Shown: positions 1-64,000 of the stretch, in pieces
How positions within the stretch are numbered: the first letter of the stretch is position 1
Layout of the letters: each line of letters begins with the position of its first letter
Assembly (NCBI GenBank): GCA_947184155.2
Contig: CAMXCT020000311.1
Span: 186,001 to 250,000 of the forward strand
Source of the DNA: Cladocopium goreaui
Lineage: Eukaryota > Sar > Dinophyceae > Suessiales > Symbiodiniaceae
DNA: 64,000 nucleotides
Direction: 5' to 3'
Made by a program: the position numbers and the translations under genes
The notes under the pieces: generated by a model
The model's input: only the letters and a program-made list of their open reading frames with translations
Told to the model about the DNA's origin: nothing
Databases searched by the model: none

Positions 1-46
1 GGTTGCCGATTGAAGCTCCCATGACGTGGGGGTAAAACTCATCATA

Positions 47-168
47 TACCCGGCCTGGTAAAACTAACAGTTTGCTGTAGAAAATCACCATCCTTTCGTT
101 CGGTAAATCAACGATTTCTATAGGTGCCATTTTCAATAACAAACTGTAACAGTCATTACCAGAGGGTA
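47..168. repeat. Foldback MITE family 1, variant copy
   Basis: The right end is TTACCAGAGGGTA and the left end TACCCGGCCTGGTAA is its diverged inverted partner. The interior has the family's GAAAATCACCAT and GTAAATCAACGATTTC blocks. It is about 18 bp longer than typical copies, mostly near the left end. Confidence 0.7.
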
Positions 169-747
169 AAATCCATTAATATCCCATTATTCACCATTAA
201 ATCACAACGTCCAGGAGTTCTCATCCTGACCATAGAGGTGTACATAGGAAGTCTCAGCCAGTTTGCACTTGTTGGTGCCGACTCCCAGACAAGCCTGGGA
301 TTTGCCATACCCAGGCACGTATTGGGAATCACGCAAAAAATAGGATTGAGTATATTGAGTTCAAAGAAAAAAATCCGACAGAAATGAATTCCGACATGGG
401 GCTAAAAGATCTGGAAAAGCGAAAATGTGGGAAAGCCCTTGAGAAAATGAGGAAAACATATGTAAAAATATGCAAAAGGTATGCCAAAAAAACGAAACAC
501 ATATGAAAAAATAGATAATACAATGGGAAAAAAAAAACAGTATTTGTCATGTTTGAAACTCACAGGATGTGTCTGTAACCCGAACATATTATTAAATATT
601 CGAAGTAGATTCCCCAGTCCTGGCGGATTCAGCAATTGCACAATAGAAACACCGACTCAGAAAATCGACAAGTCATCCACTTGGTGCACCAGCATTTTGC
701 TGTTGATCCCTAGATTTGTTGATGAAAATGGATGTCTTAGCATCACT

Positions 748-851
748 TACCCTCTGGTAAACTAACATAGCTATTGAAAATGGCCATTTATAGTGAGTTT
801 TCCCATCAAAAATGGTGATTTTCCATAGCTACGTTAAATTACCAGAGGGTA
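748..851. repeat. Foldback MITE family 1, reference copy (104 bp)
   Basis: Inverted ends TACCCTCTGGTAA and TTACCAGAGGGTA enclose ACATAGCTATTGAAAA and a complementary TGATTTTCCATAGC, so the whole unit can fold into one hairpin. TA lies at both outer edges, as expected for a Stowaway/Tc1-mariner style TA target duplication. It has no coding capacity. Confidence 0.9.
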
Positions 852-1092
852 GATTTGTTTTTCATGATACACTTTTTAATGGTTACCCTCCTGGGTCCAA
901 AAAAAAGTGGGGCCGCTGGGAAATTCCCGTGCCGTAGGCATGGAGCTTTATTTCGCCGGGAAAATCATTGAAGAAGAGCTGGGGAATTGCCGGAGGGGTA
1001 AAAAAAAAAAATACCCCCCATCTTCGATTTTCGAGAAATCCAAGAAGCATGGGTTCCAACATGGTGGAAGCAAATGTAACACGCAGTCTCAC

Positions 1093-1200
1093 GGGGCAAT
1101 GCTGCGCGGGTTTGCACTCCATCTGTGTGGGCCGCCTTGTCACAACGCTGGAAGGTGGAGCCTTTGTCCAAAATCGCATTGCCATTCGATGGGTCACAGC
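1093..1200 (-). CDS. Candidate internal exon, host gene
   Basis: A GC-richer island in AT-rich repeat DNA. On the minus strand it starts after CATCCAAG and ends at CCCC|GTGAGA, a good donor. It is 108 bp, exactly 36 codons, with the frame containing RRPTQMECKPAQHCP open throughout; a second frame is also open. I do not recognise the protein. It is one of a string of minus-strand exon-like islands between 1 and 12 kb, and transcript data would be needed to confirm it. Confidence 0.35.
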
Positions 1201-1525
1201 CTTGGATGTCTAGGTCCATCTTCAGTGGACTTTCCAGTGATCCAAATGGGGATGGATCAAAACTTGTCATTTTTCAGGGCAAGGCCACTTTACCAACTAC
1301 TTCGATGTTAGGAATGTTAGGGTAGTAGGCTAGCATTTTTTCCTACTGGAATTCTCCATTTCTTCGATGATTTTCCCACTGAAACCTCCATGTTCCAGGT
1401 GTTTTTCCATATTCTCCCATGATTTCCCAAAAAAAAAATCTTACAGGGGATATCCCAACTGATGTCTAAAAAAAGTCCAATGCTTTCCCCATGGATTCCC
1501 CCCAAAAAAAAAATTACAGCAAGAA

Positions 1526-1634
1526 TACCCTCTGGTAAACATACAAATAACGAACTGGAAAATCACCATTTTTAATAGGTAAATCAACTATAAATGGACC
1601 ATGTTCAATCGCTACGTTAAATTACCAGAGGGTA
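1526..1634. repeat. Foldback MITE family 1
   Basis: TACCCTCTGGTAA and TTACCAGAGGGTA ends 109 bp apart, with the family core (GAAAATCACCATTTTTAATAG, then ATAAATGGACCATG). TA flanks are present at both ends. Confidence 0.9.
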
Positions 1635-1987
1635 TCCCCAGCTCGTCACCTTTCACTCCAGGTGGCAGTACCATTCAAAACAGGGCCTCGAGGAATCCAG
1701 CACCGTCACTTCGATGCTGGAGCCCTCAGAGACTCCAAACCTGGAAAAGCCATAGGAAACGAGGGATTTCATGGGAGTGACCCCCCAAAAAAATGTCGAA
1801 ACCCTAGAAAAACCCTAGGAAAAATGGTGGTTTGAGCAACAAAGATGTTTTGAAAAGATCATGGGATTGCTGATTCATGATAGCTAAGTTCGACGCCAAA
1901 CATTGGGGATGTCTTTTCGCCTAGCGGATCCCAGAAATCCTGATCCCAGCGATCCCTTCCCTGGCCACGAAACCATGGTAAAAAGTA

Positions 1988-2084
1988 CAGGATGGGGAAA
2001 ACCCAGTGATGTGAATGTTGGTTTATAAACCCATCTAAATATAGTTATTTGCGTATCATACACCAACTTGTTATTATAGTTCTA
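1988..2084. repeat. Foldback MITE family 2, truncated
   Basis: Starts CAGGATGGGG and continues with CCCAGTGATG and GTTGGTTTATAAACCC. About 60 bp is nearly identical to the copy at 24037. The opposite terminus (CCCCATCCTG) is missing, so this copy has lost its right end. Confidence 0.6.
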
Positions 2085-2231
2085 AACGATTTTTTCCACA
2101 TTTTTCTGGGGACCTAAATTTTAACAACATCAACAATCTGTTTCGATGATCCTCCAAGGGGCTCATCCACAAAAAATCAAAAAATCGATGCACCATGGAA
2201 TTCACTGGAAAATAACTTAAATCGACTCAGC

Positions 2232-2348
2232 TACCCTCTGGTTATGTCAAAATAGCTATTGAAGCCATGGCCCAGTCATTAGAAATAGTGGATTTACCCA
2301 TGAACATAGCATGGTGATTTTCCATATTTGTATGTTTACCAGAGGCTA
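2232..2348. repeat. Foldback MITE family 1
   Basis: Starts TACCCTCTGGTTA and ends TTTACCAGAGGCTA (one change from consensus). The interior includes CATGGTGATTTTCCA. TA lies at both edges. Confidence 0.8.
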
Positions 2349-2763
2349 ATCCAAGAAACTTTTCGAGTGGCCAATCCTCTTCCAGTATCGATGTTCCGAG
2401 GGTAAAGACGAAGACACCTGAAAATAGCGCCAATGGGGAAGCGTCCAAGTACCATGACTGGGGATGGTAAAGAAGCGCACCCATGACTGGTGATGACTTG
2501 GGAATGGTTTATGAAATTGGGTTTGCCACACTGTGGATGCTCAAAACCGCATCTCTGTGAGTTTAGCCTACTTGGATGTGGCCCACGAATCGGATCCATA
2601 GTTTGTAATCCATACATAACCCATACTTCATCCCATATCATGGAGGATATAACCCATGAATCTACCTGGGTATAACTCATCCATTTACGAAACGTGGTGC
2701 CCACCGCACCCCACGTTTAGTGCCCAAAACACGGCTGGAAAAAACCATGGAAAAACCCGGCAC

Positions 2764-2940
2764 CTTTCGCCTCTTTGCCCATTTCCTTCAAGGACGTCCT
2801 GATCGTCTCCGCTGCCGGGGCATCAATCCGAAGCTGCAAGGTCTGCAGGAGACCACTGGGTGCAACAAGCTGCACTTCTGCTGTCCCCGGGGTGCCCGGT
2901 TTCTCCATGGCAGGCGGTCTGGGTGCAGTCCTCTTTGGGA
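2764..2940 (-). CDS. Candidate internal exon, host gene
   Basis: A GC-rich 177-bp island open on the minus strand, with peptide segments TAEVQLVAPSGLLQTL and ETIRTSLKEMGKEAK, which look like an ordinary soluble helical protein. It is preceded by CTCAAG (acceptor) and followed by GAAAG|GTGCCG (donor). No domain is recognised. The flanks revert to AT-rich repeat sequence. Confidence 0.45.
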
Positions 2941-3227
2941 CTTGAGAAAGATGGCTCTATGTATATGTACATCTCTGAGACAAATAAATATGTACATACA
3001 TATATATATATATACATCGATAAATAAATATATGTGCGTTTAAAGAAAAAGAGTTTGCTTGCCAAAGAGTTTCGTGTGGATTATGATTCTCTAATTTGGA
3101 ACGCCAAGCTACTCGTTGCAAGGCCTGTTCCTTGGCGCCCGTCTGCCGAGTCGTGCGCGCTCTGGTACTTCGTCCATCCTTACGTACAGCAGAACACGTG
3201 CGGTGTTTCATGGGGGTTTAAGCAACA

Positions 3228-3355
3228 AACCATAAGGAAAACTATGAGGAAAACCATAGGCAAAAACCATAAGGAAAACCATAGGAAAAACCATAAGGAA
3301 AAACCACAAGGAAAAACCATAAGGAAAAACCATAAGGAAAACCTAAGGAAAATCA
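3228..3355. repeat. A-rich minisatellite
   Basis: About ten imperfect tandem copies of a 12-14 bp unit close to AACCATAAGGAAA. The plus-strand open frame through it is low complexity and is not called as a gene. Confidence 0.85.
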
Positions 3356-3643
3356 ATATGAACCTACTGGGCGTGGGAGAGATCGCAAGAAAGTAAAAAG
3401 GCCCAATGAATGCTCAAATCCCCAAAAGAAAGCGACCCCCAAGTTGAGGTAGACACGTGACTAAAATAATTGTAAATTGTGTTGCTGTATTTCTCTTACT
3501 GCTGCGTTTTTACGTAGGGAATGGATGGGTTGCTGGGGGTTGCTGGGATGATGAAATTACTAGTGATGACTGGGATCATTCCCGAAAATTCCCTGCTAAG
3601 TAAGCACCAGTAAGTTTTTGGCTTTCCCATAAACCAATGTAGA

Positions 3644-3766
3644 TACCATCTGGTTATGACTAACAGTTTGCCATGGAAAATCACCATTTTATAGCTAGGT
3701 AAACCATCTATTTCGATTAGGGCCATCTATACCATGGCAAACTGTTAGTCATAACCAATGTAGATA
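3644..3766. repeat. Foldback MITE family 1, right end altered
   Basis: Starts TACCATCTGGTTATGAC and returns with GTCATAACCA, but the final GAGGGTA is replaced. The sequence AACCAATGTAGATA occurs on both flanks (3633-3646 and 3753-3766), suggesting local duplication or gene conversion at insertion or repair. Confidence 0.65.
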
Positions 3767-3883
3767 CATCAAATTCCAGAATTTCTAGATCGTTTCCCCA
3801 GGGCTTTCCCCTCGCGTCTTATCCATTGATCAATCAGCTCCGCTGGAAAATCCCCCATTAAAAAACCATGGGTTTTCCCATGA

Positions 3884-4062
3884 GACCCATGGCCACTTCG
3901 GAGATTTCCCAACGCCCCGAGCGCTCCGCCACACAGCTGGTGACCGGACGTTGGTCATGGACCAAGCAAGCTAAGCAGCCACGTTCCCCATGGATTTCCA
4001 AGGCAAGGCACTCCAGTGAGCTCTTCGTCCTCATCTTCAATGCCGTCCCTGGCCGGAAGTAG
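3884..4062 (-). other. Exon-like GC island, minus strand
   Basis: A GC-rich island with two open minus-strand frames, one containing GIEDEDEELTGVPC and the other CLALEIHGERGCLAC. The frame cannot be chosen because splice signals are ambiguous. It is probably one more exon of the intron-rich gene or genes in this region. Confidence 0.25.
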
Positions 4063-4076
4063 CTTCATTTGGTTCA

Positions 4077-4189
4077 TAGCCTCTGGTTATCTAATTCTTT
4101 GCAAGCCATGGCCCATTGAGTTCAATGATTTATGATGATTTACCATGTTTAAATCACCAGTTCGCAAACAACAAAATTACCACAGGGTA
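4077..4189. repeat. Foldback MITE family 1
   Basis: Starts TAGCCTCTGGTTA and ends TTACCACAGGGTA, with one change in each terminus. The interior has the GCCATGGCCCATTGAG and CCAGTTCGCAAAC variants shared with the copy at 7332. Confidence 0.75.
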
Positions 4190-4298
4190 AGCCACAAAAA
4201 GTCACCAAAAAAAAATGAAATCATTCCCTGTTTCTCCAGTTTCATGGCTAAAGAAACCTCCATCGATGGGACGTTTGATGAGAAAACATCGAAGTATA

Positions 4299-4409
4299 TA
4301 CCCTCTGGTAAACGTTTACATAACTATGGAACACCACCATGCTATTAATGGGAAAATCCACTATTTCTATGGTCATGTTCAATAGCTATTTTGACATAAC
4401 CAGAGGGTA
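4299..4409. repeat. Foldback MITE family 1
   Basis: TACCCTCTGGTAA to ATAACCAGAGGGTA, 111 bp, with TA at both edges and the family hairpin core. Confidence 0.88.
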
Positions 4410-5040
4410 AATGGGCCAGTTTCCATAGATTACCAAATGGATTGGGTAATCTAGGGTAAACATTGAAAAAAACCTGGAAAACCAATGGTTTCCCGTGCGG
4501 AAAATGGTTTAGAAATGGTGGGTTTTCCGCGTAACTATGGTAGTTACTGGAAATCACTAGTCCTCTACGGGTTGAGTATTGCGGGTCTGGTTTGGCCAGG
4601 CTCAGTTTGAAACAGCATCCCAAATTGATGGCAACATATGTACCGGGTCACAATCATACTGCTGACTGACAATAATCAATATTTTTATAACAGTAAGGAT
4701 AATAGTACTTATGTATGGCTATAGCATAGTGTCATCCAGTCGTAAAATAAGGGTGGTAGCCCTAAGTGTACCATTTAAACATGGCGCCAACACAGCCATG
4801 ACAGCCATGACCATCAAGGAGTCATGTATCCTGGGCTACCCCACTGAAGGGTTATCAACAATCACTGCTGTTTATTCTGATTGGTCTTATCTTATACCCA
4901 TTTCTTGTTGGTTAAAAAAAAAAAACAAGTTCTCGTGAAATACTCCCATTTGATCCCATTCTTAGCTCTTAAATCGTCCACCCCCCTAAATATCCCTAAA
5001 TCCAAGACATTTTATCAACAAAAAAGAAACTCGTCTAGTC

Positions 5041-5128
5041 AATGGGAATTTCAGGATCCTGAAATGGAGGTACGTTAGTACCATTTTTCAGGCCATATGA
5101 ATTGTGGGGATATTCCTACTGTAGATAT
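5041..5128. repeat. Foldback family 4, partial copy
   Basis: AATGGGAATTTCAGGATCCT is followed by GGAGGTAC, GTACCAT and then CAGGCCATATGAATTGTGG. It shares about 50 bp with 20148-20203. The far inverted terminus seen there is absent here. Confidence 0.6.
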
Positions 5129-5172
5129 GGCCACTTGAAACTGGCTGCCTCAGTCTCTGAGATGATCCTCAC

Positions 5173-5278
5173 GCCTCAGCCTCTCTAGAAGACGTTTGCA
5201 GGTGGGCACAGTACTGGCACGCCAGACCTCATCCAGTCTGGACTCTGGACCGCTGGTTGCGGAGAAAACATCCAAAAT
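5173..5278 (-). CDS. Candidate internal exon (106 bp), host gene
   Basis: On the minus strand it starts after ACCAAG and ends at GAGGC|GTGAGG, a strong donor consensus. The open frame includes GPESRLDEVWRAST and CKRLLERLR, a basic helical segment. It lies about 320 bp downstream (minus sense) of the exon at 5599-5687, although the two do not join in phase without another small exon. The protein is unrecognised. Confidence 0.42.
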
Positions 5279-5598
5279 CTTGGTGAATTCATGGGCATTT
5301 CATGGAGTTTTCATGGGGGTTTTATGGGATTTTTCACCATCTTGGAATCCAGTGATTCATGAGTTTGCAATGGACTACCCCAATGTAATGACAGCTTGAC
5401 CCTGGTTGATTTTGGGGATCCGTGGGTTTCCCCCAGGTGATGCCATCCATCACCATACTGACCATACTGACCATAATGAAAAGATATGGAAAGTGAAAAA
5501 TCCTCAAAAACACCAACCATTCAAAAAACTTGGGCCAAACAATCATAAACAATCCTGATCCTGCTTGGATTGGATCCAACTTTAAACTTAAACCATAC

Positions 5599-5687
5599 CC
5601 GGCTGGGAGGCAACCCTGGGCCCGGGGGAGCGCCCAACCGGCTCCAGGTTGCCCAACTGGCATGGTCAGTTCAAAGTCATAGATTTC
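5599..5687 (-). CDS. Candidate internal exon (89 bp), host gene
   Basis: Bounded by a textbook pyrimidine-rich acceptor (TTGTTCTTCCAG|GAAATC) and a GCCGG|GTATGG donor on the minus strand. The frame EIYDFELTMPVGQPG is fully open. This is among the best-supported exons in the left third. No domain is recognised. Confidence 0.5.
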
Positions 5688-6545
5688 CTGGAAGAACAAC
5701 CTGAGAGATGGCTTTCAATGGGGTTGATTGGGTACTCCAACATGTTTCGAATGGTGAAAAACCTGACTGAACCCTATGGGAGGTCGTTAAAAAAAGGATG
5801 AAAGGTCAAGGACAGCAACGGTGGCGCAGCTACACGCGTTGTGCCCATGACGGGCTGTGCCCAAATGTGAAGCTTTGTAGATATAGCCTGATGTATCCTT
5901 CAAAATGCAGATGTAGCAAATCCGCAAATGGGCTGCTCACCCTGAGGCAAAGAAACATGGATACTGGTAGACGTGTGACATGAAAAAAATGATGAAAATG
6001 CCTGGTTTCCCCAGGATTTTTTTAGCGGATACTATCATGATAGCTCATAGATTCATAGATATTTCATGCCTGGTTTCCCGGTACAAAAATCCGTTGAGGA
6101 TGGTCAAAAACCCATTTATCCAATAGTCAGACTATAGTCATAATGACTAATAATCATTACTAACCATCATTTATTGTTGTTAAAGTCTTACTAGATCATG
6201 AAAAATCACTATTATCTACTGTGTTAAATTCCCAACCTTACATTGCCCATTATATAACCAGTAGTTATTATCCATTATATAAGCGTTACAGATATAATCA
6301 TCATGATAATTATAACCACTAGTTAATTACGAACCATGATTCATTGTTCTTAAATTCCTAACATTAAATCGCCATTTATCCATTAACCCTCATAGTATAG
6401 TTGGTATCCATTACTAACCATTAATAAAAATTAGTCCTTACTAACCATTTCTAACCATAATATAGCAAAATATCAATTATCCATTAATCCTTACTAACTG
6501 TTCGTTAATTCCCAGATTACATCGGACGAAAAAACAACTCCCCCC

Positions 6546-6614
6546 CGTCGGCAGAGCCCCGAGGGACTTGAAGGCCACCTGCACGCGTGGCTGTTTCTTG
6601 CCGAACTTGTCCAC
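6546..6614 (-). CDS. Candidate exon, host gene
   Basis: Minus-strand island starting after GTGGCAG and reading VDKFGKKQPRVQVAFKSL. The upstream acceptor is good but the donor is unclear: an internal GCAG|GTGGCC could end it earlier. The surroundings are AT-rich with TAACCAT/TAATCATT short repeats (6100-6530). Confidence 0.3.
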
Positions 6615-6639
6615 CTGCCACGGCCATTCTCAGCAGTGA

Positions 6640-6800
6640 ATTCATGGTGACTAATGCTAAATTACTGGTGATTTAATGGGATTATGGTGATTTAATGGGA
6701 TTTACTTGGGTTTAATGGTGTTTTTTATGGTGATTGAATGTGGTCTTTCATGGTGATTAATGGTGACTTGTGATGATTTCATGGTGATTAGTGGTGATTC
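6640..6800. repeat. Degenerate tandem ATGGTGATTTAATGG repeats
   Basis: About ten loosely periodic copies of GGTGATTTAATGGGATT-like units. A similar array lies at 20036-20095. It is probably derived from the internal GGTGATTTTCC block of MITE family 1. Confidence 0.55.
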
Positions 6801-7080
6801 ATGGAATCACATACCCTCCGGTGTCATCGACCCTGGCTGGGAAATCCCCGAACTTTCTATGAAGGTTCAAAGATGGGAAAATCATCGAACTAAATGGTGG
6901 AATTTCCAGCAAGCCATGTTTGATTACTGGGTATCTAAGATAACTTTTAGTGATTTTAGTCATTGTTTGTCGCTTTTAGTCATTCTCTGCTTTGATCCTT
7001 GTAAGGTCGCTTCGGAACTTGAAAGGATGCTACTGATCTTGAAAATCTGGAGGTCCAGACTCAATCAGGATGTTGCTTGG

Positions 7081-7216
7081 CACAATGTGGGGCCCCCAAA
7101 CGATAGCATAGCTCAGTTGGTGCAAATAACTCCAATAACTTATGGTTTATGACACTTGTAACTATAGTTAATGAGTGTTATAAAACCAACTACTTATACA
7201 GCAACTGAGGGGCCCC
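7081..7216. repeat. Foldback MITE family 2 with 8-bp target duplication
   Basis: Begins CACAATGTGGGGCCCCC and ends GAGGGGCCCC. The 8-bp word TTGCTTGG abuts the element on both sides (7073-7080 and 7217-7224), so this is a mobile insertion with an 8-bp target site duplication. Confidence 0.7.
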
Positions 7217-7248
7217 TTGCTTGGTAAGCGCCATGATGTTTCACTCAC

Positions 7249-7288
7249 TGGCAATTTCTGGATCGAACATGACGCTCTTGGCACGAAC
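7249..7288 (-). CDS. Candidate micro-exon
   Basis: A 40-bp minus-strand stretch reading VRAKSVMFDPEIA, preceded by CTATTGAG and followed by CCA|GTGAGT, a near-perfect donor. It is very short, so confidence is low, but it fits the pattern of small exons in this region. Confidence 0.25.
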
Positions 7289-7331
7289 CTCAATAGAGAA
7301 TACTCACCACTTTTTGGTGGCCAAAACTCAG

Positions 7332-7446
7332 TTTACCGGTAATTTGTTAGTTAGCTATGGAAGCCATGGTCCATTTAGTTCGTTGCTTTCCCGAACTTAA
7401 AATGGTGACTTTCCAGTTCGCAAACTCTTGATTTACCATTTTGGGT
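7332..7446. repeat. Foldback MITE family 1, degenerate
   Basis: A TTTACCGGTAATTTG left end and an ATTTACCATTTTGGGTA right end around the family core (GCCATGGTCCATTTAG, then CCAGTTCGCAAACTC). Confidence 0.6.
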
Positions 7447-7749
7447 ATGTTCCATTTTTGGTGGCTTCTTGGTCTTGACCAACATCTGGTGGTCTTTCAT
7501 GGATCTAAGAGTATAAATCATGGAAAGTCCTTGCTATGACTTGGATCTTTTTTTTGCATGTTGTTGGGGGCATATTGTAATCATCAACTAACCATCATTT
7601 ATCAGTTCTTATCCACTAAGAAATCCCTATAGTCATGGGCTTATCCCCAGAGTCATCCTGTCTTGATGAACCCAGTGGATTCGTATATCATAACAGTTAA
7701 TGGTATATCCCGCATTATATATATATAATATATGTATATTTATGTATAT

Positions 7750-7854
7750 TACCCTCCGGTAAATTAACATAGACCCTGGCAGATAGGGGTTGGAAGATTA
7801 GTTTCCATTAAAAATTAGTTATTTTCAGGGTCCGTTTTAATTTACCAGAGGGTA
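7750..7854. repeat. Foldback MITE family 1
   Basis: TACCCTCCGGTAA to TTTACCAGAGGGTA, 105 bp, with TA at both edges. The core is diverged. A TA-rich tract lies just upstream (7715-7750). Confidence 0.85.
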
Positions 7855-7960
7855 TCTTACTCATGTGGTATATCCTTATAATATGCATTAATACTAGTTC
7901 ATACACCTATCCACATGAAACATCCCTAGGCCACTGGGTCCTGGCGCTTCACCCCTTCAC

Positions 7961-8022
7961 CGTGCCTTGTTACACTCCATTTCGTTCTGGACGGGGCCCT
8001 TGGCAAAACTCAGCAATGGCTC
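7961..8022 (-). CDS. Candidate internal exon (62 bp)
   Basis: Minus strand: acceptor GCCGCAG|GAGCC and donor GCACG|GTGAAG, with the frame EPLLSFAKGPVQNEM open. The frame also continues upstream (PHFSKPQ), so the acceptor is not certain. The protein is unrecognised. Confidence 0.35.
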
Positions 8023-8101
8023 CTGCGGCTTCGAAAAGTGCGGCCCCCAAGATTCATAGGTTTCAGTTGGCATAACGAGACTAGCTAGGATTTATGGTGG
8101 A

Positions 8102-8208
8102 TACCCTCCAGCAAACTAACATGGCCATAGAAAATTGCCTTTTATAGATGATTTACCTACAAAAAAATGGTGATTTTCCAGTTCGCTCTCTCAAATTACT
8201 AGAGGGTA
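8102..8208. repeat. Foldback MITE family 1
   Basis: TACCCTCCAGCAA to ATTACTAGAGGGTA, 107 bp, with a GGTGATTTTCCAGTTCGC core. Confidence 0.8.
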
Positions 8209-8351
8209 TATCATAGTTAGATGAGAGTACAATTAAATCCATGCCCTGCCCTGAATTTCAACGCCTGGAACCACATCATGAATTTCATCAAGAAGCAAAC
8301 AGTAGGGGGATCCACTAAACCATAGACCATCCACAGTCTATGAAAATTGGG

Positions 8352-8455
8352 TATCCTCTGGTAATTTAACATAGCTATGGAAAATCACCATTTTTAATGG
8401 GAAAATCCACTATAAATGGCCATTTTCAATAGCTATGTTAGTTTACCAGAGGGTA
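8352..8455. repeat. Foldback MITE family 1, near-perfect palindrome
   Basis: The left half (TAATTTAACATAGCTATGG then AAAATCACCATTTTTAATGG) and right half (CCATTTTCAATAGC, TATGTTAGTTTACCAGAGGG) pair along most of the 104 bp. One of the best-preserved copies. Confidence 0.9.
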
Positions 8456-8805
8456 CACCTCCACTTGGGACGATTTTTTTCAAGATTGAAATGATTGGTG
8501 AGATGGTTTATGCTCCTGGATGCCACATGATGCCACATCAGTGCAGCGCAGTTTTCGTTTGAGGCATGAAACCAAAGGACTCCCGTTTTTGTGACTTGGA
8601 ACCCTCACGGCATTCAACAATTCAAGGCCTTAAACAGCGCATCTCAGCCCTACAGGAAAGTTTGCAACCCCAAAAGCCGCAAGACACTTCGCTAAATTCA
8701 TCAGATGAATTGATCATATCCCATGATAGCAGGGGTTTCAATGGGGAATCTGAAAAAATATTCCATTCTGTTGGTCATGTTTCAACCCATGGAAACCATA
8801 GTTTT

Positions 8806-8915
8806 CTGGTTGGTGGTTGACCTACCCCTCTGAAAAAAATGCTCGTCAGTTGGGATGATGACATTCCCAATATATGGAAAGTCATAAAATTCCATGGTTC
8901 CAAACCACCAACCAG
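8806..8915. repeat. Foldback MITE family 3 (110 bp)
   Basis: Terminal inverted repeats CTGGTTGGTGGTT and AACCACCAACCAG. The interior CGTCAGTTGGGATGATGACA is shared with the copy at 24886. A plus-strand frame reading SWDDDIPNIWK lies inside the repeat and is not a gene. Confidence 0.75.
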
Positions 8916-9115
8916 ATATATATATATATATAAATCCAAAGATCAAGATGATCAAGTTCTTACACCGTTAGATCCTAGAAAATATCCTAAAAACAGAATG
9001 GATGATTTTAAGATCATATCCCATTATATCTGCAGGTTAGATTATATCGCCATGTTTCACGCTGAAATCCCCAAGTTTCCCGGGCCAAAAAAGAGGTCGG
9101 TCTCCGAAAGTCTAC

Positions 9116-9178
9116 GCGCCTCGCAGAAACAATCGAATTTGTTGATCCTCCAGCGAGCCCAGTTCCAAATCTCCAGTC
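9116..9178 (-). CDS. Candidate internal exon (63 bp)
   Basis: Minus strand: acceptor CACATCTCAG|GACTGG and donor GGCGC|GTAGAC, open frame TGDLELGSLEDQQIRLF. A compact acidic segment of ordinary composition, flanked by AT-rich repeat DNA including tandem CAAAAATGGTGGTTGAAC units at 9231-9320. Confidence 0.4.
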
Positions 9179-9230
9179 CTGAGATGTGGAGATCTGACCT
9201 CTCCAAAAATGGACCAAAAACCCTGGGATT

Positions 9231-9320
9231 TCACCAAAAATGGTGGTTGAACCATCAAAAATGGATAAAATCGTGAATTTCACCAACAAAAATGGTGGTT
9301 GAACCATCCCAAAAATTGGG
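9231..9320. repeat. Short tandem CAAAAATGGTGGTTGAACCA units
   Basis: Three imperfect copies about 28-38 bp apart. They share GGTGGTTGA with the termini of MITE family 3, so they may be nested fragments of it. Confidence 0.5.
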
Positions 9321-9813
9321 CTTTGAACGACCACAATGGTGAACTTCACCACCTGATCTGTGCGAATCGCAGCTAGAAGTGTGACTATGGATTGATTTAG
9401 GGGATATAACTAGTGATCCATGTTTTTAGCTATAGCTAATCCATAGTTATATCATTGATTTAGTGTGACTATAGTTAATCCATGTTTTTTTTTGTATCCA
9501 CAACTATAAATAATGATTCCGTCCAAGTGTCTTAGCCATTGCGGGGTAAGCTAGTAACTGGTGCATAGTCCACATGAAACAACTGTGGGAAACATCATCC
9601 TGCCCAGCCACAAGGTGATGGGCCTTAAAAAAAGGAGAAATTGACTAAGCCAAGTGCAGAATTTGACTTGGGGCTGGTGATAATCATTTTATCTGGGTAA
9701 ATTATAACATTTCACTAACCTGAATTAAGGCCATTTGAGCTGAAAAAAAAACTGGTATGTAAATCCTTATCCCAAAAGCAAATCATGTGATTTCCAAGCG
9801 GCGGTCTTCATAC

Positions 9814-10021
9814 TTATGTCTCGCCGCTTGATTCTGAACTGTTTGAACTAGAGCTTGTTGCATCTACATCAGAGCTGCTTTCAGCTACATCATATCCGTA
9901 GAGAAAGTTTCGTTCAGCAGTTTCTTTTTCAGGGAACAGCATCTTTTTCACAATCCCATGGCGGGGCCATTTTGCAACATGGCAGAAAAGTTTGACAGTG
10001 TTGCTGGGAAAATTAACCCAT
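9814..10021 (-). CDS. Candidate 3'-terminal exon of a host gene
   Basis: A minus-strand exon that starts after TTGTTCCACAG and runs 69 codons to a TAA at 9814. It contains HVAKWPRHGIVKKMLFP and ends in a Ser/Asp-rich tail (AESSSDVDATSSSSNSS). The composition, acceptor and terminal stop fit a true last exon. Upstream exons of the same gene may be 11004-11184, 11300-11382 and 11512-11640. No known domain is recognised. Confidence 0.45.
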
Positions 10022-10129
10022 CTGTGGAACAAATTGCTATCAGGTCAATGACTTGGAACGCAACGCATATGGGATGAATGGTCTGCGGTCTCCGGGTTTT
10101 TGTGGGCAATTGATCATTCTGACTGATAT

Positions 10130-10700
10130 CCTGATGTCGTTCAGAGGTCGTTCAGAGGTCGTTCAGAGGTCGTTTGGGAGCCGAGAAAAATGGCTAAATA
10201 ATGACCCTTGAATACACGTGCATTGGTGGCACAGCACGGGGAAGAGTCTGGGCTCGTAAAGACATGGTTCTAGAGGGAAACCGCTCAGGCTAGGGTCTCG
10301 TTGCAGAGATTACAAAGACCGTGCCAGATGCAATTTGCCAGCCCCAAAAAATGCATTTAGGGTGGTTCCGGGTGTAATTTGGCTGCTGATTTGTTCTAAA
10401 TGCATCTAGACCTGTATATAAATATATGTAAATATATACTTATATAACTTATATACGTATAATTAGAAGGTCGTTCCAATGTCGTTCTAGATGTCGTTCA
10501 AAGGGTCGTTCCCCAACTAAATGGCACATTCCAAAATTACCAAAAACATCCGAAATAGCTGCGGCGGTGCCTGGAATTCTGAACGAAGGATCGCACAATA
10601 CTACTGTCAATTAACCCCCCTTTTTTTTTGGCTCATTTGGGGATGATTTCCCTTACTAACCATGATTCCAGTGAGGTCGCAGTGAGGTCGTTATAATTTA
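10130..10700. repeat. GTCGTTC motif cluster
   Basis: Four tandem 11-bp GTCGTTCAGAG units at 10136-10175, then scattered GTCGTTCC, GTCGTTCT, GTCGTTCA and GAGGTCGTTAT copies to about 10690. No gene is seen in 10023-10840 apart from this and an AT-rich stretch around 10418-10465. Confidence 0.55.
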
Positions 10701-10839
10701 CCCAGATGTTATACACCTGGAAAAATGAGTTTCAACATGTGTTGATGACGTCCATCACGATGTACACCCGTAAGCCCGGAATCAACTGGCTGAATCCATC
10801 AATGTTTATTCATCCGGGGTTAACCATCTATAATCATTG

Positions 10840-10955
10840 TACCATCTGGTTATGACTAACAGTTCGCCATGGAAAAAAAAAAACATTTCAATAGGTCAAC
10901 CATCTATTTCGATTAGGGCCATCTATACCATGGTTATGTTAAATAACCAGAGGGT
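10840..10955. repeat. Foldback MITE family 1
   Basis: TACCATCTGGTTATGAC to AAATAACCAGAGGGTA, with the CAGTTCGCCATGG and CCATCTATTTCGATTAGG sub-blocks shared with the copy at 3644, which indicates a subfamily. Confidence 0.85.
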
Positions 10956-11003
10956 AATTCATACATCAGCGACTTGACTCGCGTCATTTGTCAGCGACTT
11001 CAC

Positions 11004-11184
11004 TGGTGCATATGGATGGGCCCCTTGAGGCACCCATGTGTTCAAACCAAGGCTCTCAAAGTTTGCCGCTCCAAATCCAGATAACTCCCCTGCCTCGGGA
11101 AAGAGTTTGATAGACTGAACTACGGTCAACACTGCTGCGTTTTGACAGACCCGATGTTTGACAGACTCCAAAATGCTTTGCATA
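11004..11184 (-). CDS. Candidate internal exon (181 bp), host gene
   Basis: Minus strand: acceptor CAACCACAG and donor GCACCA|GTGAAG. One leading base plus 60 codons is open and includes QSILESVKHRVCQNAAV and LFPEAGELSGFGAANF. It lies between the introner-bearing exon pair (11300-11640) and the terminal exon at 9814. The protein is unknown. Confidence 0.45.
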
Positions 11185-11299
11185 CTGTGGTTGAGGGTAT
11201 AAATATGGTTCTAAACCCCCACAAGTTGGGATATAACCCTCTGTAACTATGGCAACTATGGTGAATTCTATCCACTTAATTCACTAAAACTGCACTTCC

Positions 11300-11382
11300 A
11301 AGTACTCCAACAGGAATGGTTTCCCCCGGGGTTGCTTGCATCAACATGTCCGCATGTCTGGTGGTTTCATCACCCGATTTCT
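11300..11382 (-). CDS. Candidate exon downstream of the family-2 intron
   Basis: Begins directly after CATCCTGTAG, the end of the MITE, and reads KSGDETTRHADMLMQATPG in the frame delivered by the upstream exon. The 3' limit is uncertain: GGA|GTACTT and GGAA|GTGCAG are both possible donors. Confidence 0.45.
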
Positions 11383-11385
11383 CTA

Positions 11386-11518
11386 CAGGATGGGGCCCCC
11401 AAGATAGCCAAGTTGCCTTATAAGTGGTTTAACTGTGGTTTGTGGTAGATATTACTATTGTACACTATAGGTTATGGGGTTTATAAACCAACAAACATCA
11501 CTGGGGGGCACCATCCTG
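11386..11518 (-). mobile_element. Foldback MITE family 2 acting as an intron (introner-like)
   Basis: Termini CAGGATGGGGCCCCC and GGGGGGCACCATCCTG enclose the family core with GTTTATAAACC. On the minus strand a GT-AG intron fits exactly inside it: donor CAGGATG|GTGCCC at 11511-11510 and acceptor CCTGTAG at 11384-11383, 129 bp. Both flanking segments are open, and joining them keeps the frame (…CHLQD then EKSGDE…). The intron therefore appears to be a MITE copy whose inverted termini supply both splice sites. Confidence 0.6.
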
Positions 11519-11640
11519 CAGGTGACACTTCCCCCAGCGGTCGTCTCTTGTTGGCCCAAGTGACCATTCAAAGGCCACATCAAATTCGCATTCGGTGTCT
11601 TCACCATCACCTGATGGCGTGCCCGTCAGAGTTGGTAAAT
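11512..11640 (-). CDS. Candidate internal exon (129 bp), host gene
   Basis: Minus strand: acceptor AAAATGCAG|ATTTAC, then 42 whole codons with two leading bases and one trailing base, ending CAGGATG|GTGCCC. The peptide includes TPSGDGEDTECEFDVAF and RDDRWGKCHLQ. It is the upstream partner of the MITE-derived intron. An antisense plus-strand frame is also open but looks less protein-like. Confidence 0.5.
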
Positions 11641-12112
11641 CTGCATTTTAAAACCAATTTTACTCAACCCAATATGTTTGTTTCCCAAAATGGGGCTACC
11701 CCTAAACAATCCATGTTCACATGATTTTCCACTATAAACCATCCATTTGGGGTACCCTCATTTTTGAAAACCCCTATATCTATTGTCCCTTTGATAAAAA
11801 TACAGGGGCCGGGCTGGTAGTATACGATTTGTTATCGCACGCAATTTCTTTCTATTTCTTATCATGTACCAGTTGTTGCATAAGGAGAACCTCCCTTTTT
11901 CATCAACCAACCAGTGTGAATCTGGGACATCTACCCAACATCAACACTTGAGCAGTGTTGGTTGATAGGATTCATAATGGTACCCATCGTGCTTGGTTTA
12001 ATCCACATTATACCTACATTCCCATCAAACCATATCAAGCTCCCATCTTATTCACAAATCAGACATGCCAATCCATGACAATCATGTTGTTTCTATATTT
12101 TTGTTATATTTC

Positions 12113-12251
12113 ACTGGGGGTCACCCACTGACTCTCCTGAGTCCACACGACGGCGATTCCCAATGGCTGAACCCCCGTTTTGCCCTGAGCCGGAGTTGCC
12201 TCAATCACACGGCCTTGCTGTAGATCCCTGGACATGTCATTGCTTTGAAAT
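12113..12251 (-). repeat. Left terminal direct repeat of decayed copia element
   Basis: 139 bp that matches 15184-15323 in the same orientation with few differences (shared GACTCTCCTGAGTCCACACG and GGCTGAACCCCCGTTTTGCC). It flanks copia coding relics, so it is read as the 3' LTR in minus orientation. The near-identity contrasts with the decayed interior. Confidence 0.7.
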
Positions 12252-12519
12252 TCCCTTTACAAAATCAAAAAATGAAAGGGGAAGCAGCCACAACAAACCC
12301 ACAGCTCTCCCGCTGTGTTCATAAACATTGCAAAACACTCTCATCCTCAGTTCGGACGGCTCTTGCGCCCACGAACCTCCTGAGTACCAGGAAACACAGC
12401 ATCACTCGAAGCTGGGTTCATGTGGTGAGGATGTGAGCAACTCTCTTCAGGACTGACGGGATGACCGTGGCATCGTCTCGTATCCAGGTCTCCGCCGCAG
12501 CAGCGGCCAGTGGTCACAG

Positions 12520-13065
12520 TCAATGGCCATGAGATGCAAATGAAGACCCTCCAAGCGACCACCACGATTGGCTCCATGCGCCAACACCAAGTGAAGGTAG
12601 CTGCCGTGATTCTTGGTCCATCACCATATCGTCATAAGACAGCTTCATGGACGCGACTTTGGGTAGCTTGCAAATGGTGGTCCCCCAATCCTTCAGGTCT
12701 GTCACTCCGGGAGGGAGCTTCAATCCAGTCTTAGAATTGGGCGGCACTGGAGCCTGAGATCCCGTCGGACCATCCAGATGGAACTGTTTAGCTCGAGGAG
12801 TGCCCACACATTCATAGCCCTCGAAGCCTGCATCCTCGTTCTCAGACCTCAGAAGCTTGCTACTGTCGGCCATAGCCCTCATCATGCCTTCGGTGAAAAG
12901 AAGCTCCTCATGACCTGGGACACGACCCTGGGCATCCATGCGGTCCAGCAGCTCGCACAAAAGCCTGGCTTCCTCATGAGACAGAGGTGCCTGGCCTTTG
13001 GAGTGATGACTCATGACGAGAGATCCAAAATCAAATTGAAACACACGGATCAGACAGCGCAGCAA
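12520..13065 (-). pseudogene. Copia 3' accessory ORF (ExoX-C-like domain), frameshifted
   Basis: A 181-codon frame that follows the RNase H relic by about 330 bp. LPPGVTDLKDWGTTICKLPK with SMKLSYDDMV aligns with the DW…T…FGKF…TYREV segment of the ORF at 55613-56194. The next block of that alignment (YLHLVLAHGANRGG, matching YCKWSMNHLGN) sits in another frame, so this copy carries a frameshift. The domain resembles the small exonuclease-X C-terminal-like module (FGK…Y.…D..Y..W). That assignment comes from motif memory only. Confidence 0.5.
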
Positions 13066-13281
13066 GGCTAGAGCAGATATTTCACTTATGCACCAAGATT
13101 CTGACTAGACTGTTTTATCAGCAATCACCCTGTGAATCTCCCACTGTGCCGATGACAATTAACACGCTCCAGGAAATAACCAAAAGATTATAAACCATGC
13201 AAGACAAAACTGATGTTCAGACTGCACACAGTCGGCTGCACTCTCACAAACTAATTGGCAACTGACGACTGGCTTCGCAAA

Positions 13282-14144
13282 CTAATTTGCTGAATTCTTA
13301 CTCCTTTGCTCTGACGAAGGGCTCCCAGCTCTTGCTCTCTCCAAGACGGTGCCTTCATCCGCCAATTGGTATCTTGCAGATCGAATCACTGATCTCAGCA
13401 AATCCAGTGGCTCCCTTTGTCTTTGGTAAGCCCGTCTGCCAGCATATGTCCGGTCGGACACCATCTGGGCTCCAGATTGGCTCGGATGACTCTCTGGCGA
13501 ATGATGGCTACATCAATTGCAGTTCTCTTATCATCCAACGTACCTCCACTACCCAGTGAAATCAAGTGATCATACAGTGATCGGCAGTCTGTGATACCAA
13601 TCATGGACCTCCTTTTCAACACCTCCAGAGATTCTTCCAAGCGGAACGGACCGTCCAAACACTCAGCAAGTAAAAGTTGGGACCACTCTGCCATACCGGA
13701 TGCCGTGGCAAAGGCTTGTGCCTCGCCAGACACCGTGGAGGCCACTACCCTGGGCAGCTTATACGACTTCCAGCTCATGCAGTGCACTGGAACATCCTCA
13801 CCATGGCTCATACGTTTGAATGTCAAACTCAGCAACCAACCTCCCTGAGTTTTGGAATCATCAGTGTTTGCGAAGGCTGCATCAGACCAAAGACAAAGAG
13901 CTAATTCATCGGGTGGGATGTAAGGCACTCCCATCTGCAAACCACGCTGTTGCGTACATCGACGAACAGCCTGATTGGCCGCAAGAAGATGCTGCACTGT
14001 CGGGTTAGGAAACGCCTGCTGCGACATGGAGGTTTGTATTGCCAAGTCTGGTCGACTCTGAGACGAGATCCAACCCAGTGCCCCATTCATGGCTCTAAGT
14101 GCTGAGACCTCTTTTTCAGTGGCTAGCAACCAAAGTTTCTGCAC
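13282..14144 (-). pseudogene. Copia RNase H relic
   Basis: The frame 13395-14144 has the copia RNase H series: SRPDLAIQTSMSQQAFPNP, WSDAAFANTDD, GEAQAFATA, ITDCRSLYDHL, then DKRTAIDVAIIRQ and MLADGLTKD. The C-terminal tail (LLRSVIRSARYQLADEGTVL) continues in a different frame at 13282-13464, so a frameshift has broken it. It is the RNA-strand removal module of an LTR polyprotein and is non-functional here. Confidence 0.8.
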
Positions 14145-14207
14145 ACACTCTTTGGAAACACTGATTGTACGGATATGTTCGGCATACTCATTTTGGTGGT
14201 AAACAAT

Positions 14208-14615
14208 TTATCCTTGTTGATAGAAGGTTACCAGAAACTGTCCCTGTCCAGTCCTCCATTTTCTGAAGGGGAATCTATCCCGCAAAAATCGAACAGCAGA
14301 TTCATATTTGGATCCAGGCCCTCCTGTGATGGTGTCGTCCGCGTGCGCACCAAGAACACCTTGAAGCTGTCCGTCACTACCATGGCAGAAATACAAACAG
14401 TTATCCAGTTTAGAACCAGTGAACCCTGCTTGCAAAGCAACTCTATCAAATTTCACATCGGCCCCGATACGGTGGTTGAAGTCAACTATCTGATGTGCTG
14501 ATGCTGGCAAACATGGGGATGGCCTCTGTCGATGAAAGCAAATGTCACACTTGAAATCTGAGGCTAACCGAAGTGCTTGCTCGGATCCACCTGCGTTCTT
14601 GAGAATTCTCAACAC
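14208..14615 (-). pseudogene. Copia reverse transcriptase fragment
   Basis: Contains GVLGAHADDTITGG, with HADD in place of the usual YVDD catalytic box, followed by AVRFLRDRFPFRKWR. Only the C-terminal third of the RT is present. It lies just upstream of the RNase H relic in the same orientation. Confidence 0.7.
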
Positions 14616-14789
14616 TTCTCAATTGGTCGGATTTCCCTAATGACTTGTGAGTCGGATGGTGACTCCACTGCGGCAACAAGTACCTCAGACACCGGATCTA
14701 CCGGACCCTGCTCAGCTGTCGTCGGAACCAGACGCTCCAGAGCCTCGGTCATCTCCCTTGGACGTCGATTTGTTTGGACAATTTCGAGC

Positions 14790-15140
14790 CTAGTGGCCCA
14801 CCTTCTGGCACTTGAAGCAGCGAGTCTGCTTCCTCACATCGCCCACTTCCACAACGAACTTTTTTTTGACGATGTTCGCCTGGTTGAATCTGCAGCTCTT
14901 CTCCAGAAATGATATTTCTGCCCTCTTGTCTTTCCACGACGCAGCAAGGATCTCGACCGTCTCCTGCTCCGAGAAGATCTCACCAGAAGGGTTCTCCTCG
15001 AGGTGCCATAGTTTCCACTGCCGATAGGCTTTGCCATCCAAATCGGCTCCACTGAACCTTTTGAACTGGCCAACCATCCTTGGTCTCTGTGGCCATGTCA
15101 TTGCTTTGCACCCTAGGTTCCACCGGGAACCCGGCAACAC
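14790..15140 (-). pseudogene. Copia Gag fragment with partial zinc knuckle
   Basis: The frame includes GADLDGKAYRQWKLW and ends TRCFKCQKVGH, the first part of a CCHC knuckle (C-x2-C-x4-H), then stops. It is positioned directly after the terminal repeat and primer-binding-like site, as a gag should be. Integrase and protease that should follow are deleted. Confidence 0.6.
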
Positions 15141-15167
15141 CCCTCTGGTGCGAGCGACCCTGGGCGG

Positions 15168-15179
15168 CTCCGCTACCAG
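15168..15179 (-). other. Primer-binding-like site
   Basis: Minus-strand TGGTAGCGGAGC lies 4 nt inside the 5' terminal repeat. It resembles the complement of an initiator-tRNA-Met 3' end (TGGTAGCAGAGC). This sets the orientation of the element. Confidence 0.5.
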
Positions 15180-15183
15180 TTTA

Positions 15184-15323
15184 ACTGGGGGTCACGCACT
15201 GACTCTCCTGAGTCCACACGACGGCGACTCCCAATGGCTGAACCCCCGTTTTGCCCTGAGCCGGAGTTGCTTTCGGTCACACGCCCTTGCTGCAGATCCC
15301 TGGACATGTCACTGCTTTGAAAT
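15184..15323 (-). repeat. Right terminal direct repeat of decayed copia element
   Basis: Partner of 12113-12251, read as the 5' LTR in minus orientation. It is followed outward by TAAA and TA microsatellite (15322-15400). Confidence 0.7.
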
Positions 15324-15409
15324 AAATAAATAAATAAATATATATATATGTATATATGTACACACGCCGTGTATATACATGCATATCTATACCCATCAGT
15401 GTTGGTAAA

Positions 15410-15511
15410 TACCCTCAGGTAACATAGCTATGGAAAATCACATTTTTTCGTAGGTAAATCAACGAACTAAATGGCCATGTTCAATAGCTATGTCACAGTC
15501 ATTACCAGGGG
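15410..15511. repeat. Foldback MITE family 1, degenerate
   Basis: TACCCTCAGGTAACATAGC left end and GTCATTACCAGGGG right end with the family core. The right terminus is eroded. Confidence 0.65.
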
Positions 15512-15906
15512 CCGAAATCCCATTGAATCACATGGTATAAATGCATTTAAAATCATTAAAAATCTACGTATAACTGGGCCATCAGTGGCAAATACCCATC
15601 ACAGACCCCCCTCAAATTCCGCCAAAAAGCCTGGAATATCCTGCACCACAGGTGTTCGAAGGATCACACCTTCATCACCTGGAAGATTTGAACAGAAGGG
15701 ATTCGCCAAGGAAAATAAGGAGAAAAAACCAACCAGAATTGGGATATAATGATGGGATATGGCAGTGTGTCAAAACCCTGTACCCCTTCTGTTCACATCA
15801 AAATAGCTGGGTTAAAATGGATGTTCATCCCCCTAAAAATGGTATTTTCATAGGTATTGATCCATACCCATATAAATCCAAACAATCTATAATAATGATG
15901 GGAATA

Positions 15907-16020
15907 TACCCTCTGGTTATGACTATCATAGCCTATGGAAGCCATGACCCATAGAAATAGATGGTGCACCGATTAAAACAGTGATGATTTTCCATGGCTA
16001 TGTTAAATAACCAAAGGGTA
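15907..16020. repeat. Foldback MITE family 1
   Basis: TACCCTCTGGTTATGAC to AAATAACCAAAGGGTA, 114 bp, with TA at both edges. Confidence 0.85.
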
Positions 16021-16162
16021 AATCCCAAATAATCTATGTGGTAGCACTTATAAATATGTTTTTCATTCATGGGACCCTTTTTTGGTGTGTCTGAAAATGG
16101 GGGACATGGATTTTCTCCGAACTTTTAAGAGCCTCTGCTTAAGGGAACATGATGATAAACGA

Positions 16163-16305
16163 CAGGATGGTGCCCCCGCAGTGATGTTTGTTGGTTCATA
16201 AACCCCATTCACATCCATGAAAACTAGTTTGTTACCATAAACCATAAACCATGGAAGTCAGCCACAAGAATAAGGCAACTGAACTATCTTGGAGGCCCCA
16301 TCTTG
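16163..16305. repeat. Foldback MITE family 2
   Basis: CAGGATGGTGCCCCC to GGAGGCCCCATCTTG, 143 bp, with the GTGATGTTTGTTGGTTCATA and CACAAGAATAAGGCAACTG sub-blocks shared with the copies at 11386 and 20733. Confidence 0.75.
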
Positions 16306-16351
16306 TAGTGGATTTCAGGGTATCGAAAGCTGATGCCATGACTCAATGGAC

Positions 16352-16457
16352 CTCGGAGCGAAGAAACTGATCCAACTGATCCCCGAGGATCGCCGAGGAC
16401 CCGGCCAGCCACCCAGATGGAGGGCTCCTTGCCACCAGTCTTCACCAAGAATTCCTC
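16352..16457 (-). CDS. Candidate internal exon (106 bp), host gene
   Basis: Minus strand: acceptor TTTTTTTGAG|GAGGAA and donor CTCCGAG|GTCCAT. Open frame EEFLVKTGGKEPSIWVAGR then GSVGSVSSLR. The composition is protein-like and the codons GC-rich. The protein is unrecognised. It may belong with the exons at 17831, 21397 and 22096. Confidence 0.45.
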
Positions 16458-16544
16458 CTCAAAAAAATTCCACACCCTGGAAATCCCCGGTAACGAAAAA
16501 ACATGTGAACATTACTCATCAAGAAATGAGGATTTAATGGGATG

Positions 16545-16661
16545 TTCACCTCTGGTAATTTGCTATAGCTATGGAAAATCACCATTTTTCACAGGAAAAT
16601 ACAGGTAAATCATCTAACTAACTGGGGCATGCCTTTCATTGCTGAACTACCATTGAGGGTA
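16545..16661. repeat. Foldback MITE family 1, degenerate
   Basis: TTCACCTCTGGTAATTTGC left end with GGAAAATCACCATTTTTC. The right end CATTGAGGGTA is eroded. Confidence 0.6.
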
Positions 16662-17612
16662 GTAGAATATTCCCAAAAAATCACCCAGCTTTGCAAGCCA
16701 GTAGCTTCCAAGGTCCCAGGAGTCACGGCTGATCAGGATTTAAATGAGGATTTCGCATCCAAACCTTAGGGAAACTGGGTATTTTTAGAAGGCCGGCAGG
16801 AGCTTAAAATGAAGCTTTCACGGAGCCTAAAATTGGAAACTTTGTTTAACAACTTCTTTTGTAACTGTTTGACTTTCAAAAGATTTAACTTCTTTCGATA
16901 AAAAAATGTAGAAACTTTCAAGAGAAGTTTTGAAAACAACTTTTTGAGAAATGAAAGATGAGCTTCAGGTTTCAGCCTGGAAGTTTAACATCGCCTTGTC
17001 ATTCCAAGGCGTCAACATTTACTACAAAGGCTAGTTCCTGTCGTCCCTGATCTCCAGAGAAATGTCCGATGGCGATTTCTCTAAAAAATGGTGCACCCAA
17101 TGTCCAAGACCTCATTTCTAGTTTTCCAGGGGATCAAATGTGATCAAAAAATGTGCACCCAATCCAAATCAAATGGGTTTTTTCATTGACCTCATCCAAT
17201 GTCCAATTGGGTAATGTTTGTCAAACATGGCTGGAAACTCCACCAGTAACCGATGATTAAACCCGATGTTCAAATGCCCATATTTATGGCACCCATATTT
17301 ATGGCATTTCTATGCAGTTATGATCATTTCTGCTGGATTTCCACTTACCATGTTGGATTACGATTCTTAAATACCCTGCAAAATATTAAGAAAAGTTAGC
17401 TGGTTAGTAGATATTCCTATTGAAATTGCAAAAGGTGAAAGGATTAAACTACCCATCGGGTTGGTTGACCTAGGATTACCAAAGGTTACCTGGGTCATTT
17501 TGGCGGTGTCGATGCTTCAGAGCTGTATCTCTGCTAATCATGGAGACCCTCCTTGTGTTCACAGTTCCAAAAAATAGCCAGGTCTTTCTGAAAAAAACTA
17601 GAAAAGCAACAA

Positions 17613-17737
17613 AAGTCGTCGTCATCATCATCATCATCATCGTCGTCGTCGTCGTCGTCGTCCTCCTCCTCATCGTCGTCGTCGTTGTCCTCATCATCAT
17701 CATCATCGTCGTCGTCGTCGTCGTCGTTTTCGTCCTC

Positions 17738-17770
<33 letters not shown>

Positions 17771-17795
17771 GTCGTCGTCATCCTCATCATCATCT
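17613..17795. repeat. Trinucleotide array (CGT/CAT; GAC/GAT on the minus strand)
   Basis: About 60 triplets, nearly all CGT, CAT or CCT. In one minus-strand frame it would encode an Asp-rich run next to the exon at 17831. The frames giving Thr/Met, Val/Ile or Ser runs are artefacts of repetition. Confidence 0.9.
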
Positions 17796-17830
17796 ACAGA
17801 TTCACCCAGTTTTTCCTACTCTTTCCCTAC

Positions 17831-17998
17831 GTTTCTCATGGTTCCGTTCACAGCAGGCCACGCAGTCCGTGCTCCACTCCTTGGTGCCGCCGAAGATGAA
17901 ATTTCCGAAGACCAAAATGGCCTCGTCCGTCATGTTTTCGATCCGCACCTGACGGGCCATCGCCGCGTTCTCCAAAGGCCATCGCCACGTGATTGGCT
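17831..17998 (-). CDS. Candidate internal exon (168 bp), host gene
   Basis: Minus strand: acceptor CAACAGTTCAG|AGCC and donor GAGAAAC|GTAGGG. Open frame includes MARQVRIENMTDEAILVFGN and GGTKEWSTDCVACCERNHEK, a mixed fold-like segment with a Cys cluster (C-x2-CC). A possible acceptor (ATCTGTAG) directly precedes the Asp-coding triplet array further down the strand. No family is recognised. A second frame is open, so the frame choice rests on composition. Confidence 0.48.
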
Positions 17999-18001
17999 CT
18001 G

Positions 18002-20100
18002 AACTGTTGCTACGGTGTGAAATATTCCGCTAGTAATTCATGTATTACCAGATTCTAATCTTGGGGATTTTAAACATAATATGATGTGGGCTGATTGAGT
18101 CATCGGGTAACTATATTGGAGTTGTAACTGATTATGTATTTGCGCATCATTGACTGATAATTCGCCGGAAACTGATCAATTGGCCCAGCATTTGCCCTTA
18201 ATTGCTCCTTTCAAGCCAATCATTGAAGGGTCAGTTGAGTAAAAATTTCTTGGAGTTCTAATTCCAACCACCTCCTAGTTACCCCTCAACTATGGAAATA
18301 TGCTTCGAACTCGACGTATCTGCCTGCATGGCCTGTCGTAGAGTATATTAACATTGAAACTCATGGTTGCGGTTTCGCATTTTGAAAGATTCACAATTAT
18401 GTCGGTAAATTGTTGTAGCCATTATATATGTAAATAGATTTCTGGTTGCTTCGAAGGGTACTTCTGTGGTCAAATAAATGTATTCTTGCCCAGCGGAAGT
18501 CCCAAGTCTGTCCATGAAAAGCGGTTGTTGCCAGGGAAATTGAAATGATGTGTCGATTATCTCCATTGATGATATTCTTTTGGGAGAAATTGCTTCGGCG
18601 TTGCTGTGTTGCCATGTCCAATTCCTTCCCAAGTAGGATGAACCACCAAAAAATCAAAAAAATGCCGTTTCCACGGCTGAAATGTTCATCTCTGTCTGTT
18701 GATCAGCTCCCTTCTATATCCATTCATAGGGTGATGTTCCGTCGAACAATTTATGAAGATTCATTGAAAGTGTTGGATTATCCCTTTAAACTCTTGGTGG
18801 TTTTCCATTGAACACGTTGATTTTACATGGAAATTCCGTTCAAAAATGGTGATGTTCCCATTTTTTCACGGATTTTTCATGGTGTCCCGCCCTGAAACAT
18901 CTTGGGTCCCGCCGTGAGTCCCCAGCTCCGCCTGCCAAAGCCTCACCTGCCATCGCCTTGGGCGAGACCAGTGATCGCGCTCCTCGAGACGAGCCCAAGT
19001 ATAGTTATTAGTTATTGGATATGAATGGATAAGTTAATGTAATGATAATGGATATAATATTAGATATTATATATATAAGAGGTTCTTCTTACTGGGATTG
19101 TATAATAATCATAACAACTAAAATCATCAAACTATAACTATTAGAAGTTATAACCCAGTTATAACCAGTTAGATAATGGTTATGTTAACTATTGCGAAAT
19201 GTTGGGCTCAAGATGTTACGTAGTAACAGTAACCATCAGTTATAACTATAGAAACTATTAGAAATTATAACCCAGCTATTGGATGTAATGAGGTAAACCC
19301 GCCATAAACCATCCTATTCACCATCCATCAGGTCCTATGTTTCAATAATCCCATGCCTAGGCGGGCTGCAATCATGGTTAAAAAAACAGCCGTTCATGCC
19401 TTATGTTTTGTCGTTTGGGATTTAAACCACCTTTAGGAATATAACCCAACCCAAACATGCAAAATCGCTGGATAACCATACTTGCAACCCAGTTATTCGA
19501 TGTTGTTACGATGATCTTTATTGGAGAAGATTTACACACCACAGGGCCCACCCACTTCGAAGTTGGGTTAGAAAAGTAACCCCACCTAAGTACAGATTCA
19601 TCCACTAGCAATCCAACGGCCTAGTCAAAAAAACCAGCGTACCCATCGTCTCGGGCCCCTTCCTGTAGGACTTTGCCACAAAAAAGCGGGCATTTTCATG
19701 ATCAATGCAAGGAAGGAGCTTCAGAGAATAGGATTTTAGCAAAGAACAATTGCCACCAAACATTCAGATAAAATCTCACTTAAAAGGCTTGACACCTTGA
19801 GCAAGAAAAATTGGGACAGCAAACATACCCAATGTTTTTCCAGTCACACTTAAATTGGGCTAACTTTAGCCCATCGTTTACCTTAAGCAGACGTGGCAAA
19901 CGAAAAAAAAAAAACATGGCCCCCATCCATTGGGAAAAGTCCGACCTGACGGCATCTGGATCCAACACACCATGGACCTCCAGGCCTTATCCAAGCGATT
20001 TGAAAATCATGGTCCAAAGCCAAGGAATTTATAGTGATTTCATGGAATTTATAGTGATTTAATGGAATTTATAGTGATTTAATGAGATATTAATGGGATT
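18002..20100. other. Non-coding, AT-rich; no gene seen
   Basis: Holds short direct repeats of GTTATAACCAGTTA-like words (19010-19290), consistent with intron or spacer. A possible GC island at 18900-18985 ends in GGCAG|GTGAGG on the minus strand, but its frame is unclear. Confidence 0.4.
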
Positions 20101-20120
20101 TACCCTCTGGTAAACTAATC

Positions 20121-20241
20121 AATGGGAGATCTCCAGGATCCAATTGATGGAGGTACTGTACTGTACCATATTTCAGGCCATATGAATTGTGGTGATATTC
20201 CCTGAAATTAAGGCCTTATATAGGATCCTGAAATTCCCATT
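20121..20241. repeat. Foldback family 4, full copy (121 bp)
   Basis: Inverted ends AATGGGAGATCTCCAGGATC and GGATCCTGAAATTCCCATT around GGAGGTAC, CAGGCCATATGAATTGTGG. A half copy of family 1 (TACCCTCTGGTAAACTAA, 20101) directly abuts it, suggesting nested insertion. Confidence 0.6.
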
Positions 20242-20379
20242 GAATGGATGATTGTCATAGTTTCCGCTATTTGATGATCAAAAAGCGAGTTTCGCGATGA
20301 TTAGAGAAACCCACAATGTGAAAAATCCCCAGTATCTACCATGAAAAAAAACATAACTTATGTTATCTGCTACGAACTT

Positions 20380-20508
20380 CGCTAACTACACTTACTACAT
20401 TTGAACATATTTTTAGCTATTGAAGATCACAACCTTTTGTAGCTACATCGAACTAAATGGGCCTCGGCCATCTATACCAGTTTGCGAATTGTAAATTACC
20501 GAAGGGTA
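20380..20508. repeat. Foldback MITE family 1, degenerate
   Basis: Only the right end AAATTACCGAAGGGTA and the core (CTATTGAAGATCACAACC, CCATCTATACCAGTTTGC) are recognisable. The left end is eroded. Confidence 0.45.
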
Positions 20509-20648
20509 TGGGGGCACCAGCATCTGTATATATACCCATATATATATATACATACTTATCTACCAACTTAGCTCACTAAACCATCCCAAATCCACATCAA
20601 ACTTGGGTAATTCATGCTGTTTATCACCCAGTTCCGTGGTGATTCACG

Positions 20649-20720
20649 GCCGCTCCTGCTCCGTATCACCCCTTGAGGGAGGGTTGGTGCGATCCGAAAC
20701 TTCCTGGCTCCGGTGTTTGG
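20649..20720 (-). CDS. Candidate exon
   Basis: Minus-strand frame KHRSQEVSDRTNPPSRG then DTEQERP, ending near GCGGCC|GTGAATC. The acceptor is not clear. Low-confidence member of the minus-strand exon series. Confidence 0.25.
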
Positions 20721-20732
20721 GAGATATGACAT

Positions 20733-20947
20733 CCACAGCCCAGTGATGTGCATGTTGGTTTATAAACCATGAAACCCCCACGAATACTAGGTAGATATAT
20801 AACTATAGTATTCATGGATCTTAACTATGTTTTATAACTATGGTTTATAAAGTTTAAAAAAAAAAAACATGAATACTATAGTCATAAACCATAGGAATCA
20901 GCCACTTATAAGGCAACTGAACGCTATCCAACGGGGGCCCCATCCTG
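20733..20947. repeat. Foldback MITE family 2, long copy
   Basis: Core CCAGTGATG, GTTGGTTTATAAACCATG and CAGCCACTTATAAGGCAACTG, ending GGGGGCCCCATCCTG. It is 70-80 bp longer than other copies because of an internal AT-rich expansion. The left terminus is eroded. Confidence 0.65.
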
Positions 20948-21019
20948 TGTTTTCTAATTGGTAAATATTGGTAACTATGAAACACTGTAACTAATGGGAT
21001 GTTAATGGGATAAACCATA

Positions 21020-21129
21020 TACCATCTGGTTATTTAACATAGCCAGGAAAATCACCATTTTTAATAGGTAAACCATCTATATATAAATGGGCCATCAATA
21101 CCATGGCTATGTTAAGTCACCAGAGGGTA
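21020..21129. repeat. Foldback MITE family 1
   Basis: TACCATCTGGTTATTTAAC to GTTAAGTCACCAGAGGGTA, 110 bp, with TA at both edges. Confidence 0.88.
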
Positions 21130-21396
21130 CCTATGTGAACAACATACTCTCTGCTACCTAATCCGGCAATGGGAAAATCTACTCTAATCATATCCAATCG
21201 ACCTACTGTATCCGATCTATTCCAATTGATCCCATCATCATTTAACCCATCACCTGCACAACTCAGCACTTTGGAACCACTTCTGATACTTAAGTCACTT
21301 AAGTCACTTAAGTCCCTTATATCAGTGATATCCCATGATCTTTCTGAAATCCCAAGAAAAATCACCAAAAAAAAAACGATGGAAATCCCTGGCCGT

Positions 21397-21471
21397 CCTT
21401 GAAGAACTGCTCCTTGCTGATCTTTCGCGTCTTCGCAACCTGAAGGACTTCATCCTCGCCCTCCTCATCTC
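21397..21471 (-). CDS. Candidate internal exon, acidic/basic
   Basis: Minus strand: a strong acceptor TTTCTCTGCAG, then GDEEGEDEVLQVAKTRK and ISKEQFFKD. The 3' limit may be a GC donor (GACG|GCCAGG), a class used in dinoflagellates, or may lie further on. Its acidic run resembles the neighbouring exon at 22096, so both may come from one gene. Confidence 0.4.
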
Positions 21472-21629
21472 CTGCAGAGAAACGATGTGAAATTCCTGAG
21501 ATGCCTCGGTGGGTATCACTGAAAATCGCTGTGTAGAGCAACCAAACAAATAGCCTCTGGTAATTAATGGTATATCAATGGGATATTAATGGTGTATTAA
21601 TGGTATATTAATGGTATATTAATGGATTT

Positions 21630-21759
21630 TACCCTCTGGTTATGACTCACAGTTCGCCATGGTATGGATGGCCCATAGAAATAGATGATTTTCCCAGCTA
21701 TAAACCTCCATTTATTTTTGGGATTTTTTCATGGCTATGTTAGTCATAACCAGATGGTA
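21630..21759. repeat. Foldback MITE family 1, long copy
   Basis: TACCCTCTGGTTATGACTC to AGTCATAACCAGATGGTA, 130 bp. An array of ATTAATGGTAT units (21560-21625) and a half copy at 21551 lie just before it. Confidence 0.8.
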
Positions 21760-22095
21760 GATTCTCGCTAGTTTTAAAAGGCCTGGATTTACGGATGTTC
21801 ACCCCCTGAAAATATGATAAGTATTGCTCCATAGCCTTTCCATAGCCTTAAAGAAACGGATTAGGACATAATTTGGGAGAATTTTGCCATCTTTCCCCAC
21901 ATACGCCGTCAGAAGTAGATCGGATATGGTCATCCATCCCACAATGGGAATTCTGATGGTGTATAATAGAATCCCTATTAATGGATTGATGGCCATTCCC
22001 CGAATATCGGTACACAATCGATGTTTCATGATTTTTGCACCATGGCACATATATGAACCGTATAGGATTTCCCTATTGATCCCCCTTTTGCCCAC

Positions 22096-22158
22096 CATGG
22101 GAAGCCGCGCTCCTCCCCCAGCGTCGTCGCCACCTTCAGCATTCTCTTCGGGTTTCTC
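22096..22158 (-). CDS. Candidate internal exon (63 bp, 21 codons)
   Basis: Minus strand: acceptor GGCGATCCAG|GAG and donor CCCATG|GTGGGC, phase 0 to phase 0. Peptide EKPEENAEGGDDAGGGAR. The exact multiple of three with splice signals at both ends supports a real exon. Low complexity prevents a family call. Confidence 0.45.
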
Positions 22159-22969
22159 CTGGATCGCCAGTGAGTGGCCAGTGCCAGCCGGTGGCCAAGT
22201 CAAGTTTGGCCATGCCCAAAGAAAAGCTATAGATAGCCTAAATAAAATGAGGTTGAGGGTTACGGGATACATATTCTTTCTGCTCCAGGATGACTCCGCC
22301 AGCCATTTCAACAGCTGAGCTGCCCCTGAAACAGGGCGCAACTAATCAATGGAACAACCACTGGAATATCGACCATGTGACATCAGCCAATGGATATGGT
22401 TTCACATCTTCAGCACTATGGCTGATGGTCCATTCAACCCATGGAGCAGTACTCCTCTTGGACCTTCATCCGACTGCAAAAACCCTCTGGTGATCTCAGA
22501 ATCAAAAGGTGAGGACTTCGCCAGGTGATATTCCCAGATAGGACTTGACCAGGTTTGGTGGTTGCTGACCCATTTAGCTATGGATCCAAAGCCCAATCTC
22601 TGGTTTAATATCAAGCTGTAGCGAGCTATTGTTTCCAGCTTTTCTCATCAAAGGTTTTGACCCAAACAAAAAAAAAATGTGGTAAACCCAAGAACAAGCC
22701 CTATTGTGGAGGATGCGTTCGATACCCAAAATGGTTTATAGTAAAACATAGCATTTTGTTGACCACATTTTAATTGGACAACCGCAGCTGCAGGCCTTTG
22801 TTGGGAATGGATCAACACTACCTACCCCCCATTCGAATTGGATAAACTCCACCTGGATGCCTACCTTCAGAATACCTCAAATGCCCAATTTTTGGGAGAT
22901 GCTTATTAGATACTTCCAATGACCCAGACCTTCTTTGGGGCATAGGCGGCATAGGGTTGCTACCAAAAA

Positions 22970-23012
22970 AAAACAAGCCACAGCCCCGCCTCATCTGCCT
23001 TATCGTCCTCCT
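22970..23012 (-). CDS. Candidate small acidic exon
   Basis: Minus strand after GCCACCAG: EEEDDKADEAGLWL. The donor is unclear. Similar in character to the exons at 21397 and 22096. Confidence 0.25.
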
Positions 23013-24036
23013 CCTCCTGGTGGCACTGCCGTTTGTGTCCAAACTAAGGGATGTGCGATGACATTCTCTGAATGGAAGATTCATCAAGGGGAGGAAAATC
23101 GCAAATCATATGGATATTGGTCGAAATCAGTACCCCAATCATTAGATGGCTATATAATACTGCAAGGTGAGGTTCCCCAATGATGTGAACCTTGGTGAAA
23201 TGTTTCACCGCATGAATACTATGGTTATACCCCCAAAAAAGACCCTGGTTGACCAAGTTATTAGTTGGGGGGCCTCAACTTGTAACAATGAGACTAACAC
23301 CCCTGAATGCGGAAAAAAAATCACCCATTCCCACACCCTCCTTCAGATCCCAACACAAACTGGGCAATTTTAGGGATGTGACAGCGCAACGAGGGTTTGA
23401 TTCATTGATCCTCCAGCTGCAAAATTGCAAAAGTTTTAGACCAACCCAAATGAATCCGTTTTTCAAAAACCACACCCTTGCGTGGTAACTCGTGGTATTC
23501 CTTGTATTCCATGCATCATTCTACCGAGTTTCATGGGATTCTCGTACATGATCCCGTATTTGGGGACTACCAATCAACCAAGCATTTGATCTGCCATGGG
23601 ATGAGGAGAATGGGATGAGACAAGAAAAGGAGTGAAGTAACCCCCAAATCCCAGGAATTCATAGGAAGTCCTTCTTCTCTTCCTTTTTTCCTCCGAACAT
23701 GTCACCATTCGGCTACCTGCAGCCGCATCCAAGAAAAACAGCTGGCACCAGTGGAAAACACTATTCCACAGAGCCACCATGTAATTGTTTTCTCAATTCA
23801 ACCCAGCGAACTCCCTTTTAGTGATTGCAATCATCCAAGTTTCCTGGTCATATCCTTATAGTTTATCTATTATCAAGTATCGATTTGTTTATTGCTTAAA
23901 TCACGTTCCTCATTCTTCTGGTAGTTACCATGATTATCCCCATGTTCAATGCTGGTTATTTTTGGTTAGTAAAGCGGCAACGATCTCAGGAAACATTGTG
24001 GGTGCAATTTTCAACGATGAAACATCGATGTGACCA

Positions 24037-24165
24037 CAAGATGGGGAAACCCAGTGATGTTTGTTGGTTTATAAACCCATCTAAATATAGTTATTTGCGT
24101 ATCATACACTATTTTTATTATAGTTATTTGCACCAACTTGGCTAACGAACTGGGGCCCCATCCTG
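24037..24165. repeat. Foldback MITE family 2
   Basis: CAAGATGGGGAAACCC to TGGGGCCCCATCCTG, 129 bp, followed by CAGG. Its first 80 bp is nearly identical to 1988-2066, implying recent activity. Confidence 0.75.
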
Positions 24166-24756
24166 CAGGAATGAGATTTGTTTGTCAAACGTTCATCCAA
24201 TTCTGGGATATGTGATATGTCAATATGTCATCAACCCAATGACAAAACTGGTCTTTGTTAAATAGAATCGAGAACACTGTTGGAACTGTTTACAAAGATG
24301 TTCAGCAAAAAAACGGCGATCAGGACATTTTTGGTATGCCTCTGAAAACAATGTGTTAGTTGTGTTAGATCTACTCTCGAGTTCTCTATCCAAACATAGA
24401 TTGAACATAATTTGGGTAAACATAAATTATGATGGAACTACATGGCCAATCTGAAAAAAAAACCTGCGAGGGAAAGACAAATTGTTAGCTGGTGAACGTA
24501 GATGTTCCTATTGAAACCCAAAAAAACGGACAAAGGATTAGTTTCCACCCATCCAAGGATGACCTAGACTAGGTTTTCACATGTTTCTGACCCCCCAAGT
24601 CGTCCTGACCTTCTCTTGGTTTGAAGAATGATGAAGATCTTGGCCTAGACGGCCTAAACACAACCACTTCACTTAGATGGACCATCCAAATGCATCAGAG
24701 TTCAAATATGTTGTTACCCTCTGGGTATCTCACATAGCTATGAAAAGTGATTCATT

Positions 24757-24863
24757 TACCCTCCGGTAAACTGACATAGTTATGGAAAGTTGCCCATTTA
24801 TAGTTGATTTACCAATTAAAAATGGTGATTTTCCAGTTCGCTATGTTAGTTTACCAGAGGGTA
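24757..24863. repeat. Foldback MITE family 1
   Basis: TACCCTCCGGTAA to TTTACCAGAGGGTA, 107 bp. A second left-end fragment lies at 24715. Confidence 0.88.
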
Positions 24864-24885
24864 TCAATATTTTACCAATATTTAC

Positions 24886-24987
24886 CTGGTTGGTGGTTGA
24901 GCCTGCCCCTCTGAAAAATGAGTTCGTCAGTTGGGATGATGACATTCCCAATAAATGGAAAAATGAAATTCATGTTCCAAACCACAA
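24886..24987. repeat. Foldback MITE family 3 with 8-bp target duplication
   Basis: Starts CTGGTTGGTGGTTGAG, with the shared core CGTCAGTTGGGATGATGACA, and ends CCAAACCACAA. ATATTTAC abuts both sides (24878-24885 and 24988-24995), so this is a discrete insertion. Confidence 0.7.
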
Positions 24988-25030
24988 ATATTTACCTATT
25001 CAAAATGGTGATGTTCCATAGCTACATTAA

Positions 25031-25060
25031 ATTACCATTTAGGGCACCCTAAATGGTAAT
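25031..25060. repeat. 30-bp palindrome
   Basis: ATTACCATTTAGGG and CCCTAAATGGTAAT arms of 14 bp around a CA centre. It can form a hairpin and may be a collapsed or recombinant family-1 terminus. Confidence 0.7.
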
Positions 25061-26658
25061 GAGTTCAATGGTAAATCACCCAGCTATAGTTCGATGACTG
25101 TCCCTTTTTTCGATACCCATTTGCTCGACTCGGGGATTTGCCAGCCATGTTTTTCATGGCACCGGAGGATAAATCCATTCATGATTGTTGTGCATAAAAA
25201 ACACTGTCGATGAAACCAGATAAAACCATATGAAACGTCCATTACACACCCATTGTTGATCATTTTTCGGAGTTCATTTTCAGTGGAAAAAAATTGTTCA
25301 TTTTCATGATATTCCCATGACAAAATTATGATCAACTCCATAATATTCCCATGAAAAAATGGTTCATTTTCAGTTGATCCACAGCACGGACCCCTTGGAG
25401 GTTTTCACCACCGGCAAGTTGCTGCTTGGCGTGCCACGGTCATGGTCCCAAATATGTGGAAATTCTCTACAACCATGGTTTCGTTTGGCCTTGAATAGAG
25501 GGAATGGATTACATCCTTCAATCCTTTACTACTTCGAAAAATTGGAACGAATCAATTTTCGCGCCTAGAGACGAAAACTATTGGATGGATTTTCCAGTTT
25601 GCAAGGGTTGGCACTTGCTGTGGCGTGCAAAATGTTGGTGCAATCCAATGGTCGTGAGTCTAAGCATCCACTTGTTTGGACTGTTTGCGTAAACCATCAT
25701 TCACGATTTGGTTCCCTACATGTGATCCTTGCTTTCATGATGTTCGCAACTCACGTGTTTAGAAAACACCTGAGTCGACCTGTACATTTACACTCATCAC
25801 ATCTATCAAGAAAATGACCATATCAAAATGTTTCGAGATCTTGATGCCCATGTTTGTTTTCATCCTGATTCCACGATGGTACATTTCAGCAGCTTCCTTT
25901 GAGCCACATTTCCTCGCGGAATCGACGAGTAAAAAATGGATCCCCGTTGGAATTCAACGAGTGACGGGATCGGTCCCCAATTTGTAGACACCAAAATGCA
26001 TGCACTACAAGTTTTGAGGCCTGAGTTTTTTTTACTACAAGCTGCTAATTCATCAAAAAAGTAGTTCTACTACAAGTTGGCTAAATTTTCGCAAAAAAAA
26101 ATCATCATAAGGACCTTGGGTAGTTTGTAACAATTTTCCATCCCCAATATTCAACATCCAACATCATCAGCCACATCCTCCATGGCAATTTGTAGCACTG
26201 GTTTGCTGATTCGCTCTTGGTCGAAGGAATCCTGCCCCTACAATTGTCTAGCCCCTAAAAAGTTGCCATTAACAAAAACAAGAAGTGGCAGCGCAGATTG
26301 TAACCATGATATGATGCATCCTTCCTTGCAAGAATGTACATGGGTCAATCTCCGTGCAATATCACAGCGCATTTTTGAAATGTGGAACACCTTTTGGTCT
26401 CAATCCCTTCCAGGCAACAACTCCAACAACCCCAGTAGAAACGAAAAAACAGCAGCAACAAACAACACTTTTCACGGATAAAAAAACTGTGTCAGATTAT
26501 GATGCACTTGCTCTTAAGAAAATAAAGCAAAATCAAACCGCCGCAAACCCTCCCAAAACAAACCAACAAGAAAAAATGCTACAAAGTGGATGGGTACAAT
26601 GTTGTCAAGTGCAAAAAAATGAAGAAGTCTCGCAGAATTGCTTAGTTTTCAAATTTGC

Positions 26659-26660
<2 letters not shown>
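25061..26660. other. No gene called
   Basis: A possible minus-strand exon at about 25385-25440 (RGTPSSNLPVVKTSKG) is the only protein-like segment. The rest is AT-rich spacer with short plus-strand open frames of poor composition. Confidence 0.35.
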
Positions 26661-26689
<29 letters not shown>

Positions 26690-27705
26690 GAGAGAGAGAG
26701 AGATAGATAGATAGATAGATGGATAGATAGATAGATGGATAGATAGATAGATAGATTGGTTGATTGATTGATAGATCAGCTAGATAGGTAGATAGATAGA
26801 TACACAGTTAGATAGGCAGATGAGAGAGAGAGAGAGATTAGATGAGATGAGATGAGATGAGATTAGATTAGATTAGAATAGATTACATTTTGATTTTGAT
26901 TTTGATTTCGATTAGATTAGATTAGAAAGATAGATAGACAGATAGATAGGTAGATAGGTAGATAGGTAGATAGGTAGATAGATTGGTTGATTGATTGATA
27001 GATCAGGTAGATAGGTAGATAGGTAGATAGATAGATAAACAGATAGATAGACAGATAGATAGATAGATAGGTAGATAGATAGATAGATAAAAAGATAGAA
27101 AGATACATAGACAGATAGATAGACAGGTAGACACATGGACAGATAGATAGAGAGAGAGTTTGATCGATGGATAGAAGAAGAGATAGATAGAAGGAGAGAT
27201 AGATACATAGATAGGTAGATAGATAGATAGATAGGTAGGTAGGTAGATAGATAGATAGATAGGTAGGTAGATAGATAGGTAGATAGGTAGATAGGTAGAT
27301 AGGTAGATAGGTAAATAGGTAGATAGATAGATGGATAGATGGATAGATGGACAGATGGACAGATAGACAAATAGATAGATAGATAGATAGATAGCTAGCT
27401 AGCTAGCTAGATAGATAGATACATAGATACATAAATAAATAGATAGGTAGATAGATAGATAGATAGATAGGTAGATAGGTAGATAGGTAGATAGGTAGAT
27501 AGATAGCTAGATAGATGGATAGATGGACAGATAGACAGATAGACAAATAGATAGAGAGACAGCTAAATCAAAAGATAGATAGATAGATAGATAGGTAGAT
27601 AGATAGATAGATAGATAAACTTAGATAGATACACAGATAGATAGATCGATAGATACATAGATAGATCGATAGGTAGGTAGGTTGATAGTCAGAGAAAGAC
27701 AGCAA
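26661..27705. repeat. Long GATA/GACA microsatellite array
   Basis: About 1 kb of GATA with interspersed GACA, GGTA, GAGA and ATTA variants. Open frames through it (Ser/Ile/Tyr/Leu repeats on the minus strand) are low complexity and not genes. Ends lie in GA-rich DNA (27690-27730). Confidence 0.95.
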
Positions 27706-28080
27706 AAGAGAGAGAGAAAGAATGAGAGAGATCAAGCACCTGTCAGTCAATGAGTGGCTTCGCTCTGCCATCCCTGATTCACAACCAACCTCTCCTATAG
27801 GTTTCCTGTTTTTTAAAGTTCCGCCACCGCCTTGTGCGGTACCACTGGTATGAATACTTATGTTCAAACAGCAGCTACCTTTCGTTTGGGTTCGGCTGAA
27901 TCTGTGGAAATGGCGTTTTCCTTCTCGTGCGCTTGCGGGCGCTAAAGCCAATTCTGTAATATGCATACTGCAACCACAGATCTCTGCTCAGCTTTCTGCG
28001 GGCTCCCAAATCATCAGACTCTCAGACCACGAGTATCTTTCTTACTGTACTCATCCGACTAGAGATGGTTTGAGCCGACT

Positions 28081-28100
28081 CTTTGAGCCAAAGGCTACGG
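28081..28100 (-). other. Spliced-leader-like relic
   Basis: The minus strand reads CCGTAGCC then TTTGGCTCAAAG. It matches the dinoflagellate trans-spliced leader from CCGTAGCC to GGCTCAA with a 2-3 nt internal gap. A second, weaker GGCTCAAA lies directly downstream (28069-28078). The pattern is expected for retroposed, previously trans-spliced mRNA. Confidence 0.5.
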
Positions 28101-28194
28101 GATCTTGTTTTGGAGTTGCGACATGATTTTTTTTTCCTCGGGTTCGACCGATTAAGCTCAAAGACTCGGTCCTGAAAAACAAGACAGAGACGCA

Positions 28195-28420
28195 ATGGAA
28201 TCTCTGCAAGCTGTACAAGAAAAAAAATGGTGGCAGAAACAACACACCCACAACCAGACGCAGGGAAGAAGTGCACATCCCCCAGTCAGATATGCGTATC
28301 TTGTCATACGGACAAGAAACAACAAACACCAACAGAACAGCAAAACGGGCCCGAAGCCCAAACACAAAGCAACCACAATCAGCCACCAAGAGCATTGATG
28401 GAAAATTCAACCCACCAATA
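28195..28420 (-). repeat. Dispersed repeat, inverted copy
   Basis: The reverse complement of CATCCCCCAGTCAGATATGC and the surrounding sequence matches the plus-strand pair at 31950-32490 (CATATCTGGCTGGGGGATCT). GT-rich on the minus strand, non-coding. Confidence 0.5.
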
Positions 28421-29210
28421 CTTTTTTCCGTCCAACGCCTTCATGGCTTCCGCCAGGTCGTTACACACGTTCAATCGCAGCAAAAAGATGAATTGTAATT
28501 ATCATGCAAGGCTTTCTACTTGTCGATAGCCACAAAAGCACTGGTAGTGGACCTGTACGCAGTCCAGTGAGCTGTCCAATCAAGAAAAAACAAAACACAA
28601 ACCAAAAACAAAAGCAACCAAGCAGACAAAGCACACACAACCACAACCAAACCAAACCAAACAAAAAACACAGAGAAGTGGGATCGCTACCAGCTATGAG
28701 ATAACATGCACGATGACATCTTGTGTGTCATTATGAGTATGGCCACCGAAAAAGAAGCAAAACCAAGAAAACACAGAACCACACAAAGGGGCCAGGCAAG
28801 AGGGTGATAGAAGCAACAAAGCTCAATGCGGAAACCAGGGATCCCCCCAGCCAGGATCCCCGAGATCACAGAGAGCAGCCGTTCCGGCATAACGTTCACC
28901 CAAACACTTCGAAGCAAACAACGACGACGCCGTGTTGCAACGAGAGTGGTGAAAAACGCATAAAAGGTGAAACAGGAGGTGAGACATGATCTAATGTGAA
29001 AATGACAGCAGTAGCTACGGCACTCAGGGCGCACTCAGAGTCCGCTCAGTAGTTCTTTTCCAAGCATCATCGTCATTGGGAGCTGCAGGGCACCCTTGCG
29101 GTGCATGCTGCTTTCAAAACTGTATCCAATGCGATCGAGTTAGCGATGATCGCTAGCTCGACAGCATTGATGCAGGCTTGCAAGCGTGGAGCTCCTTCAG
29201 CCAGAGTTGT
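28421..29210. other. Non-coding spacer with AC-rich tracts
   Basis: AC-rich on the plus strand with a second diverged segment of the same dispersed repeat (CCCCCCAGCCAGGATCCCC, 28845-28863). A 25-bp imperfect palindrome CGAGTTAGCGAT / ATCGCTAGCTCG lies near 29136-29161. No gene is supported. Confidence 0.4.
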
Positions 29211-29218
29211 CAGCTTAA

Positions 29219-29390
29219 ATAAATGTTCAGCAGAAGTTCAGAAAGGCAGTTTGTGTCAGCAGTGCAAAGATCTTCTGTAGCGTTCAATTCCTTGGACAGG
29301 GACCAGTTTTATCAGCGAAATGTTCAGCAGAAGTTCTGGACGGGCAACTTGTGTCAGCTGTGTCAAGGTCCTCTGTATGGTGGGATTGAA
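29219..29390. repeat. Imperfect tandem duplication, period about 99 bp
   Basis: AAATGTTCAGCAGAAGTTC followed by TTGTGTCAGC and TCCTCTGTA-like words occurs twice (from 29219 and 29318). The second copy overlaps the 3' end of the minus-strand frame at 29284. Confidence 0.6.
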
Positions 29391-29787
29391 CACTCGCTTG
29401 CATAAGCTGTAGCTGTCGGCTTATAACTGTACGTTCTGTTACATTGGCTCGGGCTTCTACACGGATGCGCAGACTCTTTAGGCAACAGCAAGCCGTGCGT
29501 ATGGCTCTGCAATCCTGCTCATTGATTACGCCTGCAAGGAGTTCTGTTTGCTGCAATAAGGCATAAGTGTCTTCCAGTGTCTGTTGGCTATGCAACAGTT
29601 TGCAAACATAGTCTTGTAGGAGGAGGAGATCTTGTGCCTCATTGTGACTCTGGGGTTCTTGAGGCAGGCATGCCAGTTCGCTCGGTTGAGCTGTATCCAT
29701 ATGGTCAGACGGCATTCGAGCAGTGAAAGCAGTGGGTTGAGCTGAGCAAAACAGCAACGGGCGCCATGGCTTGATGTACTTTGACAT
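29284..29787 (-). CDS. Hypothetical protein, 167 aa, possibly gag-like
   Basis: An uninterrupted minus-strand frame with a helical, Leu/Gln-rich middle (LLLLQDYVCKLLHSQQTLED, then ALLQQTELLAGVI). Eight bp upstream of the ATG the minus strand reads TGGTAGCG, the same primer-binding-like word as in the copia relic at 15168, which hints that this is the first ORF of an unrecognised LTR element. No zinc knuckle or other domain is seen. Confidence 0.35.
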   Translation of the reverse strand: MSKYIKPWRPLLFCSAQPTAFTARMPSDHMDTAQPSELACLPQEPQSHNEAQDLLLLQDYVCKLLHSQQTLEDTYALLQQTELLAGVINEQDCRAIRTACCCLKSLRIRVEARANVTERTVISRQLQLMQASVQSHHTEDLDTADTSCPSRTSAEHFADKTGPCPRN

Positions 29788-30042
29788 CGTCCTACGCTAC
29801 CAGTTACTAGGCAAAATTAGTGGCCCCGTTAGATTGTTACTATTGCCCCCCTCCCCCTTCCTCCCTCTCCCTAATTACTCAGGCTAGCTTACTACAAAGT
29901 CATTTGCCTAAGGTAAAGGGGGTGTCCTAGGTCAACTAAGCACTAGTCAACCATGGGGACCCCATGGTGACAGCACCTGTGTTGCACCGTGGTCACGCGT
30001 CGTGTGTGGCAACCGTGGGTACCCCACGTTAACCGTTTGCGA

Positions 30043-30230
30043 TTACTGGAACTGCACGGGCGTACCGGCGCTGGGGTGTTCATGGCTGCTATTGGCTGCG
30101 CTGTTTGAGGGAGGTGGGTCACTACTTCCTGCTGGCTTGATCATTTGCGCAATAAGTGGATGACTTTGCTTTTCGAGCAGAATCTTGGTCATTTCTTGAG
30201 TGAAAGCTGCAGGGTCGTCCACTAATGCCT
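30043..30230 (-). CDS. Candidate terminal exon of gene at 30.0-31.1 kb
   Basis: Minus strand: a pyrimidine-rich tract (poly-T) precedes ALVDDPAAFTQEMTKILLEK, and the frame ends PSAGTPVQFQ-stop. It is likely the last exon of the gene whose first part is 30690-31078. The acceptor could be CGCCAAG or CCTGCAG. Confidence 0.35.
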
Positions 30231-30689
30231 TGGCGTCCGCGAGTAAAAAAAAAACAACCCACCAATACATACAGGACCCTTTTTCAAAGCCGTCCAAACG
30301 CCACCTTGGACCCCTAAGCTGGGTCAAGTGCACGTGACAGACCCGGCATCCCATTGCCCTCGGAAACAAAGATGAAAGTGCAAGTTTCTGCAAAGTGAAA
30401 ATATTTTTGTGAAGCAGCAGTCGCAGTTCGCAGAGTCTGGTGCAAGGAAGCGACGCGGCAAACCACGACTTGACCAACACATACGCAGTAACTGTAAGGC
30501 GTGGGAGCCAAAATCCAGATTGAGCAAAATGAGGTTCCAAAATCAGGGCCTTAGAACAGGCAGTTTTGCGGTGACGTATGGACATACCTGCAGAGCAATC
30601 ACCATCTTGGTGCAGCGGGCTCGATGTCATGAACATATATGTTTTTGATTTTAAAACGACATTGTGTTTCTTGCAAGGGGTGTTTGATT

Positions 30690-31078
30690 TTTACCACTGA
30701 TTGCACAGGATCCCTCCCCAACTGAAAACGTGAATGTCGTAGCTCATACACCTCCTCAACCTGGACCTGGGCCAAGAGGGGCAAATCTTTCAAATCCAAA
30801 CTGCTTTTCAATTGATTCCGCCCGTCGCATCAGCGAGCACAGGTACTGCGCCAATTTCTCTGGCTGCCGAATGGTAAAGTTTCGAGCTACAACCTGGAAG
30901 ACTTCTTCTACGGTGTCGAGACGTTCCCGCAACCACAGCTCTGCTGCAATGTCATAAACAGCCGGGCAAATTTGTCCTGTATGGATGTCAGCGAGATGGT
31001 CAATTTCGCCTGTAGCCACAAGCCCGGGAGTGTGGAGAGGGCGAACCCGACACAGGGCCGAAGCCTTTGATGCCATGA
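30690..31078 (-). CDS. Hypothetical protein, 5' part, with a frame change
   Basis: Starts MASKASALCRVRPLHTPG and continues with HTGQICPAVYDIAAELWLRE, EEVFQVVARNFTIRQ and KLAQYLCSLMRRAES. After FERFAPL the frame must shift by one base to continue as QVQVEEVYELRHSRFQLG, ending near CAGTG|GTAAAA. This means a sequencing or mutational indel or a miniature intron. The protein is helical, soluble and unrecognised. It may be a host gene or a retroelement gag. Confidence 0.4.
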
Positions 31079-31945
31079 GGTGCAGCGCAGAAAGGAAGCA
31101 AGGCGCACCAACACTCCAGACCAACAGGTTTAACAACGAGTTGTGCCTTGAAAACCAAAACAAAAACCTATCGCGATCAAAGTTACCCAAAGGCTTTTCC
31201 ACAAATAAACAAACGTGAGTCAAACTTTCCGTGCTCTCTCGCTCAAATCACTCCAGACAACAAGCAACGCTTCAACACACACTCTGTTTCTCTCGCTCGG
31301 CTTGAGCCAACGAATGTCGTTGGGTGTTCAGTTCAAACTGTTTAAAGGTGACAAAAACCAAAGAGGGGTTTTTGTCTAAACTGCAAACTGGATTCCAGTC
31401 TTGACGAAATTCCGAAAAGCGATCCACTGAGGATCAAAAGCTTTCATTCGGTTCTAAAACTGTTGAAATGTTTCCAAACTGTTCAAATAATGTTCGGTTT
31501 CCTACAAAAACATCACAACTCTCAAATACAAAACGAGACGAGTGCAACCGCAGTGTCGGTTGTGCTCGTTGGTACACCATTCATGGCTGCCCAGTGATGA
31601 ATTTGGTGAGTGACGGATGTTGGCTGGTCACCTACCTTGCCCTGTGACCGTCCTTGTCACTGCCACGGAGCTGCTCCCTGGAAGGGGGGCGGTACTATCG
31701 CAAGTTAGCTGCTAACAATTTGCTCTTCCTGCTCCTGAACCCACCTTTCTGTACACGGCAAATACCGTTTGTCTTGAACTGAACACCTGAGCAAGGACTT
31801 GTGAGAGGACTCTGAGAGGCCAGATTGCAATAGTGTACAGCTCATGCTTTCCTTTGTTGTCTGTCAGCAACAACAATTAAGAAGCTTGTTTCACATTTCT
31901 GGGTAACTATCAATTCGTTTGTGCATCTTTTTGTCAGTTACGACA
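31079..31945. other. No gene seen
   Basis: Spacer with CTCGGCTTGAGCCAACG (minus strand TTGGCTCAAG, 10 nt of the spliced-leader 3' end) near 31300 and an AC-rich plus strand. No long protein-like frame. Confidence 0.4.
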
Positions 31946-31949
31946 CAGT

Positions 31950-32490
31950 GGCTTTTCACCACTGTGTCCTTGGCAAATCCTGGTTGTGGTTGTTTTGTTG
32001 GGCCCTGCCCCGTTCTGGATGGCGAAGCGCATATCTGGCTGGGGGATCTGCGTTTCGCCCTCGGTTTGTGTTTTGTTGTTGTTTGTTTTTATGTTATGAT
32101 TTGCCAACCTACATGACCACAGGTGTCCATTTCGATGTTAGTTTAACCTGCTTCTTCTCATGTAAGGACCGAGCCTCAGAGCGTTACAGAGGGGAAAAAA
32201 AAGTGGTAATCCACCACTGTGTTTTAGCGGCTAATTTTTGTTTGTGTTTTTGGTTGTTGGGCTCTGGCCCCTTTTCTTGTTGGTTTGCTGTTTCTTTTGG
32301 CGAAACGCAAATCTGGCTGGGGAATTTGCGGGTCGTCTTGGTTGGGAGTTTGTGTGATGGTTTTGATGAGGCCGCTTTACATGTGACCAACTGTGTCCAT
32401 ATGATGACGTTTTTACGTACAGTCGAGAGTAGTTCTTTTCACCTGCTTCACTCATGTAAGGACCGAGCCTCAGAGCGTCGTCGGCCATAC
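31950..32490 (+). repeat. Two tandem diverged copies of a ~270-bp dispersed repeat
   Basis: Copies at about 31950-32200 and 32203-32490 share CCACTGTGT, GGCCCTG, GCTGGGG and the ending CATGTAAGGACCGAGCCTCA. The long plus-strand frame across them (198 codons) is Cys/Phe-rich and repeated, so it is not called as a gene. Confidence 0.7.
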
Positions 32491-32565
32491 CAGAGAAAAA
32501 AAAAGCTCCTGTGTTAAAGAGCTTCAAGCTTGACATTTTGCGCATATACTGTACAAGAAACAAAT

Positions 32566-32902
32566 TGGGACGCACAGAGAGAAAAAAGCATGTATTAACA
32601 CATTACGCTCATGCTAGTGCGTCGCAAATCTGCTTGCAAAACATCTGCGGGCAGCAGCAAAATTTTCCGATGGCTGGCCCCACTTTTGGGTCCAAATCTG
32701 GACCCCAAAACGGGACCCAAGCAAAGACTTAAAAGAAGGAATGAAAATGTGGACCCCATTTTGGGGTCCATATTTGGACCCAAAAATGGGGTCAGCCATC
32801 GGAGAATTTCGTTGCTGCCCGCAAATGTTTTGCAAGCAGATTTGCGACCCAGCAGCTTGAACATGAATGTCAACACATACCTTTTTCTCTTTGTGCGTCC
32901 CA
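32566..32902. repeat. Long foldback element, 337 bp
   Basis: Outer ends TGGGACGCACAGAGAGAAAA and TTTTCTCTTTGTGCGTCCCA. Inner arms include GTCGCAAATCTGCTTGCAAA with its complement, and TTTGGGTCCAAATCTGGACC with TTGGGGTCCATATTTGGACC. The arms are about 150 bp with a ~35-bp loop near 32720-32752. The arms are 80-90 percent complementary by eye. Confidence 0.8.
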
Positions 32903-33499
32903 AGGCCGCTTGCTACTGTCGAGGTCCCTCTATCGCAGCCATGTTTTGAGCACTTCTTTCGGCCCTGTTTTAGGGGCCATGATGAAGCAGGTTTGTTGGC
33001 ATTCGAGGCGCTCCAAGGCTCACCGAGGCTTGCCCGAGGCCAGGCCTCGGACGCAAAACGTAATGGCACGAGGACAAAGCGAGGCTCACGGGGACTCGAA
33101 TCTATATAATACACGTCAAGACTGAATGGTCTGAAACCAAAAAACGCTGGCGATGATCACCAGCCAAGATATACATTGCTTTCATGAAAGCCTGCAGTCC
33201 AAAATGAGGACACATGCCCGGTGTGGGACCTTAACTTCAAAGCACACGCAGATTTTCGTCCCTCGATATATTCCGTCTCTCTTGCGAAATAAAGAACATA
33301 CCATGTGGCCGCCATGGCCTCACCTCCATGTGATCTTGCATTTTTTCTCCCAATAGTTTTTGCGCGGGCAGCGCAGAACCCCCACACCCCCGGCGGCAAT
33401 GCTGCTGTGGAACGCTGTAAAGAAGCCTGTGACAGCTTCAGTCCATCTCACACTGACGCAGCATTGCCGCTGGGGAGCGGGGCGTATACAACAGATCTC

Positions 33500-33960
33500 T
33501 TGAAGCGGCAGGCGCAATATTTCAAAAGCTTAAGCCCGTGGCAGGCGCAGTACTTTGGCAGCTAACAACCCCGTCGCAGGCACAATATTTCAGAAGCAAA
33601 CATGGCCACATCACAGCTTAAACCCGTGGCAAGCGCAGCATTTCAGAAGTAAACAACCGCACATCTCAATCTGTGGCAAATATTGCAAACAAACATGGCC
33701 ACCTCACAACTTAAACCCTGACAACTACGGTACTTGACACACAAACATGGCCACCTCACAGCTTAACCTGGACAGCTTAAACGCTGGCAGGCGCAGTTGT
33801 TCAGAAGCTAACATGGCCACTACACAGCGTAAACTCTGGCAGGGGCAGCTTTTGACGAGCAAACATGGCCACCTCACAGCTTAGCCCGTGGCAAGTATTT
33901 GACAAACAAACGTGGCCACCTCACAGCTTCAGCCGCGGCAGGATTTACTGTGGGGTGGCC
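33500..33960. repeat. Degenerate minisatellite, unit about 55-65 bp
   Basis: Seven or more irregular units containing CATGGCCACCTCACAGCTTA and GTGGCAGGCGCAGTATTT. It merges on the right into a segment shared with 43087-43200. Confidence 0.75.
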
Positions 33961-34004
33961 ATGTTTCCTTTTGAAATACTGCGCCTGCCAAGGTTTGTGC
34001 ACAG

Positions 34005-34115
34005 AAACCTGCCGTGTAGTGCCACAACTGGCGGCACCACGCTCACCCTCTGTGATTTTGGCGCGACGCAGAGCGCAAATACTGCGCCTGCCAGCAAAAT
34101 CGGCACTAAACGCTT
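34005..34115. repeat. Dispersed repeat shared with 43087-43200
   Basis: GTGTAGTGCCACAACTG, CGCTCACCCTCTGT, TACTGCGCCTGCCA and GCACTAAACGC occur in the same order at both sites. These sites flank the tyrosine-recombinase element 34320-43086 on its two sides. Confidence 0.65.
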
Positions 34116-34319
34116 CGCACTGTGGCAAAACAGCGATTTTTAGATGCGACCGTTTGGGCGTGTAGTACCCCACTAAACGCTCCGCGCTGTGGCCGGAGAC
34201 ACATTTTCGCCGTTTCCTGGCGTTCGGTTGTAATTATTTTTTTTTAAATCAATATAGTTTAGAAAAAAGAGCCACTACACGCTACACGCTGGACCTGTTT
34301 TGCTGGCTTTTCCCACGGT

Positions 34320-34605
34320 AGTTCAAGGTGGACATTCATTACATAACCGGTTATATCACATACAAGAGATATAACCCAAACATAAAACGCAAAAGCATAA
34401 CTATATATATAAATATATATATATATATAATATATTTACAAAACGTTCAAATAACTTTCAAAGCACTCAAATAATTGACAATTCGAATTCCCCACGAAAT
34501 CACTCGCGCTTATTTAATATTCTCTTTTTTGCATTGCTGGATATTTGTCAAGCGAAGATCTGACAGTTGGATCCAAACAATGTTGTCAATGGATCACAAT
34601 TCCCC
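34320..34605 (-). repeat. Element 1 repeat A, outer copy
   Basis: 286 bp starting AGTTCAAGGTGGACATTC. Identical to 35041-35324 apart from a 2-bp length change and small shifts in the TATATA run. Confidence 0.9.
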
Positions 34606-34915
34606 CCGTATGTCTTAGACACAAGGGGGTACACGCATAGGGAATTCATGAATTCATGAATTCAACATTGGAGGTTGCTACGGCGAATGCAACGGATGCT
34701 CTGGGCTGGACGCATGGATAGCAAAGTTGGACCTAGGACACTACGGAGTGTCACATGTGAGATATAACGGCACGGAATCGAAACGCCGGAGGCAAGAATT
34801 GCCTACGTTCAGATAGGCTGTACAATGTCTTGAAGATCATCTGATGATGATACCGAAATTCGCAGAAGTGAATCTACCGAAGAGTGATAGCACCAAAAGA
34901 GGTGTGGTGGGAGGG
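34606..34915. other. Element 1 unique segment between repeats B and A
   Basis: 310 bp with no frame of note. It contains the 22-bp palindrome GAATTCATGAATTC… at 34642-34663. This may be a junction region used in the circular intermediate. Confidence 0.5.
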
Positions 34916-35040
34916 AAAAAAAATTGTTGAAAGCAACAGCAAACGCAGTTATGTTATGAATGCCACCTTGAGCCAAAATGTAGTGGTCAATCTATTTCAT
35001 GAAATGCCCCCTACAAACAACACTGAACGAGTACAGTAAT
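34916..35040 (-). repeat. Element 1 repeat B, inner copy
   Basis: 125 bp identical by eye to 42962-43086 apart from the length of the initial A-run. It abuts repeat A at 35040/35041, giving the B-A junction of a split-direct-repeat element. It contains the minus-strand CATTTTGGCTCAAG (34967-34980). Confidence 0.9.
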
Positions 35041-35324
35041 AGTTCAAGGTGGACATTCATTACATAACCGGTTATATCACATACAAGAGATATAACCCAA
35101 ACATAAAACGCAAAAGCATAACTATATATATATAAATATATATATATAATATATTTACAAAACGTTCAAATAACTTTCAAAGCACTCAAATAATTGACAA
35201 TTCGAATTCCCCACGAAATCACTCGCGCTTATTTAATATTCTCTTTTTTGCATTGCTGGATATTTGTCAAGCGAAGATCTGACAGTTGGATCCAAACAAT
35301 GTTGTCAATGGATCACAATTCCCC
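35041..35324 (-). repeat. Element 1 repeat A, inner copy
   Basis: 284 bp, partner of 34320-34605. It sits between the RNase H stop region and the inner B copy. Confidence 0.9.
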
Positions 35325-35435
35325 TCAAACAACTATTGACAACTTGAATGGATAAGACCGCCAACACAAACCCCTCATAACAAGTGGGATTATCCAGCAA
35401 TGCGGAAAAAGAGAAATCATGGCAATGGCTAGCAA

Positions 35436-36068
35436 CTACGACCCTGGAAGTTTCCAAGGAATCCATGCTGATGCGGGAACTAGTCTCGGCATCCTGTCAA
35501 GTTTCCACAAGGTCGAAAGCTGAAGTTCGATACGATCTTTGAGAAGAAAATTGCACGGTGGGTCACCTGAGTTGGTCCATCGACTGAGGGCATCGGCATA
35601 AGTATTGTCCTTGCCTGGAATGTGGTTGACTTCAACTTCCACGTGGGATGTGGAAATGAGTAAACATAGTTTTTCCAAAAACAAGGCCAGGGGTAAATTT
35701 GTCGTAAATAATTTATTGGACACGGCCTCGGCGCCAGTGTTATCAGAAAGAGTAGGGATCTTAATTGGAATGCGAGCGCCGGGAAATTGCTGAATCGTGA
35801 TGAACACCAAAGCAATTTGAGCCAATGTCTCAAGAGAGGCAATATCTTTCTGTAAATCTTCATGGATCGGAATATTCAGAGCTTTAAAATCCGAATGCTG
35901 CAATTGAAGGCTGAACCAAGTGCATGCACCGGATGGCAAAAAGATGGCACCACCGATGCCAGCTTTACTACCAGCGGCATAGGCATCAGCAACACATAAT
36001 CCCTGCCAAACAGGTTTTGGCCACATTGATCGCACTGGCGAGAGATTTTGGAGCCATTGAGAATACAA
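35436..36068 (-). CDS. Element 1 RNase H domain
   Basis: A 210-codon frame in a different register from the upstream RT frame. Motifs: VADAYAAGSKAGIGG (first Asp), ETLAQIALVF (Glu), TLSDNTGAEAVSNK (Asp) and HIPGKDNTYADALSRW (final His/Asp block), the typical RNase H of DIRS-type elements. It overlaps the RT frame at 35986-36068; the shared stretch reads sense in both frames, so a ribosomal shift or an indel is needed to fuse them. The degradative nuclease module of the retroelement polyprotein. Confidence 0.8.
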   Translation of the reverse strand: MYSQWLQNLSPVRSMWPKPVWQGLCVADAYAAGSKAGIGGAIFLPSGACTWFSLQLQHSDFKALNIPIHEDLQKDIASLETLAQIALVFITIQQFPGARIPIKIPTLSDNTGAEAVSNKLFTTNLPLALFLEKLCLLISTSHVEVEVNHIPGKDNTYADALSRWTNSGDPPCNFLLKDRIELQLSTLWKLDRMPRLVPASAWIPWKLPGS

Positions 36069-38649
36069 TTGTAGAGGAGGAAGATGACAGTTTCCTTTTT
36101 GAGGAATTTGGGTCTCTAATTCTTAACCAAATCCGTTTATCGGAAATTAAACAATTCTGCAAATCCAATTTGGTGGACAATACATGGTGTCGCACTTGCA
36201 CCAAATGGCCTTGAACTGGAATTGCCGTATGGGGTGGTTTGGATGTGAAAATAAGGTCATCCGAAATACATGCAAGAATTTGATCCCAATTACCGGGATC
36301 TACAGAAAATTGTGAAGCCGGGATCGAATAGAGGTCTCTATACAAATTATGCAACCAAATACGCATGTCCGGCCATAGTTGGGTCACCCATAAGGCTAGG
36401 CCTAAAAATTTTTCCAAAGTCTTGCGAGAACAATGGGATGACGATTGCAATTTGCGGAGCAAGTCCAATAGTTTCTGGCGCTTGGACTCGGGCAATGAAA
36501 CGAAACCTGATCGGATATGGAATGACCAACCAATCCACACAATGCATGATCCAAGCTCACATTTTTTCCATGAGATCGGTAAACCTGTCAACAAGCAAAG
36601 TATCGCAATCACTGTCGCACTAAGTCCAATTATGGTTGTTTCTTGAATCCAAAGAAGGTCATCAACGTACAAAAATGCTGCGTGAGGAAGGAAGCATAAC
36701 CGGTGAAATAACCTCTGGTACACCCCCCCGAGACGGGACCAAAAATGAGCAGATACCGCCGCTCCGAATGGGCAATTTTTGTAAAAGAAAATCTTTCCTT
36801 GGAACTGAAAGCAAAGATAGCCTCTATCTTTTGGGTGGACTGCCACCTGTTTATGCGCGCTCTTTACGTCAAAAGACACCCCGGACAGTTCTTTATTGGA
36901 TTGTCTAAGGGGGTGTGATCTTAAGACGTCCCTGGCGGTAGGGAGCTGGGCTTTTTCAGGAACCTTACACTGGGGATTAACACCGCATATGGTGGAGTCA
37001 AGGACTAGGCGGGGTGGACGGCTGTCGCTAAGTGCCAGACCGAGGCGACCTATGGCTAAACCATTACCAAAAAACTGTTGAGCATCCTCCAGGTTACCTG
37101 GGAATTGTTCAACCCATCCGGAATCCACCTCTTTTTGAATCAGTTCGCGAACTGTTTCCGGGTCATCTTCAGCTGAACTCCAGTTGGTGTGATGCACCGA
37201 TAGCAAAGGTGGATCAAACTCAGTGGAAATAGGCTGCAACGGAAAGCATTTGGAAGGGGCGATATTTTCATTAATACCTAATGGCACGCCCTCAATTAGA
37301 TATGGAAACAAGTCAGTGTCGGGATCTTCCATGCACTGACATAGACGCTGCAAAATAAACAATGCAATATTCTGATCTTTAGGAATGGTCCAGTCTGGCA
37401 CATGGCCTTGGGCCATAAGGAATTCATCCAAAAAACGCCGAAATGGTGCAAGTTGCTCCATCGAAAACGGAGGAACCTCCGATCTGCTAGCAAAGGCACT
37501 AAGGATTACTTTATCAAGTCTATGATCCATGATATGGGAGAAAAAAAATTTCCTGAGAGTTTGGAAACAGTCTTCATAGGAATGCTGAGCACTCCAGTCT
37601 GCTTGTGAGGCAAAACCGCCCCCATCCTGCCTGGAGAAAGGTGGGTCCGCAAGGGATTTGACCGGCAAATATTGGTCCAAATGGGAAAGTGCAAGCGTGG
37701 TGCCATTGGTTGTAAGCAGCGGAAAAATTAGCTCAGCAAACTTCGCAGCTAACAAAGGCGGATACTGGGCCGTATCCCGGCTAAGGAAATGTCCTTCAGG
37801 TGCAAGGGCGCCTGCTATTTGTTGGTGAGTGCCCTTCGGATGGGGACAAGACCACGCAAGTTTCTCAAGGTCGGAAAATGTGGATGCTAACAACCATGTT
37901 TTACTCCAATCTCGGCCGTAACCACAAGCGGAAATGGAAACGCAACTGCAGGCCTCCTGCTGGAGGTATTGCTGGACGAATGGCTCATCCCAACTCATAG
38001 CTGAAGCTGGTTGCTCGAGGTGACCATGTCCCCCAGAAGATGATACCAATCTGATACACGTTATACATCTTTCGAGCATGATACTACTTTCTTGGACACG
38101 CAACAACTGCGTGCTGGTCAGGTCTGGACGACCTTGCAAAAACTCGGGAGTTCTCAAAGCAGGAGGTCCACCGGGCCTCAACTTTAAACGAGAATATTCG
38201 CAACAGCTGGGAGAAGCCCCAGCGTAGGCTACAATTCCTGATGCGCACACTCGAAGTAAGCTCTCGTAGCACTGATTGTCCAACAAATCATCGGTAGAAT
38301 GGATGAGGATATCAAACTGCAAAATATCCCCTGAAAGCTGCCTCACCGCTGCTGACAAGGGTGCATGGAGCCCGCAACAAATATCAAGAAAAATCCTGTA
38401 TGTATGAAGCGATTGATGATGAATTGCAGTTGATGGTACTGATCTGGGAATGGATTCCAGCGATGCTTTCTGGAGATTGGAATCCTTATCTAATGCACAC
38501 TCTTCAACCTCGTCTACATGCAAATGTGAAACTTCATGCAATGTGTTGTCTTGGACAACTGGTGAAACTGCCGCTGGAGATGTGACTGGATTCAGTCTTG
38601 AGGATGCTTGTATTCCAGTATCAGAAACTGTAGCGTCTGATGTGTCCAT
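35986..38649 (-). CDS. Element 1 methyltransferase-like + reverse transcriptase polyprotein, 887 aa
   Basis: Residues about 85-275 look like a diverged class-I SAM/C5-cytosine methyltransferase: FLDICCGLHAPLSAA (motif I, 87-101), GASPSCCEYSRLK (144-156, replacing the PC motif) and HLEQPASAMSW (210-220, ENP-like). The reverse transcriptase covers about 475-770: FDVKSAHKQVAV (593-604), NCPFGAAVSAHFW (625-637) and catalytic YVDD (661-664), followed by the DIRS-type thumb (WIGWSFHIRSGFVSLP). There is no protease or integrase. The start lies six bases after the Gag stop, so translation is likely coupled or downstream of Gag. The frame ends just before the RNase H. The methyltransferase assignment is motif-level inference and the domain may be inactive. 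Confidence 0.8.
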   Translation of the reverse strand: MDTSDATVSDTGIQASSRLNPVTSPAAVSPVVQDNTLHEVSHLHVDEVEECALDKDSNLQKASLESIPRSVPSTAIHHQSLHTYRIFLDICCGLHAPLSAAVRQLSGDILQFDILIHSTDDLLDNQCYESLLRVCASGIVAYAGASPSCCEYSRLKLRPGGPPALRTPEFLQGRPDLTSTQLLRVQESSIMLERCITCIRLVSSSGGHGHLEQPASAMSWDEPFVQQYLQQEACSCVSISACGYGRDWSKTWLLASTFSDLEKLAWSCPHPKGTHQQIAGALAPEGHFLSRDTAQYPPLLAAKFAELIFPLLTTNGTTLALSHLDQYLPVKSLADPPFSRQDGGGFASQADWSAQHSYEDCFQTLRKFFFSHIMDHRLDKVILSAFASRSEVPPFSMEQLAPFRRFLDEFLMAQGHVPDWTIPKDQNIALFILQRLCQCMEDPDTDLFPYLIEGVPLGINENIAPSKCFPLQPISTEFDPPLLSVHHTNWSSAEDDPETVRELIQKEVDSGWVEQFPGNLEDAQQFFGNGLAIGRLGLALSDSRPPRLVLDSTICGVNPQCKVPEKAQLPTARDVLRSHPLRQSNKELSGVSFDVKSAHKQVAVHPKDRGYLCFQFQGKIFFYKNCPFGAAVSAHFWSRLGGVYQRLFHRLCFLPHAAFLYVDDLLWIQETTIIGLSATVIAILCLLTGLPISWKKCELGSCIVWIGWSFHIRSGFVSLPESKRQKLLDLLRKLQSSSHCSRKTLEKFLGLALWVTQLWPDMRIWLHNLYRDLYSIPASQFSVDPGNWDQILACISDDLIFTSKPPHTAIPVQGHLVQVRHHVLSTKLDLQNCLISDKRIWLRIRDPNSSKRKLSSSSSTIVFSMAPKSLASAINVAKTCLAGIMCC

Positions 38650-38655
38650 ACCAAG

Positions 38656-39972
38656 TCAGTGTGGAGTCTTCTCATGAACCAAGGCCCCATGGTGTTTGCC
38701 GCAAGCACTGTCGCCAACAGGATACGCACAACCGTGATGAAACTTGCAATTGTCATTGAGGGTGCATTTCCCTGATTGAAATCTCATACACAGCTGTTTC
38801 TTCTCGCCCTTGACAACCATCTCGGTTAACCATTGTACCCGATTGGGTTTCCCTTTCGATTTACCCTTTGCAGTGCCTTTGGTATATGGTCCTGGTCGAG
38901 ACCCTTGTGATTGGCCCTTTCCAGAAGAAAACTCCGGACGCATAGGAACCGTCGGCTTGGGTAATTTCGGCCGAGGTTGCAGTAGTGATGTAAGGTCTGC
39001 ACGAATGTGTGTAACTTCATATAATGCGTCGTCCCATGTCCACGACCTCTCTGTGACAAGGCCAATGGCTGTGGTCATCAAGGCCTTGTCAGCCGCTTGT
39101 GCCTCCAAGATTGTCGGCCCTCGCAACCCCGTATCTGCATCAAACTTTTGTGTCATCAAAGACAAAAACTTCAGGTAGTATGCTTTGAGAGATGAAAGAT
39201 GGCAAACCTCTGCCATGGCCATTGCAAATGCGAATGTTTCGAACATCTGTCGAAGAGCATGAAGACCTAGTCCACCATTCGAAATCTCCATCGCAGGAGG
39301 CTCATCCATCAAAATGGAATGGAGCTGGATACCTTCCGCACGAGCCATCTTTGATGACTTGGACGATGTCAGCTCGTCACATTTCGCTGATGTGAGTCGA
39401 TACTTCCATGGAATCCATTTGAAATCTTGCTTGCTTTTCTGATGGACGACCATAGACAATAGTCTGAGACTTGGCAAATTCTCCGGCAACAGGACTTCCG
39501 CCGGGTAATTCTTCTTGAAAGCTGCCTTAATCTGGCTAACGTTCGCTGACGTAAGCTTTGGTGCAAATGTCTCCGACCATGAGCCAGCCAATGGTGGAGC
39601 TGCCACTTCCGGGTTGGCCACCGCTGGTGTAGGAGCCAAAGCGCCCTGATGGGTTGATGATTGACATTTCTTCCATGCCAGTCGCAAAGAAGCCTTGTGA
39701 AGAGGACTAAGACCAGTGTCAAAAAGGTCCGTCATAACTGCATCGAAATCTTCCAGTGAAGTTGCACACAAGGCAAAGTGCTCTGTGGTCCATCCATCGT
39801 TGATCAATTGATCCGCATGTTGCGGGAGAACCTGTGCTGAAACCAAGATATCAGAAAGACTCATGGCTGGCGCGCCAACTACTCTCGGAAACCCTGAAGT
39901 TGCAACCGGGAGATGCATCAGAATGGTGTAAACGCCTAGATGTGTCTGTTTAAATTTGAAGCAAACTTCCAC
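38656..39972 (-). CDS. Element 1 Gag-like protein with CCCH zinc finger, 438 aa
   Basis: A helical N-terminal region (LSDILVSAQVLPQHADQLIN) is followed by a basic, low-complexity Pro/Gly/Lys stretch and a C-terminal CCCH finger (C-x7-C-x5-C-x3-H: CMRFQSGKCTLNDNCKFHH), then a second Cys/His cluster (CAYPVGDSACGKHHG). This is the layout of nucleic-acid-binding Gag proteins in dinoflagellate recombinase-type retroelements. A later Met (MSLSDILVSA) is a plausible alternative start. It lies directly upstream of the RT frame. Confidence 0.7.
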   Translation of the reverse strand: MEVCFKFKQTHLGVYTILMHLPVATSGFPRVVGAPAMSLSDILVSAQVLPQHADQLINDGWTTEHFALCATSLEDFDAVMTDLFDTGLSPLHKASLRLAWKKCQSSTHQGALAPTPAVANPEVAAPPLAGSWSETFAPKLTSANVSQIKAAFKKNYPAEVLLPENLPSLRLLSMVVHQKSKQDFKWIPWKYRLTSAKCDELTSSKSSKMARAEGIQLHSILMDEPPAMEISNGGLGLHALRQMFETFAFAMAMAEVCHLSSLKAYYLKFLSLMTQKFDADTGLRGPTILEAQAADKALMTTAIGLVTERSWTWDDALYEVTHIRADLTSLLQPRPKLPKPTVPMRPEFSSGKGQSQGSRPGPYTKGTAKGKSKGKPNRVQWLTEMVVKGEKKQLCMRFQSGKCTLNDNCKFHHGCAYPVGDSACGKHHGALVHEKTPH

Positions 39973-40557
39973 TCGGAAGAATTGAGTTCACCTGGAACAA
40001 AATGGAAACCACAAATAAAAAGCAGTATATATATAAAAGCTGTGAACGCATGGATGCTGTTGTGAAGCATGTGGTGAGATCAAACTCCCACCTACAAGCT
40101 GAGCCCGTCCACACGAGATGGGAAAAATTGACAACGCTTGACGCAAGAGACGCTGGTCTCAAAATCAGTGGATGCTCTTGCATCTGTGTTGATGTGTAAA
40201 AGCATGACTAATGATCAAGTGAACTGACACGCGAAAAAAGCAACTAATGAAGCAACGGCTGAACCCATCAGCAACAATGAAGCAAAGCTCATAATGACAT
40301 CAATAGATGCAATGCTGACCCTAATGAGTATTCCGCAAATGCCATGCATCAACCCTGATCGAACTGATGTGAAGCTCCACACATGTGGAAAAAAATTGAC
40401 TGGGTTCCAAACAGAAACCACGCATCGCTGCCACAGCGTCTTTTGTTTTGAAAGCGAAAGCCGCTATCACTGCCGTGAAACTGCCCAACATGTTTTTTAA
40501 AAACCATTGGTTACAATGAGACGCATCATGCACATGCAGGTGAAGAACTAGCAGCCG
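39973..40557. other. Element 1 spacer between recombinase and Gag genes
   Basis: 585 bp with no protein-like frame. It contains TATATATA at 40026-40034. It probably carries the leader or promoter for the Gag/RT transcript. Confidence 0.4.
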
Positions 40558-42783
40558 TTAGGCCCCGACTGCATTCCAACCTTTGCGACAGCCTGGATGG
40601 CCGCATAAGCTTTGGTTGCCACTCAATTGCAACTCCTGCACCGCTAAAAGTTTAGTCACTTCAAAATGACGGCCGCAAGCTGTCTGAATGACCTCTCTGT
40701 CACAACGCATGAACTGGGAAATCATGACATGCCATGTATTGCGATGGAGAGCCCCTACAACCTCATCAGCTATCTCCACCTCAGTGGTTCTGGTGGATTT
40801 GGCCCGAGGTTTGGACGCCGAGGAGCTGGAGGAGCTATCACTCTCACCTGAATCAGAAGATGAGGACGCTGCCACCTCGTCAATGTCTGCTGCTGGAAGT
40901 GCTGGGCCTTGTTCAGGCAACTCAAAGCTTTGTCCATGAAATGGCAGGAAACCCCAAGAGTGATCTGGTGCCGTCTTGTTGTATCTTTCCAACACAAAAT
41001 CTGGCTCTACCAGGGGAATTTGGCCACCTCTAGCGAGTGGTGTAACTGGTTTCCATCCACCATGAATCGCCTGAATAAGGGTCTGCTGGAGTTTGATGGC
41101 TCCATGAACGTCATCCCGACTGTAAAGTCTGGTGGATGAATTCCGAGCTTGGTGCTTTCCCTGAAGCCTCTTGTGTTCGTCGGACAAATCCAATTGTGTG
41201 GCCCAGGAAATCAATGTTGATTTGAGACCATGTATCGTATACGAACTCGGTGAAGTTCCTACTGAAAGAGGCTTTTGTTTCCATGGAAGAGACAGGAATC
41301 TGCGCAAGAAATACAGCCCCTCTGCGTAGCTCATGGGCTGCAATGGAACACGCAGACCGCTGGGTCCAATGCTTGGCAGCATGAAATCAATGTCGGCTGA
41401 TCCATACTGTGTCAACACCTCGTCCAAAGTTATCAAAAATTTATATAACCAGTTGTATGTCCCAGTTGACAGGAAACCAGCTGCCACAGCCCCGAACGGG
41501 GTTCCTGCTGACGATGTCTTGGTACGCCAGGCCAGTCCTCTAAGAATGGCACCATCCCATTGCAAGGATGTGGGTGCGGTGCGTTGTAAATCTGCAAATC
41601 TCAATCCTGAGAACAGGAGCAACAGGAAAGCCCCTAGAATCAAAATTTCATCCTGTGAAGTTTCCCGCACCAAGATATGCCGCTCAAATTGTGATAACAC
41701 ATACAAGCTGAAGGGCAAACTCTCACGCCTGTCATGGGGAATCTTCGTCTGAAATGAAGTCAGCAATGACCCAAATGCCACACCAAAAGGTTGAATCTGC
41801 AATTGTTTGTATCCCCATCTTAAAGCTTTGATCATCATTGACACTGATGATGTGGAATCCGACGAATGTCTGGATAAGTGCCCCGCCACAAGAATGTCCG
41901 CCAGGTTCATTTCCGTAAGCCCTTCTAGTTGAAGTCTCAAATCCACCAAGAGTGAATGGAAATTCTGAAGTGCAGAACAATACTTGATCAAGGTTGAAGC
42001 CGCGAAATTGTTGACCAGTCTCTCATAATGCTGTGTGCGATACGCACTGGTTTGCAGCTGTTCCAACAAAGGAGAAAAAGCTGTAAATAAAGAAATCACA
42101 GAATTCCACAGTGACATCACCAATGGTGAATTCGATGCTTGCCGAACCCTGGTAATGTCCGACGATCCAGGTCCCGACGGAAACTTCGTAACACCTGTAC
42201 GGCTTGCCAACTTCCTGGATTTGACAGGTGGTAGCATACATTCAACCGAATCCTCAAAATTGGTGGTCCCTGGCATGTCATGTTGCAGCTGCAAACTACG
42301 TGGAATGCTAACTTGAACATCTGGTGATTGCAAGCCACTTGAACGCTCTACAGGAGATGCAAAACTGGGTTGAGGATGCGACGGAGCTGCAAGCCCTCCA
42401 AACTGAAATGAAACAGGAGCCCTTGACTGCATGCGAGAAACTGACAAATCATGCCTGTATGCAGGTGCTGGTAAAGGTGCTGATTTACAGCTAGGTGGCC
42501 GTGAAATTGAACCTGAATTCTGAATTCTGTAGGTTGGTGAAACTGCCTCCGAAACGACTGACCAGTCTTCAAAGTCTCCCTCTGCGTCACTGGGATCCGT
42601 ACAAAAAATGTCTGCTCCATCCATGGTCAAATGAAGGTCCAAACGCACAGCTGTCGAAATGAAAAAGCAAGCCAGTATCAAACTCCAAGGTAAACGAATG
42701 ACTATGCAGCTGAAAGAATCGTCACTCAAACGACATGCAAATCCCAGTGAAATCAATACAGGGCCACCGACGATGCCCACCAT
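40558..42783 (-). CDS. Element 1 tyrosine recombinase, 741 aa
   Basis: The N-terminal ~220 residues are Ser/Pro-rich (Met at residue 54, MDGADIFC, is a plausible true start). A SAM-like helical domain follows (about 245-345: AASTLIKYCSALQNF). Catalytic series: Arg395 in LLFSGLRFADL, Lys422 in WRTKTS, His518 and Lys521 in TIHGLKSTLIS (the second Arg of HxxR is Lys), His544 in GKHQARN and Tyr554 in TRLYSRDDV. The protein would integrate a circular cDNA by site-specific recombination. The tail has a CGHPGCRKGW cluster. It is encoded upstream of Gag, unlike classic Ngaro/DIRS order. Confidence 0.82.
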   Translation of the reverse strand: MVGIVGGPVLISLGFACRLSDDSFSCIVIRLPWSLILACFFISTAVRLDLHLTMDGADIFCTDPSDAEGDFEDWSVVSEAVSPTYRIQNSGSISRPPSCKSAPLPAPAYRHDLSVSRMQSRAPVSFQFGGLAAPSHPQPSFASPVERSSGLQSPDVQVSIPRSLQLQHDMPGTTNFEDSVECMLPPVKSRKLASRTGVTKFPSGPGSSDITRVRQASNSPLVMSLWNSVISLFTAFSPLLEQLQTSAYRTQHYERLVNNFAASTLIKYCSALQNFHSLLVDLRLQLEGLTEMNLADILVAGHLSRHSSDSTSSVSMMIKALRWGYKQLQIQPFGVAFGSLLTSFQTKIPHDRRESLPFSLYVLSQFERHILVRETSQDEILILGAFLLLLFSGLRFADLQRTAPTSLQWDGAILRGLAWRTKTSSAGTPFGAVAAGFLSTGTYNWLYKFLITLDEVLTQYGSADIDFMLPSIGPSGLRVPLQPMSYAEGLYFLRRFLSLPWKQKPLSVGTSPSSYTIHGLKSTLISWATQLDLSDEHKRLQGKHQARNSSTRLYSRDDVHGAIKLQQTLIQAIHGGWKPVTPLARGGQIPLVEPDFVLERYNKTAPDHSWGFLPFHGQSFELPEQGPALPAADIDEVAASSSSDSGESDSSSSSSASKPRAKSTRTTEVEIADEVVGALHRNTWHVMISQFMRCDREVIQTACGRHFEVTKLLAVQELQLSGNQSLCGHPGCRKGWNAVGA

Positions 42784-42961
42784 GCGCAGCCCGGGAGGAC
42801 CGCAGGGAGTGCAAAGCTAAAGCAATGAAAAAGCAACAAAATGATTTGCACCTGAAATGATGCATGAAAAACCGTCTTGTTCAGTGGTAAACCCAGCAAA
42901 CGACATGTGTCAACGTAACCAAAGCAGTTGAAACCAAACACGCTGGTAAATGAGACCCAAA

Positions 42962-43086
42962 AAAAAAAATTGTTGAAAGCAACAGCAAACGCAGTTATGT
43001 TATGAATGCCACCTTGAGCCAAAATGTAGTGGTCAATCTATTTCATGAAATGCCCCCTACAAACAACACTGAACGAGTACAGTAAT
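42962..43086 (-). repeat. Element 1 repeat B, outer copy
   Basis: The 5' end of the element on its coding strand. It includes minus-strand CATTTTGGCTCAAG (43013-43026). Confidence 0.9.
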
Positions 43087-43200
43087 AAAAGGCGTGTAGT
43101 GCCACAACTGTCGTACTAAACGCTCACCCTCTGTAGGTTCAGTGTCACACACGCCGTAAATACCGCACCTGCCACCAAAATCTGCACTAAACGCTGTCAG
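43087..43200. repeat. Dispersed repeat shared with 34005-34115
   Basis: GGCGTGTAGTGCCACAACTG, CGCTCACCCTCTGT and TCTGCACTAAACGCT in the same order as the copy left of element 1. Confidence 0.6.
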
Positions 43201-43249
43201 TTTTCACACCGTGACTGCCAGAAGTATTTGTGAAAACACGAGAGCGGCG

Positions 43250-43789
43250 TGGCAGCTCTTTTTCACAGCTCGGACTTGAGCCAAACCGCACAGGTTTGAC
43301 AGCTCAGTCACTCTTCTTCTTAGAAGAGTCGTGCAGAGTAAAACGCAGTGACACTCAAACGTTCTCAAACTTCTCAAACTACTTCAAAAGAGTTAAGCTT
43401 CAAAAACGTTCTTCCAGCTTCTCCAAATAAAACGTCTTCAGCTCAAACTCACAAATAACCTACAAAACTCCTACCAAATAAGTTCACAACATCAAGTTCC
43501 TAAGACATGGGTCAAACAACATCCAAAAACACCAAAACCACAAAAACAAACGAAAATCCACCTCCAAGCTCTTCCATGCACAAACTGGTTCCATTTGGTT
43601 CCAAATTGGTTCCTACCTGGTTCCTATAGGTTCCTATGGGTTCTATAGTTCACAGATCGGTTCCTACAAACTTAAAATGGATACCTAACTGTTCACATGC
43701 ACATGCATTGTTCCAAGATAGGTTTAAAGATGTTCAAGTAGGTTCAAGGTGGTTCAGTACACTGTACATCCTCTCACCAAACTTTCACA
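43250..43789 (-). repeat. LTR, 3' copy (540 bp), empty SINE site
   Basis: Begins TG and ends CA. Its partner at 45377-46108 equals 540 bp once a 160-bp SINE-plus-duplication and a 32-bp tandem duplication are removed. A purine tract AAAAAGGGG (43790-43798, minus strand) directly precedes it, which sets minus orientation. Confidence 0.8.
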
Positions 43790-45376
43790 CCCCTTTTTGG
43801 ACAGTAGTGCTGTACACCGAAGTACCTATAGACTACCATACCGTTTGTAAGGCAACTAAGTTCTGAACCCACACAACTAAGTTCCAGACATCACCAACTA
43901 AGATCCATGCTCAACAACTAAGCTAGGAACTAGCGCACAGAAAACTCGAAGTGGTCCTGTGTTTTAATGGTGCCCTCAGATAGATGGATGTTTTATGAGA
44001 AACGTGTCTCTTTGGCTCCATCTTGTGATCATCATAGGGCAGTGGCAGCGGTGCAAAAGAGACCAACCAACCATACCCCATAACCATCTTTCTGAGTAAC
44101 CCACAACTTTGAAACTGAGTTCACAACTTCTGCACAAAGTTTTGTTTGAAAACGTTTGTCATTTGGAAACCTTGGTATTTGAAACTGTCTCACGTTTGCC
44201 ATCATCATATCATCTAAGTAAGGGGAAACTGGTGCCAAGGTCTGTCCTCTGGGTATGGCCTTGGTGTCCAGTTCTTTTTGGGTATTGGGATAGACCCCAA
44301 CGGGTACCAAGTGTCCAGGTCTCTGACTAATGGCCTTGGGAACCCTAACCCCTCAAACTAGGATCATTCAACCCTAATCCAAAACAAACTGAAACATGTT
44401 TTTCAAATCTGTTTTTCCAAATGCTTTGCAACGGTTTCCCGTCTCTTGGAACCTTGGCTTCTAAACCCTGTAACTTGGCAGTTGCAGACCTCTACAACTT
44501 CCTTGGTTATCAGCCCAACTTTGTATGGCAAAGTCTTGGTAGCTGAGCTGAATGCATTGAGCGCTGAACAGAGACAGCAGTGCTAAGCATTCCACAGAGT
44601 ATCCAAGAGTCCTAAAACTCTGGATGGTCTTTGCTAAGCGCTGGACATCCAGTTATGGAGACCCTCCCAAATCCAACATGTTGTGCACTGGGGTTCAAAC
44701 CCTTCAGAAGATAAAGCCAAACCAACAGTGACCAACGATCCATGGAGAAGGTCCACAACAGGAAACCCACTGCAACGCACAAGGACAGAACGTTCAGGAA
44801 GAGTCCAAAAACAGTTCAAGTTCAAGACAACTCCAATCAAGTTCCAAGAACATGCAACAAACAAACATGTTATGTTATGATCCTCAGCTGCAGGGGTATT
44901 TCATATGGCATTGCCATCTTTCTCATGACCCCTTGGCAGCTACATCATTGGATCATACAAGTACCTTAGTACAGAACAAAGAACAACAACAAACGACAGA
45001 GAAGTTGCAAAAACCGTCCAATGAGTCCACAAGGGTCCAACTAGTTACAACTGACATCAAAACAGATAACAGCAGTTAAACCTGATGACATCAAACTGCA
45101 ACACAGTGACATGAACATCCATGCAAACTGCAAAACTGGACATCTGCAAACCCCTATTCTGCTCCTAACGGCTCCAGCTTACTAGACGGCTCCAGCTCTG
45201 TACAAGGATTGCTGTCAAGAAAACGAAATGAAAACTGCAAACCAAAGTACATGAAAGTGCAACTGCAAACATCGACAGTGAATCCACTTCCATGCAACTG
45301 ATTGCACAGCAGATCCCATCTCTCCTTTTTCAAAGCTCATCGAACACTGATGCTGCTTGGAATGAACCTCGAGGCG
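43790..45376. other. Interior of the LTR pair; no gene supported
   Basis: Starts with the polypurine tract. The rest is GGTT/CAACT-rich non-coding DNA with only short frames. Immediately inside the 5' LTR the minus strand reads CGCCTCGAGGTTCATTCC, which does not match a standard tRNA 3'-end primer site. Confidence 0.45.
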
Positions 45377-46108
45377 TGGCAGCTCTTTTTCACAGCTCGG
45401 ACTTGAGCCAAACCGCACAGGTTTGACAGCTCAGTCACTCTTCTTCTCAGAAGAGTCGTGCAGAGTAAAACGCAGTGACACTCAAACGTTCTCAAAGGCG
45501 ACCCGATGGCTCAGTTGGTATGGCGTTGGTCTTGCCAGCGCTGACAGACTGCCGGTGGTGGTTCGAATTCCTGCTGGTCCACTCGGGGTCTCAAGTGCGA
45601 CCCGCCGAAAGGCAACGGGCGCCGACCACAAAAAAAGACACTCAAACGTTCTCAAACTTCTCAAACTACTTCAAAAGAGTTCTCAAGCTTCAAAAACGTT
45701 CTTCCAGCTTCTCCAAATAAAACGTCTTCAGCTCAAACTCACAAATAACCTACAAAACTCCTACCAAATAAGTTCACAACATCAAGTTCCAAGACATGGG
45801 TCAAACAACATCCAAAAACACCAAAAACCACAAAAACAAACGAAAATCCATCTCCAAGCTCTTCCATGCACAAACTGGTTCCATTTGGTTCCAAATTGGT
45901 TCCTAACTGGTTCCTATAGGTTCCTATGGGTTCTATAGTTCACAGATCGGTTCCTACAAACTTAAAATGGTTCCTAACTGTTCACATGCACATGCATTGT
46001 TCCAAGATACGTTACATGCACATGCATTGTTCCAAGATAGGTTTAAAGATGTTCAAGTAGGTTCAAGGTGGTTCAGTACACTGTACATCCTCTCACCAAA
46101 CTTTCACA
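45377..46108 (-). repeat. LTR, 5' copy, interrupted by a SINE
   Basis: Matches 43250-43789 across its length. It contains the SINE at 45497-45636 and a 32-bp tandem duplication around ACATGCACATGCATTGTTCC (about 45980-46045). Confidence 0.8.
45497..45636 (+). mobile_element. tRNA-like SINE with 20-bp target duplication
   Basis: A 140-bp insertion with an internal pol III promoter: A box TGGCTCAGTTGG (45507-45518) and B box GGTTCGAATTC (45560-45570). It ends in a 7-A tail. The target duplication GACACTCAAACGTTCTCAAA flanks it (45477-45496 and 45637-45656), and the uninterrupted site exists in the other LTR at about 43350-43369. The 3' part (CGACCCGCCGAAAGGCAACG) is SINE body, not tRNA. The boxes fix the plus orientation. 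Confidence 0.9.
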
Positions 46109-46246
46109 GTATTGCACATGCCAAGTAAAGCAAACCCGCAGGGGCTGTAGAAATTGCAACAAAACAAAAAATATAAGGATGAGGGAGAATTTTCGAGGCA
46201 AGCCTCGACGGCTGAAATTGGAGCAAGTGCACATGAATGTCTATAT

Positions 46247-46634
46247 GTTTCTAACACTCTCATGTTGGTATACTAGGGTGACATTAAAACCAAAACGGGG
46301 GAAGTGCATAAGTATGGTTGTATTCCGTATAGGTAAGCATGCGCCGCGTTTCATGTGTGCCGCTCGGGTATACGCGTAAACTGAACCAACCCTTTCGTGA
46401 AAATAAAACCACAGTCACATCACCGCCAATCTGGACAATTCAATCATTGGAAACATCTGTCGCTCAGCTTCACACTTTCTTTTTCAAACGGCGAGTCGGG
46501 GGACGATACCGATCTGAGTTTGCGTTCCGCATGGTTTTCTCACGTCGACTTGCCACCAAAGGTTTCACGTGGGTCGACTCACAAACTTTCACGCAAACTT
46601 GGCAAACTGACATTGTAGGCTTGTTTCTTCCCCC
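46247..46634 (-). repeat. Element 2 repeat A, outer copy
   Basis: 388 bp starting GTTTCTAACACTCTCATG, same as 47159-47546. Plus-strand frames inside it (for example 46339-46638) are repeated with the repeat and not called. Confidence 0.9.
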
Positions 46635-46666
46635 CTGAGGGGTGGGTTCAAAGACTCTTGGGTGGG

Positions 46667-47158
46667 AGAGCGAAAATTTCGTGATATCAAGTGCTCTAAA
46701 ATTTAAGAGCACCCTCCCTCCCTACCCTAGTTTGGGATGAAAAATTTCGAAATTGAAAACATAATCCGAAATCATTTCTCAAATAGGTTGCCAACAATGT
46801 TTAAATAGTGCAGTGTTTAAAAGTTTTGAGTTCCTGCAACGTTGTGTCAAACGCTTCTGAAATTCAAAAGGCCAACACAACAAATCACCTGGGGAAAAGG
46901 TTTTTCAAAACATTCCCTAGCAAACACAGGAACCCATCACTACACAGAACCGTGTCAGATTCCAATACACAGCAGGATCTCTAGATTCAGTCAGGCGTAC
47001 AACGCAGCACTACATAACGCTACACGCGCCGCAAGGCTCACCACTTAACCCAAATGCACAATCCCATAATCAACACCCTTAACCAACATGTACGCTTTAG
47101 GTCCATGACCTTACGCCGAGTATTAAGAAACAGAAGGATCAGCACGCTGAGCCTCAAC
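46667..47158 (-). repeat. Element 2 repeat B, inner copy
   Basis: 492 bp from AGAGCGAAAATTTCG to GAGCCTCAAC, same as 54061-54552. It abuts repeat A at 47158/47159. Confidence 0.9.
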
Positions 47159-47546
47159 GTTTCTAACACTCTCATGTTGGTATACTAGGGTGACATTAAA
47201 ACCAAAACGGGGGAAGTGCATAAGTATGGTTGTATTCCGTATAGGTAAGCATGCGCCGCGTTTCATGTGTGCCGCTCGGGTATACGCGTAAACTGAACCA
47301 ACCCTTTCGTGAAAATAAAACCACAGTCACATCACCGCCAATCTGGACAATTCAATCATTGGAAACATCTGTCGCTCAGCTTCACACTTTCTTTTTCAAA
47401 CGGCGAGTCGGGGGACGATACCGATCTGAGTTTGCGTTCCGCATGGTTTTCTCACGTCGACTTGCCACCAAAGGTTTCACGTGGGTCGACTCACAAACTT
47501 TCACGCAAACTTGGCAAACTGACATTGTAGGCTTGTTTCTTCCCCC
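47159..47546 (-). repeat. Element 2 repeat A, inner copy
   Basis: Directly follows the polyprotein stop (47572) on the minus strand. Partner of 46247-46634. Confidence 0.9.
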
Positions 47547-47571
47547 TATGGTTTCAGCCGATCAAGAGACT

Positions 47572-50500
47572 TCACAAAGCTTCGAATTTCACAAGCTCCG
47601 CCAGCTCAACGTCGAACTGGTCCCTTCTAAGAAAGTTCAAAACGTAGGCTGGCAACTGTATGTCACCGCAGTCAGTAGCATGAAGCAATTTGCCAAGTTC
47701 GGCTGACTTCCCACGTGACGGCAAATCAGCAGGGTTAGAAGCGCTCGGTACCCGCTCGCACCAAGCGCTACAAGGTAACACCACGTCCAGTAGGCTCAGT
47801 AAGGACACCATCAAGAACATTGCATGGGAAGGAGAGTTCCTCTTAATCAGAGTCATTCTGCTGGACTCGTTGTCAATGAACACAATCCCATACCGATTAT
47901 TCAGTTCTCTCCGTAAGTGCCACCTTACACATATGTAAGCAAACAATTCGATTTCACAAATTAATTGCTCACCAACTGTTGCTGTCCAGTAAGAGATCAA
48001 CACTGCCGGCACCTCACCTGCAAAGATGAGTCTCTGGCCAGACAAAGGGTCGTGAACCAGAGCGCCCCAGGTGCCTTTGCCATCTTCATAGGCCCCGTCC
48101 GTGTAAATGATCCACGGGAGGTCTGAGTCATGTAGGCGTATCCTCTTGGGCTGTACCTCTTTGGCAACTGTTAGCAGATAGTCACAGACCTGTCTGACAT
48201 CTGCCTGTGACACACTGTGGTTGTACGCCCAGGCGTTCAGGGCATGGGATCCAAGCTTGAAATGGTGGCCAAGTACAAAACCTCCAGCGAAGTTCATCAG
48301 CCCAGCCAACGACGCAACAAGGGACTTTGTTTTCCCCTCACCTTCCTTCACCAAATTTATCATTTCAACAATCCTTTCGATTCGGCCAGGTTTGTTCTGG
48401 ACCACTAGGTCACCAGTCCTGATATTTTCCAAGTTGAATTGTACCCCCAAAGCAACAGGTTGGCTGCAAAAATCTACAGCCTTCTTGCCTTGCACAGCAT
48501 GCCTCCAGCCCAAAACGTTCAGAAAGGCGTCAACTATTTTTGACGTCAAAGCAGCTAAGGGTTGTACTTCAAAAACCGGATAGTCATCATAAAAGACGCT
48601 TGTGAGGAGTCCAAACTTGTGAACCAGTAAGTGCCAAATTCCTCGGCTGATCTTGTTGAAGGAATATACCGAAGCCGAGGCACCAAACGGCAATGAACAT
48701 GTTGTGTACATACGCCATCCACCCTCACGGGTACTAAACCCCAGAACACCATGGCGCAACGATTGTCTGTGTATCGCCACTTGCTTGTAGGCTTTGCTGA
48801 GATCAATACATCTTCCAACCCAGGCCGGTCCTGCACTCATCGTAGGATGCCAAGCTCCGACCAACACTTCACCATTGCTAAGTTGGACTACCACTTGATC
48901 TCGCCTTGCAAGCACCACCATCACAAAACGCAAAAACCCCACGATAAAGTCAGTGTCCTGCAGCGCCAAGTAAGAGGATGAGGAGAAAGCGGCATTCACT
49001 CCAGAATCCTTGTAGTTGTCAATAACTCGGATCTTTCTCTCTTCCCCTTGGTATAAACAAAATCGTCGGGTCAAGCTCCAGTTGTCGGTGCCCAGTCTGC
49101 AGTTCAGTTGGTCTTCAGTGAAAGGCCCCTCCAAAAAGCCGGCTTCGACTTCTTCCTGACTTTCTTTTATGAGGTCTCGCTCCTGTTCAGCTTCCTCTGC
49201 AGTGATTGTTTTCCCCATCATCGCCCTGCGCTTCCAAACGGCCTGGTGATCCAACTGTTCAACCGTCATCACTGCAGGGGCATATTTCTTGAAGTATAGG
49301 GGAGACTCTGCCTCCTGTCCAGTCAAAGGTACCCCTTGTTCCATAAAGTTGCAAACATTCATGTCCGGGAACTGGGTTTCCATCAGCAGCCTCCTCCACA
49401 AAACCAACGCTTTGTCCTTAGTGACGGTGTTCACATGGGCCTCCATGCCAGCCCGCAACTTCTGCTCTTCTGACACCAGCGCCAATTTGAGTTTCATCAC
49501 CTCCTTCAAAACCGCAATCCTTTCTTGCGCTATCGCATGGGTCCCCATGGTGCACAGCCTGAACAAATTTCTTCTCAAAGCATCAGGAACAATATTAAAC
49601 TGTAGTGCAGGGTGCCTGAGATGTATGGCCCTGTCAAAGTGCTCTTCCGGTGAAAAATAAAACCCAATTTTGTAGAGGTCACTCTCATTGCTCCCCCCGG
49701 CTGCACAGCCTTTGTCGTTGTCTCCCCCAGTGTAGTTGAAAGGTTGTGCCAATACCTTGAAGGACCCAGTAAGCGGCAGCTCTTCCATAAACGCCACATT
49801 GCTGTATTCAGGTATGAGTTGTTCGCCCAACTTATGTTGTTTATCAGCTTGTTGCAAAAGATCCAAACGCAGGCGACGGATGGTTTGTTGAAAAAGGTGT
49901 TGAGGCAACTTGGCCGCTACTGCCGCCACCATTCGCTCCGCAAGCAATCGCGGATATTCAGCTTCAGCTGCCGTATTGAAAATCCAGTGAGGTCCCAACC
50001 TTTGGACCTTCCAGTTTGCATGGGTGTGTGAGCCATCACATTGGCCACCCAGGTGCTCAAAAATACCCGGAGTACCTTTCAGTCTGGTAGTCTTTGCAAA
50101 ATTGCTGCCATGCTGACATGCATCAAAGGTCGTGTCAGCCAAATTGAAATACCATTGCGTGTAATCAGCATTATTGCGCCGTTTCACCAAGAAGGCCAAA
50201 ATAGCCCATAACCATGATCTTTCAGGGTTTTCGATCGACACCCATAGCCCCAGCATGAAAATAATGAAAAGGATCCCTTCTGCAGCTTGATACACCTTGT
50301 TTGCACCATCCACTCTGCGTCGCTCTGCTGGCGACAAGTTCGCCAGGCCCATTAAGTGGTGTTGATCCCTCAAAGGTCTTGGTTGTGGTGCCCCTTTAGA
50401 AGTCAGCTTGTTGCTGACGGGTTTCTCTCTCGCCCTTGATGCCGTCCCACACGGCAATCCCATGTGCGTCCACTGCGGCTTCATGGTGTGATACATGTCT

Positions 50501-50661
50501 GATAGCAGCTGTTCAGATTCTGTCTTCGACAAATCCAGCTGGAAAATCTTTGCTTTGGGTGAAAACCTATTTAATTCATGGTCCACTGCAAACGTCTGAA
50601 ACCCTCTTTTTGCGGCCTCTGACGATAGTACTGCACTGCCAGCGCAAAGCTCCATAAACAC
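47572..50661 (-). CDS. Element 2 C5-methyltransferase-like + reverse transcriptase + RNase H, 1029 aa
   Basis: Residues 1-250: cytosine-methyltransferase-like with MELCAGSAVLSSEAAKRG (motif I), HMGLPCGTASRAR (PC motif, 66-78) and VSIENPERSW (ENP motif, 141-150), all in canonical order. RT about 480-760: CIDLSKAYKQVAIHR (618-632), SLPFGASASVYSF (656-668), FYDD (690-693). RNase H about 850-1005: IIYTDGAYEDG (851-861), CEIELFAY (902-909), VFIDNESSR (927-935) and SNPADLPSRG near the end. It is one continuous frame, unlike element 1. The methyltransferase residues look intact, so catalysis is conceivable. Confidence 0.85.
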   Translation of the reverse strand: MFMELCAGSAVLSSEAAKRGFQTFAVDHELNRFSPKAKIFQLDLSKTESEQLLSDMYHTMKPQWTHMGLPCGTASRAREKPVSNKLTSKGAPQPRPLRDQHHLMGLANLSPAERRRVDGANKVYQAAEGILFIIFMLGLWVSIENPERSWLWAILAFLVKRRNNADYTQWYFNLADTTFDACQHGSNFAKTTRLKGTPGIFEHLGGQCDGSHTHANWKVQRLGPHWIFNTAAEAEYPRLLAERMVAAVAAKLPQHLFQQTIRRLRLDLLQQADKQHKLGEQLIPEYSNVAFMEELPLTGSFKVLAQPFNYTGGDNDKGCAAGGSNESDLYKIGFYFSPEEHFDRAIHLRHPALQFNIVPDALRRNLFRLCTMGTHAIAQERIAVLKEVMKLKLALVSEEQKLRAGMEAHVNTVTKDKALVLWRRLLMETQFPDMNVCNFMEQGVPLTGQEAESPLYFKKYAPAVMTVEQLDHQAVWKRRAMMGKTITAEEAEQERDLIKESQEEVEAGFLEGPFTEDQLNCRLGTDNWSLTRRFCLYQGEERKIRVIDNYKDSGVNAAFSSSSYLALQDTDFIVGFLRFVMVVLARRDQVVVQLSNGEVLVGAWHPTMSAGPAWVGRCIDLSKAYKQVAIHRQSLRHGVLGFSTREGGWRMYTTCSLPFGASASVYSFNKISRGIWHLLVHKFGLLTSVFYDDYPVFEVQPLAALTSKIVDAFLNVLGWRHAVQGKKAVDFCSQPVALGVQFNLENIRTGDLVVQNKPGRIERIVEMINLVKEGEGKTKSLVASLAGLMNFAGGFVLGHHFKLGSHALNAWAYNHSVSQADVRQVCDYLLTVAKEVQPKRIRLHDSDLPWIIYTDGAYEDGKGTWGALVHDPLSGQRLIFAGEVPAVLISYWTATVGEQLICEIELFAYICVRWHLRRELNNRYGIVFIDNESSRMTLIKRNSPSHAMFLMVSLLSLLDVVLPCSAWCERVPSASNPADLPSRGKSAELGKLLHATDCGDIQLPAYVLNFLRRDQFDVELAELVKFEAL

Positions 50662-50715
50662 TGCAACATCGTTCGATGGGTCAGCATCTGGACCTCCTGG
50701 CTGTATTTCCTTTTG

Positions 50716-51954
50716 TCAGTGTCCGCACTCAATGTACGGTCGCTTCTTTCCACAGCCCTTGTAGTAGCACATGTGCACACCCATATTACACGAAGAAGCC
50801 TTCTGTCTCTTGCATGTCCCATTGTTGTAGTGCAAGCAGATGAACTTGTTTTGCTCAGTCTTGGACGTGCAATTAGCTGGCAGGTTTTGTAACAGCTCCT
50901 TGACCGTTGTCGCACCTTCAAGTTTCCTCTTTGTTCCTTGTGGCCTAGTCGAACCCTTGGAATCACCTTTGGGTGAGCTGGGTTTTGGTGCCACCGGTGT
51001 GGGTGGTTCCGGCTTTGGTGATTGCCCAGGCAGCGGGGTCATGTAGCACAACACTGTGGGTGAAGTCATCAACACCTTCAACTCTGAGTCCAGGGCTGGA
51101 GGTTGTCCCACAGCCGTCTTGAGCTTGCCACGTGTATGTTGAGACAAATAGCTCCACAACTCCTTGTCTGCAGCCATGATTTGTTGCACAGTGACGTACT
51201 TGTGTCCTGCAGGAGGTTTGCACATGATAGCCTGTACCATTGCGTTGTGCCATGTTTCCATCACATCAAAGGAGCACAGTTTGATCTGATCGAACGCCAA
51301 AGCTTTGCGAGTAAGGCACTGGCGCAGCCTCAATTCACCCGTGGCATCACAGCTAAGGGTTGACTCCGCTTTCGACACCTTAACATTTCCCTGTGCATCA
51401 AAGGACAGCTGCTGCTCGGTTTTGTTGCTTTGAATCTCATCATGACGTGAAATGCATTTTTCTGGTGCCAAATAAGTCACAACACCATCTTCCAACATCG
51501 CCTGAATTTTGTCTGTAAGAGAGTGAGCCGGCTCAAGAAACTGGTCATAAACTAAGCCTCTCAAACGATCACGTTGCTCATCAATTCGGACTAACCTCTC
51601 TGCCAATGGTATTGATTTAGGTGTGTCACTGGGATTCTTCTGCATTTTGTTTTGCAATTCAGTCACTGTCAGTGTGTAGGACTCGAACCACAGGCGCCTA
51701 ATTAAGATCATGTCCTGCGGTGTCAAAGGGTCTCCATCAGTTAACAAGCGGCCCAGGGCTTCCTTAAGTGGTCCATCATCACCTGCCGTTGGATTAACAC
51801 GGCAAACATAAGCCAGCTTTCCAAAAGTATCAACTCCAGCCACAACAAGTCGTTCAATCAGTTCGTCTCTCATGCCAATGTCTGCAGCTCGCGCTCTAAA
51901 GCTCGGAACCGACTCCATTGAGGCCATGCTCAACGCCAAAATGGCGCAGAACAC
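50716..51954 (-). CDS. Element 2 Gag-like protein with CCCH finger, 412 aa
   Basis: A helical N-terminal region (MRDELIERLVVAGVDTFGKL), a central domain (LCSFDVMETWHNAMVQAI), a Pro/Lys-rich linker and a C-terminal CCCH finger (CLHYNNGTCKRQKASSCNMGVH: C-x7-C-x7-C-x4-H) with a further C/H cluster (CYYKGCGKKRPYIECGH). Same role and position as the element 1 Gag. An inner Met (MASMESVP) may be the real start. It is separated from the polyprotein by 54 bp. Confidence 0.72.
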   Translation of the reverse strand: MFCAILALSMASMESVPSFRARAADIGMRDELIERLVVAGVDTFGKLAYVCRVNPTAGDDGPLKEALGRLLTDGDPLTPQDMILIRRLWFESYTLTVTELQNKMQKNPSDTPKSIPLAERLVRIDEQRDRLRGLVYDQFLEPAHSLTDKIQAMLEDGVVTYLAPEKCISRHDEIQSNKTEQQLSFDAQGNVKVSKAESTLSCDATGELRLRQCLTRKALAFDQIKLCSFDVMETWHNAMVQAIMCKPPAGHKYVTVQQIMAADKELWSYLSQHTRGKLKTAVGQPPALDSELKVLMTSPTVLCYMTPLPGQSPKPEPPTPVAPKPSSPKGDSKGSTRPQGTKRKLEGATTVKELLQNLPANCTSKTEQNKFICLHYNNGTCKRQKASSCNMGVHMCYYKGCGKKRPYIECGH

Positions 51955-52331
51955 GAACTGAAATGTCAGAAAGGTTCACTGGCTCGAAAATAAACCAAGT
52001 GCAAAACAAGGGCAATGAAAACGTTTCGTTTGTCGTTTCAAATAAGCTTCTCCTACTTGGCTTCCGCAATTAAACAGTTGAATCAAAAGAAATAATCAAG
52101 CTGCAATCACATGTCATGTATCTACATGCCCCTGAGCTCTGTCAATTGTCCAAGCTATTCCGCTTGAGAAATCCTCCTGGTGAGCCAATGCACACAAAAT
52201 GGTACAAATCACGTGGTGTGTTGCAAGTTCCTGCAATTCACATATACCACTTCAAGTTGAATACTGATTTATAAAAACTTCACCGCTGGTAAATCCCCAG
52301 CGCTATTTTTCTCGCTCCAGGTCTCGCTAGT
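51955..52331. other. Element 2 spacer between recombinase and Gag
   Basis: 377 bp, AT-richer than the genes, no frame. Equivalent in position to 39973-40557 of element 1 and likely to hold transcription or leader signals. Confidence 0.4.
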
Positions 52332-53846
52332 TCAGCGATAAAGTTCCTTGTTGCACTGCTCACAGAATTCGTGAGTTGCACGTTCTTCCCATGGAAAATC
52401 AATGGGTTTCATATTCAGCGACATCCTGCGGCCGCATAACAAGCTGTCGGTTGTTTCCATGCAATGCACGATGCCCGAAAGCCGGTGAACAACACAGTGT
52501 GCGCTTTCCCCTGGAGGAAAATCTGATCTAGTACCTGACTGGGACTCCTCTGGGATCTTCACTGGTTGGATCTCAGCCCCGTCCTCATCGACATCTGTTT
52601 CGCACTGCTCAGCACGCTCCATTTCCTTTTGAAGCCTTTCCTCACGGTCCAGCTCCATCTCATTCTTTTCAGGAAGGTGGGTGGCTAAATGATTCAATCC
52701 AGTGGCCATGGCAATCCTCTCAGCCCTGCTGGCATCAGGGTCAAAAATGCCTTTTCTCACAGTCTCCAGCATGCGGTACACCTTCACCATGGTAGCTGCT
52801 ATTGCGTCCCGTGAATATGTTACGGCCATCTTCGTTTCCTCATCCAGGTCAAGCTTCCATACCATCTCTGCAGTGAGGGGAGGCGCCTGACGCAGTGTCC
52901 TCTTCTTTGCAACCAAGTCTTTTGAAGCACCAATAACTCGGCCTGAAATCAAGTCGTTGTTGACTGCCTGTCCTGCACCTACGGTGTGAACCATGAACCG
53001 CCAAGCTGACAAAAAGGACTCACCTGCTGTGGCACCTGCTCCAGTTGACCGCAACACCGATATGTAACCGTGCAAGTCAGCTTCTGTGGGATTCAGAGGT
53101 CTCCCACGCCCAGATTGTATCATCCCTTCAGCAAACCTCGTAAAATCTGCAGCCCTTCTCACCAAAGTTGCCACGGCCTTACCAGCAAAACAATCTTTGA
53201 GCGATTGTTGAAGAACGTCCTCTCCCACCACTGCACCTGCAGAGGTCAGCAAGGCTCTGCCAAGTTTGCTGTCCTCTGGCCAGTACAGTACCAAATTGCG
53301 CAACTTCCGTAATGCTGATGTCAGAAGATCGTCATCTGACTTGGCCAGCTTTGCAGTCAGCAGTCGCCTCCTAGCAAAAGGGAGAGGGCCATTCACACCA
53401 GTTGCAGCCTGTCGATTCAGCGTCTCGTCCTGCATGGCATTCTCAATATGTGCAAGTCTCCCCAACGCTGGCAGTCTGAAAAGGTCTGACACCCAATCCA
53501 ATTTATGAACACCAACTTGCACTGCCAGCAGCATCTTCTCATTTCGGCCCAAAATCAATGTAGCATCAAAAACCTGCTGAGCAATTCTAGTTCTTCTTTT
53601 GCATTCCTCTTCAGCATCAATTTCCACTTCAGAGGCATGGTATTTACGTTTCCAAGGCTCTTTCTCAGGTTCCCTTGCATCTTCATGAAGACCAAAATCA
53701 TCTGCAATGCTTGGAACAGGACTGATGCTACATGCTACACTCGGCAAGGATTTCCCAAAACCAAAATCCTCTTCATCCAGCTCTTGGTTATCCCCCCCCA
53801 ATGGCAGAGCTACGGTCAGGACCATCACCTCCAATGTAAAGTGCAC
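52332..53846 (-). pseudogene. Element 2 tyrosine recombinase missing its catalytic core, 504 aa
   Basis: The N-terminal half has the SAM-like DNA-binding region of this protein type (LTSALRKLRNLVLYWP, TEADLHGYISVLRS, SAWRFMVHTVG). After PPLTAEMVWKLD at about 333 it passes within ten residues to MAVTYSRDAIAATM (Tyr344), which matches the catalytic-Tyr segment of element 1 (RLYSRDDV). In element 1 about 200 residues with the Arg, Lys, HxxK and His boxes lie between the equivalent points. An in-frame internal deletion is the simplest reading. The C-terminal tail has two Cys/His groups (CVVHRLSGIVHC, CEQCNKE). The frame itself is open. Confidence 0.65.
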
Positions 53847-54060
53847 CGGTGCGTTCTGTGACGATCAGCCCTAGCGCACAAATGATCACAAAAATTGCAG
53901 TTGTGGTGGCAATGTGGAGGATGGACCGACTCAACCGTTGGAGGGTCTGGGATAGTAACTCGAAACCGCTGGGCCAACTCGAAGAGAATCAAAATCAGTA
54001 GACGAATCAGCTCTGTAATAGTTAGCCGCTGTACATTGACAGCATCCATCAAAATGGCTA

Positions 54061-54552
54061 AGAGCGAAAATTTCGTGATATCAAGTGCTCTAAAATTTAA
54101 GAGCACCCTCCCTCCCTACCCTAGTTTGGGATGAAAAATTTCGAAATTGAAAACATAATCCGAAATCATTTCTCAAATAGGTTGCCAACAATGTTTAAAT
54201 AGTGCAGTGTTTAAAAGTTTTGAGTTCCTGCAACGTTGTGTCAAACGCTTCTGAAATTCAAAAGGCCAACACAACAAATCACCTGGGGAAAAGGTTTTTC
54301 AAAACATTCCCTAGCAAACACAGGAACCCATCACTACACAGAACCGTGTCAGATTCCAATACACAGCAGGATCTCTAGATTCAGTCAGGCGTACAACGCA
54401 GCACTACATAACGCTACACGCGCCGCAAGGCTCACCACTTAACCCAAATGCACAATCCCATAATCAACACCCTTAACCAACATGTACGCTTTAGGTCCAT
54501 GACCTTACGCCGAGTATTAAGAAACAGAAGGATCAGCACGCTGAGCCTCAAC
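54061..54552 (-). repeat. Element 2 repeat B, outer copy
   Basis: The 5' end of element 2 on its coding strand. 492 bp, partner of 46667-47158. Confidence 0.9.
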
Positions 54553-55612
54553 TTTTAAACAGGTTTCACCTTCATGTAGAAGGTACACAACCTTCGAAAC
54601 CCTTGGGTCAGCGTCCAGGACGTCGTCCTTAACTCACTAGAACCGTCCACGCTACCAAGTCAACCACTCCCAGAGCTCAGCCACTTTTACCAAACACACA
54701 AGCAACAAGGAGAAATGTCTTGCTCATGTCGCTATGGTTCTTGTTGGTGTGTCACGCCTTGACACAAAATGATGCGGAGTCGCCAGTCAGCATCTTTCTG
54801 CTAACTCTCACAAAAACGATCAAAAACACATGTCCTCACAAAAAGTCTTTACATCAAGACATGGTTTGTTTGTTTAAATAAGTTTGAGTGTTTGAAAAAC
54901 GTTGAAACATTTCAAGCACCAAAACATGATTCATGATGTCTCCCTCAGATCTGTTAGCAACTCCAGTTCTGAATGCCTTTCAGAACGTTGCTCTCGCTAT
55001 CATCATTGAGAGACAAAACACACTACTCTTCTCCAATCAATGTCAAACAAAGTTCCTTCTTCCGAAGTCACAAAATGAATTCTACGATCTTCTCACGATT
55101 CCTTCGTGCACTTCTGCGATGATTCTGCAATCATTCTGCCATCGTTCTGCCGGCAAAAACTAAAGCAAAACATATGGAAAATGGTTTGATTTTCCATGTC
55201 ACTATACAAATTCAAATCCTCACGATGTTCTCCGTGCAATCAAAGTACTCAAAGAAGACGAAAAGTATATCGTTGTTGGGTTTCGTCATCTCCAATAAAA
55301 CGTGCAAAACATGAAACGTGCAAATACGATGTCAACCATCACGGTTGAGCTCATCATCAAGATGAAAACCAAATTCACTTCTTCCAATGCAGAAAAGACC
55401 AATGGATTCATCTCACCACAGATGTCGGAAATTTTCACACCCCCTTTTGAGATGAACTCCATTCCATGTATAGCTGTAACCCATCCAGACTTCAGCACGT
55501 ATCGCTCAAGCTTAACAGGTCAATACATATAGTACGAATTGTCCCGTTGTTCACCATCCAATGAACAACCAGCTCATAGTCTTTCCTCGCCTTTGCACCA
55601 ATGAAGATACTC
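54553..55612. other. No gene seen; possible copia 3' LTR
   Basis: AC/AAG-rich spacer. The 3' LTR of the copia element could extend into it, but the 5' LTR is outside the window so the limits cannot be set. The only notable patterns are GATTCTGCAATCATTCTGCC-like short repeats around 55113-55150. Confidence 0.35.
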
Positions 55613-56194
55613 TCAATCACCCAACTGCCTCTGCACTGAAGTTCCAGTGAAGCAACCCTTTGGCTTTCCAACCTTTCCAGAGTCCTCCACAACCTTGCAT
55701 GCGCAGAGAAAAGAATACCAATCCTTTGCAATTGGACTTGTACTCTTGTTTCCCAGGTGATTCATACTCCATTTGCAATATCCTGCCATCTCATCATCGA
55801 CATATACCTCTCGGTATGTTTTGCCTTCGTTGGCAAACTTTCCAAACGCAAACTTCGTTCTGCTCCAATCTCGAAAACTCATGCCTTCAGGCACCAAATC
55901 AGCAGTAAGCTGATCAAGGACCTTGTCGGCAATCCCAGGAAAGATTGGGATAGGCATGACAGGCAACTGTGCATTCAAAGGTTCAGCTGCCGAAGAAATC
56001 ACATCGAATTCATCATCATCCAGAGCCTCACGAAGTCGCTTGCTTCCATCTGTCATTGCTCCTTGACTCTCCAAAGGAGTCAAAATACTGGATCCGGCTG
56101 CATAGCCTGACCCTGAATTCCCACTGTTCCACTTCTTCTGAAGAAGAGCAAGCAAAGCTTTCTCATCCTCATCTGTCCATCCAGACTTGGCCAT
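55613..56194 (-). CDS. Copia 3' accessory ORF, ExoX-C-like domain, 193 aa
   Basis: Starts MAKSGWTDEDEKALLALLQ, has a variable acidic linker (REALDDDEFDVISSAAE), then residues about 120-175 with RDWSRTKFAFGKFANEGK, TYREVYVDDEMAGYCKWSM and a helical end (AKDWYSFLCACK). The FGK…Y.…D..Y..W pattern resembles the small C-terminal module of exonuclease X-like proteins (recall only). It lies about 337 bp beyond the polyprotein stop on the same strand. A homologue at equal distance follows the decayed copia copy at 12520-13065, so it seems to travel with the element. Function is unknown. Confidence 0.55.
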   Translation of the reverse strand: MAKSGWTDEDEKALLALLQKKWNSGNSGSGYAAGSSILTPLESQGAMTDGSKRLREALDDDEFDVISSAAEPLNAQLPVMPIPIFPGIADKVLDQLTADLVPEGMSFRDWSRTKFAFGKFANEGKTYREVYVDDEMAGYCKWSMNHLGNKSTSPIAKDWYSFLCACKVVEDSGKVGKPKGCFTGTSVQRQLGD

Positions 56195-56507
56195 GGCTAC
56201 AAACCAAACCGGGTCCGGTAGTGAAAAAGCACTAGACCGTGGCTAAACTCTTAGGAGCAATTAACCTAGAACGTGAAACGAAGTGTCGAACCGCCATCAC
56301 AGTCGTGATAGGATCAGTGGCCTTTCAGATTGTTCTGCACTGCGCACACACACTGCATCTTACAGCATCGCGCAACAAAACTTTGCACAAGATGAAACAT
56401 AGTGAAAACTCCTGTTTGTCTTTGGCAACGTTTGTTTGAAAACAACGTGCAAACAAAAATGAAACGGAATGAAACATGGTACCAACTTCTGTCTCTCTCT
56501 CTGTCAC

Positions 56508-56531
56508 AGGGCCCCCTTTCAAACGCAAATT
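56508..56531 (-). other. Polypurine tract and LTR start of the copia element
   Basis: Minus strand GAAAGGGGG (56520-56512) is followed by CCCTGTGACAG. The tract lies 11 bases after the polyprotein stop, where a plus-strand primer should be. TGTGACAG at 56508 is the likely first base of the 3' LTR, which would place the accessory ORF within or beyond the LTR. Confidence 0.5.
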
Positions 56532-59500
56532 CAACTCTTCTTCGAAGCATGTTTGACCGCAATCAAAATGTATCTTGCCAACTTTCGGTTGTAAAACGCT
56601 GTTTCAGTATAGTTGATTTGATAAAGTTCTGCATGAGTCTGACATGTGCATGTAGAAAGTTTGGAGTGAAGATTTAGTGCAAAACAAGCTGAATTGGAAA
56701 CAAACTTCAATGTCTTTCCAATCGGAATACCATCCTTGTTCTGACATCCAGTCTTGCACAACCTCACCAAAGCCTCATGCCTCATGTCAAAACTCTGCAA
56801 AAGATTCACTGTCTCAGGTCGGGACCAAATGTTATTTCGTTCTGGAAGCTCAAACGAACATGAGTCTGCATGTTTGAAGTAACCACCAATCGCGTTGATG
56901 ATCTCATCCCATTCCTGGTCCTTGTCAGTGACTGAGTCCGGATTGAAATTGCGAAGCGGACTTCCACTTCCACAAGGAGTCGATGCATGAATATGCACCC
57001 AAGGTGGACATGACGAGTTCTTCCACTGTCGAATGCAAACAGCTACACGACTCAACGTTCCAGAACTCTGCACCTTAGCAACTACACCAATGTATGGGAC
57101 TTTCGAAACTTCACAGACCTTTCTCAAGTTCGAATGTTCCGAACAACACAGTTCCACAATCGCAATTGAAGAACCCTGAGTCAACACTTGCTGCAACACA
57201 CTCAGCTCACGAAGCTCTGCTAACTCAGCTGTCAAACCATCTGGAACCACAATCCCAAGAGCATATCGATGTTTATAGAAAGCTTTAGCACTCAAGCATT
57301 TAGTGAAAAGATCTGCTGGGTTTTCAACACCACTTCTGTGTCTCAATTTCAACAAACCCTCTCTCATCTGCTCTCGTAACCAATGCAATCTTATTTCAAT
57401 ATGTAGTGAACGTCGTGGCACGTCCATGGATCTCACAAGTTGCAATGCGGAGCTTGAATCACTCTCCAACCAAATCACAACTTCTTCTGGTTCATCGATC
57501 TCATGAAGTGCAAACAGAAGACGGTGAACCAGTCTTCCAAACGCAACACTTTCTTGACACACTGATTGCAAACCATAGAGTTCTGCCTCACATGAACTCA
57601 AGCTCAAAGCTTGCTGTTGTCGGCTCAGAGACCTTACCAAAGACCTCTCAAAGAAAACAGCTCCACCGCTAACACCTTTGCGGTTGTTGAAACGGTACGG
57701 CGCATGTGAAGCGTCGCTGAAATAGTGAAGATGGACTGATCTCAGTTGAGTATCATCAACCTGACTCATGATGGTCTCATCTCTGCTCGGTAAACACAAG
57801 CATGCATGCATGTCAACATACAAGAATCTCAAAACTGCTTTCAATGCTTGCTCGGTTCCGTGCATCGGTTTCGCTTGTTGTGTCCCAAGAACAGACATCC
57901 ATGTCTTCAAGTCATGGCGCACCTGTGACAACCAAAGCAATTTTCCCAACGCCTTCCTGAAGCGTGAGTATGCTTCATCTGACAAAGGTTTCTGAAAATT
58001 GCTATCCGTGAGTGTCTTCTCCAGATGTCCCGAAATGTCAGGAACATTCTCAGACCCACGGGTAACACCGTAATCCAGAAACGTAGAGTCAAGATAATGT
58101 GGATCGACACCCAGAGTGATCTCAGAGGAATCTCTTTCTCTTTTGATAACACGACCAATAAAGGTCAGGGATCCTCCCTCTTCTCCGATCTCTCCAGTTG
58201 TCTTCACAGGCACTACAGACGACAAAGTTGCAACCACATGTTCTTCGGCTTCCTTAGTGGTCGACAACAACAAGATGTCATCAACATACACCACACACAA
58301 ACAAAACCCAATTTCGTGACCATCTTTCACAATCTGTCCACCATACACACATGGTTCCAGCGAATCAGACCAAAGGCCTACATGTTCAACCGTAAATGTC
58401 AAAAGCTGCAACCATGCCAGTGAAGCGTCACGTAACCCATTCAATGCCTTTTCAAGCAAATAGTAGGTCGCTTCACCTGATGGAAAGCTAATCGACAACG
58501 GCATTTTCAAGACAACATGTACACCAGTTCCCAATGGACTATGCATGAAGGCATGACTCACGTCCAATGCACGCAAAAGCATCTTCCGTGTCGCTGCCAT
58601 CGCAAGTACCAAATGGACACTCTCGATTGAAGGAGTCGGACTGCTAAATCCCAAAGATCTAGCTGAGGAGCCACGATTGAAGTCCTTCGCAACAATCCTG
58701 GTTCGAACCCTCTCACTGCTTTTGTAAGCTGCAACCCACCTTGACTGGATCAAACGAAGGTTCGGAACAGCCTTCTTCATGTCGTCCAGTTCTGACTGAG
58801 TGATGATGCGGCCAGTCTTGCAATGTTCCAAGTTCCTAACCTCCTCTTGCATACCTTTGAAACCTTGTTCCAAATCAAGCTCTTGCAAACTCTGGTCATC
58901 TATGATACTGTCCGGTTTCCAGACCAAGACATCCTGACCTCCAAGACGCATCTTCACAAAAGCATGCTCATTGCCTCGATTGAAACAAACAGAATCAAGA
59001 GAACCAGAAAACATTTCTGGAGACGTTGCAGGAGCAAAAGACGCTGGACCTTCAAGTGTACCCAAACTCGCAACCAACACAGGCTCACCACTACCAACCC
59101 AAAACCAATCAAAATCCATGTTTGTTTGAAGCAGTTCCTCAGAATCTTCACGGATCTCTCTTTCCAACTGTTCTCGGTCGGTCTCAGCTTTCCTTTTAAA
59201 CCTTCTGGTGTACTCAACCTGTGTTTCCGGCTGTCGCCGAGCGGACTCAGGTGTTGGTACCAATTCTTCATCATCGACCTCTTCTACTGGCACCTGAACC
59301 TGGGGTACGACAACAGGGCTCTCCTGAGAGAGTGCAGGTTCAACACGTCTTTCCTTTCTCCGTTGTTCCTCAAACTCAGCAAAACGCTTTCTACATTCCT
59401 TGTTGTGCCTAATACCAGGTGCTTCCATGCCACTCTCACATGCTGGACATCGACGAGTCGGTTCAAAACGTGATACGTCAGGTGAAGTTCTTTCAGAACT

Positions 59501-61640
59501 CTCAGGACTACCAATGGCTACATCTGCAGTATCTGCTGGTGACGTAGGAGGTGGAGTGACAGAAACTCGAGACGGCTCTGCTGGAACTTCCTGTGGAGTC
59601 ACGGCAACGTTCGATCTTGCCAATGGCACTGCTGGCGCCAAACGTAGCTCACCAGATTTCTTCTTCACACTGCTGGACTCTGGCAAGACAAGTTTTGGCT
59701 GTGAAGGTGCCGGCAAACTCTGGCCTTTCAACTTTCGCAACTCTTCAGGAGGTAGCTGACTCATATCAGCTGGTGCAGTCCCACTGTCATTCACAATTTG
59801 GGGTCTACTACCTACAGTCCCAGTGTCAAATTGTGTCAAAACACCCTGTCCCGAATTCAAATCCCATCTCAAAGGTGAAATAGCCCTGATGTTCCTAGCT
59901 ACAAAACGCATCAACTCAGCTTTGCCATCCACACGAATGAGACCCTGCACAACTGGACCTCGTTCCAATCCCATGTGAATGAAAGTACACTCAACATTCC
60001 TTGTTGAAAGTGGTGAATGCTGCCGAATTGAATCAGGAATTTCTGCCAAAACCTGAGCACCAAACAAAGTCGAAACTGGTTTGGATAACTTCCTTCCTGA
60101 CACCATTTCCAATGGACTTCTGTCTGAACCTCTCGATGTTGAAAAATGGTTGTTGCACAAAGCCAAATACGTCAAAACGTCAACCAAATTCTCATGTGAA
60201 AACGTGACATCCAACCCTTGTGCATTCAGATCAGCCCTTAGTACAGAAAAGGATTCCTTTAATTCCCTAACTGCTCGCTCAGCCGACCCAATTGATCGAT
60301 GTTGTTGTGGCGCGGCTCTCCGAATAGCGAACGTATATCGGCCAGTGGAGGATCCAATGATCTCTCCCACTGCCCTCTCGCTATCGGTGTGGACATCAAT
60401 GGAGACTGCCTTCGAAGTCAACCCAAAATGTTGAAGCCATACAACAATTTGTCTCCTGGCTGCTTCGACATCTTCTCCAACCACCACATAGCCAATGCAC
60501 CTCGACATCATCTCGGTTAACACAAGGATCTTCACCGAACCTGGGAGTTCGTCTGCGGCGATCTCGCCTGATGTCTTGAGGAATGCAAAATCGGCCTGAA
60601 TAGAAACCTCTTTCCTGTCACCTTTGTCTCTTCTGTGCTGAAAAACGGAACGACCCTTGGCACACTCCAAGCAATTCGGATTGAATGGAATATGTCCCTG
60701 TCTCCGGTGACGTGCCAGTTCACTGTCGTCTCCTCCAGACACAGCTGCGACAGAAAAGTCATGAGTGTTACTCACAGTCAAGTCAGACCTGCATGCACTA
60801 CTACTACCAACATCTGGATACAAACGAACCCAAGGACAATTGGCAAAATAAGCAACATCAAGACAATGCATTCCAAGCCTTTCATGGAACAAATCAAAAC
60901 CTTTTGGACCTTGTGTGAATCTCCATCCCGAATCTGCCAATGAAGTAATTGACAAAATGTTGTGCCGGATGGAACCCACCAAAACATTCAAACGTGCTTT
61001 CTTCCAACACCAATCATCACCTGATGTGCCTGACATGTGCATCTGTACTCCAATCTCAGCAGTGCCTGACATGTTGACTGAGGATCCATTGGCAGCTTTG
61101 TAGCCACCTAACCCCTCACTGTCCTGCAGCACTGACCTGAAGGTTGACAAGTTCGACTCAGCCAAAACACTTGTGGATGCACCAGAGTCAAGAAGCCACC
61201 AAGAAGCATCGGTGTTGTCAGCGACCTGTGAAAGCAAAGGTCGCAAAAACTTCAAGTAAGGTTCAATCTGCTGTTCAACCGAAACCTCACTGTGGTCATC
61301 AAACCAATCATGTGCACGCACCAAAACGACTTTCATCGGTACAGTGGCACACAAGTCTCGGCTGGGGTCATTAACAAAACGTGTCTCCAAGTTGGAACTG
61401 TCACCAAGTCCAACTTCATCTCCAAACTTCAAACCACAAAACCATGGCTCATGAGTACAGCTGTCGCAACCTCTTGCCAGCACACAACCCATGTCAGCCG
61501 CTTCAACTTCCTCTGGCTCATGAGTACAGCTGTCGCAACCTCTTGCCAGCACACAACCCATGTCAGCCAGTTCACTTTTCACTACTTCTGACTCACAAGT
61601 ACAGCTGTCGCAACTCCTTGCCAGCACACAACCTGTGTCA
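56531..61640 (-). CDS. Copia Pol: protease, integrase, reverse transcriptase, RNase H, methyltransferase-like domain
   Basis: The open frame reaches to 61969 (1812 codons, residues numbered from there), but its first ~110 residues are the Cys repeat read out of frame. Order fits Ty1/copia: aspartic protease LLDSGASTSVLA (259-270); integrase HHCC (HRRQGHIPFNPNCLEC, 421-436) and D-D-E core (IQAD 460, HTDSE 529, SAERAVREL 564); RT with RALDVSHAF (1143-1151) and VVYVDDILL (1226-1234); RNase H with YFSDASH, SSCEAELYG and ESDSSSA (1416-1506) and ENPADLFTK. After RNase H a C5-methyltransferase-like domain follows: IVELCCSEHSNL (1604-1615), HASTPCGSGSPL (1661-1672), FELPERNNIW (1706-1715). A C-x2-C…H-x3-C motif (CPACESG…HNKEC) lies near 841-859. 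Confidence 0.85.
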
Positions 61641-61880
61641 GTCAGTTCATCTTTCTCTTCTGACGAAGTCTTCTGACTCATGAGTACAGCTGTCGCAACT
61701 CCTTGCCAGCACACAACCCATGTCAGCCAGTTCATCTTCTTTTGACTCACGAGTACAGCTGTCGCAGCTCCCTGCCAGCACACAACCCGTGTCAGCCAGT
61801 TCACTTTCTTTTGACTCACGAGTACAGCTGTCGCAACTCTTTGCCAGCACACAACCCGTGTCAGCCAACTCACTTTCAAA
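61451..61880 (-). repeat. Tandem 69-bp coding repeat (Cys-rich) across the gag/pol junction
   Basis: Six units beginning at plus-strand 61451, 61520, 61595, 61680, 61749 and 61818. Spacings are 69, 75, 85, 69 and 69 bp. Each encodes a version of SELADTGCVLARSCDSCTRE (Cys pattern C-x5-C-x2-C). All spacings are multiples of three except the 85-bp one, which is exactly where the reading frame changes from Gag to Pol. Three units belong to each frame. Confidence 0.9.
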
Positions 61881-63410
61881 GTCTTTGCAATCAACCACAA
61901 GCCTATTCTCGGTTTCCATGTCAGCAACCTCATGCTCATGCACAAACCTAAGACCTCCAGTGGTTTCACATGTCATGTCAAACAACAAAGGATTAATGAT
62001 CATGCTGCCGACACTGCCAGTCTTTTGGACATCAGACCTATTGTCGTGGCTTGCACTCGGTTCCGCACTTTGGACTGGTCCCTGTTGCCAGGTATACCCA
62101 TACCCGTCGCAATACCATCCAGAACCATCGTCCCACCATGTCTGCGAAACTCCCCATTGACCATCACAGCTCTCCGGCCATTGGTCATGCCACCAATAGT
62201 CATCATCGTCCCAACTCTCTGCAGTCCAGTCGGTCCAATCCTCTGAAACTTCATTCAACTTGCCTTTCTTTCCTTTTCCTTTGCTACTGCCTTTGCTCCT
62301 AAAGGTAGCACCTTTTCCTTTGGAACGAGAAAGGTTCCAAGCATCAGTCCTTGCACTACCCTTACCTTCCTTGCTCTCAGGGCAGTTGAAGCTGATGTGT
62401 CCCATCTTACCGCATCTAAAACACCGAATCTTGCTCATGTCTGCGGTACAACCTGGGGCAGTGTGTTTCCGACTGCCACACTTCCCGCATCTGCCTTCCA
62501 TTGCATCTACAAGTTCGGCATCAAGAGAATGATGTTCTACACTCCCCTCCAGGGAACTCAATCTCTTGCTGTGGCCTGTTGTCTCAAAATCGCTAAACAG
62601 GCGTTGTTGCTCTTCCCACCGCATCGCAGCGTTCCTGTAGGACTCGTAATTGTCTGCGCCGCTGTGGTGGAGAACGTAGTTCTTCACTGTCTCAGGCAAG
62701 CTTTTCAACAGAACAACTAGCATGTCAGAATCTGCCAGCTTCAGTCCTGTGGTGTCCACCTGCATAGGGAGAGTTCCTAACAACCTTAAGAACCTTGCAG
62801 CTTCATAGTCAATTCTTCTGATAGTATCACTAACCAAGGAACTCGGCGATGTCTGTGTCGCCGCCAGGACAAAGGATTTCCCTGCAATCTGCGTCCTTAG
62901 TGAGAGCGCTTCGGATCTTGACCTCAGAGAAAATTCAAGAGTAAGTTGCCTAAGCAGTTCAAACCCATTTGCTTGCTGGTTTACTGCTACTGTCACTCTG
63001 TCACTAGATCCTACTCCATGTAATGCCACACCCTCACTGAAGGCGTTCACCAACGCCACACACCTGGGGTTGTCGTGAAACGCAGCTTTTAAGATGGACA
63101 TAAGCCTTCGAGACCTTGCCTGTTGTGCTCCACTGAGCGCACTCCATCTGATGGGACCGGGCCAACGGCTACTATGCTGGATTTCTACAGAAAACTCTAA
63201 ACTTCCACCAGCTGCCCAGGATGACAACTCATCCAAATAGCCAGCCCAACCTAACACCTCTTCTTCTCTTGTCTTCCAAGTTCCTACTGGTGTTGGTGCC
63301 GGTGTCAACCATTTTTCGCTTTTGGCGAAGACATCCAATTGCTGTGAATTTCCATGATTTGATTGTTGAACACCAAAACCAGGCAAAACATCAAATGGCT
63401 GCGGAGTCAC
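61647..63410 (-). CDS. Copia Gag with two zinc knuckles
   Basis: The frame opens after a TGA at 63420-63422. The first Met-labelled codon at 63410 is GTG, so the true start or shift is uncertain. A capsid-like helical region (RWSALSGAQQARSRRLMSIL, ANGFELLRQLTLEFSLRSRS, FLRLLGTLPMQVDTTG) is followed by CCHC knuckles (CGKCGSRKHTAPGC and CFRCGKMGHISFNC), a Lys/Gly-rich run (SKGSSKGKGKKGK), a Trp/Asp-rich stretch (WTDWTAESWDDDDYWW) and three Cys repeats. The stop (RRER-TGA) is reached in the 85-bp spacer; continuing into Pol needs a +1 shift. Confidence 0.82.
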   Translation of the reverse strand: MTPQPFDVLPGFGVQQSNHGNSQQLDVFAKSEKWLTPAPTPVGTWKTREEEVLGWAGYLDELSSWAAGGSLEFSVEIQHSSRWPGPIRWSALSGAQQARSRRLMSILKAAFHDNPRCVALVNAFSEGVALHGVGSSDRVTVAVNQQANGFELLRQLTLEFSLRSRSEALSLRTQIAGKSFVLAATQTSPSSLVSDTIRRIDYEAARFLRLLGTLPMQVDTTGLKLADSDMLVVLLKSLPETVKNYVLHHSGADNYESYRNAAMRWEEQQRLFSDFETTGHSKRLSSLEGSVEHHSLDAELVDAMEGRCGKCGSRKHTAPGCTADMSKIRCFRCGKMGHISFNCPESKEGKGSARTDAWNLSRSKGKGATFRSKGSSKGKGKKGKLNEVSEDWTDWTAESWDDDDYWWHDQWPESCDGQWGVSQTWWDDGSGWYCDGYGYTWQQGPVQSAEPSASHDNRSDVQKTGSVGSMIINPLLFDMTCETTGGLRFVHEHEVADMETENRLVVDCKDFESELADTGCVLAKSCDSCTRESKESELADTGCVLAGSCDSCTRESKEDELADMGCVLARSCDSCTHESEDFVRRER

Positions 63411-63964
63411 AACGACGAATCAGCTGCCCTACCAAGACCATCACCAAACACTTCTGGAACCCCTCTTCTCTGTTGCATAGTTACAAAACGATCTTGCATA
63501 TGCTGCTGCACTGTCTGTAGCTGTCCCTCACTCATGCTACCTAACATGGCCATGACCTCTTGGATCTGCGCCGCCTGAGGCGTCAAACCTCCCAAGCTCG
63601 CTCCAACCGGGCCACTCGGCATGTTTCCTTGGCAACTCATTGGGTTCACTCCTAAGTTTGGAAAATCTCCAGACCTTGGTCCACCAGGCATACTCGCACA
63701 ACCATAACTTGGCACACGCGCTTGCGAATTCTGTTGCATAAACGTTTGTTGTTGGGGAATCCATTGCGCACCAAACCATGCTGGTCCCAGTCCTTGCATT
63801 CCGGGGACATTTCCTTGCTGACATCCCTGCACCGGACCTACCTGACCACCTGCATCCAGGTTTGTCGTGCTCGCAAATCCCTGTACGCTCTGTGACACAT
63901 TTGCTTGTTGTTGCTGTGGCTGCTGCTGGGGCATGTTACTTACTTCAGGTGTTTGTTCATCCAT
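63407..63964 (-). CDS. Copia leader ORF, Gln/Gly-rich, 185 aa
   Basis: Starts MDEQTPEVSNMPQQQPQQQQ, is Gln/Gly/Pro-rich, and ends with a helical part (QIQEVMAMLGSMSEGQLQTV, QHMQDRFVTMQQRRG). Its TGA overlaps the first codon of the Gag frame. It is probably the N-terminal part of Gag, separated by a -1 frame change around 63407-63425 (an indel or a programmed shift). No classic slippery heptamer is seen. Confidence 0.65.
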   Translation of the reverse strand: MDEQTPEVSNMPQQQPQQQQANVSQSVQGFASTTNLDAGGQVGPVQGCQQGNVPGMQGLGPAWFGAQWIPQQQTFMQQNSQARVPSYGCASMPGGPRSGDFPNLGVNPMSCQGNMPSGPVGASLGGLTPQAAQIQEVMAMLGSMSEGQLQTVQQHMQDRFVTMQQRRGVPEVFGDGLGRAADSSL

Positions 63965-64000
63965 CCCAGATCCACTACCTTGCTGACTAGGCGTTCTTGG

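Follow-up and report, generated by a model that had tools for sequence, protein, structure and literature searches.

Retrotransposons that carry a cytosine methyltransferase have been described in dinoflagellates. The closest to the elements studied here is SymbioDIRS-Dnmt3, a DIRS element in which a cytosine-methyltransferase domain lies in the Pol open reading frame (ORF) beside the reverse transcriptase (RT) (de Mendoza et al. 2018, PMC5890265). As that account has it, the tyrosine recombinase occupies an ORF of its own, the methyltransferase domain is under purifying selection, and it was found with the Pfam family PF00145 and clusters with eukaryotic Dnmt3. SymbioLINE-Dnmt, as described in the same paper (PMC5890265), is likewise a dinoflagellate retrotransposon with a C5 methyltransferase found with PF00145, but it is a LINE and its methyltransferase is encoded in a separate upstream ORF. 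DIRS elements are also described with a Dam-like methyltransferase inside Pol (PMC5890265, PMC6338049); this domain is of the adenine type and, according to PMC5890265, structurally unrelated to the cytosine DNMTs. The Ty1/copia superfamily of Symbiodinium is stated in PMC5890265 to be without any DNMT domain.

Here we analyse a stretch of 64,000 nt from the dinoflagellate Cladocopium goreaui, which we call the window. It holds two DIRS-type elements (elements 1 and 2) and a copia element. Like SymbioDIRS-Dnmt3 as described, the DIRS pair has a methyltransferase-like domain in Pol beside RT, a separate ORF that may encode or derive from a tyrosine recombinase, and signs of purifying selection. 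Two things set the window domains apart from that description: they are not detected by PF00145, and the DIRS versions carry ENP or EQP and a short K..C..H..YP tail. The copia element has the RVT_2-type Pol of the Ty1/copia superfamily described in Symbiodinium and adds to it a C-terminal domain with methyltransferase-like motifs.

We conclude, with a probability of roughly 0.6, that these elements carry one retroelement-borne family of C5-cytosine-methyltransferase-like domains, clearly so in elements 1 and 2 and probably in copia, which would mark cDNA as part of Pol.

Results

Layout of the three elements

An earlier note on the window had listed nine motif strings, all of which are present in the translations and in the order given. 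The positions it reported are also right: the domain is N-terminal to RT in elements 1 and 2 and C-terminal in copia, after RVT_2 and an RNase H read by eye (Table 1). Its assignment of the elements to two unrelated superfamilies was borne out as well, by split repeats in elements 1 and 2 and by RVT_2 in copia. Since two of the three elements, 1 and 2, are DIRS-like, the superfamilies that occur together here number two.

Both DIRS elements show the split A-ORFs-B-A-B order and an RT with RNase H. The repeat pairs are identical at 99.8% over 496 nt and 100% over 388 nt in element 2, and at 100% over 126 nt and 99% over 287 nt in element 1. RVT_1 in element 2 (E 7.3e-5) is below the Pfam cut-off, and RNase H there was read from the translation. 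RNase H of element 1 apparently continues into an overlapping ORF (35436-36122), where RVT_3 is weak (E 0.11). Neither the gag-like ORF of element 2 nor its recombinase-like ORF matches anything in Pfam, and the sole recombinase motif matched in the latter is the TYSRD tail. The corresponding ORF of element 1 has the R..HxxK..GKH..Y motifs in order and matches nothing in Pfam or PDB. In copia, RVT_2 (E 1.7e-18) lies downstream of the integrase, as in Ty1/copia elements; integrase and RNase H were recognized by eye, and Pol_BBD (E 0.007) is below the cut-off.

CpG depletion was considered as a sign of self-methylation and none is seen in the window: observed/expected CpG is 0.61-0.69 in the elements, within the values of two other window stretches (0.59 and 0.70).

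Table 1. Features of the three retrotransposons in the window
Feature	Position	Strand	Basis
Element 2, DIRS-type retrotransposon	46247..54556	-	split direct repeats A-ORFs-B-A-B
Element 2 repeats	A 54061-54556, B 47159-47546, A 46667-47162, B 46247-46634	-	split direct repeats
Element 2 pol ORF: methyltransferase-like domain, RT, RNase H	47572..50715	-	RVT_1 and reading of translation
Element 2 C5-methyltransferase-like domain (ELCAGSA, PCGTAS, IENP)	49903..50679	-	motifs, PHROG, hhalign
Element 2 gag-like ORF	50716..51975	-	Cys/His cluster near C-terminus, by eye
Element 2 ORF resembling both ends of a tyrosine recombinase, catalytic middle seemingly missing	52332..53864	-	by eye
Element 1, DIRS-type retrotransposon	34319..43087	-	split direct repeats A-ORFs-B-A-B
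Element 1 repeats	A 42962-43087, B 35040-35324, A 34916-35041, B 34319-34605	-	split direct repeats
Element 1 pol ORF: methyltransferase-like domain, RT	35986..38655	-	RVT_1, E 1.4e-7
Element 1 diverged methyltransferase-like domain (DICCGLHAPL, PSCCEYS, EQP)	37714..38409	-	motifs, hhalign to element 2
Element 1 gag-like ORF with CCCH zinc finger	38656..39987	-	zf-CCCH, E 1.7e-4
Element 1 tyrosine-recombinase-like ORF (GLRFADL ... HGLK ... GKH ... LYSRD)	40558..42816	-	ordered motifs
Copia gag ORF with CCHC zinc knuckle	61647..63419	-	zf-CCHC, E 1.2e-5
Copia pol ORF: Pol_BBD-like, integrase-like, RVT_2, RNase H, C-terminal domain	56531..61972	-	RVT_2
Copia C-terminal domain (ELCCSEH, TPCGSGS, ELPERN)	56534..57235	-	final 234 residues of pol ORF

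The element 2 domain and C5 enzymes

All three domains are repeated in the genome, with at least 151 (element 2), 147 (element 1) and 150 (copia) places among the best candidates, mostly open. The copia places are all 97-100% identical; they demonstrate a repeat family, and residue conservation cannot be read from them. Eight of 100 extracted family members were excluded for in-frame stops, and 58 of the 92 intact ones, picked for diversity, make up the family alignments A1 and A2 (26 element-2-type and 32 element-1-type members).

Scanned singly against the 38,880 PHROG families (limit E 1), the 26 element-2-type domains match phrog_363 in 13 cases (best E 6.2e-5), phrog_757 in 11 (8.7e-5), phrog_116 in three (6.9e-4) and phrog_5999 in two (0.0026). 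All four are annotated 'DNA methyltransferase'; the four remaining families touched reach best E-values of 0.034-0.39. Nine viral C5 relatives, used as a control, match phrog_116, phrog_363 and phrog_5999 in every case and phrog_757 in one. Of ten members aligned singly to phrog_757, one matches over residues 4-214 (8.7e-5) and three have matches that end near ENP (0.0013-0.045). phrog_757, a short family of 247 positions, and phrog_363 are the best library matches; they differ from our domains in being phage proteins, not retroelement-borne, and the scores are weak (best 6e-5 to 9e-5).

Profile comparison points the same way. With hhalign, the element-2 family aligns to 87 C5 sequences at 68.9% (E 4.5e-5). 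The alignment begins at motif I and ends at the PC motif, covering motifs I-IV, and the family has motif I and the motif IV Cys in C5 order and spacing. The score is 40.0, against 22.0 for the best of 20 column shuffles. Forced past motif IV, the alignment does not sensibly match the later C5 motifs and is unreliable there. An earlier C5 profile, of just five host-genome sequences, matched neither the element-1 nor the element-2 family. These sequence comparisons support the term 'C5-methyltransferase-like' for the element-2 family, with a moderate link to the C5 enzymes.

Could the domain belong to a different sort of class-I methyltransferase, such as the adenine-N6 enzymes? The DIRS precedent of Dam-like domains makes this conceivable, and Pfam does not single out C5 among methyltransferases for this family: at a limit of E 1, PF00145 is found in two of the 26 members (best 0.038) and is outscored by Methyltransf_23 (best 0.0027, in two members) and by MethyltransfD12, an adenine family (best 0.0048, in two). 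The PDB matches of the element-2 profile are three motif-I matches to generic SAM methyltransferases (E 0.21-1.9); a single element-2 sequence gave just one unrelated chance match. For the 26 members, NCBIfam yielded a single dcm match (E 0.16) among six weak families. Yet PC...S followed by E-N-P is the C5 order, the PHROG families matched are also those matched by viral C5 relatives, and by eye the element-2 alignment has no DPPY-like motif IV. We regard another kind of methyltransferase as improbable.

The element 2 copy in the window is itself below significance. It reaches E 0.1 with phrog_757 and has PF03602 (E 0.2) as its sole Pfam match; with slightly shorter ends it has none at E <= 10, and no Pfam methyltransferase family, PF00145 included, matched any of the three window domains. 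Searches for relatives elsewhere were negative: tblastn of two family members against phages returned nothing but chance matches, and no relatives were confirmed among the viral contigs, which were scanned with A1, A4, L193 (introduced below) and the copia domain, or among the prokaryote genomes, scanned with the first two of these. L189, the sole match of the copia domain in the viral contigs, was rejected as a chance match; its protein reads as unrelated.

Elements 1 and 2 and a third lineage

The element-1 family (32 relatives) aligns to the element-2 family at 98.9% (E 3.9e-17) over 223 columns, and the two domains are clearly homologous. On its own, the element-1 family scores no better against the C5 profile than shuffles do (17.7 against 18.1), none of its 32 members matches PF00145 or any other Pfam methyltransferase, and it has no phage methyltransferase match and, as a profile, no PDB match. 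Its C5-likeness is supported transitively, via element 2.

A further domain of the same genome, L193, lies within an ORF of 2603 aa. It matches element 2 at 96.7% (3.8e-10) and element 1 at 77.9% (1.9e-5), and its Cys-to-Glu part matches C5 at 12.1% (E 0.0024); nothing in Pfam matched it. Over 301 nt, the upstream sequence looks like an acidic spacer and does not resemble RNase H. Because ORFs of 2773 aa occur with both, we considered whether L193-type domains sit in the copia family of contig C4412, and set the idea aside. When a 131-nt probe from the RT of that family was used, with 40 of its 66 candidates scored, no match fell beside any of the best 150 of 5156 L193-type places; the two have one contig in common, C279, about 100 kb apart. 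Judged on those best 150 of 5156 places, the equal length is probably a coincidence.

The motif IV Cys and motif VI Glu are invariant in 26 of 26 element-2-type and 32 of 32 element-1-type members and are kept in L193 and copia. Motif VI itself reads ENP in all 26, EQP in all 32, ENP in L193 and ELP in copia. The C5 references have ENV in 84 of 87 sequences; since PCQ and ENV patterns were used to retrieve these references, the absence of ENP from them is partly built in. No motif VIII QxR was seen, its place being taken by a short K..C..H..Y(P) tail, a signature present in 57 of 58 family members and in none of the 87 references, some of which are perhaps partial. The final YP..LA of this tail may be a remnant of motif X. 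In a joint alignment of ten sequences from four lineages, the invariant positions are C, E-x-P, W, K, C, H and Y. Motif I, which binds SAM (E/D-x-C-x-G), is retained in the family but changed in copia, and in the DIRS versions the interval between catalytic motifs is longer than in C5 enzymes. Elements 1 and 2 and L193 share one unusual type, with E-N/Q-P and the short K..C..H..YP tail, which seems to leave too little room for a canonical target-recognition domain.

These results bear on the repeated capture that the earlier note had proposed, taken here to mean that each of the three elements acquired a different methyltransferase independently. The opposite positions of the domain in DIRS and copia and the large divergence fit such captures, and there is a precedent in the Dnmt3 of two DIRS architectures, as inferred in the account of de Mendoza et al. 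2018 (PMC5890265). Against them stand the mutual homology of elements 1, 2 and L193, the absence of their common signature from the 87 (PCQ/ENV-picked) references, and the fact that the domain tracks RT within each DIRS family. Repeated capture thus finds no support in the case of elements 1 and 2, and we consider three separate captures improbable.

Age and selection of the DIRS domains

RT and domain distances correlate in both DIRS families (Pearson 0.97 and 0.97; Spearman 0.78 and 0.84; 20 and 21 loci used, of 30 and 30), so that the domain is old in each. Values of dN/dS are 0.046-0.20 for element 2 (11 of 78 pairs usable) and 0.06-0.19 for element 1 (5 of 120); the remaining pairs are saturated or beyond the dS limits, and the usable ones overlap in members. 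The low dN/dS, a sign of purifying selection, and the long co-inheritance with RT mark the DIRS domains as old and maintained.

As an alternative, the domain may be derived from C5 enzymes and no longer methylate, and instead help Pol, without catalysis, to bind nucleic acids or to assemble, as chromodomains might in other retrotransposons. The apparently short tail, the replacement of QxR by K, the change of ENV to ENP, EQP or ELP, and the loss of the motif I glycine and motif II acid in copia would all suit this role. The invariance of the Cys and Glu noted above and the low dN/dS speak against it, and we think the non-catalytic alternative unlikely.

Placement of the copia domain

The copia domain keeps the motif IV Cys but has lost the motif I glycine and the motif II acid, and may therefore be an inactive nucleic-acid-binding remnant. 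Is it a relative of the DIRS domains at all, or an unrelated C-terminal domain whose motifs resemble theirs through chance or convergence? Scores of the single sequence are weak or at shuffle level in most tests: in one series three of four HMMs do no better than shuffles, and the DIRS-only signature is missing. By eye, three other copia lineages (chosen from 150 scored of 7362 candidate RVT_2 places) have no such domain in the 851 nt downstream of RT. Set against this, a balanced family HMM, the best of seven HMM tests, is equalled by 2 of 5000 shuffles; less favourably, two other HMMs are equalled by 33 and 115 of 5000 and hhalign by 1 of 200. A relaxed signature is matched by 85 of 20000 shuffles, and with an upstream PC by 4 of 20000, both signatures having been drawn up after copia was seen. 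Chance resemblance is thus a doubtful but serious alternative, and the domain is probably a diverged, weakly placed member of the DIRS-borne family. It is placed too weakly to decide on a common origin with the DIRS domains.

The claim that all three domains are C5-methyltransferase-like is accordingly supported for the element-2 family, through PHROG and hhalign, for element 1 by way of element 2, and weakly for copia.

Discussion

We favour one family of C5-cytosine-methyltransferase-like domains acting as part of Pol. How might such a domain work with so short a tail? Held beside RT and RNase H, it would methylate cytosines in the new cDNA, or in RNA or a hybrid; adjoining these enzymes, it would need no sequence reader of its own. 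Methylation during the Pol-bound cDNA stage would mean that the copy is already marked on entering the nucleus.

C5 enzymes borne by DIRS elements are already known in Symbiodinium (PMC5890265). Relative to what is described there, two things look new: a type that Pfam does not recognize, and the probable occurrence of this type in copia.

A broader reading, which we put forward tentatively, is that these sequences belong to an unrecognized clade of compact, C5-derived methyltransferases of an 'ENP type' without the canonical target-recognition domain. Its carriers would be DIRS, copia and one or more other lineages with long ORFs, each type having thousands of first-look candidates in one genome, and the domain would have passed between superfamilies; as an RT-coupled device for marking cDNA, it could help to explain heavy CG methylation as reported for Symbiodinium.

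If the family is what we propose, its small domains would lend themselves to direct enzyme testing. Counts of methyltransferase-bearing elements in dinoflagellate genomes would be too low, elements filed as lacking a DNMT may have one, and the self-marking of cDNA could turn out to be a common strategy in these genomes.

Architecture of the three elements

Elements 1 and 2 lie on the minus strand, and because the split direct repeats that bound them run in the order A-ORFs-B-A-B, their layout is DIRS-type. In both, the ORFs run from recombinase-like through gag-like to a pol that starts with the methyltransferase-like domain. The third element is a copia retrotransposon, with a CCHC knuckle in gag and RVT_2 in pol (E 1.7e-18, Pfam); here the candidate domain forms the extreme C-terminus of pol. 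All nine motifs listed for these domains in the earlier note were found as read in translations of the three elements. The window covers bases 186001-250000 of contig C311 in a host assembly of 1.17 Gb; the 21-base dinoflagellate spliced-leader word has 172 exact occurrences in this assembly and its backward control 0, which marks the host as a dinoflagellate.

Features of the three elements, the window and the host genome
Feature	Position	Strand	Observation
Element 2 repeats		-	A pair 99.8% alike over 496 nt; B pair identical over 388 nt
Element 1 repeats		-	A pair identical over 126 nt; B pair 99% alike over 287 nt
Direct repeat pair between elements 1 and 2	43246-43789 / 45373-46108		92-99% alike (BLAST), ~1.6 kb between; perhaps another nested element
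Element 2 recombinase-like ORF	52332-53864	-	Seemingly N-terminal domain and C-terminal tail only; catalytic middle looks absent
209-aa ORF downstream of copia pol	55613-56242	-	Without Pfam match; may be an extra copia gene
Tandem repeats at copia gag-pol junction	61445-61877		69-nt spacing; translated as ELADTGCVLARSCDSCTRES-like units in each of the two overlapping ORFs
Short phrog_757-matching ORFs	C556:44281-44826; C558:275238-275747		Examples of a repeated small methyltransferase-like gene family
Assembly's best PF00145 match (L001)	C1:2459259-2460266		Adjoins an ORF that seems to resemble bacterial response regulators; contig C1 is perhaps bacterial

A single domain family in the DIRS elements

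Each DIRS-borne domain belongs to a diverse repeat family in the host genome: identity falls to 48% among the best 151 of 3541 first-look candidates for element 1 and to 43% among the best 147 of 3057 for element 2. The motif residues are invariant in the alignments of 26 element-2-type domains (A1) and 32 element-1-type domains (A2). For the DIRS elements, the repeated capture suggested in the earlier note is not supported: A2 is homologous to A1 (98.9%, E 3.9e-17, 223 columns), and the two have a common signature, E-N/Q/L-P...W...K...C..H...Y-P/N. The signature occurs in 25 of 26 A1 and 32 of 32 A2 sequences, in the copia domain and in L193, a relative within a 2603-aa ORF, and in 0 of 87 C5-cytosine-methyltransferase references. 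ENV is present in 84 of the 87, a count that is biased because the set was partly fetched by PCQ and ENV patterns. The spacing from Cys to Glu is 37-49 in the references, 69-73 in A1, 61-64 in A2, 47 in L193 and 41 in copia. The homology scores are a stronger argument than these counts, and they point to one domain family in elements 1 and 2.

Over 20 and 21 loci, domain and RT distances are correlated, with a Pearson coefficient of 0.97 in each family and Spearman coefficients of 0.78 and 0.84, and dN/dS is low, at 0.06-0.19 in the element 1 family and 0.046-0.20 in the element 2 family, from the few unsaturated pairs only. For these reasons the domain is an old and maintained part of the Pol proteins of these two families.

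L193 carries PPCTAWCAFSR, VVVENPATSDIW and K...C..H...YP. It matched nothing in Pfam and aligned with A1 (96.7%, E 3.8e-10), A2 (77.9%, E 1.9e-5) and the C5 profile (12.1%, E 0.0024); by these motifs and alignments it reads as a clear relative. As a genome query it gave, among the best 150 of 5156 candidates, places 28-100% identical in ORFs of up to 3080 aa.

The proposed link to C5 methyltransferases

Pfam did not recognize any of the three window domains. Among A1 members its methyltransferase matches were weak: Methyltransf_23 (best E 0.0027) and MethyltransfD12 (best E 0.0048) led PF00145 (best E 0.038), each in 2 of 26, and the 32 A2 members gave 0 methyltransferase matches. A PHROGs scan of the 26 A1 members (limit E 1) gave a clearer result than Pfam: phrog_363 was matched by 13 (best E 6.2e-5), phrog_757 by 11 (8.7e-5), phrog_116 by 3 (6.9e-4) and phrog_5999 by 2 (0.0026); the window's own element 2 copy reached E 0.1 at best. 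Single scans of 10 chosen members found phrog_363 and phrog_757 in 4 each (E <= 0.05). To identify the nature of these families, we scanned nine viral sequences obtained as relatives of C5 enzymes: all nine matched phrog_116, 363 and 5999, and one matched phrog_757. Among the best 150 of 411 candidates for phrog_757 in the genome, 131 lie in ORFs of <300 aa, many of them 205-235 aa long, with E values as low as 7e-18. A further 11 sit in ORFs of 1035-1077 aa, about as long as DIRS pol ORFs, and the ORF of L193 holds one. A2 matched no phage methyltransferase family.

The C5 profile combined five sequences from the Cladocopium goreaui genome with 82 from viral ORFs, of which some may be partial. 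Against it, A1 aligned from motif I through the PC motif (68.9% probability, E 4.5e-5); beyond it, later motifs had no reliable match. The score of 40.0 compares with at most 22.0 in 20 column shuffles and 14.3 for the reversed alignment. When the PDB was searched by profile, A1 had three matches, all at motif I (E 0.21-1.9), and A2 had none; A2 also failed to match the C5 profile directly. The C5-methyltransferase-like reading thus has moderate support in element 2, transitive support by way of A1 in element 1 and weak support in copia.

The copia domain

The best 150 of 2021 first-look candidates for the copia domain are all 97-100% identical, which points to a recent burst and is uninformative on which residues matter. 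Against the A1, A2 and C5 HMMs separately the domain scored within the shuffle range. With an A1+A2 HMM it scored 8.2 (1 of 2000 shuffles higher); shuffles equalled or bettered it in 33 of 5000 cases when L193 was added, 115 of 5000 with L193 only and 2 of 5000 with an HMM balanced between types. By hhalign, 1 of 200 shuffles was higher, and BLASTP matched it to L193 from motif VI to the end (E 0.032). In the joint alignment it retains C, E-x-P, W, K, C, H and Y, and lacks the motif I glycine and the motif II acid. A relaxed signature occurred in 85 of 20000 shuffles, or 4 of 20000 with an upstream PC, both signatures having been devised after copia was seen; the DIRS-only signature is not in copia. 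We conclude that the copia domain is probably a member of the same family. Two other copia lineages (L190 and L191) seem, by eye, to terminate in a hydrophobic segment, a coiled coil and a Cys/His knuckle, where this element has the methyltransferase-like domain.

Discussion

De Mendoza et al. (2018, PMC5890265) described DIRS and LINE elements of Symbiodinium that carry PF00145 domains. They report retrotransposon DNMTs able to methylate CGs de novo, note DIRS elements without a DNMT and state that copia in Symbiodinium lacks any DNMT domain. Since DIRS elements with PF00145 domains are described there, elements 1 and 2 are a variation on a kind of element already known. Among literature titles and abstract openings, from a coverage that leaves out most subscription journals, none dealt with a DNMT-like domain carried by copia or with a clade of ENP type, which has E-N/Q-P in place of ENV.

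Given its place beside the RT and a tail that seems too short to form a canonical target reader, the simplest action of the domain would be on nearby cDNA, RNA or hybrid. If confirmed, the copia domain would contradict the published no-DNMT statement (PMC5890265), insofar as the same hosts are concerned.
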